Positions 1 through 64,000 of a DNA stretch of 64,000 nt are shown here, in pieces; position 1 is the first letter of the stretch; each line of letters starts with the position of its first letter. Source of the DNA: Apium graveolens (Eukaryota; Streptophyta; Magnoliopsida; Apiales; Apiaceae); NCBI RefSeq assembly GCF_009905375.1, contig NW_027420793.1, positions 1 to 64,000 of the forward strand. Direction: 5' to 3'. The notes beneath the pieces are model-generated. The model was not told the DNA's origin. It was given only the letters and a program-made list of their open reading frames with translations, and made no database searches. The position numbers and the translations under genes are program-made.

Positions 1-1436
1 AATGTTTTTCAACCAGAACTATTAGAGAAAATAAGAAGATGTCAGGAAGAAGTAATGAGCAATGAACGAGACAGTTTGACAGGAGAAGAGATAGGAAGTC
101 AAAAGGATGATAAAGGAATATTAAGATTTTCTTCAAGAATATGGATACCCAACGTAGCCGAGCTGAAAAATGAAATTCTTCGAGACGCTCACAACTATAG
201 ATATTCAATTCATCCGGGAGTACCAAGATGTACAGGGATTTAAGAGAAAACTTTTGGTGGCCAAACATGAAGAAGAAAATTGCAGAATGGGTAAGTAAGT
301 GTTACACTTGCCAGCGAGTCAAAACGGAACATCAAAGGCCCAGTAGACTGATACAGCCATTGGACATTCCAGAATGGAAGTGGGAACATATTGCGCTGGA
401 TTTCGTAGTTGGATTACCGAGGACCAGGGCAAATCATGATGCTATTTGGGTTATTATTGACAGATTGACAAAGTCAACGCATTTTCTTCCTATCAACGAG
501 AGATTTTCAATGGATAAATTGGTATGGTTATATCTTAAGGAAATTGTGACCCGATATGGAGTTCCAGTATCCATAGTTTCAGACAGAGATCCTCGATTTA
601 ATTCAAGATTTTGGAGAAGTTTTCAAGATTATCTCGGAATGAAGCTGAACATGAGTACCGCGTATCATCCGCAGACAGACGGTCAAAGTGAAAGGACGAT
701 ACAGACTATAGAAGATATGTTAAGGGTTTGTGCACTAGATTTTGAAGGAAGTTGGGACGAACATTTGCTATTGGTTGAATTATCCTACAACAATAGTTAT
801 CATGCCAGCATTGGAATGCCGCCTTACGAAGCTTTGTACGGGAGGAGATGCAGGTCTCCAATATGTTGGGATGAGGTTGGTGAGAGAAAGATTTTGGGTC
901 CAGAATTGATCCAGTAGACAAAGGAGAAAATAGAACTTATTCGGAAAAGATTAATGGCAGCTCAAGATCGTCAACGCAGATATGTTGATCCTATCAGAAA
1001 AGATATGGAATTTGAAGTTGGTGAAGCAGTGCTATTAAAGGTTTCGCCTTGGAAAGGTTTATCAAGATTTGGAAAGAAAGGAAAGCTGAGTCCGCGTTAT
1101 GTTGGCCCTTTTGAGATTTTGAGGCGTGTGGGAAAGGTTGCTTACGAGTTAGCGTTACCACCTCACATGCAGCATATCCACAACGTGTTCCATGTGTCAA
1201 TGTTGAAGCGTTATTTGTCTGATTCCAACCATGTGATAGAATATGAGCCAATCGAGATTCAGCCAGATTTATCTTTTGTAGAGCAACCACTGCAAATTTT
1301 AGATAGGAACGAAAGAATGCTTAGGAATAAGTCTGTGTCGTTAGTACGAGTCTTGTGGAGGAATCCCAAGGTTGAAGAGTCGACTTGGGAATTGGAAAGC
1401 GAAATGCGATCCAAGTATCCTCACTTATTTTCCTAG
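1..1436 (+). pseudogene. Tekay-type Ty3/gypsy pol, 3' part (integrase and chromodomain), unit 1
   Basis: Translation gives the end of a chromovirus polyprotein. It shows the HHCC zinc-binding part of integrase (about 185-330), the catalytic core with its DDE residues (Asp in a DFVVGLP context, Asp in SDRDPRF, Glu in QSERTIQ), a basic C-terminal domain, and a chromodomain-like tail ([14 protein letters not shown]) ending at 1436. A one-base deletion near 215, relative to unit 2, breaks the frame just after the zinc-binding region. An in-frame TAG at 916-918, shared with unit 2, separates the core from the C-terminal domain. The element is therefore non-coding as written. Its gag, protease, RT and RNase H parts lie left of the window. 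Confidence 0.9.
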
Positions 1437-1462
1437 GCTGATTCTGAGGACATAATCCTGTT

Positions 1463-1475
1463 AAGGGGGGAAGGA
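1463..1475 (+). promoter_or_regulatory. Polypurine tract of Tekay-type element, unit 1
   Basis: A purine run (AAGGGGGGAAGGA) lies immediately before the TG that opens the LTR. This is the expected plus-strand primer position for reverse transcription. Confidence 0.75.
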
Positions 1476-4400
1476 TGTAATATCCGGGAAAATTATGTGA
1501 ATATTATATGTTAAATAAATAAATATTGCGTGTTTTATAAATTTAAAGTAATTATTGCCATGATATGAGAAGTTATAACTGTTATCTGTGTTTTCGTGCG
1601 GGCCAGAAAATTTTTCGATTAATTAATATATGTTTAAACTGCAATTATATTAATTTATCTACAACCTGGACGCGTATTTATTAGCGTCTTTATTAAGACC
1701 TCCATTTTATTTCATTTTACGCGTGTTTCAAACTTTTATGTGTTATCGGGTTTTTCTGGTAATTTAAGGATCGTTCCTGTTTTTCAAAAAAATCAACGGA
1801 CCGGGACCCCACCGGGACGTCAAACCCCACAAAATCAATGTTTTTATTTTTATAAAATTATTCGTATTTCAAATACCCTTTATTATTGCATTTTTGAATT
1901 ATTCGCAATATTCGGGGAATTTTGACATTAATTTTGTATTTTATTGTTTTTAAATTATTCCCCGTAATTATTATTTTGGGGCCCTAATTATTATAATTAG
2001 GGGATAAAAACACCCTTAAATTATTTTGGGGTATTAAAATTCCTGTATATATAAACAGCGGAATTGTTTTATTTTATTTTACTTTATTTTCAGAAATTAC
2101 TAAAAAAAACAAAAACTCAGAAAATAGAAAATGGGGGTTAGGGTTTGTTCATAATCGATTTGGATCGATTCAACGCTGATTCTACAATCGTTGGTGGCAA
2201 TCTTTAGACCAAATCGAAGCTTATATCGAGTATTTTCTCAATCCATCATCAAAGTTCACATAGGGTAAATGAATCGAACTTTTCGATTTCGTTTATAATC
2301 GATTATGTTGGGGTTTTGATTTCTGAGGTTTGTTGATTAAATTGAATGTTAGAACCGTGTTTATCAGGTTAAACCTAATAGTTTTATATGAACTCCGTGA
2401 ATTCTCGAGTTCAATTCGTAAGAGGTCGACTTTAGTATTATTTTTGGATTTTCTTTTTATTTTTCCGGCTAAATCGATGATGGGTTGTTGTTAAGATTCA
2501 TTGTATATATTTGTAAATAATCTGGGCTTTATATTGAGGTAAAGATCGATGGTTTTCATCGAATTTATCTGTTAATCGGAATTTGCCGACGAGTTGCCGG
2601 AGTTCTTTGTTTACTTGATCGGTTTTGGGTTGTGGTGGTGACATATGATTGTTTGAATCCTTATTGCTTTGTGTGTTGTTGTAATTGAATTCAGGACTGC
2701 TTTGGACTGAAACCGCTGTGAATCGAGTCCGTTTCTGGGAAATTAAAGTTCCCGGATTATTTTCAGTCAACCGGAATCTGGTAATCCCCAGAAACCGGTG
2801 AGGATTCCGGCCGTGTTCTTATAAACCCGTTAGGGTTCTTGCCGACCCGGCTATGACCCGGTCTCTTGACCCGGGTTCAATGTTTTCCCAAACTGCAAAT
2901 CAAAAAAATATGTTTATGTGTTTTCTTTTATAATTTATTTTAAAAATCATTTTTATTTTTAAAAATCATTTATTTTATATGTAAAAATCATTTACTTATT
3001 ATTTTTAATTCTAAAAATTATTTTCTGCATTATTTTGAATTCCTAAAATTATTTTCTTTAGTTATTTTCAAAAATACAATTTGATTTAATTATTTATAAT
3101 TTATTTTATTTAATTGTTTATGAACTTAATTAACTGATTAAAAATCAATTAATCAATTAATTTTATTTATAAATAGTTAAATAAATGTAAATTATTTATA
3201 ATTAATTCAAATAATTTCTAGAAATTATTTTTAGGTTTTTAAAAATTACATTTTGGTATTTAAAAATCAATTAATATTATTATTAATTGATTTATTTCCA
3301 TTTATTTCTGGTTTTATTCATAATAATTAAACCGTTCGTCCGTTTAATACGAAACGAACGCGTACAGACTCAGAAAAATGTTACGCTTCCAATAAAAATA
3401 CTTTTGAGTCCTAATTTCTTTTGTATTGCAATGTCATTTGATTTGTGTATGAGTTTAAGTCGGTATTTGATCGGTAAATGCTAATATTGACCTTATTTTC
3501 ATTCGGAACGCACTAAGACATATCTTTTAATGATCTGACTTATGTGTTACATGAAATATGTGATTACGTGTTATATGAATACCATGATTACATGCTAGGT
3601 GATATGCATGCTATCTATTTATAGATTTAAAATGTCATGTTTATTTATAAACGTTCGGGTAGATGTCAAGACGTATAGTTACGTCGATTGAGTTTGGTTC
3701 TATCAATTAAGATAGTCCTTTTGTTATAGAATCAAGTAGAAAGGAGTGCGGTCAAGTGGTAGACAGAGATAGTAGCCGGCAGCTATAAGCAGAGTTATAG
3801 TAAGAGATTATCGAGCATACCAGGAAAATACCCTAACTTCACTTATCGTTCAAGTGACGTTTACTTCGAATTATATTATGTAATTATTTATGTCATCCCT
3901 TATCATTCAAGTGATATCGACTCTGAATTTATTCGTTCAATTTCTCTACTATTCTAAGTTCATAATATAAAAATATCATTACATTTCTCTATAACTTACT
4001 TTATACAGTGAAACTTTGAATTAAGATTAGCGAATAACTAATTATTCTGGTTGTTTCGCCATTAGGTTGATAAAACTCTGGACCATGAGAAATGGGGAGT
4101 TATGTGGTTAAGGATGTCATTTGATTCGACTCCTTTGACGTAAAATTGTTTTTATGGGTTGGATGGTTGCGTAAGAGGCCGTGGTGGCGGTCCAGCGTGA
4201 GCTATGTGTTATACAGGATATAACACCTTGCTAGGCCGATATGTGCCTTGGGTACCTTTTGTTTAGTTGGATATGCTTCGGCATACCGGTGTTGCTCCGC
4301 GGCTGATCACCGGCGACAACACACCGTCGTTCGAGGATTCCAATCCCAAAACAAAATATATTACAAATGTTGTCTATTATCAAATAGATATATCAGTTTT

Positions 4401-4857
4401 TGATACTGTTCAGGTATTGTGGCTTGGTTTTGTTCATCAGATATGCTGTTGTTGTTGTTCCAAATCATAAGCTATTTACTGCTTGCTGAGCATTTCTTTC
4501 GCTCATACTTATTTCATATCCTGATTCTTTCAGCTAAACCGGAGCGGGCTTGAGTTCCAGGTTTGATTAGAGGTCAAGTGCTTGTAGGTAGTTTGGTGTA
4601 TTTTCAGGTAGGCAGTTTGGGACGCTTGAATAGTATAAAGGTTTGTAATAAAGTTTGAATAAGTTGTAAAACTAATTAGACTTATGGTTTGTAATAACAG
4701 TTGGTTTGTATTAGTTCCTGTTTCATACTATAACATGTGATCGATCCAGTGCAGGTAAAGGGGTCATATTTATTATATTATTTCACTGTAATTATTTTAT
4801 TATAATTTAGTGGCAAGTGACCCCCAAATATAGACCCCGGGTTTGGAGGGCGTCACA
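1476..4857 (+). repeat. 3' LTR of Tekay-type element, unit 1
   Basis: Begins TGTAATATCC directly after the polypurine tract and ends TCACA. The same end occurs at 46124 and, before a primer binding site, at 37649. The length of 3382 bp fits the long LTRs of Del/Tekay chromoviruses. It contains a TATA box at 2046-2055, a long leader-like stretch and AT-rich DNA around 2900-3300. Short ORFs inside it have no recognisable domains. The LTR is followed directly by copia coding sequence, so this element sits inside a copia element. Confidence 0.9.
2046..2055 (+). promoter_or_regulatory. TATA box in Tekay LTR (U3), unit 1
   Basis: TATATATAAA lies about 570 bp into the LTR. A purine- and A-rich leader follows, consistent with a Pol II start near 2080. 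The same box is at 43310-43319. The 5' LTR at 34756 lacks it because its left part differs. Confidence 0.6.
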
Positions 4858-7028
4858 TACTAGAATTTCTAAGCCACCCTCCTATTTGAAAAACTACAAA
4901 AGCTTAAATGCTTCTCAAATTTCTCCAGTTATATCACATGTGGTTCCCATAGATTTTTCTTGTTTCTTGGCATCATTAACTACATGTGTGGATCCTGTTC
5001 ATTTTTCTCAGGCCGTGCAATTTTCTCACGGGATTACAGCCATGAATGTTGAATTAGAGGCCTTGGAAAGAAATGGTACCTGGGATATAGTTCCCCTTCC
5101 AGCTCATAAAAAGGCTATTGGAAGCAAGTGGTTGTTCAAGACTAAGTACAAATATGATGGTACTATTGAGAGGTATAAAAGCAGGTTGGTTGTTCTTGGA
5201 TGCAAACAACAACTTGGTGTGGATTATCTGGAAACTTTTGCTCCTATTACGAAGCTTTTTACTGTGAGAAATTTATTAGCTTTGGCTGCAGTGTATCAAT
5301 GGAGTGTGGTGCAAATGGATGTCACCAATGCTTTTTTGCATGGTGATCTCCATGAAGAGGTATATATGACTCTTCCTCAAGGATATACACATTATGATTG
5401 TCGAATTTCTAGTCAATCTGCTACTCATAATCCTAAAACTAATCTCGTCTGCAAGCTTAAAAAGATCATGTATGGCTTGAAACAGGCTCCCAGGATGTGG
5501 TTCTGCAAACTCTCGGACACTTTGTTATATGATGATTATGTTCAATCAAAAAGTGATCCAAGTCTCTTTACTAAAACTACTACCTCTTCTATTACGTTGA
5601 TCCTCATTTATGTGGATGATTTACTACTTGATGGTGATTCTGCTACTGTCATTTCAGAGCTCAACTACTACCTCTTCTATTACTTTGATCCTCATTTATG
5701 TGGCTGCAGTGTATCAATGGAGTGTGGTGCAAATATATGTCACCAATGCTTTTTTGCATGGTGATCTCCATGAAGAGGCATATACGACTCTTCCATTATA
5801 GTTGTCGAATTTCTAGTCAATCTGCTACTCATAATCCTAAAACAAATCTCGTCTGCAAGCTTAAAAAGATCATGTATGGCTTGAAACAGGCTCCCAGGAT
5901 GTGGTTCTGCAAACTCTCAGACACTTTGTTATGTGATGATTATGTTCAATCAAAAAGTGATTCAAGTCTCTTGACTAAAACTACTACCTCTTCTATTACT
6001 TTGATCCTCATTTATGTGGATGATTTACTACTTGCTGGTGTTTCAGCTACTGCCATTTCAGAGCTCAAAACTATGTTATCACAAGCCTTTCATATGAAAG
6101 ATCTAGGTAATATTAGTTATTTTCTTGGAATTGAAATACATAAAAATGCTTCTGGTTTTTTCATCTCTCAGAAGAAATATTTGTTGGATCTTATTCGTGA
6201 ATTTCGCATGGATCATGCTACACCTTTGAAGATTCCTCTTGACAGTCATCTGAAATTAACACCTCAAACAGGTGATATCTTGTCTAATCCTCAGCCTTTT
6301 CAGCGTCTATTAGGAAAGCTTATTTACCTTACTGTGACTCGACCAGACATCACGTTTGCAATCCATATTCTAAGTCAGTTTATGCATCAGCCTACAACTG
6401 CTCATATGCAAGCTACCAAACAACTTATCCGGTACTTGCTTGGCACCTCTGATCAAGGTTTGTTGCTTACTTCCTCATCTGCTGTTCAGCTCCAGGCATA
6501 TTGTGATAGTGATTGGGCTAGTTTCCCAACCACTCGTAATCTACCACTGGGTACTGTATTTTGCTTGGAGACCCTCCTATTTCCTGGAAATAAGAAATAA
6601 TTTGTGGTTTCTCGGTCCACAGCAGAGGCGGAGTATCGTGCTATGGCCATGACTATTTGTGAGGTGACTTGGCTTCGTGCCTTACTTCTAGATATGGGGT
6701 TACTCAATTGCCTCCAACTGTGCTCCATTGTGACAACCAGGCTGCTATCTCAATTGCTGCTAATCCCATATTTCATGAACGGACGAAACACATCGAGGTG
6801 GATTGTCAATTTATTCGGGATAAGCTAAAGTCTGGTTCTATGTGCACTCAACGTGTTCCATCTCATGCTCAATTGGCAGATATTTTAACTAAAGTGTTAC
6901 CAGTCAAGCCTTACACAAGCTTGGTGCCTCTGGATCTTCTATGGCATCTCCCTCGGCTTAGCTTGCGGGGAATGATGTGGAGTATTTTGCTTAAAGGATA
7001 TCTTGGTCATTTTATAATATTCTGTTAG
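4858..7028 (+). pseudogene. Ty1/copia pol remnant (RT and RNase H), unit 1
   Basis: Right after the Tekay LTR the + strand reads as copia pol, starting in the linker between integrase and RT (KPPSYLKNY). RT follows, with the AFLHGDLHEEVYM, YGLKQAPR and YVDDLLL motifs, then RNase H with [18 protein letters not shown] and [11 protein letters not shown]. It ends near the ADILTK motif at about 6890. The 5' half (gag, protease, integrase) is absent. An internal segmental duplication interrupts RT at 5662-5815, there are in-frame stops and a frame change near 6597, and the 3' LTR is cut off. It is dead. I do not assign a copia lineage. Confidence 0.9.
5284..6087 (+). repeat. Partial tandem duplication inside copia RT, unit 1
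   Basis: The segment starting GGCTGCAGTG at 5284 restarts at 5702, a period of 418 bp, and carries the same RT motifs twice. The second copy lacks about 14 bp near 5793. The join contains an extra third copy of about 40 bp (5663-5702), matching 5577-5616 and about 5980-6020. The same arrangement is at 46551-47353, so it predates the 41-kb duplication. Confidence 0.85.
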
Positions 7029-7055
7029 TAAGATAGAGAGTTTATACATGCTTCA
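6976..7055 (+). repeat. Truncated copia 3' LTR start, unit 1
   Basis: After the copia RNase H end, a purine-containing stretch precedes TGTGGAGTATTTTGC. This resembles a copia LTR start. About 80 bp later the sequence changes into DNA shared with the flank of gene B, so the LTR is truncated. Boundaries are approximate. Confidence 0.4.
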
Positions 7056-7059
7056 TCAG

Positions 7060-7760
7060 TCCATAAAATCCAATCTTAGTACATTGAATTGCCAAACAAG
7101 GTAAAGATGAATTTGGCAACAAAATGAACAGTCGTCTACCAAAATTTTCAACATAAGACTATGATTTATAGGGAAACAACAAAAACTGGATTCATCTGTC
7201 CATCTCTTTGAGAAATCCTACTGGTGTAGCAAGTTTATTCTGGATTTCTGGTACATCTGTACATGATAATTGGTAAGTGCACTTTGACCACCAAGATCAG
7301 TAGATCTATCATCATATTCATCTGGAATTTCAGTGTATCTATGCACAAGAACGATGTACTGGTTAAGTCTGGTTACTTGACCAAATCACATTTGATCGCA
7401 GTAGACAAATATTTTGGTACACAAAGTTAAACAAGACTGCTCATGATCAAGAACGTGTAATTATTGAAATGTCCAAGTTCACATTGAATTGTCTGTTAGC
7501 TAATTGTCATGATTAACACCTTGAGTCCATGATTGCTAGTGAATGTTTTCGATATATGATCCAATCAAGACCCTCCACAAAATCCTCAACGTTTTGGGAG
7601 AGCTCGACTTCAAACCTCTTAACAATATATAGTCAAAAATTTCAAAGCAAGTGAGGGATTATATCATTAGTTGTTCAAGTACTGCATTATAATTGTATAC
7701 TGGCTATAAACAGCAGAATTACTTGTGGATCTTTTATTTTCTAACTCTTATCTCCTACAA
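7060..7760. repeat. 3' flank of NPF gene A, homologous to 10750-11560
   Basis: No ORF of note. It aligns patchily but clearly with 10750-11560. Shared blocks include ACATTGAATT, GTCCATCTCTTTGA, ACCAAATCACATTT, GAAATGTCCAAGTTCACATT and CACCTTGAGTCCATGATTG. The block lies at the same place relative to gene A as its partner does to gene B. It is therefore part of the older gene-sized duplication that made the two genes. The unit 2 copy is at about 48327-49027. Confidence 0.8.
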
Positions 7761-7910
7761 GATATTTAAGAAACTAGATTAAAAGGGGGGATGTGAAATT
7801 ACATGTAACGGGTGCCTTGGGCTTTGTTGATTGTAAAAGAACAAAAAACATGCATGTGTTTAACAGTGTGCATGCAGACTCTTCTTTGGATATAATATTT
7901 CAGTAATGCA

Positions 7911-10130
7911 TCAAACAAGAGGCTCTTCTGATTTTAATTCTTGCAATGCAACTTCAGGGCCAGAGGTGGTGTCTTTGCTTGCTGTTTTATACTTGTACCA
8001 CTTGCCACACATTATGAAGTAAGCCAAATTCAAAGCTTCCAAAGTCACAATAATGTAGTAAAAATAATCTAATCTTCCTTCATTAAGATCTTCTGCTAAC
8101 CACCCTTTTCTCCATTACCTTCTGTCAATCTCTGAACCATTGTTTGCATAAAACTACTCAAGTAACTCGATGCAGCAGATGCACAGAAGAGACATGATGT
8201 AGCTATACTCTTCATGTTCTCAGGGCTTTGCTTGTAAAAAAGCTCGTTTTGTCCTATCATAAAAAATCCTTCGGAAAGTCCTGCTACAATTAATTGTGGT
8301 ATGAACCAAAAGGCAGACATTGAAGAAATTTCCCCTTTTCTTGGTTCAATTCCTAATGTCGGTCTAGTCAGAGCCCATGTTCTTCTTTTGGATTCGATTA
8401 AGGCTGATACAAATAGACTTAGGCTAGATAAAACGATTCCAATGCCCATTCTTTGAAGCACAGTGATACCACCTTCTTTTCCAGTTAATTTTCTGAGCAA
8501 AGGAACAATGACTCTGTCATAAATAGGGATCCAGATAGTGAGTGTTACCATGGTAAATACAATATATGTTGCTGCTGGAATCCTGAATGTACTGCTTTTG
8601 ATGAGGCGTCTATCGGATTGAAGAGCTTGAAAGACCAAATAGTTGTTTTGTTGGATAAATGCTACATGGTATACAAGGATGGCAAACCATATTGGAACCA
8701 ATCTTAGCAAGCATTTCACTTCTTCCACTTGCTGGATAGTGCAAAGTCTCCATGGATCCACTGCTGATCCGTCCATCTTTAGATCGTCTTCTAGAGTTCT
8801 AATTGCTGCTTTGTCCAGAAACCTGGACGGTTAAGTTCAGTTTGTCAAGGAAAAGCATCAGCAATCAGAAAGTATCTAATACATGGTCTAATAGAATGAG
8901 TGTGAAAAGTAGTCATTTTAGACAACTGGAGGACATCAATACATGAATCAAGATAGTGATATTCAAAGGAGTTACTCATCTTTTGGTCTTTACCTGAATT
9001 GATCAGTGGATGAACTTTAAGTTGGTAGATTTTTTTGGTACATAGTCAAAAAGCGAAAGCCATGGTTGCTCCGGTGACTTCAATCCCCTCTTCTTGATAG
9101 CAGCCGCAAAGACTTGCACCACGCCTAGCAAAGGACTACCTTGTGGCAATACTATGACATATATTTTGGTACCGATAAAGAAGAATACACATGAAAAGAA
9201 CATAAGGAGGGTTGGAATTCCTAATCCGATAGACCAGCTAATATTGGACTGCACATACACTATGATCGTCAGGGACACCATTACTGCGAAAGTATAGGTA
9301 AAGTAGTACCAGTTAAAGAAACTATTGATGCCTTTTCTTCCAGAGTCGGTGTTGGGATTAAACTGATCTGCGCCAAAGGCTAAGTTACAGGGTCGTATGC
9401 CAGAACCTCCAACAACTAGAAGCGCAAAAGAGCTCAACAGAAAAGCCATTTGCCCTGTTGTTGGTCCTTGGCATATGCTTGTCACTTCTTTCCCACAGCT
9501 TGGTGGATGAAGCTTTGAAATTGCTGCTGTTAGAGTTAGTAAAAGCATGCCCTGCATGTTTGACATACTACTTTAGCTTTTTAATCCATATCATCAACTG
9601 ATATATAACAAATCATTTCTTGTTACTGATTTACACTAAACAACATGAATTATTACTGAAGAAATATTTGTACCGTGAAAGAAGATATGGAGGCGAATCC
9701 AAGCGTTTTGTAACGACCAAAATAAGTGTCTGAGAGGAAAGCTCCTATGATGGTACCAAAATTACAAGTTCCCTGGAAAATATTGTTGAGATTTGTTGCA
9801 GTTATGGTCTTCATATGAAAGACAGAAGTGAGATACACTAGGAAGTTAGATGAAGTCCCAATTGTTCCCAGCTTCTCAAATGTCTCATTTCCTGCAAATC
9901 AAATTCAAAACAGAAAACAAAAACAAATTGTCAAATCCAGTGCAACTGAAGTAGAAATAAGATATAGTTGCAATTTCAAACAAAATTAAATAACATAAGC
10001 TTTTTGAGTGTCAGTATACGTTACCTACGATATAAGGCATGGCCTTAATTCCTCTGTAGTTAGGTTCGCTGTCCATAGTGTCTGTGTCATCTTTCTGCGA
10101 TTTGGAGATTACTCTCGAGGTTTTGTCCAT
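7911..10130 (-). CDS. NPF2-type transporter gene A, unit 1 (four exons, two small frame breaks)
   Basis: Plant NRT1/PTR (NPF) proton-coupled transporter of the plasma or intracellular membrane. The family moves nitrate, peptides, glucosinolates or hormones; the substrate here is unknown. Exons, joined on the minus strand: 10025-10130, 9674-9891, 8994-9551, 7911-8822, all with GT-AG introns. The start is the ATG giving [10 protein letters not shown]. Evidence includes the proton-coupling motif NETFEK in the first helix, the PTR signature around DTYFGRYKT, the helix run [14 protein letters not shown], and the [14 protein letters not shown] to FQALQSDRR block typical of NPF2 members. Two breaks occur: a 2-bp loss near 9013 (relative to unit 2), and one missing C near 8104 that brings a stop at 8096. 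Without them the product would be about 598 residues. Both may be consensus errors. Confidence 0.88.
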
Positions 10131-10208
10131 CTTCTTGCTTCTACAAGTTGGAGTACCCTGTGACTGTTTTATGCTTGAAACATATATCCTTCAAGAGGTT
10201 TGCATGTT

Positions 10209-10216
10209 AATTTATA
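10209..10216 (-). promoter_or_regulatory. Putative TATA box of gene A, unit 1
   Basis: TATAAATT on the minus strand, about 80 bp upstream of the chosen ATG (10130). This predicts a transcript start near 10180 and a short leader. It is conserved in unit 2 at 51478-51485. Confidence 0.5.
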
Positions 10217-10749
10217 CTCATTCCAGCACTGCACTACCCAAGTCAGTTCAAAGATTAGTACCTCTGGTCCTCCACGGCTCTGTTATTACAAAAATAAAAT
10301 TCAAAATACTCGCGTAGTCATATTTAAGACACTGTTTTCCAAAAATGAGGGAGGAAACAAGTAATCTACTAGTATATAACATGTAGATTGTGAAACATAA
10401 AGACTCGTGAGTAAGATTACATATTTCATCTTTGACTGGGAATGTTCAATTAAATAAAATTCTTCATTTACCGATCTCCCCCAACGTCTACGTGTTAGGA
10501 AAGGGACTTAGCATGCATTCTAGCGCTTATGTTTCCCTCACTCAACACCCGTTTTCAGATTTGAAGAGTGAACCACTAGGAGCCGAGCAATGAGCAATTC
10601 GGACCAGCTCTCTCAGCACGTTAAGGTGCTAGAAAGACCTGTATTACGCTTAAGTTTATGCCTAAGTGTTAATGATAACTACATGATCCTACTGGGGCCT
10701 TGCTCTAATACCTCAAGGTTTTAGATGAGCTGGTTACTCAACAGTTAAT
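10217..10749. other. Spacer upstream of gene A, unit 1
   Basis: No gene seen. It holds the gene A upstream region (minus strand) and grades into the gene B downstream flank. No repeat or convincing ORF is present. Confidence 0.6.
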
Positions 10750-11560
10750 AAAATGGATGGTCCCTAAATCTAATCTTACTACATTGAGTTACTGACTAAG
10801 GTAAAGATAAATTTGGTAACAACCTTGAACAATTTGTCTACCAAGTGCATCAATCTGTGACTATGATCTATAGGAAAACAACAAACATTAGAAATCAAAT
10901 ATATACGGGTTCACACTAGACAGGTAAATTTGTCGCAACTCGCAACATTAGTATATAATAGCTACAGCCTACAGGCACCATAGGTCCATCTCTTTGACAA
11001 ATACTGCTGGTGTAGATACGCACCCACACGTTTAGTCTGGTACACCAGTACATGACAAATCCTATTGAAATGTGGGGGCTAATTTGCCAAGTGCACTGTG
11101 ACCACCAAGTAGATCAGTGAATCTATCAGCATCTGGAGTTTAAACAAGAATAATGGACTGCTAAATCTGGTTACTTAACCAAATCACATTTATTTTGGTA
11201 GAAAAAGTTGAATAAGAGTGCACATGATAAAGATTATGTAATAATTGAAATGTCCAAGTTCACATTGAATTGGCTGTTAGCGAATTGTTATGATTGACAC
11301 CTTGAGTCCATGATTGTGAGCAAATGTTATTGATATATAATCTGATCAAGGCCCTCCACAAAATCCTTGATATTTTAGGAGAGTGTTAACATGGCATGAG
11401 ACTGTTAAGGTTTAGCTCGATTTTGAACCTTCTTGCTCCCAGTATCGTCAAAATGATCCAGTTATTAGTCGTTCTGGTACTGCCTAATAGTTGTAGAATG
11501 GCTAGCAACGGCACAGTTACTCAAGGAATTGCTATCTTTTGACTTCCAAATCTTATTTTT
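10750..11560. repeat. 3' flank of NPF gene B, homologous to 7060-7760
   Basis: Partner of the gene A flank. It shares many 10-25 bp blocks in the same order, with extra sequence around 10890-10980. It is non-coding. The unit 2 copy is at about 52020-52830. Conservation so far from the coding region may simply reflect common descent. An unannotated transcript cannot be excluded. Confidence 0.8.
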
Positions 11561-11837
11561 CGATCTTTCTCTTGGCCTCTTTGCATCACTCAGTCTAAAT
11601 TTTATACAGTTTGTTAATTTTTCTGGTTGTAAACCAGTGTTTGATTATACTCCTAGATTAAGATATTACAAACGTAGTTAACCAACTTGAATATTCAGGG
11701 GTTAAATTGTCACGTTGCTCAAGTCGATGAGCAAGAATATCAAGAATATTAACAAAAAAGAAAAAGAAAACAAGACAAAATCTAGTACCCCGAGTATGTT
11801 GGATATTTTATGATCGAACTCCAGAATAATCACAGAG

Positions 11838-11945
11838 CTCTTTTTTTTGATACAGAGGGGGGGGGGGGGTGGGATGCGGAATGAAGCTGAGTTCATTTCA
11901 ACATTGTGGATACGCTTTTACCACTAGGCTATCACCTTACGCTCA
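11838..11945 (-). mobile_element. tRNA-derived SINE, unit 1
   Basis: On the minus strand an A-box-like TAGCCTAGTGG (11921-11931) is followed 34 bp later by a degenerate B box (GCTTCATTCCGC, 11876-11887). A C-rich run, a TCT-containing stretch and an oligo-A tail (11840-11850) follow. This order fits a Pol III-type plant SINE. It sits 50 bp beyond the gene B stop codon. On the + strand the C run appears as a G homopolymer (11857-11869), which differs in length in unit 2. Confidence 0.65.
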
Positions 11946-11996
11946 AGAGAACCTTATGCAGATTGTTCTATATTGTTGAAACTTTAGTTTAATTAG

Positions 11997-14242
11997 TCAA
12001 ACAGCGGACTTATTAAGTTTCAAGTTCTCCATTGCAACTTCATGGCCATTGTTGTCAGCAGTTTCCTTGTACCTGTACCACTTGGCTACCACTAGAAAGT
12101 ATCCTAAATTTAATAATTCTAAACCTGCAATGAAGTAGTAATAATTATCCAATCTTCCCTTGTTCAGATCTTCTGACAACCAATTTTCTCCAGCTGAATT
12201 TCTTGTAATTCTGTGGACAACTGTTATCAAGAAACTACTTACGTAACTTGATATGGCGGTGCCACAAGCAAAGAAAGATCCCCCAAAGCTTCTCATATTT
12301 TCTGGGAATTGTTTGTAGAAAAATTCTACTAGCCCAACAACTGTAAATGCCTCTGAAAGTCCTACAATTGCCAACTGAGGCACCAACCAGTAACCTGAAA
12401 AGGAAGATATTGCCCCTTTTCGTGCTAATCCCAGTGTTGGCTTTGTTAATGCAATGGTTCTCCTTTCTTTTTCCACCAGGCCTGATACTAGCATGGCAAT
12501 TACAGAGATAACCAGGCCAATGCCAACTTTTTGGAGGATCGTAATACCTGTTTCTTTCTTTGTTATTTTTCGGAGAAATGGAACTATCAATCTGTCATAG
12601 ATAGGTATCCAGATAGTGAGGCATAACATCTGAAATACTGTGTAGGATGCTGCTGGAATTTCAAAACTTCCAATGCCGGAACGTCTATCAGATTGAAGGG
12701 CTTGGAACACTCCATAGGTATGCTGTTGGACTATAGCAATATAGTAGATCATTCCTGCAACCCAGATGGGAAGTACTCTCACGATGCATTTAACTTCCTC
12801 CACCTTCTGCATACTGCAAAGCCTCCACGAATCCACTGCTGATCCATCAGAATTTAGCTCGTCTTCTTTTGTTATGAGTGCTGCTTTGTTAAGAAATCTG
12901 AGACCAACATAACATGGTATTAATTGTCAAGTTGCCAGGAAACTTAAATTGTTACAAGACACACTTTTTTCTGCTGCAGTAATAAGGTAGCAAATATATA
13001 CAATAGAATTTTAGACAGTGTCACCAACAATTATAAGATAACTTCTTATGAAATAGATGGAGAGTAACTGGTACCCGAATTGTTCTGTAAAGGGAAGCTT
13101 TGAGTTGATCGAATTAGCAGGCATAAAAGTACACATGGAGAGCCAGGGTTGGCCAGGCAATTCCAGTTTTCGCTTCTTGATTGCTGCTACAACAACTTGA
13201 GCAACGCTCGTAAGAGGACTACCTTCAGGTTTAACTTTGACATAGATTCTCGTACCAATGAAGAAGAATGCACATGATAAAAACATAAGAAATGTTGGGA
13301 TTCCTAAGCCTATTCCCCAGTTGACTTCTGATTGCACGTAGACAATGATTGTGATGGATACCATCATAGCAAAGGTGAAGGTAAAATAATACCAATTAAA
13401 GAAACTATTGATTCCTTTTCTTCCAGATTCTGTATTAGGATTGAACTGGTCCGCTCCAAAAGCTAAGTTACAAGGCCTTATACCACTAGCTCCAATTATT
13501 AATAGCACGAAACTACTGAACAGAAAAACAAGTTGCCATGCTGTTGGCCCGGAGCATATGCTACCAGCTTCTTTACCACATTCAGGCGGATGAAGTGTTG
13601 ATACTGCAGCTGTTAATGTGAGCACAAGCATTCCCTGTCATGTCAAAAACATTATGAATAAATTTTAGCTGTTAGATGAACAATTCTCTGGGAAACCGCT
13701 GATATTATATCTTTAACAATGAGTAACTACGTTTATTTACCACGAAAGACGAAATGGAAGCGAAACCTAGTGTTTTATAGCGTCCAAAATAAGTGTCACA
13801 CAAGAAAGCTCCGAACAGAGTACCAAAGTTGCAAGTGCCATTGAAAACATTAATGACATTAGTTGCTGTAATAGATTTCATGTTGAAGACAGTAGTGAGG
13901 TAAACTAACAGATTTGACGAGGTTCCGATTGTCCCTAGCTTTTCAAATGCTTCATTTCCTGCCAAAACAAACAAATATTCACCAAACTCTATAGTCTACA
14001 AATTTACACACATATTAAATGTTATAAAAATCTGTCAACTCGGACGAGTACTCCGAAATTCAGACGAGTAGCCGAATTTCAACTACACAACCGAGTAAAA
14101 CCGATTTCCGATTTTTATAACTTGCACATGGTTTAGCAGGTGTTGAAGTTGTACCTATAACAAAGGGCATGGCTCTGACTCCTCTGTAATTTGGCTCTTC
14201 TTTGGTGGTAACAGCTTTCTCATTTTCATTCAATGTTGCCAT
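11997..14242 (-). CDS. NPF2-type transporter gene B, unit 1 (intact, four exons)
   Basis: NRT1/PTR (NPF) family transporter, the only one of the four copies that reads through. Exons, joined on the minus strand: 14155-14242, 13741-13958, 13075-13634, 11997-12897. This gives 1767 bp, or 588 residues, the usual length. All introns are GT-AG, and phases match gene A exactly. The start is ATG at 14242 ([11 protein letters not shown]), with a TATA box about 95 bp upstream. Motifs include NEAFEK (the proton-coupling ExxE[K/R] of helix 1), DTYFGRYKT (PTR signature), [37 protein letters not shown], and a C-terminal half of about six hydrophobic segments ending KLNKSAV. It belongs with the NPF2 subfamily, which includes nitrate and glucosinolate carriers; the substrate cannot be read from sequence. 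At the exon 3/4 join the codon is Gly where gene A has Arg. Confidence 0.93.
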
Positions 14243-14334
14243 TTTTTGCTTGATAGTTGTGTAGTTGTGGTTACAGTTTGAAAGATGTTATTGGGTTAAT
14301 GCAAGTGCAAAACAGATGATAAGAGAGAGATGTG

Positions 14335-14343
14335 TATTTATAG
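14335..14343 (-). promoter_or_regulatory. Putative TATA box of gene B, unit 1
   Basis: CTATAAATA on the minus strand, about 95 bp upstream of the ATG. It is followed by an AC- and TC-rich leader with a likely start near 14305. It is unchanged in unit 2 (55604-55612). Confidence 0.65.
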
Positions 14344-14512
14344 ATGAGAGGTCCAAAACGTATGAGTTCTTGTTCCTGGTTAGTGCAGACATGTATCATT
14401 CATCATGGTGGGACATGTAAATATAATTGCTCGCGGACTCCACCGTTTTGGAACTTGTTAGTGAAAAGCATACTACTGTAACAGAATGCACTATGCAGTG
14501 TTATCAACAGAA

Positions 14513-14595
14513 ACTTTTCATTTCTTGTTCTCTGTCTACCAAGAATTCATGATATACTTTTCATTTCTTGTTCTCTGTCTACCAAAAATTCATGA
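14513..14595. repeat. 43-bp direct repeat upstream of gene B, unit 1
   Basis: Two tandem copies with a 43-bp period, each starting ACTTTTCATTTCTTG and ending AATTCATGA. They differ by one base (AAG versus AAA before AATTC). They lie about 270-350 bp upstream of the gene B start and so may fall in its promoter. Unit 2 has the same pair at 55782-55863. Confidence 0.85.
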
Positions 14596-15307
14596 AATTT
14601 TAAAATGTTTAATTGAAAAATAGAATTAACATTAGAGTTGAAATTCTATTTTATGCCCATAATATACTTTTTGATTTTAAATCATGGTAATGATTATCAT
14701 CATTTTAGTTTTAGCAGTGAGCTTGTGATTAATAAAATTTTCTAGGTTTGCATGATAATCTCAAAACTTTATTCTCATAAAATTTTGTTCACATATTTAA
14801 CTAACTTCAACAATGTGATCTATCATCACTATATATATATTATAGTTTTATACTCGTGCAAAAATGATTTATATTTATTATATGCTGTATATACATTTTT
14901 TTGAAATTTATTATTTTATCTGTCAATTCACTAATGGTACTTATTTTTCTAGGAGCGGGCTGATGGGGATGGTACTTAATTGGATCTTGTTAATCCAATT
15001 TTTTAACATTTTTTGCATAAAATTAATTTTCTACTAATTTTAAAATTATTAAATATATTTCTTTACTGTAACTTTAGTATAATATATCTTCAAACCTTAC
15101 TCGCAATTTCCACAATGAAATGCACAAATTGAAATTATTTAATTTACTTAAAATTTATAACTATTAATATTAATTCTAAAATGATGAATATATCCTGACA
15201 GACCATCTTTACCTTACACCAATTATATTAAATATAAATAATATTTATTATTATAGATTCTCTTTATCATTAAACGACAATATATAGTAGAGAGAGAAAT
15301 AGGGTGT

Positions 15308-15355
<48 letters not shown>

Positions 15356-16140
15356 TATCTGAATTATAAGAATGGAGGGAAAAAAAGGAAATGTCAAAAA
15401 AGATGTAACAATAATTTTTTATTATTAAAATTGAAATAAGAATTATCACAATAACCTTAAAATTAAAACTAAGGCATTTGAGAGTTGTCCTTCTATTTTA
15501 AGGTACAATTAAAACATTGTTGGAATTAACTTTTTCATGAAATTGCCCTAAATTTTGATTTAGTAAGGTATAACATAATATAAGGTATCTCTTGCTATAA
15601 AACATCATCGCCACATTATTGGATAACTTTCGTTATCAAATGCACAAAATAAAAAATTAGGATATTTGTATATTTAGAATTAAAGATAATTTATAATTGA
15701 AGATGGTTATAATGATTTTTATCGAATCATATAGTTAATTAGAAATACATTTCAAGGAGGTTCAATTTTGACGAAAGTGTAATAACTACATAAAATCTTA
15801 CTTAATTAAACATGAAAATTCTTAGTCGTAAAACACAATTAATATTATAATGTTTTAGGATCCTAAATTTAATTTTAGATCATTGTCTAAATTCAAATGA
15901 GTACAAAACTAAGATTATTTTCCTAAATACAGGAAATTAATTATATGATTACAAAAATGTCATTCAATTTTATACATAAAATTCTAATAATTTTTTTAAA
16001 AAAATATTAAATTAACTTTAATAACACTTTTCTCATATTATAATGCAAGCATGTTTTAATATCAATAGCTAACTCTAGAGGTTAAATCTCCCTCATAAAA
16101 TTAAAATCTTTGTATAACGTTTTTGCAGAAACAATATCTC
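14596..16140. other. AT-rich spacer, unit 1
   Basis: More than 1.5 kb of AT-rich DNA without a supportable gene. It contains the AAT microsatellite at 15309-15354 and otherwise no recognisable element. Confidence 0.7.
15309..15354. repeat. (AAT)n microsatellite, unit 1
   Basis: About 15 uninterrupted AAT units. The unit 2 counterpart (56574-56622) has an interruption and a different length, so it could serve as a marker distinguishing the copies. Confidence 0.95.
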
Positions 16141-16200
16141 AGTTAGGAGGCGATTAAGTGCTAAGTGAGTTCGAGTTCCCCTACGTGTTTACCTGATATT

Positions 16201-16290
16201 GAGCATATAGGACATATATTCTTCCATTGCCTATTTGCAGTTCAGTGTTGGCGATATGTAGGTATTTGGTACTTCATGAATAGGAAAGTC
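16201..16290 (+). pseudogene. LINE reverse-transcriptase zf-RVT remnant, unit 1
   Basis: The + strand reads EHIGHIFFHCLFAVQCW then RYVGIWYF before a stop at 16291. The pattern E-x-x-x-H-x-F-x-x-C-x-x-A-x-x-x-W is typical of the zinc-binding region after RT in plant non-LTR retroelements. The RNase H part that normally follows is found at 30078-30491, on the far side of the Tat element. The two halves were therefore contiguous before that insertion. A copy is at 57465-57554. Confidence 0.65.
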
Positions 16291-16354
16291 TAGGACAACA
16301 AGGTTGCAACTGTTGAGGTGACTATGGATTGAGGAAATAAATCTATTGCAAAAC

Positions 16355-16359
16355 GTACT
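16355..16359. repeat. Target-site duplication, left side of Tat element
   Basis: GTACT directly precedes the LTR start at 16360. GTACT also follows the right LTR at 30031-30035. Five bases is the normal length for Ty3/gypsy integration. Unit 2 reads GTAT here, one C missing. Confidence 0.85.
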
Positions 16360-17600
16360 TGTTGACGGAGGAATCTGGCAACAACAAAGATTGAGGTTTA
16401 TCGCCGGAACTAAGATCTGTGACGGTGGTTCTTTGTCGGAAACTTAAGCGGTGTGTGGTTGATTGTAGTTGTTTTAGGATAAGATTGATCAGAGTAAGTG
16501 GTAGCTCTCTTATCAGCTCTCTTATCAGCTCTCAACTTCTTACCCTCTCAATGTGCCTACGTACCCTTTATATAGGGATCAAGCCTGACGTAATTCTCGC
16601 AGAACAAGAAGTCTGATGGGTTTAGACTTCTTATTCCTAAGTCCAGTAGAAGCCCATCTAATATCCGTCTTCCGCTAGCTTTAGGAATGTCCAACTATGA
16701 GGCCCAACCGCGAAGGCCCAAGGCTCGTCCGTAATCGCAGGACTTCACGGATAGTGCATCTCCCTCCGCAAGGATAACACTCCGCTACAGCTATCTCCCT
16801 TGATTTACGAACGCAGGTATAGCCACGGTTCACCCCAAGTGTCAGACGCGTCTCTGTCCCCCGAATGAGGATAACCCATCAGATAGTAGGACAGGTGATC
16901 CCAAGCTCTTGGGTACAAGGTACAGGATGACTCCAAAGTTCTCCAACGAGGACACCCGTTGAATACAAGAACAGAGCTCCCAAAGCACACACCAAAGTTA
17001 ACCCGCATCCCCAACGAGGACACCAGTAGAATACAGGAGGAGGCCTTCAATCATCAGGCATACCCTGGAGGCCTTCTAGCTTTTCACGGACATCCCCCTC
17101 ATTGACCGTCTCAAGGAGGGAATTCTTCAAAAGAGTACCTGCACAAATATATAGTAAAATAACCTCCATTGCTCCTCTCCAGGCAAGTTTTTCTCCTGAA
17201 GTCACCAATTAAGAACACATAAAACAGACAAGGACGCTCCTAGAAACATAGGGCGCGTCCCTAACCCTCATTATACTTGCACCGTCCCCTCTAAACCATC
17301 ATGCACAACCATTTCACTTCCTACGACGCGTCATGGTTTAAAGTAGGTGCGTCCTACAAGCGTCCATCGCCATAAATCTCATCGGCCAAGCACTTTCATA
17401 AACATCGACGCGTCCATATTTCCCGTGCGCGTCCTTCTTGACCATGCACTCATCTTGCCTCGTAACATATCCCTTCCAAAACAGGCGCGTCGTCTTTAGC
17501 TGGACGCGTCCTAGTCATCTTCAATGTAACACCGAGTTTTGACTCGTAACCAGCCCGCGTTTGACCCAAGTCAATCTAGTGCCAAATTTTGGGCATAACA
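16360..17600 (-). repeat. 3' LTR of Tat-type element (left), unit 1
   Basis: Runs TGTTGACGG to GGGCATAACA on the + strand, 1241 bp. It differs from the right LTR by scattered substitutions, a duplicated TCTTATCAGCTC block (about 16508-16531) and many single-base indels in 17100-17550. In that part unit 2 and the right LTR agree with each other. Several CGCG motifs lie in its U3 part (16845-17510). Confidence 0.92.
16565..16574 (-). promoter_or_regulatory. TATA box in left Tat LTR, unit 1
   Basis: TATATAAAGG on the minus strand, the counterpart of 29001-29010 in the 5' LTR. In this 3' LTR it would drive outward transcription toward the LINE remnant. Confidence 0.6.
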
Positions 17601-17617
17601 ACTAACCCCCAAATTCC
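17601..17617 (-). promoter_or_regulatory. Polypurine tract of Tat-type element, unit 1
   Basis: On the minus strand GGAATTTGGGGGTTAGT lies directly before the TG of the 3' LTR. This is the expected plus-strand priming site. Confidence 0.65.
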
Positions 17618-17785
17618 ATTTGTGTTGAAAATAAAATTGGAATTTCTTTCCAAAAAGCAAAATTTGGCTCACAGGACGCGTCATTGACAGAAGACGCGCC
17701 TTGCCTTCACTCCATATCTGTGGTGTACAGCTTGTCGCCCACGTAAGCCGACTATCCTCTATACATATCTTCCTCCAACCCACAA

Positions 17786-20700
17786 ATGCACCTTACTCTT
17801 TTTCTCTCCGGAAACCACCATTACGTCGCCGTTCTCAAGCTTTTAGCTCAAAATTCCGACGATTTAACCTCCCATTACTTGATTTCTCTTGCTCAATCAA
17901 CTCCCCAACTCAAAAGGTACACAAATCTCCCTCTTATTTCTTTATTTAGCAAGTACATTAGTTTTAATGAGCAAGAAACTGTTCGCATGCTTCATGTTCA
18001 TATCAACTGCCCTTCATATTCTTTTGTATGTATATGTGTATGTATATGCGAATATACCATATTTAGCTTCCCCCATGTTTCAATTGCATGTTTCTAAGAT
18101 TTCATTGTATTTCCCCCAAATTGCTAACAGTCGATTAACATTCTACCACATTGTAACCACGTAGGACGCGTCTACCTGTAAAGGCGCGTCTTATTTCCTT
18201 TGTTTAAGGCATATGTTTAAGCCATTTTAACTAAAGACCGCATAGGAACAACAATTTACTAGGACGCGTCTAACTAATGCATTCCACACGTTAGGTTCCT
18301 AGGACGTGTCCTATAATGTCTCTAGTAGCTTCATCATAATTCATTCATTTTCCTTCTCCCTCCCCCCTTTTTTTTCGACGCGTCCTCAAATGTTTATTCC
18401 TTCTTTTGCAGCTGGAGGACGCGTCATCTTCTTCCCCTTTCCATCCATTCAAGGTTCTCAATAAACGCATTGGTATCTACTCCCCACACTTAATCACTTT
18501 CATACCCGATTTTCCCGAAATTCACAGGACGAGTTCCTTCCTTAGAGCAGAAAGACACGTCTTTGGTTTCCCTTAAATCAAGAAGCTCTATATGTTCTGA
18601 TTCCAGCTCTGACTCCATGGATTCATGTCCCCATAAGTTCTAGAATGAAAAGAAGGGAGTTAAAGGCAAAGAACTCCAGTTCTCCATACAAGGGCCGCCA
18701 TCAAAGATGGACGGACGATGAGATTGTTCCTGCTACAGGCCAAAAGCCCCCGAGGGACAGCTGTTTCAGACGAGGACGCGTCCTACTCTCAGGACGCGTC
18801 AGCTTCCCAAGGTGCGGCTCCTTCTCAGGACGGTCACCTCTCAGCGTAAGTGAATTTGAAAAGAGGGTTCCTGACCCGAGACATATCCTATTTCCCCTAA
18901 AAATCTGATTCTCCCCTGGAACATTGGGAACCTTCATATGTTGAAGTGGATTGTGTCTGGGCCAGGCTTGGCCACCCTAACTGAGACAGAGAAAAATGCC
19001 AGAAGGAAGAAAGAAGGTAAGCTAGCATGTGTTGCCCTTGACTTGACTGCGACTGACTGGGAAATCCAATGGCATATGAAATACTATGACATGGAGGGCA
19101 TCTGGGAGCGCCCCTCTTCGAACCATGAGGCCGCACTCTTTCAACGTTGGGAACCAAAGGATCCAAAGAATGGTGCTTACTCCAAAGTTAATTTCCTTGG
19201 GTGTGGGCGCGCCCTTACACCCCTACATTAAGAAAATTTTGAAATGGTACGACGTGGCTCCAGTCCAACTATCACCAAATTCATACAAGCTAGCCTGGGC
19301 TCTGTTCATTATGTACCATAACCTGAGATTGGGCGCGCCCTCGATGAAAGAATTTAGCTTCTTCTACAGCATCAAGAAATCAATTCCCGAGTACCACTTC
19401 CTGGTTGTCAATAAATGGTTTGAACAACAAAGGATTTAATGAAGTAAAATCAGCCATGAACGGGACTGGAAGGAGCCATTTTCTACATTTATGATGTCAA
19501 AAGGACGCGCGTTCGCTTCAACTTGGAAACCAAGTAAGTTCAATGTTTTGGACGCGTCCTCATCTATCAGGGCGCACCTTTTCTTTATAACCTTCTCTTC
19601 TTTTCCTTGTTGTAACCTATTCTCCCTTCTCTAGACAAAAGAACTCAGAAAGAGCTAACAGGAAAGAAGAAGAAGAGAGCAGAGAAGGTTTTACAGTATG
19701 CTGAGAACATTTCAACCTCAAGGACATGATTACCAAAGAGAATTTAAAGAAAATAGGAGCTTTGTCCCCACGGGTGGATTCTCTCTGCAAATTTCGAGAT
19801 TTCATAATGGGAAACCCATCCTCACATACTTCCGAAAAATCCAAAGGGCTCCGAGCCACAAAATTATTCAGCCAGGCGGTTAACAAAAAGGTGGATTTAG
19901 AGCAAGGTAAGAAATTATATACTTAAGACGCGTCACGGATTTAGGACGCCGTCATATTTATTCTCACCTTTGTCCTTTAATTTAGCCTGATTATAAACGT
20001 TTACTCACATATGCGCTATCACCTTGGGCGCGGCCCTACCCCCGGGCGCGTCTCTTTATAAAACTCTCCGATTGCTGTTATTATGCCTTTATAAAAAGCG
20101 TCTTAGGTAAGACGCGTTACTTCTTTAGGACGTGTCATTCTCACACTCATTTATACATCTTTACATTCGTCTATATATGTCATGCATGTAGAATTTTATA
20201 TCATGATATGGGCGCGTCTTATTTCCAGGACGCGTCTTCTTATACTTAACTAATACCTTTTCATATTTATATCGCAGATATGGCCTCTCTTCTCAAAGGA
20301 TTCGCAATTGGGGCCTCCAAAAAGCTAAGGGCCAAAAAACAGGCCCCTACAGAGGTTGATCCAAAGGCAAAAACCCCCCCTCCTGTTGCAACTCCTTCTC
20401 CTCCACCCAAGATAATTGACACCACTGTGCTAGACATTCCCGAAAGGGTGGAGGACGCGCCCTCCCAAACACCAAAAGGTAGTGTCAGATGATCAATCCT
20501 TCGTGCTTCGATATTTGGGTGCGTCCTCAGTTGGGGATTTCCCAGAGGATGAAGTCAAAGGTTGGACCTTCAGAACAGAGCAGCAAACAGAGGAGGCCAT
20601 GGTGAGGGCTACTGCTGAGCTCCACTTGCACGCTAGGCAAAGTGCTAATATGGCTGCAAGGCTTAGGGCGCGTCTTGTTGCTACCGACACTACAAAGGAG

Positions 20701-21220
20701 CCAGGCCGAAGACAAAGTTAAATCCCTGGAGAATTACATTACCCTGCTTGTCCAAGAGAAATATGCTGAGATCAAACGCCTGGAGGGGGAGAGGGACGCG
20801 TCTTGAGGCAGACAAAGCTGTGCTAGAAGGGAATGTCTCCTCAATGGAGAAGCAAATGGACAGTATCATCGCATTGAATTCCACCATGCAGCTGAAGCTT
20901 GACACCCTAAATGATGACATGCTGCATGGGTGGAACATAGGAGAAAAAGCTAGTTTACCAGCACGGCTTCCAGGCTGGGTTTGAAGAATGGTGTTCTGGG
21001 TTCATTGCCAATGACCCGGGGTATACATTTTCAAAGTTTAATGCAGACACCCAGATATGGGTCAATGATTTCAGGGTCAGGGCCGCAGATTCCATCAAGA
21101 AACAAAAGGATTTTTCTGGGCTTAGAGGAAGAGGACGCGTCCCCTGATCCTGCTCCGCTTCAAACTCAGCCTCCCCCTACGGAAGACCAAGACAAGCCAC
21201 AGGACGCGCCTCCTGCTTAG
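17786..21220 (+). pseudogene. Antisense ORF of Tat-type element with gypsy-type 'transposase' domain, unit 1
   Basis: Multi-exon reading frame opposite to gag-pol. A first exon (17786-17916) ends at a GT donor, and later coding resumes after an AG near 18411. A block around 19160-19440 (PLHPYIKKILKWYDVAPVQL, then SPNSYKLAW) resembles the plant 'putative gypsy type transposon' domain (Transposase_28). A basic, Pro-rich stretch from 20280 (MASLLKGFAIGASKK) and a long heptad-like helical region (20580-20930) precede an acidic tail ending in TAG at 21218-21220. Introns are suggested at 19535-19634. In unit 1 it is broken by many 1-bp indels; unit 2 is cleaner. CGCG motifs inside it read as Asp-Ala-Ser/Pro. 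Its function is not known. Confidence 0.6.
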
Positions 21221-22157
21221 GACGCGTCCTTTGTCTTTTATGTACTCGAGCTATTTTAAGGGTGCGGGCCCCTTGAAGCCTTGCAAGTTGTAATATCTAT
21301 TTTTGAACTTCATTCGCCTGCACTTTTTTATAAACCTCTTTGCCTTATCCATGCATATTTTTACTTAAGTATTCTATTTTTCCATTCACATGGGCGCGTC
21401 TTATTCGTAGGACGCGTCTATTTTGACTATCACAAGTCAAGCAAAGTAACCGTCTTGGGCGCGTCCTCCTTGACTGGATGCATCTTTTAGTTATTTAATG
21501 AATATTTTTGTTTGTAAAAAACATATGAGCATAGCACCATGTTGTACCTGCGTATTTAATCAAGGCACAAGGCTCAATTGGGCGCGTCTTATGGTTTTGA
21601 CGCGCCTCACCTTCAATCCAAAACACATCATCCTTCAGGTAGGACGCGTCCTAAACAAGGACTTTTCCTTTTTAATCATGTTTCATCAAAGTTACAGTAA
21701 CATTCAGTCTAAAAGAGCATCAACCAAGACAACTTGGGCGCGTCCTTGGAAATAGTACACTTCCTAGTTACATTTTGACTTGAGTTTTTATTGATCCTTT
21801 TGACAACCATTAATTCAGTTAGCATTCGCATAAACCATCAATCAGGATGCCGTCCTATAGTTAGGACGCGTCATGCAACCAGGCAAACAAAGCAAGTAAC
21901 TTTTTGGGAAAAAATTTCAAAGATTTTTATTTATAATGCGCTCTGGTGTCAAAAGTGCACCAGTTCCCATGGCTACTATGCTCTGTGGGGAGATAAATTT
22001 TAAAAATGACCCTTCAACTAGTTCCAAGGTAAGTAGTACATGCACTACCCCCTAGGCTAGGAGGAATTTATTTAATTCTAGCCTATAATCCGGGCATAAC
22101 CCTAAATAATAAAAGAGGTACGTAAGGGACCAAAGCCGCACCTTACTAGTAATACTT
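21221..22157. other. Convergent 3' region between antisense ORF and pol, unit 1
   Basis: About 0.9 kb without a supportable ORF. It separates the antisense ORF end from the integrase end on the other strand. It holds ten CGCG motifs, including the pairs 21395/21413 and 21583/21601. Transcripts from both strands would meet here. Confidence 0.6.
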
Positions 22158-23492
22158 TCAGAGATGTTTCGCATTCCAAGCTCGCGGAACCATCTTCCCT
22201 TCCATATCTTCAAGGTGATAAGTCCCCTTCCACGGGATGGACTTTATACGGTACGGTCCTTCCCAGTTAGCTCCAAACACTCCATGTTTGGGGTTCTTTG
22301 TATTGGGCATCACTTTCCTAAGTACCAAATCTCCCACCTTCAGCAATTGTCCCTTTACTTCTTGTTATAATACCTTGCGGCGCGTTGCTGATACGCCGCT
22401 AGCCTTAGCTGAGAATTTTCCCTCATCTCCTCTAAGAGATCTAAATGAAGCATTTGATTAACCTCAGCATCTTCTTTCCTGTAACAATCTCTGCGAAGTG
22501 ATCCCGATCCAACTTCCCACGGGGACCATAGCTTCGTAGCCGTAAGTCAGCATAAACGGCGTTTCTCCCGTAGTAGATCGTGGCGTAGTGTTGTATGACC
22601 ACATCACCTTCGGGAGTTCTTCAGGCCAATTCCCTTTGCGTTCCTCCAGTTTGGTTTTGAGGGTATGCTTTATTATTTTGTTAATAGCTTTTGTCTGTCC
22701 ATTACTTTGAGGATGATAGACCGCTGCAAACTCCTTCTTGATTTTCAACTCCTTACATAGTTGTCGCAACTCCTTGCTATCAAACTGCTTTCCATTGTCG
22801 GAGACAAACTTGTAAGGGATTCCAAACCTACATACGATGGAGTTGAAAACAAAATCCCTGATTTTCTTTGCGGTGATAGTAGCCAGTGGCATAGCTTCCG
22901 CCCATTTAGTAAAGTAATCGACCGCAACCACTGCATACTTGACGTCTCCTTCAGCTTTCGGCAATTCTCCGATAAGATCAATTCCCCACATGGCGAATGG
23001 CCACGGGCTTGCCATAGGCGTCAAGAGTGTCGCCGGCATAGATGAGTAGTTTGCAAAGCGCTGGCAGCGATCACATGCCTTGACAAAATTTGTAGCATCT
23101 TCTTTCATTGTGGGCCAATAATATCCCTGGCGCAAAACTTTCATTGCCAACGAGCTACCCCCCGAGTGATTATCACAGATTCCTTCATATACTTCTCTTA
23201 GGATGTAATTTCCTTCTTCTTCTTCAACACATCTAAGCAGAGGTTGGTTGAACCCTCTCTTGTATAGGACTTCGTCGTATATCACATATCTTGCAGCCTG
23301 ATAGCGGAGTCGGCGAGCCTTAAACTTATCCTCGGGGAGTATTCCCTTGCGAATGTAAGCTAGAATGGGCGTCATCCATGTTTCCTTGGAAGCCTCATCC
23401 ACTTGCATAGTTTCTATCTCTGGGATACTAGGAATCTCCTGGATTTCAAAAGGGATGGATCCTAACAACACAGCCTCTTGTTGCGACCCCAT
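22158..23492 (-). pseudogene. Tat-type integrase, unit 1
   Basis: Minus-strand frame with the zinc-binding HHCC region (about 22990-23190), a catalytic core carrying Asp in GIDLIGELP and Asp in VSDNGKQFDS, and a C-terminal GPY-type region (GANWEGPYRI) ending at 22158. The position of the catalytic Glu reads Lys (codon AAA at 22689-22691, in NGQTKAINK), so the DDE triad is incomplete. A frame break near 22460 separates the C-terminal part. Unit 2 has one T fewer at the same homopolymer. Confidence 0.88.
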
Positions 23493-23582
23493 TTTGCTAG
23501 AGCATCCGCATTACTGTTCTTCTCCCGCGGGACACATTCCAATCTAACTTTTTGAACATTCCAATCAAGCGCTGTGTACATT

Positions 23583-23880
23583 TCAAGTATAATTCTGTTC
23601 GCGGGCCTCGCGCTTCAATCCCCCGTTCACTTGATTCACTACCAACTCTGAGTCACTCCTTGCAATCAGTTTTGCACCCCCCATTTCCAAAGCGATTTTT
23701 AGGCCATTAATCAGTGCCTCATACTCCGCATCATTATTGGTTGCATAAAACTTGAAATGAATTGCGCTCATCAGAGTGGTGGCCTTCCGGAGACACAAGT
23801 ACTATACCCGCACCAGCTCCCCCATTGTTAACCGCCCCATCCATATGCAAGATCCACCAAGGGTGTGGAAACTCCTCCAA
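23583..23880 (-). pseudogene. Second (archaeal-type) RNase H of Tat-type element, unit 1
   Basis: Reads HMDGAVNNGGAGAGIVLVSP, then (after a frame change near 23780) NNDAEYEALINGLKIAL and ARSDSELVVNQVNG. These contain the Asp, Glu and Asp expected of an RNase H. A second RNase H after the retroviral-type one is a hallmark of the Tat lineage. Confidence 0.85.
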
Positions 23881-25700
23881 AGACTCCTCAGCATGAGGTG
23901 GATGTAGCATTACCAAAGCTTTATCATCAATTTCAGAATCAAATTCCAACAAGAAATCGGCTAAGGCTTGCCCTTTTATCGCTGTTCGGGGCGTATATTC
24001 CAAATCAAACTGTCCCAACTCCATAGCCCATTTCAGCATTCTTCCTGATGACTCTGGTTTATGCAGGACTTGTCGCAGCGGGTACGCTGTACGAACTTCA
24101 ACTCTATGGTCCTGAAAATACGGCCGCAATTTTCTTGATGCAAGAATCAGGGCATAAACCAGTTTCTCCATGCTTGTGTAGCGAGTTTCAGCGTCGTGTA
24201 ACCGCTTTGCTCACATAGTACACTGGTGATTGATGCCCATCTTCCTCTCTTACCAGAACTGCACTGATCGAATATTCAGACACTGCGAGGTACAGTATTA
24301 GAGATTCCCCATCCAACGGCTTTGACAACATGGAGGGTTTTCCCAGTTGCTCCTTGATTCTTTTGAAAGCCTCTTCGCATTCTGACGTCCATACAAAGTA
24401 TTTTCCTGCTAATTTAATTGCCTTGAAAAATTCCTTGCATCTATCGGACAACTTGGAAACAAATCGATTTAACGCGACGATTCTCCCAGTCAAACTCTGC
24501 ACCTGTTTCACATTAGTGGGTGACTTCATATCCATTAATGCCTTGATCTTTGCGGGATTGGCCTCAATTCCCCCCGTGTTTGATAATGAACCCGAGAAAC
24601 TTGCCCGACTCCACGCCGAACACACACTTTAACGGATTTAATTTCATACGAAACCTCCTTAGAATGTTAAACATCTCCACCAGGTGCTTGATGTGGTCAC
24701 TTGCCACCTCAGACTTTACCAACATATCATCCACATACACTTCCATAGTTCTCCAGATTTTATCCTTGACCATCATGTTTACCAACCGCTGGTAGGTTGC
24801 GCCAGCATTAATCAAACCAAACGGCATTCATATGTAACAGTATAACCCCCTGTCCGTAATGAAGGATATATGTTCTTGATCGGGGCCATACATCGGAATT
24901 TGATTGTAACCGGAGTATGCATCCATAAAACTCAACAACGTATTCCCCGCCGTCGCGTCAACCAACTGATCGATTCTTGGCAGCGGGAAGCTGTCCTTTG
25001 GACAGGCCTTATTGAGATCTATGAAATCCACACATGTCATCCACTTCCCATTCGGTTTCTTCACCAGTACTGGATTTGCAAGCCATTCGGGGTAGAAAGA
25101 TTCTTTGATCAACCCCACCTCCAACAACCGGTCTACTTCTTCTTTTAATGCTATCGCCCTTTCTCCACTTACTGGGCGGCGTTTCTGACGTATGCCCTTG
25201 CAATTCGGGAGGATATTCAAATGGTGACACATTACTTCTGGGTCGATTCCTATCATATCTGAATGACTCCATGCGAAGACATCAAGATTTGCAATTAGAA
25301 AGCGGGTAAGACTTCCTCTCATCTCATCATCCAACTGGGATCCCACTTTCAAAACCTTGCTCGGGTCATTTTTATCAACTGGAATAGATATTGTGTCTTC
25401 GGTTGGTCCCGTCTTTTCGGCGGGCATAGGGATCCTGGGATCCAAATCGAAATCAAAGTCTCGGGGGTCTTCGACTTCCACTTTTGCATCTGAGGGCGCG
25501 TCCTCGTTTGGAGTAGCATCAACCTCAATTTCATTCAAGGGCGCGTCCTTCTTTCGAGGAGCATCCACCTTGAAGTTATTCCCGAGACCTTGCAAAATCT
25601 CACTTCTTCCTTCCAACTTTTCCCCGTTAACCTCTTTCTGTATGATCGCCTCTGTATGGTTCACCACCACTTTTTCCACGCTACGGATCTTCGAAAACAC
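23881..25700 (-). pseudogene. Tat-type reverse transcriptase and RNase H, unit 1
   Basis: Begins with an acidic linker holding two CGCG motifs read as DAP (25496, 25542). RT follows, with VDFIDLNKACPKDSFPLPRI, a stop at about 24828 just before MPFGL, the catalytic YVDDMLVKS (about 24725), and the LGFII region. The first RNase H runs from about 24320 to 23985 (LADFLLEF end). Frame changes near 24600 and 24180, together with the stop, make it non-coding as written. Confidence 0.88.
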
Positions 25701-26631
25701 GTCCCCGCGTCAAAAAAGAGTTCCCAGAGACGTAGGTTTCTTCCTTTTCGGGGCCTTCAATGAAATAGTGGCCATGGACCTCTCCACTTGGTTTTGTATG
25801 AATATCTTCTACATCCTCAAATAGGAGACATTTCCCTTCATACCTTCTTCTACGGAATTCCTTAACAGCCTTGTGATAGCAGTCGCGTGACTCATACTGT
25901 GACCCTCTCAGACTGCCCACTCCGTTTGGCGTTGGGAACTTTATCATCAAGTGGTATATCGAGGTTATCACCCTGAACGCTCGCAACCAAGGTCTGCCGA
26001 CCAGCACATTGTGCACGGAATCCTGATCTAGCACCTTGAAATCTATCATTTGAGTAACCGACAAAGCTCCTTCCCCGAGCATGACGGGAAGCCTGACCGA
26101 ACCCATAACCCTCACTGCTTCCCCAGTAAAGCCATAGACGTGCGCATCTTCGAAATACATGTCGCTATCTGGGAAACCCAGCTTTTTGTAGGTGTTGTAG
26201 TACAAGATGTTTGTAGAACTCCCATTATCCAAGAAGACTCGATGTACGTTCATTACCCCAATAAGCATGGTAATCACCAGCGCATCGTTGTGAGGATGAT
26301 GCACCCACCTAGATTCTTTTTCCTTGAACATAATATCAGCGGACTCTCCCTTAAAGACCTTCGGGGGTCTATCTTCCAAGTTGTGGATGTTGGTGAGCGG
26401 TGGATGTCGCGCTTCTCTCGCGTTACTCTCCAGTGCTCGATTACTATCACCAACGAAAGGGTGTCCTCCAAAAATTGCCCTGATACTGCCAGCCCTCTGA
26501 AACTTGACCTCTGTTGTTTTTTCAACATCCTCCGCCCGCGGGGGCTGTCTTTCATCCTTACCCTTGTCATCAAGTCCCCTGCGTCGCTTCACCTTGTCAA
26601 TCCATTCTCCTAGGTATCCAGCCTTGATCAA
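25681..26631 (-). pseudogene. Tat-type aspartic protease region, unit 1
   Basis: One open frame of 316 codons on the minus strand. The protease active site is VFLDNGSSTNILY (about 26200-26240), with a later hydrophobic VLVGRPWL flap region. The zinc knuckle CDYHESTGHDTHEC lies just upstream in the same frame (26659-26700). The frame shifts at about 25690 into the RT frame. Confidence 0.85.
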
Positions 26632-26710
26632 TTCCTCAATCTCATCCCGCAGGTGACGACACTCATGGGTGTCATGGCCAGTAGACTCATGGTAGTCACA
26701 ATACTTCCTT

Positions 26711-28752
26711 TTAGTCTCTGCTCTGCCATGAAGTTAGACGGTCGGGCCTCTTGAAGATTCCTCTATCCTTATTTACCTCGAAGATATGATCAATGGACGC
26801 CGCTAGTGGTGTATAATTGCTGACCCTTCTCTCGTAGTTCGACGGTGGGCTCCATTCTTTCCGCGAGCTCACAGTGTTCACCCTGTTAGGGCTTCTGGCA
26901 TTTTGCCGATAATCTGGGCTCAAGGATCTGTCCCTTCTCTTGGATCGCCCCTTGGAGTTATGGTTATTGTCATTCTTTTTTGTTTCTGCAAGCGATTGCT
27001 CGATTGCTTTGAACGACTCCGCCTGCGCAAGCACATCAGCTAGTGACACTGGGTCCTTCCTTGCAGGTGCTTCCAGAAATCCGTCCCCATACGCAAACCC
27101 AGCTATAAGCAGTATTTTCAGTGTTTCATCAGTTGCACCCCTCACCAAAGTGGATTCTGCATTAAACCTCTTAAAATACGAAGTCAAACTTTCTCCTTCC
27201 TTTTGTTTCACATTAGCCAGCGTGGTAACATGTGGTTTGTACTTCACCGCGGCTTGGAATTGTGTCAAAAATAAAGTTTTCAATTGTTCCCAGGATGTGA
27301 TCACACCTGGACCAAGTTTTTGGAACCACTGCTGAGCGCCTTCTCTAAAAGTGGCTGCCAGGAGACGGCACCGAGCCAAATCAGGTACTTGATATACGTC
27401 CATTTCAATGTTAAAACGCCCCAGGAATTCCACAGGATCAGAGTTCCCATGAAAACGCAAGTCATTGGTTGTGTTCCTGTATCCTGCGGGCAATTGCGCC
27501 TCCCTCACGACAGCAGCAAAAGGAGAAGGAGCTTGCGCAGTCGCCGTTACTCTTCCTCCCTCAAGATGGTTGAGCAATCTCTTGAGGTCGTTCACATTAA
27601 ACGTCCCTACCCCAGGTATGGTTTGAACATTAGACTGTTGGAGTTGCTCTGCGACTTGCTGAAATTCCCCTTGATTGCCCCCCGGGTGTGGCGGAGGATC
27701 TCGCCGCCCCTCGCCCTGAGGCTGCGGCGTGGCATGTTACCATTTTGGTTTTGAATATTTTCCCGCACGCGAGGTTCATCTTGACCGCGTCGCGAAATTT
27801 CATCATTGTTCTGCATTCTTACTTGAATTCGTCCGCCGTCCTGGTCATGAGGACGCGCCCCAGACCCATTACCAGTAGCACTGTGGGAAGCTACGGGAAC
27901 AATGGCGGGGGCTTCTCCAGCGGAGTGTGCTCTACATCTCCTACCATTGTAGGGTGTTCTTCCATATTGATATCCCATTCTTCCTCGTCCATTCCTCTGA
28001 TATCCCCGATAGTAATTCTCGGACCTTCCTCGCGGAGGGGCACGCTCGTGATCGCGGTGTCGCGCCCCGTCATCCCTTTGGAATGCGGGGGGCACACGCG
28101 TCGTGTCACGGGGCCTCGCTTCTCCGGCGTTTCCTTCTTTTTGCCATTCTACCAGTAACATCCTCAAATCATCGTCTTCCAATCTTATGTCAAGCCTCCT
28201 TTTCAAGGATGAAAGATCCCTTCATTCCTCGTCTTGATTTTGAGTGTTCTCCGCACGACGATGCTCGTCCATCGTACGCCCAGACCTATGTGGGTGCGAC
28301 ACTACCTGGTTACCCAGGCGAGGCCTTTCTCTGCCATCAGTGTCCTCATCCGCAAGCTCCACAATAGGCTCTACATCATCAGAGTACTCCAAGCGTCGTG
28401 GAGTGATTCGCGGGTTTTCCCCGCTCCCCTGGGTATCTCCTTCAACTACAGGGGCTTTTTCCAAGGCATGACCGTGACGGGGGAAACGACGACCTCTCAT
28501 CATCCTTCGACGCTCCACCGTGTTCAGTCTTGAGTTAAAACTGTTAAGAGTATCCCCCATGCGATACAATTGCTCCAAGATATCAGCGTTGTTGATGAGA
28601 ACTGGAGGTGTCTCCCCCACATTCGGAGCTCTTGCTGGATCCGCCATGTTTCTGGGAACGTAAGGTTCATGGCGAGTATAGCGCCCCCCGCCTTCTCCTT
28701 CAGACCTGCTATCACTTCCATCATAAGAACTTCCATCACGATCGTAAGACAT
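26711..28752 (-). pseudogene. Tat-type gag, unit 1
   Basis: The N-terminal part (28752-27607) is highly charged, with an acidic Ser/Gly-rich start MSYDRDGSSYDG and Arg/Gly-rich stretches. A stop at about 28220 and a frame change near 27600 interrupt it. The capsid core (27595-26711) shows the retrotransposon gag pattern DPVEFLGRFNIEMDVY, AQQWFQKL and ESLTSYFKRFNAE. A basic Ser/Arg tail leads toward the zinc knuckle. It would coat the element RNA in cytoplasmic particles. Confidence 0.85.
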
Positions 28753-29000
28753 CTTTTCCTCCTAAGATTGCAACCTTAATTAGCAGCCCCTCCTTCGAGT
28801 GCCAATTTGTTGATGGAGGAATCTGGTAACAACAAAGATTGAGGTTTCTCGCCGGAACTAAGATCTGTGACGGTGGTTCTTTGCCGGAAACTTAAGCGGT
28901 GTGTGGTTGATTGTGGTTGTTTTAGGCTGAGATTGATCAGAGTAAGTGGTGGCTCTCTTATCAGCTCTCAACTTCTTACCCTCTCAATGTGCCTACGTAC

Positions 29001-29010
29001 CCTTTATATA
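29001..29010 (-). promoter_or_regulatory. TATA box of Tat-type element
   Basis: TATATAAAGG on the minus strand, about 200 bp from the inner LTR edge. This predicts a start near 28975 and leaves roughly 165 bp of R-U5. Confidence 0.7.
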
Positions 29011-29278
29011 GGGATCAAGCCTGACGTAGTTCTCGCAGAACAAGAAGTCTGATGGGTTTAGACTTCTTATTCCTAAGTCCAGTAGAAGCCCGTCCAATAT
29101 TTGTCTTCTGCTAGCTTTAGGAATGTCCAACTATGAGGCCTAACCGCGAAGGCCCAAGGCTCGTCCGTAATCGCAGGACTTCACGGATAGTGCATCTCCC
29201 TGCGCAAGGATAACACTCTGCTACAGCTATCTCCCTTGATTTACGAACGCAGGTATAGCCACGGTTCACCCCAAGTGC

Positions 29279-29945
29279 CAGACGCGTCCCTGTCCCCCGA
29301 ATGAGTATAACCCATCAGATAGCAGGACATGTGATCCCAAGCTCTTGGCTGCAAAGTGCAGGATGACTCCAGAGTTCTCCAACGAGGACACCCGTTGAAT
29401 ACAAGAACAGAGCTCCCAAAGCACATACCAAAGTTAATCTGCATCCCCAACGAGGACACCCGTTGAATACAGGAGGAGGCCTTCAATCATCAGGCATACC
29501 CCTGGAAGCCTTCTAACTTTTCACGGACATCCCCCTCCTTGACCGTCTCAAGGAGGGAATTCTTCAGAGAGTACCTGCGACAAATACATTAGTAAAAATA
29601 ACCTCCATTGCTCCTCTCCAGGCAAGTTTTTTCCTGAAGTCACCATTAAGAACACATAAAACAGACACAGGACGCGTCCTAGAACATAGGGCGCGTCCTA
29701 ACCCTCATTATACTTGCATCGTCCCCTCTAAATCATCATGCACAACATTTCACTTCCTACGACGCGTCATGGTTAAAGTAGGTGCGTCCTACAGCGTCCA
29801 TCGCCATAAAATCTCATCGGCCAAGCACTTTCATAAGACGCGTCCATATTTCCCGTGCGCGTCCTTTCTTGACCATGCACTCATCTTGCCTCGTAACATA
29901 TCCCTTCCAAAACAGGCGCGTCGTCTTTAGCTGGACGCGTCCTAG
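29279..29945 (-). promoter_or_regulatory. CGCG-box cluster in U3 of the Tat 5' LTR
   Basis: Upstream of the TATA lie CGCG cores at about 29282, 29673, 29692, 29763, 29839, 29858, 29917 and 29936, plus a decayed one at 29783. Three pairs (29673/29692, 29839/29858, 29917/29936) are 19 bp apart. ACGCGT is a known form of the plant CGCG box bound by calmodulin-binding (CAMTA) activators. Binding here is inference. Confidence 0.5.
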
Positions 29946-30030
29946 TCCTCTTCAATGTAACACCGAGTTTGACTCGTAACCAGCCCGCGTTTGATCCAAA
30001 TCAATTAAGTGCCAAATTTTGGGCATAACT

Positions 30031-30035
30031 GTACT
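30031..30035. repeat. Target-site duplication, right side of Tat element
   Basis: GTACT, identical to 16355-16359, directly after the right LTR. Confidence 0.85.
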
Positions 30036-30077
30036 AAACTTCTGAATCAAGCTAATAACACTGACAAAGCAAAGCAC

Positions 30078-30491
30078 AAGTGGCGATCAACTCGTGAGGA
30101 ATGTTTGAAATTAAATATCGATGCAGCCATTAAATTGGGATCATAAACATTCTTTATAGGTCTTATTATTCGGGATCATCTTGGTTTTTTTGTTGCTAGT
30201 AAGACATCATACTTCCCAATGGTGAATTCAGTTTTCGAAGTTGAGGCGATAGCTCTCCACAATGGTATTTAAAAGGTATGAGGTGGTTTGTTTTGAGTCG
30301 GACTCTTTATTCTGTTTCAAGCGATCAAGCAGCATCAAGATAATCATCAGAAAGTTGGCCATTTTTTAAATAATTATCGTGTACTTATTTTATCTAATCT
30401 AAGTTTCTCTCTCGAATTTATTAAAATGTAGGCGAACAAAATTGTCCATTCGTTGACACGTTTACCTTATTTCTTAGATTGGTCAAACATT
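30078..30491 (+). pseudogene. LINE-type RNase H (RVT_3) remnant
   Basis: The + strand reads LKLNIDAAIKLG, GLIIRDHLGFFVASK, VFEVEAIAL, then (other frame) CFESDSLF and ANKIVHSLTRLPYFLDW. These give the Asp, Glu and Asp of plant RVT_3 RNase H and its usual C-terminal end. Stops at about 30144 and after NGI break it. It is the continuation of the zf-RVT remnant at 16201, split by the Tat insertion. Confidence 0.75.
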
Positions 30492-32540
30492 CTAACATCT
30501 ATTTCAAAATTATAATTGGAGACTCTTTTACATGATATTACTTGATGAAATTTACATTTTTCTCGCTAGCCATAATTCAACCATTGCCGTAATCGTTTTA
30601 CATTAACCATTAAACTTGCTCGACATGCAAAAATGGAGGGAGTATTATTACTCTTTTCGTTTTCTCAGCGTAAGAAAGAATTATGAAGTACAGCCTCGCT
30701 AGCGTATCATTTGATGGGGACATGTAAATGATTAGAGAGAGTAAATCATTTTTCAATCTCATGTTTGACCCGACTCCCACGCTACCTTGTTTCGCAATGC
30801 AACAGTGGCTTAAGTGCGATGAACATAAATCATAATCGATGTCACATTATTATTTACGATAATAATTACTGTATCTTGGTTAAAGTATTCATTTAATATT
30901 CATATTTGTGCATCTGATAAATTAATATATTTTATTTTAAACTTCTGTCCGAAAATTAATCTTTAAGGAATAAAATTCATGAAATTATCTCATAAAAAAA
31001 ATAATAAAAAAATGAAACATGCCATATTTAGAATCAGGTATATATGTATTAAAAAAAACAAAATAATTAAAAATTATATAATAAAAAGTAAATAATATTT
31101 AAATTTAATCTGCAAACATATTTGAAGAAAAGTTTCCTTAGCTAACTCGCATAGTCGCGTAAGTTCTTTATTTAGGCGAATCTCATTTTACCACTTACCT
31201 CCAGTAAATTAAAATAATTATAGTACTATTTTAATTATTAAAGCTCCACCCACGCCACAGGGAGGATAGGAGGATAAGCTGATATTCTGATAAGGTGTGG
31301 GGGAAGTGGGAACTCAACATACCAGGGCGGTGAGATTGCTTTCACATTATTGATGACAGCAGTTGTAGCGTTGATCATTTTCATAAATGCGTTTTGACTA
31401 TATTAGTATGTGACAAAAATGAGTAGGAAACTAGATTCGCAAGTTTTTGGAAATTGTTTGTGCCGTGCAAGTTGGATGTAATTGGAGTTGGGTCAAGTTG
31501 GTGTTTGTTAAATGAGTTGGAGCCGACGTTTAATCGAGTTCGGTACATATTTACTCAGCTCATGTAATAGAAATGAAAGCACATATTTCTCATGAAAATA
31601 ATTATAATTTATAAGAGACAATTCATAAAAATGAAATATTACAAAATTGGATGTAAATTGAGTTAGAGCCAAATCGGTATTTACTAAATGAGTTCGAGCT
31701 GACCAATAAACTTTAATCAAATTCGAAATATACTTATTTAGCCTATTTAACTAACAAGTTTGAAATTTCTGTTCAAATTCATCGGTTACATAAACTCGTG
31801 TTGAGTCGAGCCAAGCTCTAACTTCGAGCTTCTCACACAAAGTTTTGTTCGAATTATATCATTATTTTCCCTTTAATAATTGATGACAACATCCGCCAGA
31901 AATTATAGGAACAAGAATAAAAGGATCATGCATAATTAGAGTAATTACAGCGAAATATAAAACAGTTAGCTATTCAAATAGTTTTACAAAAGTGATTACT
32001 CAAATAACAGAGGGAAATTCACAATATTTGATAAATACACCTTAAAATGATTAATCGGATAATTATTAATTAATTAAAATGACTAATTGAAATATTAATT
32101 TGATATATTCATAAAAATTCATAATATTTAATTTAGTAAGCTTGATATATTAGTTTAAGAAAATATGTAAAAATTAATCAAATTTTAAAAATCAAATCAG
32201 GAAAATATTTAATAACAATTAATTTGGACATTAATTAGTAAAACTGGTTATTTTTAGGACCGGTTGAACGCCTGAGCAAACAGATTAGTGATTCAATAGG
32301 ATTCTCTTTATTGATTTCTGGAAAATAGTAAAAATAACATTATTGTTTAACTTTTATTTTCATAAATTAAATACATAATGACAAATAATAGTGTTACACA
32401 AGAAAGTTAAAAAAATATAATTTAAGTAGGGTATTGTATCAAAATACCCAATTTTCTCTTGAAAATAAAAAATACTCATCTGCGAAAAGTACGGCCCAAA
32501 ATATATGCTGGACATGCCGTGAATATGTGTATGTTGAAGT
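30492..32540. other. AT-rich intergenic DNA
   Basis: About 2 kb without supportable genes. Short ORFs have no domain content. A GC-richer patch at 31240-31340 shows no coding signal. Confidence 0.6.
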
Positions 32541-32760
32541 CCGCAAGGGTTGGCTTAATAGATCAAAGAGAGAATAATTATCCTCTTGGTCACAAATTCA
32601 AATTCCACGTGAGAAGAATTTATGATTATGTATCTTGAGCCGGAGGCTGTCGCTTAAATGCGGTTTATCTTGGTTTACGTGATTCGGAGGCTATTACGTG
32701 AAACCGTAGGTTTTATCCAATGCGGACCTGAATGGTAGTGGCTGCGGCTTATCTACGATA
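32541..32760 (+). mobile_element. SINE-like remnant
   Basis: An A-box-like TGGCTTAATAG (32551-32561) is followed about 35 bp later by a B-box-like AATTCAAATTCC (32595-32606). A GC-richer body to about 32760 ends in AT-rich DNA. It fits a decayed tRNA-derived SINE, but no tail or target duplication is clear. Confidence 0.35.
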
Positions 32761-32769
32761 AAAAAATAT

Positions 32770-33890
32770 GTATATTGAATACGCATTACGAAAATATATA
32801 TATCTTATACAATTTTATTTGTTTTAATAAATGCACATATTGAATATGCGTATTTTTCATTTTTTTAAAATACAGAATGCGAATATTGAATATCCCGTAT
32901 TCACAAATTTTAGAAATTTAATACACTAAATATAATATGTGTTTTGAATACGTGCCGTGTTAGAGCAAGATGAGATTAGCAAAATTGTGCTAAACAACCG
33001 CGCACTTGCGAGAATTTAATTTCATAGGATTATCAGCAAAAATGCCAACCAGAAAAAGAATTAATGTAGGTGTTCATATGTTAGACTTGTAGACTTGTAG
33101 TGTGTGTTATGAATCGGACAATGAAAGCGATTCAAGTGCAATAACAAACAAAACAAAACAAAAAGCCTTTCGATCTAAAAATGTACATTTTGTAACCATC
33201 TCTGTGGATCGGCCGTATTATTTGTCTTCTTTCTTTTGACCTTTCATTCATCGGAATCTACTCCATCGGAAAGCTGACGTAGATTACCCAAAAAGTGCAT
33301 AGTTGCATGGCTTTTTCTGAAAAATAACCGAAGTCTTAAAGTAATTATCGAATTGTTAAGAATTGATATTATCATAAAATTAGCTTTAAAATTAAATTAC
33401 TAATATCCTTAACATAAAATATTACAAAAATCATATTTTAGGAAAGTTTTTGCCTTTGTTTATATGTTAAAAAATCACAATAACAACCAAATTATACCAC
33501 CTAATTGTGATATTTATTATTTAATTCTTCGATAATTAGCAATATACAATTTATTTATCTCCACCACCTTCTTCACAATATATGTAAAACTATTATTCAG
33601 CTAATAAAAAGAGAAATCAATTTTTAAAAAAGAATAACTCAAGTTACATTTTTACAATTTGTTTTGTAAAATTGGCAAAAACAATAATAAAAAAATGTAC
33701 AAATATATTGCAGTAACAAAAAAGCCTTTAACTTTTTTTATAATAAGCTTCACGTTTAGTGGATCGGAGCAGAGATCTAGTTAATGTATACAAAATCCAA
33801 AGCAACAATGTTGTGGGATGTTGGCCCAATAACAGCGGCCCAAAACGAAGGGTGTCCGAAGAAGAAACAAGAAAAGTGAGGAGAGAATGA
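32770..33890. other. AT-rich intergenic DNA
   Basis: No gene, repeat or RNA structure that I can support. Confidence 0.55.
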
Positions 33891-33895
33891 GAGAT

Positions 33896-33898
<3 letters not shown>

Positions 33899-33935
<37 letters not shown>
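33899..33935. repeat. (CT)n microsatellite
   Basis: About 18 uninterrupted CT units. The flanking ORFs (a Ser/Leu run on +, an Arg/Glu run on -) are products of the repeat and not genes. Confidence 0.95.
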
Positions 33936-33936
<1 letters not shown>

Positions 33937-34755
33937 AGCAGCACAGCTCAGGCCTCAGCTGGATTCCCAAATCAATCAGTCCAACTCGTGCAGTGCAGCC
34001 TTCTATATCCATCCATCCCACCATACCCCACCAACAAACACAACATCCCCCAGTCGTAGAGCTCACGCGACTTCATTTGCTCTGCTCTGCAATGCCGACT
34101 TTTTGAATTTTGCTTTGTTAATTAACATTAAAATATGTAGAGAAAGTTTCAAACACTTATAAAACTAGTTTATAACCCTGCTTTGCACGGGGATTTCAAA
34201 AATTATTTAATAAAATAAATTTATAATTTAAATTGAATAACATGATTATGAAAGATTAAATTATCTATATAATAAGTGTATTACATCTACATATTACGAT
34301 AAATTTATTTAAAAACTACATTCATCACATATATTATTTTTATGTTATATATTTTATGAGATTATTTCTATAAACAGATCTGTTAAAATTTAAACTTTAC
34401 TTCAAATTTGTATTAAAAACTTACCATAAGTGGTTTTCAAAAAAGAAACTTACCATAAATAATACAATTCATATTTAAAATTGTATTATAAAGTTTTTAT
34501 AATTAAAATGAATCATAATAATTAAAATGGATCATAATAAGTACATGGATATTTTATAAACCTAATATGGATACCAAACCTAAAAATGGATAGTCCACTG
34601 GGTCAAATTAAAGTTAAAAATCATATCCGAACCAAAATATGGATACCAAGTCTTATGAAAAGGTTATCCAGCAATTTATAATATATAGATGTGCCAAAAG
34701 TTTGCTAAATAGCACCCTTGGAGTTTTAATTTTAATAAGATGGCACCCTTGGAAT
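33936..34755. other. Intergenic DNA left of Tekay element
   Basis: No gene. A stretch at about 34160-34195 (ACTAGTTTATAACCC, then TTTGCACGGGG) resembles termini common in plant repeats, but I cannot classify it. Two similar CACCCTTGGA blocks lie at 34711-34720 and 34745-34754, just before the LTR start. Confidence 0.5.
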
Positions 34756-37649
34756 TGTTATAACGGCTCGTATATTTTCGTATTATTTAAATGTGTATTT
34801 ATTAAATTATTAAATAAATAATATATATATATATGTATATATAGATTTTGTCATATGTGTGTTGTTTGTTATTATTTATGTGTGATTTATTGATGTACAG
34901 GGTTTGTTTGCGTAATTGATTATTGAGTGGTATTGATTTATTTTCACTTTTAAACGTGGATTTATTAAAAATTTATTTGCATAAATATTTTGATTGTCTC
35001 TAAAATTATTTTTATGATTTTATAATTTCAATAATTATTTTTGAGATTTTATAAAATTTAGAAATCAATATTTCATTAATTATTTATCTTTAAATGATTT
35101 TTTGATTGCATTTATTTGTAAAATCAGTATCTAATTCCATAATTCTTCAAAAATTATGAAATTCATATATTATTAAGTTTTTAATATTTTGAGAATTTTA
35201 AAATTATTTTGGAAATTTTTGGGATTAAATTCACCCGCGCGTTGTTTCATTTAATCGTTAAATGTTGGTATAAGTTGCGTTTCAAAAATGATTTAAAAAT
35301 TACGAAATTTATGTTTTATTAATTTCGGGATATTTATAAAATTTTAAAATTGTTTCGGTAATTTTTCGGGTTTATTTTACCCGCAACTCGGTTCGATAAT
35401 TTGCGAATTGTCAGAACAAACTGAGATAGCAGGACACGTGTTAACAGTTTGCATCTCCTTTTGCTACGTGCCATGGCTGAGAGTTATAGAAAAAAATAAT
35501 AATAAATAAAACACCCCCCTTCTTCACCTCCGTCTCACTCTCTCTGAAATCTCTCGTCTCTCTCTAAAAAATCTCTCGATCTCTCATCTCTATCTATCTT
35601 CACTTCCCTCTCTTTCTTTCTTCTCCCTCTGTTTCACTTCGATTTCCCCCGGTTTTACGTGTACTGTTAAATGAATGATTTAAAAAGGGGATAGGTACAA
35701 GTATTTTGAAAACTGAATAAAACGATCAGATATGGGATACATATGAGCCAGAGTGACCTAATGAGGTTGCGTAAGAGTCTAACTCGGTTGCGAGCATTAC
35801 ATAACCGATTAGTCCAGCAGGTTAAAGACCTAGCGGGTCTCCGAGTTCCGGAACAGGTGTATGGGATGGAAGTTGGAGCAGTCTAGTGTTGATAGCCTGA
35901 TCAGTTGTATTCACATATATTCACATAAATTAATCAATTAATTTTATTTATAAATAGTTAAATAAATGTAAATTATTTATAATTAATTCAAATAATTTCT
36001 AAAAAATTATTTTTAGGTTTTTAAAAATTACATTTTGGTATTTAAAAATCAATTAATATTATTATTAATTGATTTATTTCCATTTATTTCTTGTTTTATT
36101 CATAATAATTAAACCGTTCGTCCGTTTAATACGAAACGAACGCGTACAGACTCACAAAAATGTTACGCTTCCAATAAAAATACTTTTGAGTCCTAATTTC
36201 TTTTGTATTGCAATGTCATTTGATTTGTGTATCAGTTTAAGTCGGTATTTGATTGGTAAATGCTAATGTTGACCTGATTTTCATTCTAAACGCACTAAGA
36301 CATATCTTTTAATGATCTGACTTATGTGTTACATGAAATATGTGATTACGTGTATATGAATACCATGATTACATGCTAGGTGATATGTATGCTATCTGTT
36401 TATAGATTTAAAATGCCATGCGTATTCATAAATGATCAGGTAGATGTCAAGACGTATAGTTACGTCAATTGAGTTTGGTTCTATCAATTAAGATAGTCCT
36501 TTTGTTTATAGAATCAAGTAGCAAGGAGTGTGGTCAAGTGGTAGACGGAGATAGTAGCCGGCAGCTATAAGCAGAGTTATGGTAAGAGATTATCGAGCAT
36601 ACCAGGCAAGTACCCTAACTTCACTTATCATTCAAGTGACGTTTACTTCGAATTATATTATGCAATTATTTATGTCATCCCTTATCATTCAAGTGATATC
36701 GACTCTGAATTTATTCGTTCAATTTCTCTACTATTCTAAGTTCAGAATAGAAAAATATTTTTACATTTCGCTATAACTTACTCTATACAGTGAAGCTTTG
36801 AATTAAAATTAGCGAATAACTAATTATTCTTGTTATTTTGCCATTAGTTGTTGAGAAAACTCCGGACCATGAGAAATGGGGAGTTATGTGGTTAAGGATG
36901 TCATTTGATTCGACTCCTTTGACGGAAAATTATTTTTATGGATTGGATGGTTGCGTAAGAGGCCGTGGCGGCGGTCCAGCGTGAGCTATGTGTAATACAA
37001 GATATAACACCTTGCTAGGCCGATATGTGCCTTGGGTACCTTTTGTTTAGTTGGATATGCTTCAGCATACCGGTGTTGCTCCGCGGCTGATCACTGGCGA
37101 CAACACACCGTCGTTCGAGGATTCCAATCCCAAAACAAAATATATTGCAAATGTTGTCTATTATCATATATATATATATATATATCAGTTTTTGATACTG
37201 TTCAGGTATTGTGGTTTGGTTTTGTTCATCAGATATACTGTTGTTGTTGTTCCAAATCATAAGCTATTTACTGTTTGTTGAGCATTTCTTTCGCTCATAC
37301 TTGTTTCATATCCTGATTCTTTCAGCTAAACCGGAGCGGGCTTGAGTTCCAGGTTTGATTAGAGGTCAAGTGCTTGTAGATAGTTTGGTGTGTTTTCAGG
37401 TAGGCAGTTTGGGACGCTTGAATAGTTTAAAGGTTTGTAATAAAGTTTGAATAAGTTGTAAAACTAATTAGACTTATGGTTTGTAATAACAGTTGGTTTG
37501 TATTAGTTCCTGTTTCATACTATAACCTGTGATCGATCCAGTGCAAGTAAAGGGGTCATATTTATTATATTATTCCGCTGTGATTATTTTATTATAATTT
37601 AGTGGCAAGTGACCCCCAAATCTAGACCCCGGGTTTGGAGGGTGTCACA
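34756..37649 (+). repeat. Mosaic 5' LTR of Tekay-type element
   Basis: 35931-37649 aligns with 44413-46124 of the 3' LTR with a few percent substitutions (by eye). 34756-35930 (starting TGTTATAACGG, with a CT-rich leader at 35515-35645) has no counterpart in the 3' LTR. It reads like the left part of a related but different LTR. The TATATATAAA box of the 3' LTR is missing. Confidence 0.8.
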
Positions 37650-37652
37650 GGT

Positions 37653-37664
37653 TGGTATCAGAGC
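37653..37664 (+). promoter_or_regulatory. Primer binding site (initiator Met tRNA)
   Basis: TGGTATCAGAGC lies three bases after the 5' LTR end. It is the standard complement of the plant initiator methionine tRNA 3' end. Confidence 0.9.
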
Positions 37665-38112
37665 TACAGGTTATGGTCACTGAAACAGGCTTAGGATTGT
37701 CATAGGTGAGTCATAGGAAGATCACATAAGATAGGCGCGCGTAGTTTAGCTTTTGTAGGATTAAATTTAGGTTATTGGGCTGGGTTATAGTTAAGTTGTT
37801 TAGGTTTCCTGTTTTGCGTTTAGCCTTAGGTCTTTTTGTCACTGCCCTGCTATTTTGTTGGTTTAGTTGAGATTTCAGGTAAGGATTTAAAAGGTTTGGA
37901 TAATTCTGAGTAAATTTTCTTTGTGTTATTATTCTCGAGATAATAAGCAGGATTATGTGATAATCATGTCGCTTGTGTTAATATGGTAGCAAGTTTATGA
38001 TGTTTTGAGAAGAGATAATGTTTGGAAATTTTGATATGCTAAGGAATTGCTACATATTTGACACAATACTTGACAGATTATTATATATGTTGCTTGTTTT
38101 CTTACCAGAATA
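37665..38112 (+). other. Untranslated leader of Tekay-type element
   Basis: About 450 bp between the primer binding site and the gag ATG at 38113. No ORF. It is the likely packaging region. Confidence 0.6.
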
Positions 38113-39213
38113 ATGGGACCGAAGAGAAGGAATAATTAAGGAGAGGATCGTACCGAGAGCCGTACGGATCCAGCAATTGTCCAGATGTTGGGACTGATGC
38201 AGCAGCAGATGTTACATCTTACGCAGCAGCAACAACAGCAACAACAGCAACAACAGCAACAGCAGCAACAACAGCAACAACAGCAACAACAGCAACAGCA
38301 GCAAGCAGCAGCACCACCTGCAGTGACTTTCAAGCAGTTCCAAGCAGTAAAGCCACCTGAGATCAAGGGAAGTGCTGATCCCGTGGAAGCCAATGCATGG
38401 CTCAAGGAGATGGAAAAGGCTTTTGAATTAGTCGGAGCAGGAACTGAACAGAAGACCAAATTTGTGAGCTACTTTCTGAAGGGTGAGGCAAACTATTGGT
38501 GGGAATCCACACGAGCATTGGAAGGAGGTGCGTTTATCACTTGGGAGAGATTTACTGAGCTGTTCCTGGAGAAATATTTCCCGAGGTATATGAAGAATCA
38601 AATGGAGATCCAGTTCTTGAACCTGACCCAGGGAGATCTTACTGTCCCTGAGTACGAAGCTAAGTTTACTGAGTTAGCGAGGTTCGTGCCAGACCAGGTT
38701 GACACAGATGAAAAGAAAGCAAGAAGGTTTGAACAGGGATTGAGATTTTGGATTCAGAATAGGGTGGCCATGTTTGAATTGACTTCATATGTGGCAGTGG
38801 TTCAGAAAGCAATGGTGATTGAAAGTAAAAGTGACATGTATCAGAAAGGGAAGGATGGGAAGAAAAGGAAAATAGAAACCTCATGAGGAGGCCAGCAACA
38901 AGGTAACTTTCAGGGCCGTTTTAATGAAAGGCCAGAGTTTCAAGATAATAAGAGTGTGGGATTTAAGAAACCACAACCAGGGAATGGGAACCATTTCCAG
39001 AATTCAAATCAGCAGAGGCTCAATCGTCCACCAATACCAGAATGTAAATTTTGTGGTAGAAGGCATTTTAGGATTTGTAAGGATAATATGTTGTGTTACA
39101 AGTGCAATCAGAAGGGACACTATGCTAATGAGTGTCGAAGTCAGACTATAGCTCAGAAATCTGGGACAGTGTGCTTTAAATGTAGAAAGATGGGGTATAT
39201 TGCCAGGGACTGC
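38113..39213 (+). pseudogene. Tekay-type gag with polyglutamine and zinc knuckles
   Basis: ATG at 38113 (MGPKRRNN) is followed by an in-frame TAA at 38137-38139. The frame resumes with a 27-residue Gln run (38224-38304) and a retrotransposon gag core (DPVEANAWLKEMEKAFELVG, YWWESTRALEG, FTELFLEKYFPRYM). An in-frame TGA follows at 38884-38886. The first zinc knuckle [14 protein letters not shown] (39094-39135) is complete. The second (39172-39213) has Tyr in place of the zinc-binding His at 39196-39198. All parts share one frame. Confidence 0.88.
38224..38304 (+). repeat. CAG/CAA trinucleotide repeat (polyGln in gag)
   Basis: Twenty-seven consecutive CAG or CAA codons, interspersed rather than pure. 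GCA codons follow. The Cys-run ORF on the other strand is its shadow. Confidence 0.95.
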
Positions 39214-42200
39214 CAGAAAAGTGAACCAGCAGTTAATGTGCCAAGGAATGAAGGACCACCAGCAAAGGACCAGCCCAAGGCCAGGACATTCAATATGACT
39301 ATGAAGGATACCGTTCAGAGTTCAGACGTGGTTGCAGGTACACTTCCAGTCAACTCTGTAGATGCTAAATTTTTATTTGATTCTGGAGCTACAAGGTCAT
39401 TTATTTCTCAAGATTTTGTCGATAAACTGCATTGCGAAGTTAAATTGTTAGAACAAGCATTAATGATAGAGTTAGCTAATAAGAATCAAGTTTCCGTCGA
39501 CCGAGTGTGCCCGAGGTGTGATATTGAGATAGGGGGGCATCATTTCTATGCCAACTTGATACCTTTTAAGTTGGGAGAATTTGACGTTATTTTAGGAATG
39601 GATTGGTTGTCCGAAAATAATGCTCAGATTGATTATAAGAATAGGAAAGTGAGACTTCAGATATTGGGTAGTAAGAAGATGGTGGTATTACGAGGAAATA
39701 GGCAAGAGAAGAAGTTCTTAACGATAGCTCAAGTGAAGAAGTTATTGTGTCAGAATTGCGAAGCGTATTTGGCCCATGTGATAGACACCAGCAAGGAAGT
39801 TCCAGCACTAGAAGCGATTCCAGTTGTCAACGAATTTCCAGTTGTTTTTCCAGACGATCTACTAGGATTACCTCCCGATAGAGAAATTGAGTTTGCAATT
39901 GATCTAGCACCCGGAACAGAACCAGTTTCTAAAGCTCCGTACCGGATGATACCAGTGGAGATGAAAGAATTGGCAACTCAACTGCAAGATCTTTTGGAGA
40001 AAGGAGTTATGAGACCCAGTGTATCCCCGTGGGGCGCACCAGTACTGTTTGTTAAGAAGAAGGACGGGAGTATGCGACTGTATATTGACTATCGAGAACT
40101 AAATAAGCTGACCATTAAGAACAAGTACTCGTTGCCGAGGATCGATGATTTGTTTGACCAATTAAGAGGCGCTGTATGGTTTTCTAAAATTGATTAAAGA
40201 TCCGGATATCATCAACTGAAGATTAAGTCTGAAGATATTCTGAAGACCGCATTCAGAACTAGATATGGGCATTATGAGTTTCTAGTGAGGGCATTTGGAT
40301 TAACCAACGCACCAGCAGCTTTCATGGATCTGATGATTCGAGTATTCAAGAAATATTTGGATAAATTCGTGATCGTGTTCATAGACGACATCTTGATCTA
40401 TTCTAAAACAGAAAAGGAGCACGCAGAGCATTTGAGGATAGTTTTGGAGATACTGCGACAGGAGAAATTGTACGCAAAGTTTTCCAAGTGTGAATTTTGG
40501 TTAAAAGAAGTACGATTTCTTGGGCACGTGATTAGCAATAAAGGAGTGGAAGTGGATCCAGCAAAGATTGAAGCCATAATCAACTGGGAGAGGCCAAAGA
40601 CATCAACGGAAGTACGAAGTTTCATGAGATTAGCAGGTTACTATAGAAGATTCGTACAAGATTTTGCAAAGATAGCTACGCCGTTGACAAAGCTCACCAG
40701 GAAGAATCAGAAATTTGAATGGGATGAGAAATGTGAAGAAAGTTACCAAGAATTAAAGAATCGATTAGTATCTTCACCAGTACTAGTCTTTCCAGATGAA
40801 CAAGGAAATTTTGTGATTTACAGTGATGCTTCATACAAAGGATTGGGATGTGTTTTGATGCAGCATGACAAGGTGATAGCCTACACTTCAAGATAGTTGA
40901 AGCCACATGAAGAGAAGTATCCAACTCATGATCTTGAATTAGTAGCTATAGTATTTGCATTGAAGATCTGGAGGCATTATCTTTATGGGGAAAAGTGCGA
41001 GACCTACACGGACCACAAGAGTTTAAAGTATATCTTTACCCAGAAGGAATTGAATATGAGACAACGAAGATGGCTAGAACTAATCAAGGACTACGACTGT
41101 ACTATCAACTATCATCCACGAAAAGCAAATGTGGTGGCCGACGCGCTGAGCAGAAAAGAAAGGCTGAACATGATAACTTCATCTGAGGAATTGATCAAGG
41201 AATTTGAGAAGCTGGAAATAGAGGTCAGTATCCCAAGTATGTCTACAGAAGTATTGTGTGCAATGTCTTTTCAACCAGAACTATTAGAGAAAATAAGAAG
41301 ATGTCAGGAAGAAGTAATGAGCAATGAACGAGACAGTTTGACAGGAGAAGAGATAGGAAGTCAAAAGGATGATAAAGGAATATTAAGATTTTCTTCAAGA
41401 ATATGGATACCCAACGTAGCCGAGCTGAAAAATGAAATTCTTCGAGACGCTCACAACTATAGATATTCAATTCATCCCGGGAGTACCAAGATGTACAGGG
41501 ATTTAAGAGAAAACTTTTGGTGGCCAAACATGAAGAAGAAAATTGCAGAATGGGTAAGTAAGTGTTACACTTGCCAGCGAGTCAAAACGGAACATCAAAG
41601 GCCCAGTAGACTGATACAGCCATTGGACATTCCAGAATGGAAGTGGGAACATATTGCGCTGGATTTCGTAGTTGGATTACCGAGGACCAGGGCAAATCAT
41701 GATGCTATTTGGGTTATTATTGACAGATTGACAAAGTCAACGCATTTTCTTCCTATCAACGAGAGATTTTCAATGGATAAATTGGTATGGTTATATCTTA
41801 AGGAAATTGTGACCCGATATGGAGTTCCAGTATCCATAGTTTCAGACAGAGATCCTCGATTTAATTCAAGATTTTGGAGAAGTTTTCAAGATTATCTCGG
41901 AATGAAGCTGAACATGAGTACCGCGTATCATCCGCAGACAGACGGTCAAAGTGAAAGGACGATACAGACTATAGAAGATATGTTAAGGGTTTGTGCACTA
42001 GATTTTGAAGGAAGTTGGGACGAACATTTGCTATTGGTTGAATTATCCTACAACAATAGTTATCATGCCAGCATTGGAATGCCGCCTTACGAAGCTTTGT
42101 ACGGGAGGAGATGCAGGTCTCCAATATGTTGGGATGAGGTTGGTGAGAGAAAGATTTTGGGTCCAGAATTGATCCAGTAGACAAAGGAGAAAATAGAACT

Positions 42201-42699
42201 TATTCGGAAAAGATTAATGGCAGCTCAAGATCGTCAACGCAGATATGTTGATCCTATCAGAAAAGATATGGAATTTGAAGTTGGTGAAGCAGTGCTATTA
42301 AAGGTTTCGCCTTGGAAAGGTTTATCAAGATTTGGAAAGAAAGGAAAGCTGAGTCCGCGTTATGTTGGCCCTTTTGAGATTTTGAGGCGTGTGGGAAAGG
42401 TTGCTTACGAGTTAGCGTTACCACCTCACATGCAGCATATCCACAACGTGTTCCATGTGTCAATGTTGAAGCGTTATTTGTCTGATTCCAACCATGTGAT
42501 AGAATATGAGCCAATCGAGATTCAGCCAGATTTATCTTTTGTAGAGCAACCACTGCAAATTTTAGATAGGAACGAAAGAATGCTTAGGAATAAGTCTGTG
42601 TCGTTAGTACGAGTCTTGTGGAGGAATCCCAAGGTTGAAGAGTCGACTTGGGAATTGGAAAGCGAAATGCGATCCAAGTATCCTCACTTATTTTCCTAG
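39214..42699 (+). pseudogene. Tekay-type pol: protease, RT, RNase H, integrase, chromodomain
   Basis: It continues in the gag frame. The protease site is [13 protein letters not shown] (about 39370-39408). RT has [10 protein letters not shown] and the catalytic FIDDILIYS (40378-40404). RNase H starts at the YSDAS Asp (40819) and runs to about 41150. The integrase zinc region is about 41450-41580, and its DDE core runs to about 42150 with both Asp and the Glu (QSERTIQ) present. The chromodomain-like end is [14 protein letters not shown] (42613-42654). In-frame stops occur at 40195 (TAA), 40894 (TAG) and 42178 (TAG). No frameshift is seen over 4.6 kb. Confidence 0.9.
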
Positions 42700-42725
42700 G
42701 CTGATTCTGAGGACATAATCCTGTT

Positions 42726-42738
42726 AAGGGGGGAAGGA
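42726..42738 (+). promoter_or_regulatory. Polypurine tract of Tekay-type element
   Basis: AAGGGGGGAAGGA immediately before the 3' LTR, the same as at 1463-1475. Confidence 0.75.
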
Positions 42739-45700
42739 TGTAATATCCGGGAAAATTATGTGAATATTATATGTTAAATAAATAAATATTGCGTGTTTTA
42801 TAAATTTAAAGTAATTATTGCCATGATATGAGAAGTTATAACTGTTATCTGTGTTTTCGTGCGGGCCAGAAAATTTTTCGATTAATTAATATATGTTTAA
42901 ACTGCAATTATATTAATTTATCTACAACCTGGACGCGTATTTATTAGCGTCTTTATTAAGACCTCCATTTTATTTCATTTTACGCGTGTTTCAATAACTT
43001 TATGTGTTATCGGGTTTTTCTGGTAATTTAAGGATCGTTCCTGTTTTTCAAAAAAATCAACGGACCGGGACCCCACCGGGACGTCAAACCCCACAAAATC
43101 AATGTTTTTATTTTTATAAAATTATTCGTATTTCAAATACCCTTTATTATTGCATTTTTGAATTATTCGCAATATTCGGGGAATTTTGACATTAATTTTG
43201 TATTTTATTGTTTTTAAATTATTCCCCGTAATTATTATTTTGGGGCCCTAATTATTATAATTAGGGGATAAAAACACCCTTAAATTATTTTGGGGTATTA
43301 AAATTCCTGTATATATAAACAGCGGAATTGTTTTATTTTATTTTACTTTATTTTCAGAAATTACTAAAAATAAAACAAAAACTCAGAAAATAGAAAATGG
43401 GGGTTAGGGTTTGTTCATAATCGATTTGGATCGATTCAACGCTGATTCTACAATCGTTGGTGGCAATCTTTAGACCAAATCGAAGCTTATATCGAGTATT
43501 TTCTCAATCCATCATCAAAGTTCACATAGGGTAAATGAATCGAACTTTTCGATTTCGTTTATAATCGATTATGTTGGGGTTTTGATTTCTGAGGTTTGTT
43601 GATTAAATTGAATGTTAGAACCGTGTTTATCAGGTTAAACCTAATAGTTTTATATGAACTCCGTGAATTCTCGAGTTCAATTCGTAAGAGGTCGACTTTA
43701 GTATTATTTTTGGATTTTCTTTTTATTTTTCCGGCTAAATCGATGATGGGTTGTTGTTAAGATTCATTGTATATATTTGTAAATAATCTGGGCTTTATAT
43801 TGAGGTAAAGATCGATGGTTTTCATCGAATTTATCTGTTAATCGGAATTTGCCGACGAGTTGCCGGAGTTCTTTGTTTACTTGATCGGTTTTGGGTTGTG
43901 GTGGTGACATATGATTGTTTGAATCCTTATTGCTTTGTTGTGTTGTTGTAATTGAATTCAGGACTGCTTTGGACTGAAACCGCTGTGAATCGAGTCCGTT
44001 TCTGGGAAATTAAAGTTCCCGGATTATTTTCAGTCAACCGGAATCTGGTAATCCCCAGAAACCGGTGAGGATTCCGGCCGTGTTCTTATAAACCCGTTAG
44101 GGTTCTTGCCGACCCGGCTATGACCCGGTCTCTTGACCCGGGTTCAATCTGTTTTCCCAAACTGCAAATCAAAAAAATATGTTTATGTGTTTTCTTTTAT
44201 AATTTATTTTAAAAATCATTTTTATTTTTAAAAATCATTTATTTTATATGTAAAAATCATTTACTTATTATTTTTAATTCTAAAAATTATTTTCTGCATT
44301 ATTTTGAATTCCTAAAATTATTTTCTTTAGTTATTTTCAAAAATACAATTTGATTTAATTATTTATAATTTATTTTATTTAATTGTTTATGAACTTAATT
44401 AACTGATTAAAAATCAATTAATCAATTAATTTTATTTATAAATAGTTAAATAAATGTAAATTATTTATAATTAATTCAAATAATTTCTAGAAATTATTTT
44501 TAGGTTTTTAAAAATTACATTTTGGTATTAAAAATCAATTAATATTATTATTAATTGATTTATTTCCATTTATTTCTGGTTTTATTCATAATAATTAAAC
44601 CGTTCGTCCGTTTAATACGAAACGAACGCGTACAGACTCAGAAAAATGTTACGCTTCCAATAAAAATACTTTTGAGTCCTAATTTCTTTTGTATTGCAAT
44701 GTCATTTGATTTGTGTATGAGTTTAAGTCGGTATTTGATCGGTAAATGCTAATATTGACCTTATTTTCATTCGGAACGCACTAAGACATATCTTTTAATG
44801 ATCTGACTTATGTGTTACATGAAATATGTGATTACGTGTTATATGAATACCATGATTACATGCTAGGTGATATGCATGCTATCTATTTATAGATTTAAAA
44901 TGTCATGTTTATTTATAAACGTTCGGGTAGATGTCAAGACGTATAGTTACGTCGATTGAGTTTGGTTCTATCAATTAAGATAGTCCTTTTGTTTATAGAA
45001 TCAAGTAGAAAGGAGTGCGGTCAAGTGGTAGACAGAGATAGTAGCCGGCAGCTATAAGCAGAGTTATAGTAAGAGATTATCGAGCATACCAGGAAAATAC
45101 CCTAACTTCACTTATCGTTCAAGTGACGTTTACTTCGAATTATATTATGTAATTATTTATGTCATCCCTTATCATTCAAGTGATATCGACTCTGAATTTA
45201 TTCGTTCAATTTCTCTACTATTCTAAGTTCATAATATAAAAATATCATTACATTTCTCTATAACTTACTTTATACAGTGAAACTTTGAATTAAGATTAGC
45301 GAATAACTAATTATTCTGGTTGTTTCGCCATTAGATGTTGATAAAACTCTGGACCATGAGAAATGGGGAGTTATGTGGTTAAGGATGTCATTTGATTCGA
45401 CTCCTTTGACGTAAAATTGTTTTTATGGGTTGGATGGTTGCGTAAGAGGCCGTGGTGGCGGTCCAGCGTGAGCTATGTGTTATACAGGATATAACACCTT
45501 GCTAGGCCGATATGTGCCTTGGGTACCTTTTGTTTAGTTGGATATGCTTCGGCATACCGGTGTTGCTCCGCGGCTGATCACCGGCGACAACACACCGTCG
45601 TTCGAGGATTCCAATCCCAAAACAAAATATATTACAAATGTGTCTATTATCAAATAGATATATCAGTTTTGATACTGTTCAGGTATTGTGGCTTGGTTTT

Positions 45701-46124
45701 GTTCATCAGATATGCTGTTGTTGTTGTTCCAAATCATAAGCTATTTACTGCTTGCTGAGCATTTCTTTCGCTCATACTTATTCATATCCTGATTCTTCAG
45801 CTAAACCGGAGCGGGCTTGAGTTCCAGGTTTGATTAGAGGTCAAGTGCTTGTAGGTAGTTTGGTGTATTTTCAGGTAGGCAGTTTGGGACGCTTGAATAG
45901 TATAAAGGTTTGTAATAAAGTTTGAATAAGTTGTAAAACTAATTAGACTTATGGTTTGTAATAACAGTTGGTTTGTATTAGTTCCTGTTTCATACTATAA
46001 CATGTGATCGATCCAGTGCAGGTAAAGGGGTCATATTTATTATATTATTTCACTGTAATTATTTTATTATAATTTAGTGGCAAGTGACCCCCAAATATAG
46101 ACCCCGGGTTTGGAGGGCGTCACA
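42739..46124 (+). repeat. 3' LTR of Tekay-type element, unit 2
   Basis: TGTAATATCC to TCACA, 3386 bp, nearly identical to 1476-4857. It is followed directly by copia coding sequence. Confidence 0.92.
43310..43319 (+). promoter_or_regulatory. TATA box in Tekay LTR, unit 2
   Basis: TATATATAAA at the same LTR position as in unit 1. Confidence 0.6.
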
Positions 46125-48295
46125 TACTAGAATTTCTAAGCCACCCTCCTATTTGAAAAACTACAAAAGCTTAAATGCTTCTCAAATTTCTCCAGTTATA
46201 TCACATGTGGTTCCCATAGATTTTTCTTGTTTCTTGGCATCATTAACTACATGTGTGGATCCTGTTCATTTTTCTCAGGCCGTGCAATTTTCTCACGGGA
46301 TTACAGCCATGAATGTTGAATTAGAGGCCTTGGAAAGAAATGGTACCTGGGATATAGTTCCCCTTCCAGCTCATAAAAAGGCTATTGGAAGCAAGTGGTT
46401 GTTCAAGACTAAGTACAAATATGATGGTACTATTGAGAGGTATAAAAGCAGGTTGGTTGTTCTTGGATGCAAACAACAACTTGGTGTGGATTATCTGGAA
46501 ACTTTTGCTCCTATTACGAAGCTTTTTACTGTGAGAAATTTATTAGCTTTGGCTGCAGTGTATCAATGGAGTGTGGTGCAAATGGATGTCACCAATGCTT
46601 TTTGCATGGTGATCTCCATGAAGAGGTATATATGACTCTTCCTCAAGGATATACACATTATGATTGTCGAATTTCTAGTCAATCTGCTACTCATAATCCT
46701 AAAACTAATCTCGTCTGCAAGCTTAAAAAGATCATGTATGGCTTGAAACAGGCTCCCAGGATGTGGTTCTGCAAACTCTCGGACACTTTGTTATATGATG
46801 ATTATGTTCAATCAAAAAGTGATCCAAGTCTCTTTACTAAAACTACTACCTCTTCTATTACGTTGATCCTCATTTATGTGGATGATTTACTACTTGATGG
46901 TGATTCTGCTACTGTCATTTCAGAGCTCAACTACTACCTCTTCTATTACTTTGATCCTCATTTATGTGGCTGCAGTGTATCAATGGAGTGTGGTGCAAAT
47001 ATATGTCACCAATGCTTTTTTGCATGGTGATCTCCATGAAGAGGCATATACGACTCTTCCATTATAGTTGTCGAATTTCTAGTCAATCTGCTACTCATAA
47101 TCCTAAAACAAATCTCGTCTGCAAGCTTAAAAAGATCATGTATGGCTTGAAACAGGCTCCCAGGATGTGGTTCTGCAAACTCTCAGACACTTTGTTATGT
47201 GATGATTATGTTCAATCAAAAAGTGATTCAAGTCTCTTGACTAAAACTACTACCTCTTCTATTACTTTGATCCTCATTTATGTGGATGATTTACTACTTG
47301 CTGGTGTTTCAGCTACTGCCATTTCAGAGCTCAAAACTATGTTATCACAAGCCTTTCATATGAAAGATCTAGGTAATATTAGTTATTTTCTTGGAATTGA
47401 AATACATAAAAATGCTTCTGGTTTTTTTCATCTCTCAGAAGAAATATTTGTTGGATCTTATTCGTGAATTTCGCATGGATCATGCTACACCTTTGAAGAT
47501 TCCTCTTGACAGTCATCTGAAATTAACACCTCAAACAGGTGATATCTTGTCTAATCCTCAGCCTTTTCAGCGTCTATTAGGAAAGCTTATTTACCTTACT
47601 GTGACTCGACCAGACATCACGTTTGCAATCCATATTCTAAGTCAGTTTATGCATCAGCCTACAACTGCTCATATGCAAGCTACCAAACAACTTATCCGGT
47701 ACTTGCTTGGCACCTCTGATCAAGGTTTGTTGCTTACTTCCTCATCTGCTGTTCAGCTCCAGGCATATTGTGATAGTGATTGGGCTAGTTTCCCAACCAC
47801 TCGTAATCTACCACTGGGTACTGTATTTTGCTTGGAGACCCTCCTATTTCCTGGAAATAAGAAATAATTTGTGGTTTCTCGGTCCACAGCAGAGGCGGAG
47901 TATCGTGCTATGGCCATGACTATTTGTGAGGTGACTTGGCTTCGTGCCTTACTTCTAGATATGGGGTTACTCAATTGCCTCCAACTGTGCTCCATTGTGA
48001 CAACCAGGCTGCTATCTCAATTGCTGCTAATCCCATATTTCATGAACGGACGAAACACATCGAGGTGGATTGTCAATTTATTCGGGATAAGCTAAAGTCT
48101 GGTTCTATGTGCACTCAACGTGTTCCATCTCATGCTCAATTGGCAGATATTTTAACTAAAGTGTTACCAGTCAAGCCTTACACAAGCTTGGTGCCTCTGG
48201 ATCTTCTATGGCATCTCCCTCGGCTTAGCTTGCGGGGAATGATGTGGAGTATTTTGCTTAAAGGATATCTTGGTCATTTTATAATATTCTGTTAG
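46125..48295 (+). pseudogene. Ty1/copia pol remnant, unit 2
   Basis: Copy of 4858-7028, with the same missing 5' half, the same internal RT duplication (46551-47353) and the same broken RNase H. Two further 1-bp changes are specific to this copy: a lost T at about 46603 just before GCATGG, and a gained T near 47427. Confidence 0.9.
46551..47353 (+). repeat. Partial tandem duplication inside copia RT, unit 2
   Basis: GGCTGCAGTG at 46551 and again at 46968. Same structure and same join as in unit 1. Confidence 0.85.
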
Positions 48296-48326
48296 TAAGA
48301 TAGAGAGTTTATACATGCTTCATCAG

Positions 48327-49027
48327 TCCATAAAATCCAATCTTAGTACATTGAATTGCCAAACAAGGTAAAGATGAATTTGGCAACAAAATGAACAGTC
48401 GTCTACCAAAATTTTCAACATAAGACTATGATTTATAGGGAAACAACAAAAACTGGATTCATCTGTCCATCTCTTTGAGAAATCCTACTGGTGTAGCAAG
48501 TTTATTCTGGATTTCTGGTACATCTGTACATGATAATTGGTAAGTGCACTTTGACCACCAAGATCAGTAGATCTATCATCATATTCATCTGGAATTTCAG
48601 TGTATCTATGCACAAGAACGATGTACTGGTTAAGTCTGGTTACTTGACCAAATCACATTTGATCGCAGTAGACAAATATTTTGGTACACAAAGTTAAACA
48701 AGACTGCTCATGATCAAGAACGTGTAATTATTGAAATGTCCAAGTTCACATTGAATTGTCTGTTAGCTAATTGTCATGATTAACACCTTGAGTCCATGAT
48801 TGCTAGTGAATGTTTTCGATATATGATCCAATCAAGACCCTCCACAAAATCCTCAACGTTTTGGGAGAGCTCGACTTCAAACCTCTTAACAATATATAGT
48901 CAAAAATTTCAAAGCAAGTGAGGGATTATATCATTAGTTGTTCAAGTACTGCATTATAATTGTATACTGGCTATAAACAGCAGAATTACTTGTGGATCTT
49001 TTATTTTCTAACTCTTATCTCCTACAA
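48327..49027. repeat. 3' flank of NPF gene A, unit 2
   Basis: Copy of 7060-7760, homologous to 52020-52830. No gene seen in it. Confidence 0.8.
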
Positions 49028-49178
49028 GATATTTAAGAAACTAGATTAAAAGGGGGGATGTGAAATTACATGTAACGGGTTGCCTTGGGCTTTGTTGATT
49101 GTAAAAGAACAAAAAACATGCATGTGTTTAACAGTGTGCATGCAGACTCTTCTTTGGATATAATATTTCAGTAATGCA

Positions 49179-51399
49179 TCAAACAAGAGGCTCTTCTGAT
49201 TTTAATTCTTGCAATGCAACTTCAGGGCCAGAGGTGGTGTCTTTGCTTGCTGTTTTATACTTGTACCACTTGCCACACATTATGAAGTAAGCCAAATTCA
49301 AAGCTTCCAAAGTCACAATAATGTAGTAAAAATAATCTAATCTTCCTTCATTAAGATCTTCTGCTAACCACCCCTTTTTCTCCATTACCTTCTGTCAATC
49401 TCTGAACCATTGTTTGCATAAAACTACTCAAGTAACTCGATGCAGCAGATGCACAGAAGAGACATGATGTAGCTATACTCTTCATGTTCTCAGGGCTTTG
49501 CTTGTAAAAAAGCTCGTTTTGTCCTATCATAAAAAATCCTTCGGAAAGTCCTGCTACAATTAATTGTGGTATGAACCAAAAGGCAGACATTGAAGAAATT
49601 TCCCCTTTTCTTGGTTCAATTCCTAATGTCGGTCTAGTCAGAGCCCATGTTCTTCTTTTGGATTCGATTAAGGCTGATACAAATAGACTTAGGCTAGATA
49701 AAACGATTCCAATGCCCATTCTTTGAAGCACAGTGATACCACCTTCTTTTCCAGTTAATTTTCTGAGCAAAGGAACAATGACTCTGTCATAAATAGGGAT
49801 CCAGATAGTGAGTGTTACCATGGTAAATACAATATATGTTGCTGCTGGAATCCTGAATGTACTGCTTTTGATGAGGCGTCTATCGGATTGAAGAGCTTGA
49901 AAGACCAAATAGTTGTTTTGTTGGATAAATGCTACATGGTATACAAGGATGGCAAACCATATTGGAACCAATCTTAGCAAGCATTTCACTTCTTCCACTT
50001 GCTGGATAGTGCAAAGTCTCCATGGATCCACTGCTGATCCGTCCATCTTTAGATCGTCTTCTAGAGTTCTAATTGCTGCTTTGTCCAGAAACCTGGACGG
50101 TTAAGTTCAGTTTGTCAAGGAAAAGCATCAGCAATCAGAAAGTATCTAATACATGGTCTAATAGAATGAGTGTGAAAAGTAGTCATTTTAGACAACTGGA
50201 GGACATCAATACATGAATCAAGATAGTGATATTCAAAGGAGTTACTCATCTTTTGGTCTTTACCTGAATTGATCAGTGGATGATAACTTTAAGTTGGTAG
50301 ATTTTTTTGGTACATAGTCAAAAAAGCGAAAGCCATGGTTGCTCCGGTGACTTCAATCCCCTCTTCTTGATAGCAGCCGCAAAGACTTGCACCACGCCTA
50401 GCAAAGGACTACCTTGTGGCAATACTATGACATATATTTGGTACCGATAAAGAAGAATACACATGAAAAGAACATAAGGAGGGTTGGAATTCCTAATCCG
50501 ATAGACCAGCTAATATTGGACTGCACATACACTATGATCGTCAGGGACACCATTACTGCGAAAGTATAGGTAAAGTAGTACCAGTTAAAGAAACTATTGA
50601 TGCCTTTTCTTCCAGAGTCGGTGTTGGGATTAAACTGATCTGCGCCAAAGGCTAAGTTACAGGGTCGTATGCCAGAACCTCCAACAACTAGAAGCGCAAA
50701 AGAGCTCAACAGAAAGCCATTTGCCCTGTTGTTGGTCCTTGGCATATGCTTGTCACTTCTTTCCCACAGCTTGGTGGATGAAGCTTTGAAATTGCTGCTG
50801 TTAGAGTTAGTAAAAGCATGCCCTGCATGTTTGACATACTACTTTAGCTTTTTAATCCATATCATCAACTGATATATAACAAATCATTTCTTGTTACTGA
50901 TTTACACTAAACAACATGAATTATTACTGAAGAAATATTTGTACCGTGAAAGAAGATATGGAGGCGAATCCAAGCGTTTTGTAACGACCAAAATAAGTGT
51001 CTGAGAGGAAAGCTCTATGATGGTACCAAAATTACAAGTTCCCTGGAAAATATTGTTGAGATTTGTTGCAGTTATGGTCTTCATATGAAAGACAGAAGTG
51101 AGATACACTAGGAAGTTAGATGAAGTCCCAATTGTTCCCAGCTTCTCAAATGTCTCATTTCCTGCAAATCAAATTCAAAACAGAAAACAAAAACAAATTG
51201 TCAAATCCAGTGCAACTGAAGTAGAAATAAGATATAGTTGCAATTTCAAACAAAATAAATAACATAAGCTTTTTGAGTGTCAGTATACGTTACCTACGAT
51301 ATAAGGCATGGCCTTAATTCCTCTGTAGTTAGGTTCGCTGTCCATAGTGTCTGTGTCATCTTTCTGCGATTTGGAGATTACTCTCGAGGTTTTGTCCAT
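49179..51399 (-). CDS. NPF2-type transporter gene A, unit 2 (five 1-bp frame breaks)
   Basis: Same gene as 7911-10130. Exons, joined on the minus strand: 51294-51399, 50945-51161, 50264-50822, 49179-50092. Splice sites and start are unchanged. Exon lengths reveal the indels: exon 2 is 217 instead of 218 (a lost C at about 51015); exon 3 is 559 instead of 560 (losses at about 50713 and 50438, a gain in the A run at about 50321); exon 4 is 914 instead of 913 (an extra T near 49376). The 2-bp loss of unit 1 exon 3 is absent here, and the C missing in unit 1 exon 4 is present. The C-terminal part reads [16 protein letters not shown] to KSEEPLV. Same function call as unit 1. Confidence 0.85.
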
Positions 51400-51477
51400 C
51401 TTCTTGCTTCTACAAGTTGGAGTACCCTGTGACTGTTTTATGCTTGAAACATATATCCTTCAAGAGGTTTGCATGTT

Positions 51478-51485
51478 AATTTATA
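51478..51485 (-). promoter_or_regulatory. Putative TATA box of gene A, unit 2
   Basis: TATAAATT on the minus strand, at the same distance from the ATG as in unit 1. Confidence 0.5.
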
Positions 51486-53108
51486 CTCATTCCAGCACTG
51501 CACTACCCAAGTCAGTTCAAAGATTAGTACCTCTGGTCCTCCACGGCTCTGTTATTACAAAAATAAAATTCAAAATACTCGCGTAGTCATATTTAAGACA
51601 CTGTTTTCCAAAAATGAGGGAGGAAACAAGTAATCTACTAGTATATAACATGTAGATTGTGAAACATAAAGACTCGTGAGTAAGATTACATATTTCATCT
51701 TTGACTGGGAATGTTCAATTAAATAAAATTCTTCATTTACCGATCTCCCCAACGTCTACGTGTTAGGAAAGGGACTTAGCATGCATTCTAGCGCTTATGT
51801 TTCCCTCACTCAACACCCGTTTTCAGATTTGAAGAGTGAACCACTAGGAGCCGAGCAATGAGCAATTCGGACCAGCTCTCTCAGCACGTTAAGGTGCTAG
51901 AAAGACCTGTATTACGCTTAAGTTTATGCCTAAGTGTTAATGATAACTACATGATCCTACTGGGGCCTTGCTCTAATACCTCAAGGTTTTAGATGAGCTG
52001 GTTACTCAACAGTTAATAAAATGGATGGTCCCTAAATCTAATCTTACTACATTGAGTTACTGACTAAGGTAAAGATAAATTTGGTAACAACCTTGAACAA
52101 TTTGTCTACCAAGTGCATCAATCTGTGACTATGATCTATAGGAAAACAACAAACATTAGAAATCAAATATATACGGGTTCACACTAGACAGGTAAATTTG
52201 TCGCAACTCGCAACATTAGTATATAATAGCTACAGCCTACAGGCACCATAGGTCCATCTCTTTGACAAATACTGCTGGTGTAGATACGCACCCACACGTT
52301 TAGTCTGGTACACCAGTACATGACAAATCCTATTGAAATGTGGGGGCTAATTTGCCAAGTGCACTGTGACCACCAAGTAGATCAGTGAATCTATCAGCAT
52401 CTGGAGTTTAAACAAGAATAATGGACTGCTAAATCTGGTTACTTAACCAAATCACATTTATATTTTGGTAGAAAAAGTTGAATAAGAGTGCACATGATAA
52501 AGATTATGTAATAATTGAAATGTCCAAGTTCACATTGAATTGGCTGTTAGCGAATTGTTATGATTGACACCTTGAGTCCATGATTGTGAGCAAATGTTAT
52601 TGATATATAATCTGATCAAGGCCCTCCACAAAATCCTTGATATTTTAGGAGAGTGTTAACATGGCATGAGACTGTTAAGGTTTAGCTCGATTTTGAACCT
52701 TCTTGCTCCCAGTATCGTCAAAATGATCCAGTTATTAGTCGTTCTGGTACTGCCTAATAGTTGTAGAATGGCTAGCAACGGCACAGTTACTCAAGGAATT
52801 GCTATCTTTTGACTTCCAAATCTTATTTTTCGATCTTTCTCTTGGCCTCTTTGCATCACTCAGTCTAAATTTTATACAGTTTGTTAATTTTTCTGGTTGT
52901 AAACCAGTGTTTGATTATACTCCTAGATTAAGATATTACAAACGTAGTTAACCAACTTGAATATTCAGGGGTTAAATTGTCACGTTGCTCAAGTCGATGA
53001 GCAAGAATATCAAGAATATTAACAAAAAAGAAAAAGAAAACAAGACAAAATCTAGTACCCCGAGTATGTTGGATATTTTATGATCGAACTCCAGAATAAT
53101 CACAGAGC
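51486..53108. other. Intergenic DNA between genes A and B, unit 2
   Basis: Contains the gene A upstream region and the gene B 3' flank (about 52020-52830, the partner of 48327-49027). No gene seen. Confidence 0.65.
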
Positions 53109-53216
53109 TCTTTTTTTTTGATACAGAGGGGGGGGGGGGGGGTGGGATGCGGAATGAAGCTGAGTTCATTTCAACATTGTGGATACGCTTTTACCACTAG
53201 GCTATCACCTTACGCT
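53109..53216 (-). mobile_element. tRNA-derived SINE, unit 2
   Basis: Copy of 11838-11945. The G run and the T run differ in length by a few bases from unit 1. Confidence 0.65.
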
Positions 53217-53269
53217 CAAGAGAACCTTATGCAGATTGTTCTATATTGTTGAAACTTTAGTTTAATTAG

Positions 53270-55511
53270 TCAAACAGCGGACTTATTAAGTTTCAAGTTC
53301 TCCATTGCAACTTCATGGCCATTGTTGTCAGCAGTTTCCTTGTACCTGTACCACTTGGCTACCACTAGAAAGTATCCTAAATTTAATAATTCTAAACCTG
53401 CAATGAAGTAGTAATAATTATCCAATCTTCCCTTGTTCAGATCTTCTGACAACCAATTTTCTCCAGCTGAATTTCTTGTAATTCTGTGGACAACTGTTAT
53501 CAAGAAACTACTTACGTAACTTGATATGGCGGTGCCACAAGCAAAGAAAGATCCCCCAAAGCTTCTCATATTTTCTGGGAATTGTTTGTAGAAAAATTCT
53601 ACTAGCCCAACAACTGTAAATGCCTCTGAAAGTCCTACAATTGCCAACTGAGGCACCAACCAGTAACCTGAAAAGGAAGATATTGCCCCTTTTCGTGCTA
53701 ATCCCAGTGTTGGCTTTGTTAATGCAATGGTTCTCCTTTCTTTTTCCACCAGGCCTGATACTAGCATGGCAATTACAGAGATAACCAGGCCAATGCCAAC
53801 TTTTTGGAGGATCGTAATACCTGTTCTTTCTTGTTATTTTTCGGAGAAATGGAACTATCAATCTGTCATAGATAGGTATCCAGATAGTGAGGCATAACAT
53901 CTGAAATACTGTGTAGGATGCTGCTGGAATTTCAAAACTTCCAATGCCGGAACGTCTATCAGATTGAAGGGCTTGGAACACTCCATAGGTATGCTGTTGG
54001 ACTATAGCAATATAGTAGATCATTCCTGCAACCCAGATGGGAAGTACTCTCACGATGCATTTAACTTCCTCCACCTTCTGCATACTGCAAAGCCTCCACG
54101 AATCCACTGCTGATCCATCAGAATTTAGCTCGTCTTCTTTTGTTATGAGTGCTGCTTTGTTAAGAAATCTGAGACCAACATAACATGGTATTAATTGTCA
54201 AGTTGCCAGGAAACTTAAATTGTTACAAGACACACTTTTTTCTGCTGCAGTAATAAGGTAGCAAATATATACAATAGAATTTTAGACAGTGTCACCAACA
54301 ATTATAAGATAACTTCTTATGAAATAGATGGAGAGTAACTGGTACCCGAATTGTTCTGTAAAGGGAAGCTTTGAGTTGATCGAATTAGCAGGCATAAAAG
54401 TACACATGGAGAGCCAGGGTTGGCCAGGCAATTCCAGTTTTCGCTTCTTGATTGCTGCTACAACAACTTGAGCAACGCTCGTAAGAGGACTACCTTCAGG
54501 TTTAACTTTGACATAGATTCTCGTACCAATGAAGAAGAATGCACATGATAAAAACATAAGAAATGTTGGGATTCCTAAGCCTATTCCCCAGTTGACTTCT
54601 GATTGCACGTAGACAATGATTGTGATGGATACCATCATCGCAAAGGTGAAGGTAAAATAATACCAATTAAAGAAACTATTGATTCCTTTTCTTCCAGATT
54701 CTGTATTAGGATTGAACTGATCCGCTCCAAAAGCCAAGTTACATGGCCTTATCCCACTAGCTCCAATTATTAATAGCACGAAACTACTGAACAGAAAAAC
54801 AAGTTGCCATGCTGTTGGCCCGGAGCATGTGCTACCAGCTTCTTTACCACATTCAGGCGGATGAAGCGTCGATACTGCAGCTGTTAATGTGAGCACAAGC
54901 ATTCCCTGTCATGTCAAAAACATTACGAAGAAATTTAGCTGTTAGATAAACAATTTTCCAGAAACCTGCAGATAGTATATCTTTAACAATAAGGAACAAC
55001 GTTTAATTACCACGAAAGACGAAATGGAAGCGAAACCGAGTGTTTTATAGCGTCCAAAATAAGTGTCACACAAGAAAGCTCCGAACAGAGTACCAAAGTT
55101 GCAAGTGCCATTGAATACATTAATGACATTAGTTGCTGTAATAGATTTCATGTTGAAGACAGTAGTGAGGTAAACCAACAGATTTGACGAGGTTCCGATT
55201 GTCCCTAGCTTTTCAAATGCTTCATTTCCTGCCAAAACAAACAAATATTCACCAAACTCTATAGTCTACAAATTTACACACATATTAAATGTTATAAAAA
55301 TCTGTCAACTCGGACGAGTACTCCGAAATTCAGACGAGTAGCCGAATTTCAACTACACAACCGAGTAAAACCGATTTCCGATTTTATAACTTGCACATGG
55401 TTTAGCAGGTGTTGAAGTTGTACCTATAACAAAGGGCATGGCTCTGACTCCTCTGTAATTTGGCTCTTCTTTGGTGGTAACAGCTTTCTCATTTTCATTC
55501 AATGTTGCCAT
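53270..55511 (-). CDS. NPF2-type transporter gene B, unit 2 (net 2-bp loss in exon 4)
   Basis: Copy of 11997-14242. Exons, joined on the minus strand: 55424-55511, 55011-55228, 54346-54905, 53270-54168. Exons 1-3 have the same lengths as in unit 1. Exon 4 is 899 instead of 901, because two T runs near 53823 and 53831 each lack one base. This shifts the frame after KIT and truncates the C-terminal half. The second half is intact in the other frame (to KLNKSAV). Exon 2, intron 2 and most of exon 3 lie in a tract with about 25 substitutions against unit 1. Ten of the 11 exon changes are silent; one replaces Ile by Thr before CSGPT. Confidence 0.88.
54639..55176. other. High-divergence tract within gene B, unit 2
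   Basis: About 25 substitutions by eye against 13368-13906, in 538 bp: eight in exon 3, at least 14 in intron 2, three in exon 2. I saw no comparable cluster elsewhere in the 22.7 kb that can be compared. Gene A does not match the variant bases, so it is not the donor. Confidence 0.85.
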
Positions 55512-55603
55512 TTTTTGCTTGATAGTTGTGTAGTTGTGGTTACAGTTTGAAAGATGTTATTGGGTTAATGCAAGTGCAAAACAGATGATAAGAGAGAGAT
55601 GTG

Positions 55604-55612
55604 TATTTATAG
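55604..55612 (-). promoter_or_regulatory. Putative TATA box of gene B, unit 2
   Basis: CTATAAATA on the minus strand, at the same distance from the ATG as in unit 1. Confidence 0.65.
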
Positions 55613-55781
55613 ATGAGAGGTCCAAAACGTATGAGTTCTTGTTCCTGGTTAGTGCAGACATGTATCATTCATCATGGTGGGACATGTAAATATAATTGCT
55701 CGCGGACTCCACCGTTTGGAACTTGTTAGTGAAAAGCATACTACTGTAACAGAATGCACTATGCAGTGTTATCAACAGAAC

Positions 55782-55863
55782 TTTTCATTTCTTGTTCTCT
55801 GTCTACCAAGAATTCATGATATACTTTTCATTTCTTGTTCTCTGTCTACCAAAAATTCATGAA
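55782..55863. repeat. 43-bp direct repeat upstream of gene B, unit 2
   Basis: Same pair as 14513-14595, with one A fewer before the first copy. Confidence 0.8.
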
Positions 55864-57464
55864 ATTTTAAAATGTTTAATTGAAAAATAGAATTAACATT
55901 AGAGTTGAAATTCTATTTTATGCCCATAATATACTTTTTGATTTTAAATCATGGTAATGATTATCATCATTTTAGTTTTAGCAGTGAGCTTGGATTAATA
56001 AAATTTTCTAGGTTTGCATGATAATCTCAAAACTTTATTCTCATAAAATTTTGTTCACATATTTAACTAACTTCAACAATGTGATCTATCATCACTATAT
56101 ATATATTATAGTTTTATACTCGTGCAAAATGATTTATATTATATATGCTGTATATACATTTTTTTGAAATTTATTATTTTATCTGTCAATTCACTAATGG
56201 TACTTATTTTTCTAGGAGCGGGCTGATGGGGATGGTACTTAATTGGATCTTGTTAATCCAATTTTTTAACATTTTTTGCATAAAATTAATTTTCTACTAA
56301 TTTTAAAATTATTAAATATATTTCTTACTGTAACTTAGTATAATATATCTTCAAACCTTACTCGCAATTTCCACAATGAAATGCACAAATTGAAATTATT
56401 TAATTTACTTAAAATTTATAACTATTAATATTAATTCTAAAATGATGAATATATCCTGACAGACCATCTTTACCTTACACCAATTATATATTAAATATAA
56501 ATAATATTTTATTATTATAGATTCTCTTTATCATTAAACGACAATATATAGTAGAGAGAGAAATAGGGTGTGTATAATAATAATAATAATAATAATAATA
56601 TAATAATAATAATAATAATATATCTGAATTATAAGAATGGAGGGAAAAAAAGGAAATGTCAAAAAAGATGTAACAATAATTTTTTATTATTAAAATTGAA
56701 ATAAGAATTATCACAATAACCTTAAAATTAAAACTAAGGCATTTGAGAGTTGTCCTTCTATTTTAAGGTACAATTAAAACATTGTTGGAATTAACTTTTT
56801 CATGAAATTGCCCTAATTTTGATTTAGTAAGGTATAACATAATATAAGGTATCTCTTGCTATAAAACATCATCGCCACATTATTGGATAACTTTCGTTAT
56901 CAAATGCACAAAATAAAAAATTAGGATATTTGTATATTTAGAATTAAAGATAATTTATAATTGAAGATGGTTATAATGATTTTTATCGAATCATATAGTT
57001 AATTAGAAATACATTTCAAGGAGGTTCAATTTTGACGAAAGTGTAATAACTACATAAAATCTTACTTAATTAAACATGAAAATTCTTAGTCGTAAAACAC
57101 AATTAATATTATAATGTTTTAGGATCCTAAATTTAATTTTAGATCATTGTCTAAATTCAAATGAGTACAAAACTAAGATTATTTTCCTAAATACAGGAAA
57201 TTAATTATATGATTACAAAAATGTCATTCAATTTTTATACATAAAATTCTAATAATTTTTTTAAAAAAATATTAAATTAACTTTAATAACACTTTTCTCA
57301 TATTATAATGCAAGCATGTTTTAATATCAATAGCTAACTCTAGAGGTTAAATCTCCCTCATAAAATTAAAATCTTGTATAACGTTTTTGCAGAAACAATA
57401 TCTCAGTTAGGAGGCGATTAAGTGCTAAGTGAGTTCGAGTTCCCCTACGTGTTTACCTGATATT
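55864..57464. other. AT-rich spacer, unit 2
   Basis: Copy of 14596-16200 without a gene. Holds the AAT microsatellite. Confidence 0.7.
56574..56622. repeat. (AAT)n microsatellite, unit 2
   Basis: Two runs of AAT separated by one missing base. Differs from the pure run in unit 1. Confidence 0.9.
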
Positions 57465-57554
57465 GAGCATATAGGACATATATTCTTCCATTGCCTATTT
57501 GCAGTTCAGTGTTGGCGATATGTAGGTATTTGGTACTTCATGAATAGGAAAGTC
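57465..57554 (+). pseudogene. LINE zf-RVT remnant, unit 2
   Basis: Copy of 16201-16290 with the same reading and the same stop. Confidence 0.6.
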
Positions 57555-57622
57555 TAGGACAACAAGGTTGCAACTGTTGAGGTGACTATGGATTGAGGAA
57601 ATAAATCTATTGCAAAACGTAT

Positions 57623-58865
57623 TGTTGACGGAGGAATCTGGCAACAACAAAGATTGAGGTTTATCGCCGGAACTAAGATCTGTGACGGTGGTTCTTTGTC
57701 GGAAACTTAAGCGGTGTGTGGTTGATGTAGTTGTTTTAGGATAAGATTGATCAGAGTAAGTGGTAGCTCTCTTATCAGCTCTCTTATCAGCTCTCAACTT
57801 CTTACCCTCTCAATGTGCCTACGTACCCTTTATATAGGGATCAAGCCTGACGTAATTCTCGCAGAACAAGAAGTCTGATGGGTTTAGACTTCTTATTCCT
57901 AAGTCCAGTAGAAGCCCATCTAATATCCGTCTTCCGCTAGCTTTAGGAATGTCCAACTATGAGGCCCAACCGCGAAGGCCCAAGGCTCGTCCGTAATCGC
58001 AGGACTTCACGGATAGTGCATCTCCCTCCGCAAGGATAACACTCCGCTTACAGCTATCTCCCTTGATTTACGAACGCAGGTATAGCCACGGTTCACCCCA
58101 AGTGTCAGACGCGTCTCTGTCCCCCGAATGAGGATAACCCATCAGATAGTAGGACAGGTGATCCCAAGCTCTTGGGTACAAGGTACAGGATGACTCCAAA
58201 GTTCTCCAACGAGGACACCCGTTGAATACAAGAACAGAGCTCCCAAAGCACACACCAAAGTTAACCCCGCATCCCCAACGAGGACACCCGTAGAATACAG
58301 GAGGAGGCCTTCAATCATCAGGCATACCCCTGGAGGCCTTCTAGCTTTTCACGGACATCCCCCTCATTGACCGTCTCAAGGAGGGAATTCTTCAAAGAGT
58401 ACCTGCGACAAATATATTAGTAAAAATAACCTCCATTGCCTCCTCTCCAGGCAAGTTTTTTCCTGAAGTCACCATTAAGAACACATAAACAGACACAGGA
58501 CGCATCCTAGAACATAGGGCGCGTCCTAACCCTCATTATACTTGCACCGTCCCCTCTAACCATCATGCACAACATTTCACTTCCTACGACGCGTCATGGT
58601 TAAAGTAGGTGCGTCCTACAGCGTCCATCGCCATAAAATCTCATCGCCAAGCACTTTCATAAACATCGACGCGTCCATATTTCCCGTTGCGCGTTCCTTT
58701 CTTGACCATGCACTCATCTTGCCTCGTAACATATCCCTTCCAAACAGGCGCGTCGTCCTTTAGCTGGACGCGTCCTAGTCATCTTCAATGTAACACCGAG
58801 TTTGACTCGTAACCAGCCCGCGTTTGACCCAAGTACAATCTAGTGCCAAATTTTTGGGCATAACA
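57623..58865 (-). repeat. 3' LTR of Tat-type element, unit 2
   Basis: 1243 bp, TGTTGACGG to GGGCATAACA. It keeps the 12-bp duplication found in the left LTR of unit 1. It agrees with the right LTR at many places where unit 1 has private indels. TATA at 57827-57836 on the minus strand. Confidence 0.9.
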
Positions 58866-59023
58866 ACTACCCCCCAAATTCCATTTGTAGTTGAAAATAA
58901 AATTGGAATTTCTTTCCAAAAAGCAAAATTTGCTCACAGGACGCGTCATTGACAGAAGACGCGCCTTGCTTCACTCCATATCTGTGGTGTACAGCTGTCG
59001 CCCACGTAAAGCCGACTATCCTC

Positions 59024-59031
59024 TATAAATA
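59024..59031 (+). promoter_or_regulatory. TATA box of the antisense ORF, unit 2
   Basis: TATAAATA on the + strand, about 20 bp before the candidate ATG at 59050. A CGCG pair lies about 65-85 bp upstream (58942, 58960). Unit 1 has TATACATA at 17760-17767. It would allow the antisense ORF its own promoter. Confidence 0.5.
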
Positions 59032-59049
59032 TCTTCCTCCAACCCACAA

Positions 59050-62000
59050 ATGCACCCTTACTCTTTTTCTCTCCGGAAACCACCATTACCGCCGTTCTCA
59101 AGCTTTTAGCTCAAAATTCCGACGATTTAACCTCCCATTACTTGATTTCTCTTGCTCAATCAACTCCCCAACTCAAAAGGTACACAAATCTCCTCTTATT
59201 TCTTTATTTAGCCAAGTACATTAGTTTTAATGAGGCAAGAAACTGTTCGCATGCTTCATGTTCATATCAACTGCCCTTCATATTCTTTTGTATGTATATG
59301 TGTATGTATATGCGAATATACCATATTTAGCTTCCCCCATGTTTCAATTGCATGTTTCTAAGATTTCATTGTATTTCCCCCAAATTGCTAACAGTCGATT
59401 AACATTCTACACATTGTAACCACGTAGGACGCGTCTACCTGTAAAGGCGCGTCTTATTTCCTTTGTTTAAGGCATATGTTTAAGCCATTTTAACTAAAGA
59501 CCGCATAGGAACAACAATTTACTAGGACGCGTCTAACTAATGCATTCCACACGTTAGGTTCCTAGGACGTGTCCTATAATGTCTCTAGTAACTTCATCAT
59601 AATTCATTCATTTTCCTTCTCCTCCCCCTTTTTTTTTCGACGCGTCCTCAAATGTTTATTCCTTCTTTTGCAGCTGGAAGACGCGTCATCTTCTTCCCCT
59701 TTACATCCATTCAAGGTTCTCAATAAACGCATTGGTATCTACTCCCCACACTTAATCACTTTCATACCCGATTTTCCCGAAATTCACAGGACGAGTTCCT
59801 TCCTTAGAGCAGAAAGACACGTCTTTGGTTCCCTTAAATCAAGAAGCTCTATAATGTATGATTCCAGCTCTGACTCCATGGATCATGTCCCCATAAGTTC
59901 TAGAATGAAAAGAAGGGAGTTAAAAGGCAAAGAACTCCAGTTCTCCATACAAGGGCCGCCATCAAAGATTGGACGGACGATGAGATTGTTCCTGCTACAG
60001 GCCAAAAGCCCCGAGGGACAGCTGTTTCAGACGAGGACGCGTCCTACTCTCAGGACGCGTCAGCTTCCCAAGGTGCGGCTCCTTCTCAGGACGCGTCACC
60101 TCTCAGCGTAAGTGAATTTGAAAAGAGGGTTCCTGACCCCGAGACATATCCTATTTCCCCTCAAAATCTGATTCTCCCCTGGAACATTGGGAACCTTCAT
60201 ATGTTGAAGTGGATTGTGTCTGGGCCAGGCTTGGCACCCTAACTGAGACAGAGAAAAAATGCCAGAAGGAAGAAAGAAGGTAAGCTAGCATGTGTTGCCC
60301 TTGACTTGACTGCGACTGACTGGGAAATCCAATGGCATATGAAATACTATGACATGGAGGGCATCTGGGCGCGCCCTCTTCGAACCATGAGGCCGCACAT
60401 CTTCAACGTTGGGAACCAAAGGATCCAAAGAATGGTGCTTACTCCAAAGTTAATTTCCTTGGGTGTGGGCGCGCCCTTACACCCCTACATTAAGAAAATT
60501 TTGAAATGGTACGACGTGGCTCCAGTCCAACTATCACCAAATTCATACAAGCTAGCCTGGGCTCTGTTCATTATGTACCATAACCTGAGATTGGGCGCGC
60601 CCTCGATGAAAGAATTTAGCTTCTTCTACAGCATCAAGAAATCAATTCCCGAGTACCACTTCCTGGTTGTCAATAAATGGTTGAACAACAAAGGATTTAA
60701 TGAAGGTAAATCAGCCATGAACGGGACTGGAAGGAGCCATTTTTCTACATTTATGATGTCAAAAGGACGCGCGTTCGCTTCAACTTGGAACCAAGTAAGT
60801 TCAATGTTTTGGACGCGTCCTCTCTATCAGGGCGCACCTTTTCTTTTATAACCTTCTCTCTTTCCTTGTTGTAACCTATTCTCCCTTCTCTAGACAAAAG
60901 AACTCAGAAAGAGCTAACAGGAAGAAGAAGAAGAGAGCAGAGAAGGTTTTACAGTATGCTGAGAAACATTTCAACCTCAAGGACATGATTACCAAAGAGA
61001 ATTTAAGAAAATAGGAGCTTTGTCCCCACGGGTGGATTCTCTCTGCAAATTTCGAGATTTCCATAATGGGAAACCCATCCTCACTACTTCCGAAAAATCA
61101 AAGGGCTCCGAGCCACAAAAATTATTCAGCCAGGCGTTAACAAAAAGGTGGATTTAGAGCAAGGTAAGAAATTATTATACTTAAGGACGCGTCACGGATT
61201 TAGGACGCGTCATATTTATTCTCACCTTTGTCCTTTAATTTTAGCCTGATTTATAAACGTTACTTCACATATGCGCTATCACCTTGGGCGCGCCCTACCC
61301 CCGGGCGCGTCTCTTTATAAAACTCTCCGATTGCTGTTATTTATGCCTTTATAAAAAGCGTCTTAGGTAAGACGCGTTACTTCTTTAGGACGTGTCATTC
61401 TCACACTCATTTATACATCTTTACATTCGTCTATATATGTCATGCATGTAGAATTTTATATCATGATATGGGCGCGTCTTATTTCCAGGACGCGTCTTCT
61501 TATACTTAACTAATACCTTTTCATATTTATATCGCAGATATGGCCTCTCTTCTCAAAGGATTCGCAATTGGGGCCTCCAAAAAGCTAAGGGCCAAAAAAC
61601 AGGCCCCTACAGAGGTTGATCCAAAGGCAAAAACCCCCCCTCCTGTTGCAACTCCTTCTCCTCCACCCAAGATAATTGACACCACTGTGCTAGACATTCC
61701 CGAAAGGGTGGAGGACGCGCCCTCCAAACACCAAAAGGTAGTGTCAGATGATCAATCCTTCGTGCTTCGATATTTGGGTGCTTCCTCAGTTGGGGATTTC
61801 CCAGAGGATGAAGTCAAAGGTTGGACCTTCAGAACAGAGCAGCAAACAGAGGAGGCCATGTGAGGGCTACTGCTGAGCTCCACTTGCACGCTAGGCAAAG
61901 TGCTAATATGGCTGCAAGGCTTAGGGCGCGTCTTGTTGCTACCGACACTACAAAGAGCCAGGCCGAAGACAAAGTTAAATCCCTGGAGAATTACCTACCC

Positions 62001-62474
62001 TGCTTGTCCAAGAGAAATATGCTGAGATCAAAACGCCTGGAGGGGGAGAGGACGCGTCTTGAGGCAGACAAAGCTGTGCTAGAAGGGAATGTCTCCTCAA
62101 TGGAGAAGCAAATGGACAGTATCATCGCATTGAATTCCACCATGCAGCTGAAGCTTGACACCCTAAATGATGACATGCTGCATGGGTGGACATAGGAGAA
62201 AAAGCTAGTTTACCAGCACGGCTTCCAGGCTGGGTTTGAAGAATGGTGTTCTGGGTTCATTGCCAATGACCCGGGGTATACATTTTCAAAGTTTAATGCA
62301 GACACCCAGATATGGGTCAATGATTTCAGGGTCAGGGCCGCAGATTCCATCAAGAACAAAAGGATTTTTCTGGGCTTAGAGGAAGAGGACGCGTCCCCTG
62401 ATCCTGCTCCGCTTCAAACTCAGCCTCCCCCTACGGAAGACCAAGACAAGCCACAGGACGCGCCTCCTGCTTAG
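59050..62474 (+). pseudogene. Antisense ORF of Tat-type element, unit 2
   Basis: Cleaner copy of 17786-21220. A second exon begins after an AG at about 59672 (LEDASSSS). It runs through a Ser/Gln/Ala-rich stretch with three DAS repeats (60035-60110) to the conserved block PLHPYIKKILKWYDVAPVQL (60477-60536) and MKEFSFFYSIKKS (60606-60644). A GT donor follows NQ at about 60795, and an AG lies at 60893-60894. A basic exon with KKKKRAEK follows. The last exons start near 61540 (MASLLKGFAIGASKK) and have a long coiled-coil-like region (61860-62190) and an acidic Pro-rich tail ending TAG at 62472. A few 1-bp breaks remain (about 61860, 62190). The family resemblance is to gypsy-type 'transposase' proteins; no activity can be assigned. 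Confidence 0.6.
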
Positions 62475-63399
62475 GACGCGTCCTTTGTCTTTTATGTACT
62501 CGAGCTATTTTAAGGGTGCGGGCCCCTTGAAGCCTTGCAAGTTGTAATATCTATTTTTGAACTTCATTCGCCTGCACTTTTTTATAAAACCTCTTTGCCT
62601 TATCCATGCATATTTTTACTTAAGTATTCTATTTTTCCATTCACATGGGCGCGTCTTATTCGTAGGACGCGTCTATTTTGACTATCACAAGTCAAGCAAG
62701 TAACCGTCTTGGGCGCGTCCTCCTTGACTGGATGCATCTTTTAGTTATTTAATGAATATTTTGTTTGTAAAAAACATATGAGCATAGCACCATGTTGTAC
62801 CTGCGTATTTAATCAAGGCACAAGGCTCAATTGGGCGCGTCTTATGGTTTTGACGCGCCTCACCTTCAATCCAAAACACATCATCCTTCAGGTAGGACGC
62901 GTCCTAAACAAGGACTTTTCCTTTTTAATCATGTTTCATCAAAGTTACAGTAACATTCAGTCTAAAAGAGCATCAACCAAGACAACTTGGGCGCGTCCTT
63001 GGAAATAGTACACTTCCTAGTTACATTTTGACTTGAGTTTTATTGATCCTTTTGACAACCATTAATTCAGTTAGCATTCGCATAAAACCATCAATCAGGA
63101 TGCGTCCTATAGTTAGGACGCGTCATGCAACCAGGCAAACAAAGCAAGTAACTTTTTGGGAAAAATTTCAAAGATTTTATTTATAATGCGCTCTGGTGTC
63201 AAAAGTGCACCAGTCCCATGGCTACTATGCTCTGTGGGGAGATAAATTTTAAAAAATGACCCTTCAACTAGTTCCAAGGTAAGTAGTACATGCACTACCC
63301 CCTAGGCTAGGAGGAATTTATTTAATTCTAGCCTATAATCCGGGCATAACCCTAAATAATAAAAGAGGTACGTAAGGGACCAAAGCCGCACCTTACTAG

Positions 63400-64000
63400 T
63401 AATACTTTCAGAGATGTTCGCATTCCAAGCTCGCGGAACCATTCCCTTCCATATCTTCAAGGTGATAAGTCCCCTTCCACGGGATGGACTTTATACGGTA
63501 CGGTCCTTCCCAGTTAGCTCCAAACACTCCATGTTGGGGTTCTTTGTATTGGGCATCACTTTCCTAAGTACCAAATCTCCCACCTTCAGCAATTGTCCCT
63601 TTACTTCTTGTTATAATACCTTGCGGCGCGTTGCTGATACGCCGCTAGCCTTAGCTGAGAATTTTCCCTTCTCCTCTAAGAGATCTAAATGAAGCCTTTG
63701 ATTAACCTCAGCATCTTCTTTCCTGTAACAATCTCTGCGAAGTGATCCCGATCCAACTTCCACGGGGACCATAGCTTCGTAGCCGTAAGTCAGCATAAAC
63801 GGCGTTTCTCCCGTAGTAGATCGTGGCGTAGTGTTGTATGACCACATCACCTTCGGGAGTTCTTCAGGCCAATTCCCTTTGCGTTCCTCCAGTTTGGTTT
63901 TGAGGGTATGCTTTATTATTTTGTTAATAGCTTTGTCTGTCCATTACTTTGAGGATGATAGACCGCTGCAAACTCCTTCTTGATTTTCAACTCCTACATA
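63400..64000 (-). pseudogene. Tat-type integrase, C-terminal part, unit 2
   Basis: Minus-strand frames include WSYNTTPRSTTGETPFMLTY (63843-63784) and the GPY-type end. Several 1-bp differences from unit 1 fall in homopolymers (for example three instead of four T at about 63932). Truncated by the window end. Confidence 0.8.

What the first reader, a model, noticed from the sequence alone, without database searches (positions are those of the whole stretch)
17251..21872. Dispersed CGCG palindromes, paired at a fixed 18-19 bp, throughout one arm of a Tat retroelement
About 40 near-palindromes (GGACGCGTCC, GGGCGCGTC) sit in 4.6 kb of otherwise AT-rich DNA. At least 13 pairs across the two copies and the right LTR have CGCG starts 17-19 bp apart. 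Examples: 17677/17695, 18167/18185, 18777/18795, 20213/20231, 21205/21223, 21395/21413, 21583/21601, 61188/61206. They occur in LTR, introns, codons and untranslated DNA, so no single coding constraint explains them. Three noncoding pairs share the form GGGCGCGTCTTAT plus a short gap plus a second core. Constant phasing near two helical turns suggests a dimeric DNA-binding partner or a spreading mini-module, comparable in spirit to highly iterated palindromes in bacteria. CpG sites normally decay in methylated elements, so this density is odd. I know of no description of this.
Basis: seen in the sequence. Interest (0 to 1): 0.9.

Follow-up and report, generated by a model that had tools for sequence, protein, structure and literature searches.

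The report
Paired CGCG sites in celery retrotransposons
A family of virus-like mobile elements in the celery genome carries dozens of copies of one short mirror-image DNA word, many of them set in pairs 18-19 letters apart, which looks like a docking array for a DNA-binding protein, possibly one that the element itself encodes.

Summary
In 17251-21872 there are 41 CGCG against 6.9 expected, and 10 pairs 18-19 bp apart against 0.04 expected at 17-19 bp. The word is WGGRCGCGYCYT, nearly palindromic. The genome is celery; the element is of Tat/Retand type, with an antisense Transposase_28 (TRP28) gene between pol and the 3' LTR. The second window copy is a 99% duplicate, not independent. Twenty-five other copies and eight more diverged loci carry the array. 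CpGs in CGCG sites are kept in 1126 of 1291 cells, other CpGs in 1002 of 1459, though not under every conditioning. Several single sites gain an 18-19 bp partner in sister copies. Sister segments that do not align to this element still hold CGCG sites mostly 17-20 bp apart. Spacers are not significantly conserved. Best reading: a selected binding-site array, with the element's own TRP28 protein as leading but untested reader, comparable to VANC targets and Sirevirus palindromic boxes. Rivals: a host factor such as CAMTA, an RNA-level role, old module spreading. The period is about 1.75 helical turns, not two.

The parts
16359..17599 (-). 3' LTR of the Tat/Retand-type element (element lies on the minus strand); its U3 part holds CGCG sites 17254, 17327, 17409/17428, 17486/17505, 17556
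   Evidence: blastn self-comparison, 93.8% to 28807-30029; sites
28807..30029 (-). 5' LTR; U3 pairs 29673/29692, 29839/29858, 29917/29936 (19 bp); TATA-like CTATATAAAG about 1.03 kb into the LTR, downstream of the CGCG sites
22464..28761 (-). gag-pol region in separate open frames: Retrotrans_gag 26711-27736, RVT_1 (below Pfam cut-off) 24828-25709, integrase 22464-23510; only 3 GRCGCGYC sites in 22450-28800
   Evidence: Pfam, motif count
18580..19536 (+). antisense ORF exon 1 (limits inferred), Transposase_28 / TRP28 domain; frames appear interrupted in both window copies
   Evidence: PF04195 on the duplicate copy 60243-60848, 27.3 bits, cut-off 26.2; homologues; celery protein P0059
19640..19923 (+). 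antisense ORF exon 2 (limits inferred)
   Evidence: reading frame and P0059, compared by eye
20256..21217 (+). antisense ORF exon 3 (limits inferred)
   Evidence: reading frame and P0059, compared by eye
17675..17700 (.). motif pair, CGCG 17677/17695, 18 bp
18165..18190 (.). motif pair, CGCG 18167/18185, 18 bp
18775..18838 (.). four-site coding array: CGCG 18777/18795 in the window, 18813/18831 in 13 and 22 of 26 copies; period 18 nt = 6 codons
   Evidence: P0002 and P0038 show a 6-residue period of like peptides
19551..19580 (.). intron-1 pair: CGCG 19553 plus GGGCGCACC at 19571 (CGCG in 15 of 26 copies; spacing 19 bp in 16 and 18 bp in 7 of 25 copies, 20 bp in the window)
19927..19952 (.). 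intron-2 pair: 19929 plus 19947 (CGCG in 20 of 26 copies; not in this window copy, present in the duplicate as 61188/61206)
20027..20052 (.). intron-2 pair 20029/20047
20111..20136 (.). intron-2 pair 20113/20131 (second site CGTG in the window, CGCG in 6 of 26 copies)
20211..20236 (.). intron-2 pair 20213/20231
21203..21228 (.). pair 21205/21223 at the end of the antisense ORF
21393..21418 (.). pair 21395/21413
21458..21484 (.). pair 21460 plus 21479 (19 bp; second site CGCG in 16 of 26 copies, not in the window)
21581..21606 (.). pair 21583/21601
21846..21872 (.). pair 21848 plus 21867 (19 bp; first site CGCG in 23 of 26 copies, not in the window)
58468..63152 (.). duplicate of the arm (window 41262-64000 repeats 1-22759); 99% identical, not independent

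Best explanation
The sites are a selected array of protein-binding sites in a Tat/Retand-type LTR retrotransposon of celery. Shown: one 12-bp near-palindrome, WGGRCGCGYCYT, is repeated about 40 times in the pol-3'LTR arm and U3. Most noncoding sites of the family stand in pairs 18-19 bp apart with a spacer that is not significantly conserved. CpGs in the sites are kept in sister copies more often than other CpGs, and sites with the same spacing occur in sister segments that do not align to this element. By coating U3 and its own gene that protein would activate transcription or keep DNA methylation off the element, as VANC proteins do for VANDAL transposons.
For: Excess and spacing. In 26 copies (window included), partners at 18-19 bp of sites that are single in the window: 19573, 19947, 20131, 21479, 21848. 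Distances up to 60 bp within those copies: 169 of 288 are 17-20 bp, 139 of them 18 and 27 of them 19. CpG kept in CGCG sites 1126 of 1291 against 1002 of 1459 elsewhere; three-way control 0.888 against 0.759, higher in 243 of 243 non-independent copy pairs. Eight diverged loci (aligned blocks 79-84% identical): 302 CGCG in all, 84 of 133 distances of 3-60 bp are 17-20 bp. Three mutually non-homologous segments without a blastn alignment to the window element: 15 CGCG against 2.4, and 6 of 7 distances at 17-20 bp against 0.02 expected. TRP28 proteins: 13 of 16 read-through tails have a GRCGCGYC-compatible peptide in the first 12 residues, in all three frames, against a shuffle mean of 0.5, max 4; 14% of 12-residue windows over all the proteins hold one, which would give about 2. 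Eleven of the 13 fall at nt offset 14-22, and window site 19553 lies about 18 nt past the same exon end, counted by eye. TRP28 is in 97% of recent Retand clusters, is predicted to bind DNA, and has no known function (PMC11963269).
Against: No binding was measured and the ligand is inferred. AlphaFold models of TRP28 were poor (mean pLDDT 48 and 58) and matched no solved structure, so DNA binding has no support from fold. Spacing in pairs is not significantly better kept against indels than control windows (4.7% changed against mean 25%, median 4%, P 0.11). Among CpGs kept in at least 70% or 80% of copies, CGCG-type and isolated CpGs do not differ (P 0.37, 0.53), while at 50% and 60% they do (P 6e-6, 0.002). 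Copies share ancestry, so many counts are not independent. Pol also has some excess of CGCG (17 against 9.2, within the shuffle range). The protein-tail evidence is indirect: the DNA of those sister elements was not available and several of the proteins are close relatives. A genome-wide count of pairs by spacing was not obtained.
Confidence: 0.45

Rival explanations
1. The sites are bound by a host transcription factor, CAMTA being the obvious candidate (CGCG box, vCGCGb, recalled), so that the element answers calcium or stress signals.
For: RCGCGY fits the CAMTA core. Sites cluster in U3 upstream of a TATA-like box. Sirevirus palindromic boxes matched mainly stress-factor sites in PLACE (PMC2829016, passages).
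Against: A CAMTA core (recalled) does not need the conserved outer bases WGG..CYT, the 18-19 bp pairing, or sites through introns and exons of an antisense gene some 4 kb from U3. CAMTA papers were seen only as search listings.
Confidence: 0.2
2. The sites act in RNA: self-complementary GGACGCGUCC words near the 3' end of the genomic RNA mediate dimerisation, packaging or folding.
For: Arm and 3' U3 lie in the 3' part of the genomic RNA (layout); the word is self-complementary; selection on RNA would also preserve CpGs.
Against: Does not predict a minimum and nearly fixed 18-21 bp spacing with no pairs at 3-17 or 22-39 bp; no folding test was run here.
Confidence: 0.08
3. A paired mini-module spread by template switching or gene conversion and then decayed, with no present function.
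For: Three pairs share GGGCGCGTCTTAT; the coding array is an 18-nt tandem repeat; isolated CpGs that are widely shared are kept as well as motif CpGs.
Against: Spacers are near random, CpGs in CGCG sites are kept better than others overall, and sister segments that do not align to this element hold the same geometry.
Confidence: 0.12
4. Coding constraint or composition: CpG-rich codons or GC-rich DNA create the words.
For: Some sites encode conserved residues (GAP in GVGAPLHP and GAPSM).
Against: Of 36 family-wide sites 22 are noncoding by the inferred exon limits, all three frames occur in sister tails, shuffles of equal dinucleotide content give one sixth of the count, and pol of similar GC has 3 strict sites.
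Confidence: 0.03

Closest known systems
Sirevirus repeated palindromic motifs (RM boxes), Bousios et al. 2010, PMC2829016 (passages read)
   Same: Plant LTR retrotransposons; 8-32 copies per element of a family-specific palindrome holding CpG, in LTR and upstream of an extra 3' gene; upstream of a TATA box; ligand unknown
   Different: Ty1/copia elements; core CGG-CCG (all but Tnd-1 of the 13 listed), not CGCG; no fixed pair spacing mentioned in the passages read; there the sites sit in LTR and upstream of ENV, here in U3 and through introns, flanks and some codons of an antisense TRP28 gene
VANC target motifs of VANDAL transposons, Hosaka et al. 2017 PMC5735166 and Sasaki et al. 2023 PMC10398659 (passages read)
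   Same: Short motif repeated through noncoding parts of a transposon that also encodes an extra protein; motif family-specific
   Different: VANDALs encode a transposase and are DNA transposons; VANC binding and loss of methylation were shown by ChIP-seq, EMSA and bisulfite; YAGTATTAY-type motif in tandem repeats; relation of TRP28 to VANC not tested here
Retand pol-3'LTR tandem repeats, Vicient 2025 PMC11963269 (parts 1-3 of 5 read, plus a find)
   Same: Same lineage type, same region, same antisense TRP28 gene
   Different: Reports head-to-tail arrays of 8-100 bp units; the parts read and the find do not describe dispersed palindromes or paired spacing. TRF finds only arrays of 1.9-3.7 copies in 16000-30100
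Host CGCG boxes of CAMTA factors (recalled; listings only)
   Same: RCGCGY core
   Different: No extended palindrome and no 18-19 bp pairing that I know of (recalled)

Membership tests
Tat/Retand lineage element | antisense ORF with Transposase_28 between pol and 3' LTR | tested here: met
   PF04195 above cut-off on the plus strand of the duplicate copy while gag-pol is on the minus strand
Tat/Retand lineage element | RT phylogeny | not tested
   RT is fragmentary in the window (RVT_1 below Pfam cut-off); no tree was made
Tat/Retand lineage element | long pol-3'LTR region (2.9-6.6 kb in PMC11963269) | tested here: met
   17600 to about 22460, roughly 4.9 kb
Sirevirus RM box | Ty1/copia Sirevirus host element | tested here: not met
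   Ty3/gypsy-type gag match, and integrase downstream of RT
Sirevirus RM box | CGG-CCG core palindrome | tested here: not met
   Core is CGCG
Sirevirus RM box | high copy number and dyad symmetry, in LTR upstream of TATA and near an extra gene | tested here: met
VANC-type anti-silencing target | short motif repeated in the noncoding DNA of the element that encodes the binder | tested here: inconclusive
   motif repeated, 22 of 36 family-wide sites noncoding; binder not identified
VANC-type anti-silencing target | protein binding and loss of methylation | not testable with these tools
   needs DAP-seq/ChIP-seq and bisulfite data
CAMTA CGCG box | vCGCGb core | tested here: met
   RCGCGY in the motif; core definition recalled
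CAMTA CGCG box | bound by CAMTA | not testable with these tools
   no binding data

The most novel reading that the evidence does not exclude
The antisense TRP28 protein of Tat/Retand retrotransposons is a sequence-specific DNA-binding protein that reads pairs of CGCG palindromes spread through its own introns, flanks and U3 and protects the element from CpG methylation: an LTR-retrotransposon counterpart of VANC, whose target word may change between families (GRCGCGTC here, GGCGCGCC suggested by sister peptides) together with the protein.
Probability: 0.35. Interest if true: 0.85.

Novelty: new variant of a known kind. Interest (0 to 1): 0.68.

Why it matters
TRP28 genes are in 97% of recently active Retand clusters and have no known role (PMC11963269). 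A defined, paired, family-wide DNA word next to and inside that gene gives a concrete target to test. If it is bound by TRP28 and counters silencing, it would extend the self-encoded anti-silencing principle from DNA transposons to a group of plant LTR retrotransposons. Even if the binder is a host factor, the array would be a regulatory input carried in many copies across a crop genome.

Tried and rejected
Second window copy as support: rejected, since it is a 99.1% duplicate with 154 gap openings and 40 mismatches.

Helical phasing at two turns: rejected, 18-19 bp is 1.7-1.8 turns. Composition or coding as sole cause: disfavoured.

Sister DNA from public collections: viral contigs gave none in 3 scans. 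Genome contigs gave one integrase relative (35% identity) in a MAG contig, not used.

Indel suppression in spacers: not significant. CpG comparison conditioned on 70% or 80% retention: no difference. Codon test: 11 of 13 GCG codons in five antisense-frame stretches of the duplicate copy lie in CGCG, but GCG is not rare in pol frames (25 of 85 Ala), so it was not used as proof. The pattern had the gap one base short and is not used. The first alignment of copies left minus-strand loci unturned and was redone. A widened tail regex (16 of 22 against 1.6) placed three tails wrongly (P0038, P0041, P0053); one search is relied on. In the paired/single table I kept 36 sites; of the sites in five or more copies, four were dropped: 19508 (overlaps 19506), 19758, 19857 and 20870 (poor or no match to the motif). 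None of the four would add a noncoding single.
Full report
What the locus is. The window belongs to an assembly of 3,332,948,439 bases. One contig, C9, has 289,786,985 bases, which fits the N50 of 289.78 Mb given for the 3.33-Gb celery genome in the abstract of PMC8051603 (search listing only). I take the source to be celery, Apium graveolens. The element lies on the minus strand: 5' LTR 28807-30029, gag-pol about 28.8 to 22.5 kb, 3' LTR 16359-17599, LTRs 93.8% identical. Between pol and the 3' LTR is a plus-strand, hence antisense, gene with a Transposase_28 domain (PF04195, 27.3 bits against a cut-off of 26.2, found on the duplicate copy). This is the architecture of Tat/Retand elements (PMC11963269, parts 1-3 of 5 read); no RT tree was made. 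A celery protein with that domain (P0059) shows how such a gene may be spliced and was used, by eye, to infer exon limits. The reading frames appear interrupted in both window copies; they were not mended.

The observation. CGCG occurs 41 times in 17251-21872; 1000 dinucleotide-preserving shuffles give 6.9 on average and 17 at most; pol has 17 against 9.2, within its shuffle range. The 8-mer GACGCGTC is the most over-represented 8-mer of 17700-22000, 15 against 0.01. Context columns give WGGRCGCGYCYT, close to a 12-bp palindrome. Strict GRCGCGYC sites number 35 in 17200-22000 (7.3 per kb) and 7 in the 5' LTR (5.7 per kb), but 3 in 22450-28800 (0.5 per kb) and none in 7-14 kb (host transporter genes) or 38-44 kb (second Ty3/gypsy element). 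Ten pairs stand 18 or 19 bp apart, against 0.04 expected at 17-19 bp. When 34 sites are placed at random in 17600-22000 the mean is 0.76 and the maximum in 20,000 trials 6, against 8 seen. Between the 47 sites of the one-mismatch list no distance of 3-17 or 22-39 bp occurs. CpG observed/expected in 17700-22000 outside the motif is 0.50.

The duplicate is not evidence. Window 1-22759 is repeated at 41262-64000 with 99.1% identity, 154 gap openings and only 40 mismatches. Counts from the second copy were kept out of the significance statements.

Sister copies. A DNA search of the genome with window 20001-21900 listed 40 places out of 775 candidates, the window and its duplicate among them. Thirty loci were taken; the 25 under 98% identity to the window were used. 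At the window's CGCG sites, CpGs are kept in 1126 of 1291 cells; at other CpGs in 1002 of 1459. Because isolated CpGs may be recent gains, CpGs shared by two diverged copies were scored in the remaining copies: 0.888 against 0.759, in the same direction in 243 of 243 copy pairs, which are not independent; four single comparisons gave P 0.003, 0.045, 0.095 and 0.008. Against this, when positions are first chosen by how many copies keep CG, the difference holds at 50% and 60% (P 6e-6, 0.002) and is gone at 70% and 80% (P 0.37, 0.53). Across 26 copies (window included) 169 of 288 distances up to 60 bp are 17-20 bp: 18 bp 139 times, 19 bp 27 times, 17 bp twice, 20 bp once. Several sites that look single in the window have a CGCG partner in sister copies: 19929 with 19947 (20 of 26 copies), 21460 with 21479 (16), 21848 with 21867 (23), 20113 with 20131 (6) and 19553 with 19573 (15; spacing 18 or 19 bp in 23 of 25 copies), and the coding pair 18777/18795 is part of a four-site array of period 18. 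By the inferred exon limits, noncoding sites are paired 19 to 3, coding sites 5 to 9 (Fisher P 0.003; four sites dropped, see Tried and rejected).

Diverged subfamilies. A second search with window 17201-18500 listed 40 of 1816 candidates, down to 77% identity. Eight of the more diverged places were fetched. Six align over more than 4 kb at 81-84% and carry 40-50 CGCG each against 6-8 expected; two (L045, L047) align over 1.2 and 2.4 kb and carry 17 each against 2-3. Over all eight, 84 of 133 distances of 3-60 bp are 17-20 bp. Most telling are seven segments, 2962 bp in all, that lie between aligned blocks but do not align by blastn (E 1e-3) to the window element: they hold 41 CGCG, and 14 of the 17 distances up to 60 bp are 17-20 bp. 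Five of them are versions of one intron. With one representative of that intron and the other two segments, 15 CGCG are seen against 2.4 and 6 of 7 distances are 17-20 bp against 0.02 expected. The word and its geometry persist where the surrounding sequence has turned over.

Other elements. TRP28 proteins, most without a named organism, one named from Heracleum sosnowskyi and one from carrot, were collected; by PMC11963269 the domain appears only in flowering plants. Of the 52 proteins then held, 16 run on for at least 8 residues past the end of the first exon. In 13 of these 16 the first 12 residues contain a peptide that GRCGCGYC can encode: GAP/GAS/DAS (5), RRA/GRV (4) and ARP/ARL/ARH (4), one set for each frame. 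Residue shuffles give 0.5 on average and 4 at most; 14% of 12-residue windows over all the proteins hold such a peptide, which would give about 2; the next 12 residues hold one in 0 of 8. Eleven of the 13 implied CGCG positions fall 14-22 nt past the exon end (two, P0005 and P0016, fall at 1 and 2), and the window's 19553 lies about 18 nt past the same point, counted by eye. Several of these proteins are close relatives of each other, and a peptide only allows, does not prove, the DNA word; the change of frame at one position is what makes a DNA-level explanation likely. [DG]AS also stands shortly before PFHPF in eight of ten proteins that hold PFHPF, as at window 18420, and P0002 and P0038 show a six-residue, 18-nt period of such peptides like that of the coding array.

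Mechanism. A preferred spacing with a free spacer, better-kept CpGs and recurrence in turned-over DNA fit a binding-site array. A palindrome of about 12 bp suggests a homodimer; two palindromes 18-19 bp apart leave about 6 bp between footprints and lie about 1.75 turns apart, which suggests contact between neighbouring dimers on different faces of the helix. The array covers U3 and the arm that holds the TRP28 gene and largely stops at pol, and TRP28 is predicted to bind DNA (PMC11963269), so TRP28 is the leading candidate. The effect could be activation or, as with VANC, loss of methylation; sites with two CpGs each fit the latter. These last steps are inference. My structure predictions of TRP28 neither support nor exclude it.

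Known or new. Sireviruses have 8-32 copies of family-specific palindromes, nearly all with a CGG-CCG core, in LTRs and upstream of ENV (PMC2829016, passages), and VANDAL elements have short motifs read by their own VANC proteins (PMC5735166, PMC10398659, passages). For Tat/Retand the literature searches made here (listings) and the parts of PMC11963269 read showed head-to-tail tandem repeats but no dispersed or paired palindrome. The library holds only open-licence papers, so this is no proof of absence. I file it as a new variant of a known kind: a repeated palindromic word of a plant LTR retrotransposon, with paired geometry and placement in an antisense gene as the new features.

Noticed in passing
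window 1-22759 and 41262-64000: A 41.3-kb direct duplication at 99.1% identity with 154 gap openings but 40 mismatches: either a tandem duplication or an assembly duplicate with indel-type errors.
   Followed up: partly
window 35925-46124: A second Ty3/gypsy element with LTRs of about 1.7 kb (95% identical) and gag, protease, RNase H and integrase matches on the plus strand; CpG o/e is 1.2-1.7 in parts of the AT-rich DNA at 35-37 and 43-45 kb.
   Followed up: no
window 8096-13637 (and about 49-55 kb): Two neighbouring PTR2 (POT family) transporter genes on the minus strand.
   Followed up: no
window 18775-18838: The motif array inside the antisense ORF encodes a QDAS/QGAA-type repeat of six residues, so the 18-nt DNA period equals a whole number of codons and keeps the frame.
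   Followed up: partly
window 19208 and 19334: Two motif sites coincide with conserved GAP residues of the TRP28 domain (GVGAPLHP, GAPSM).
   Followed up: partly
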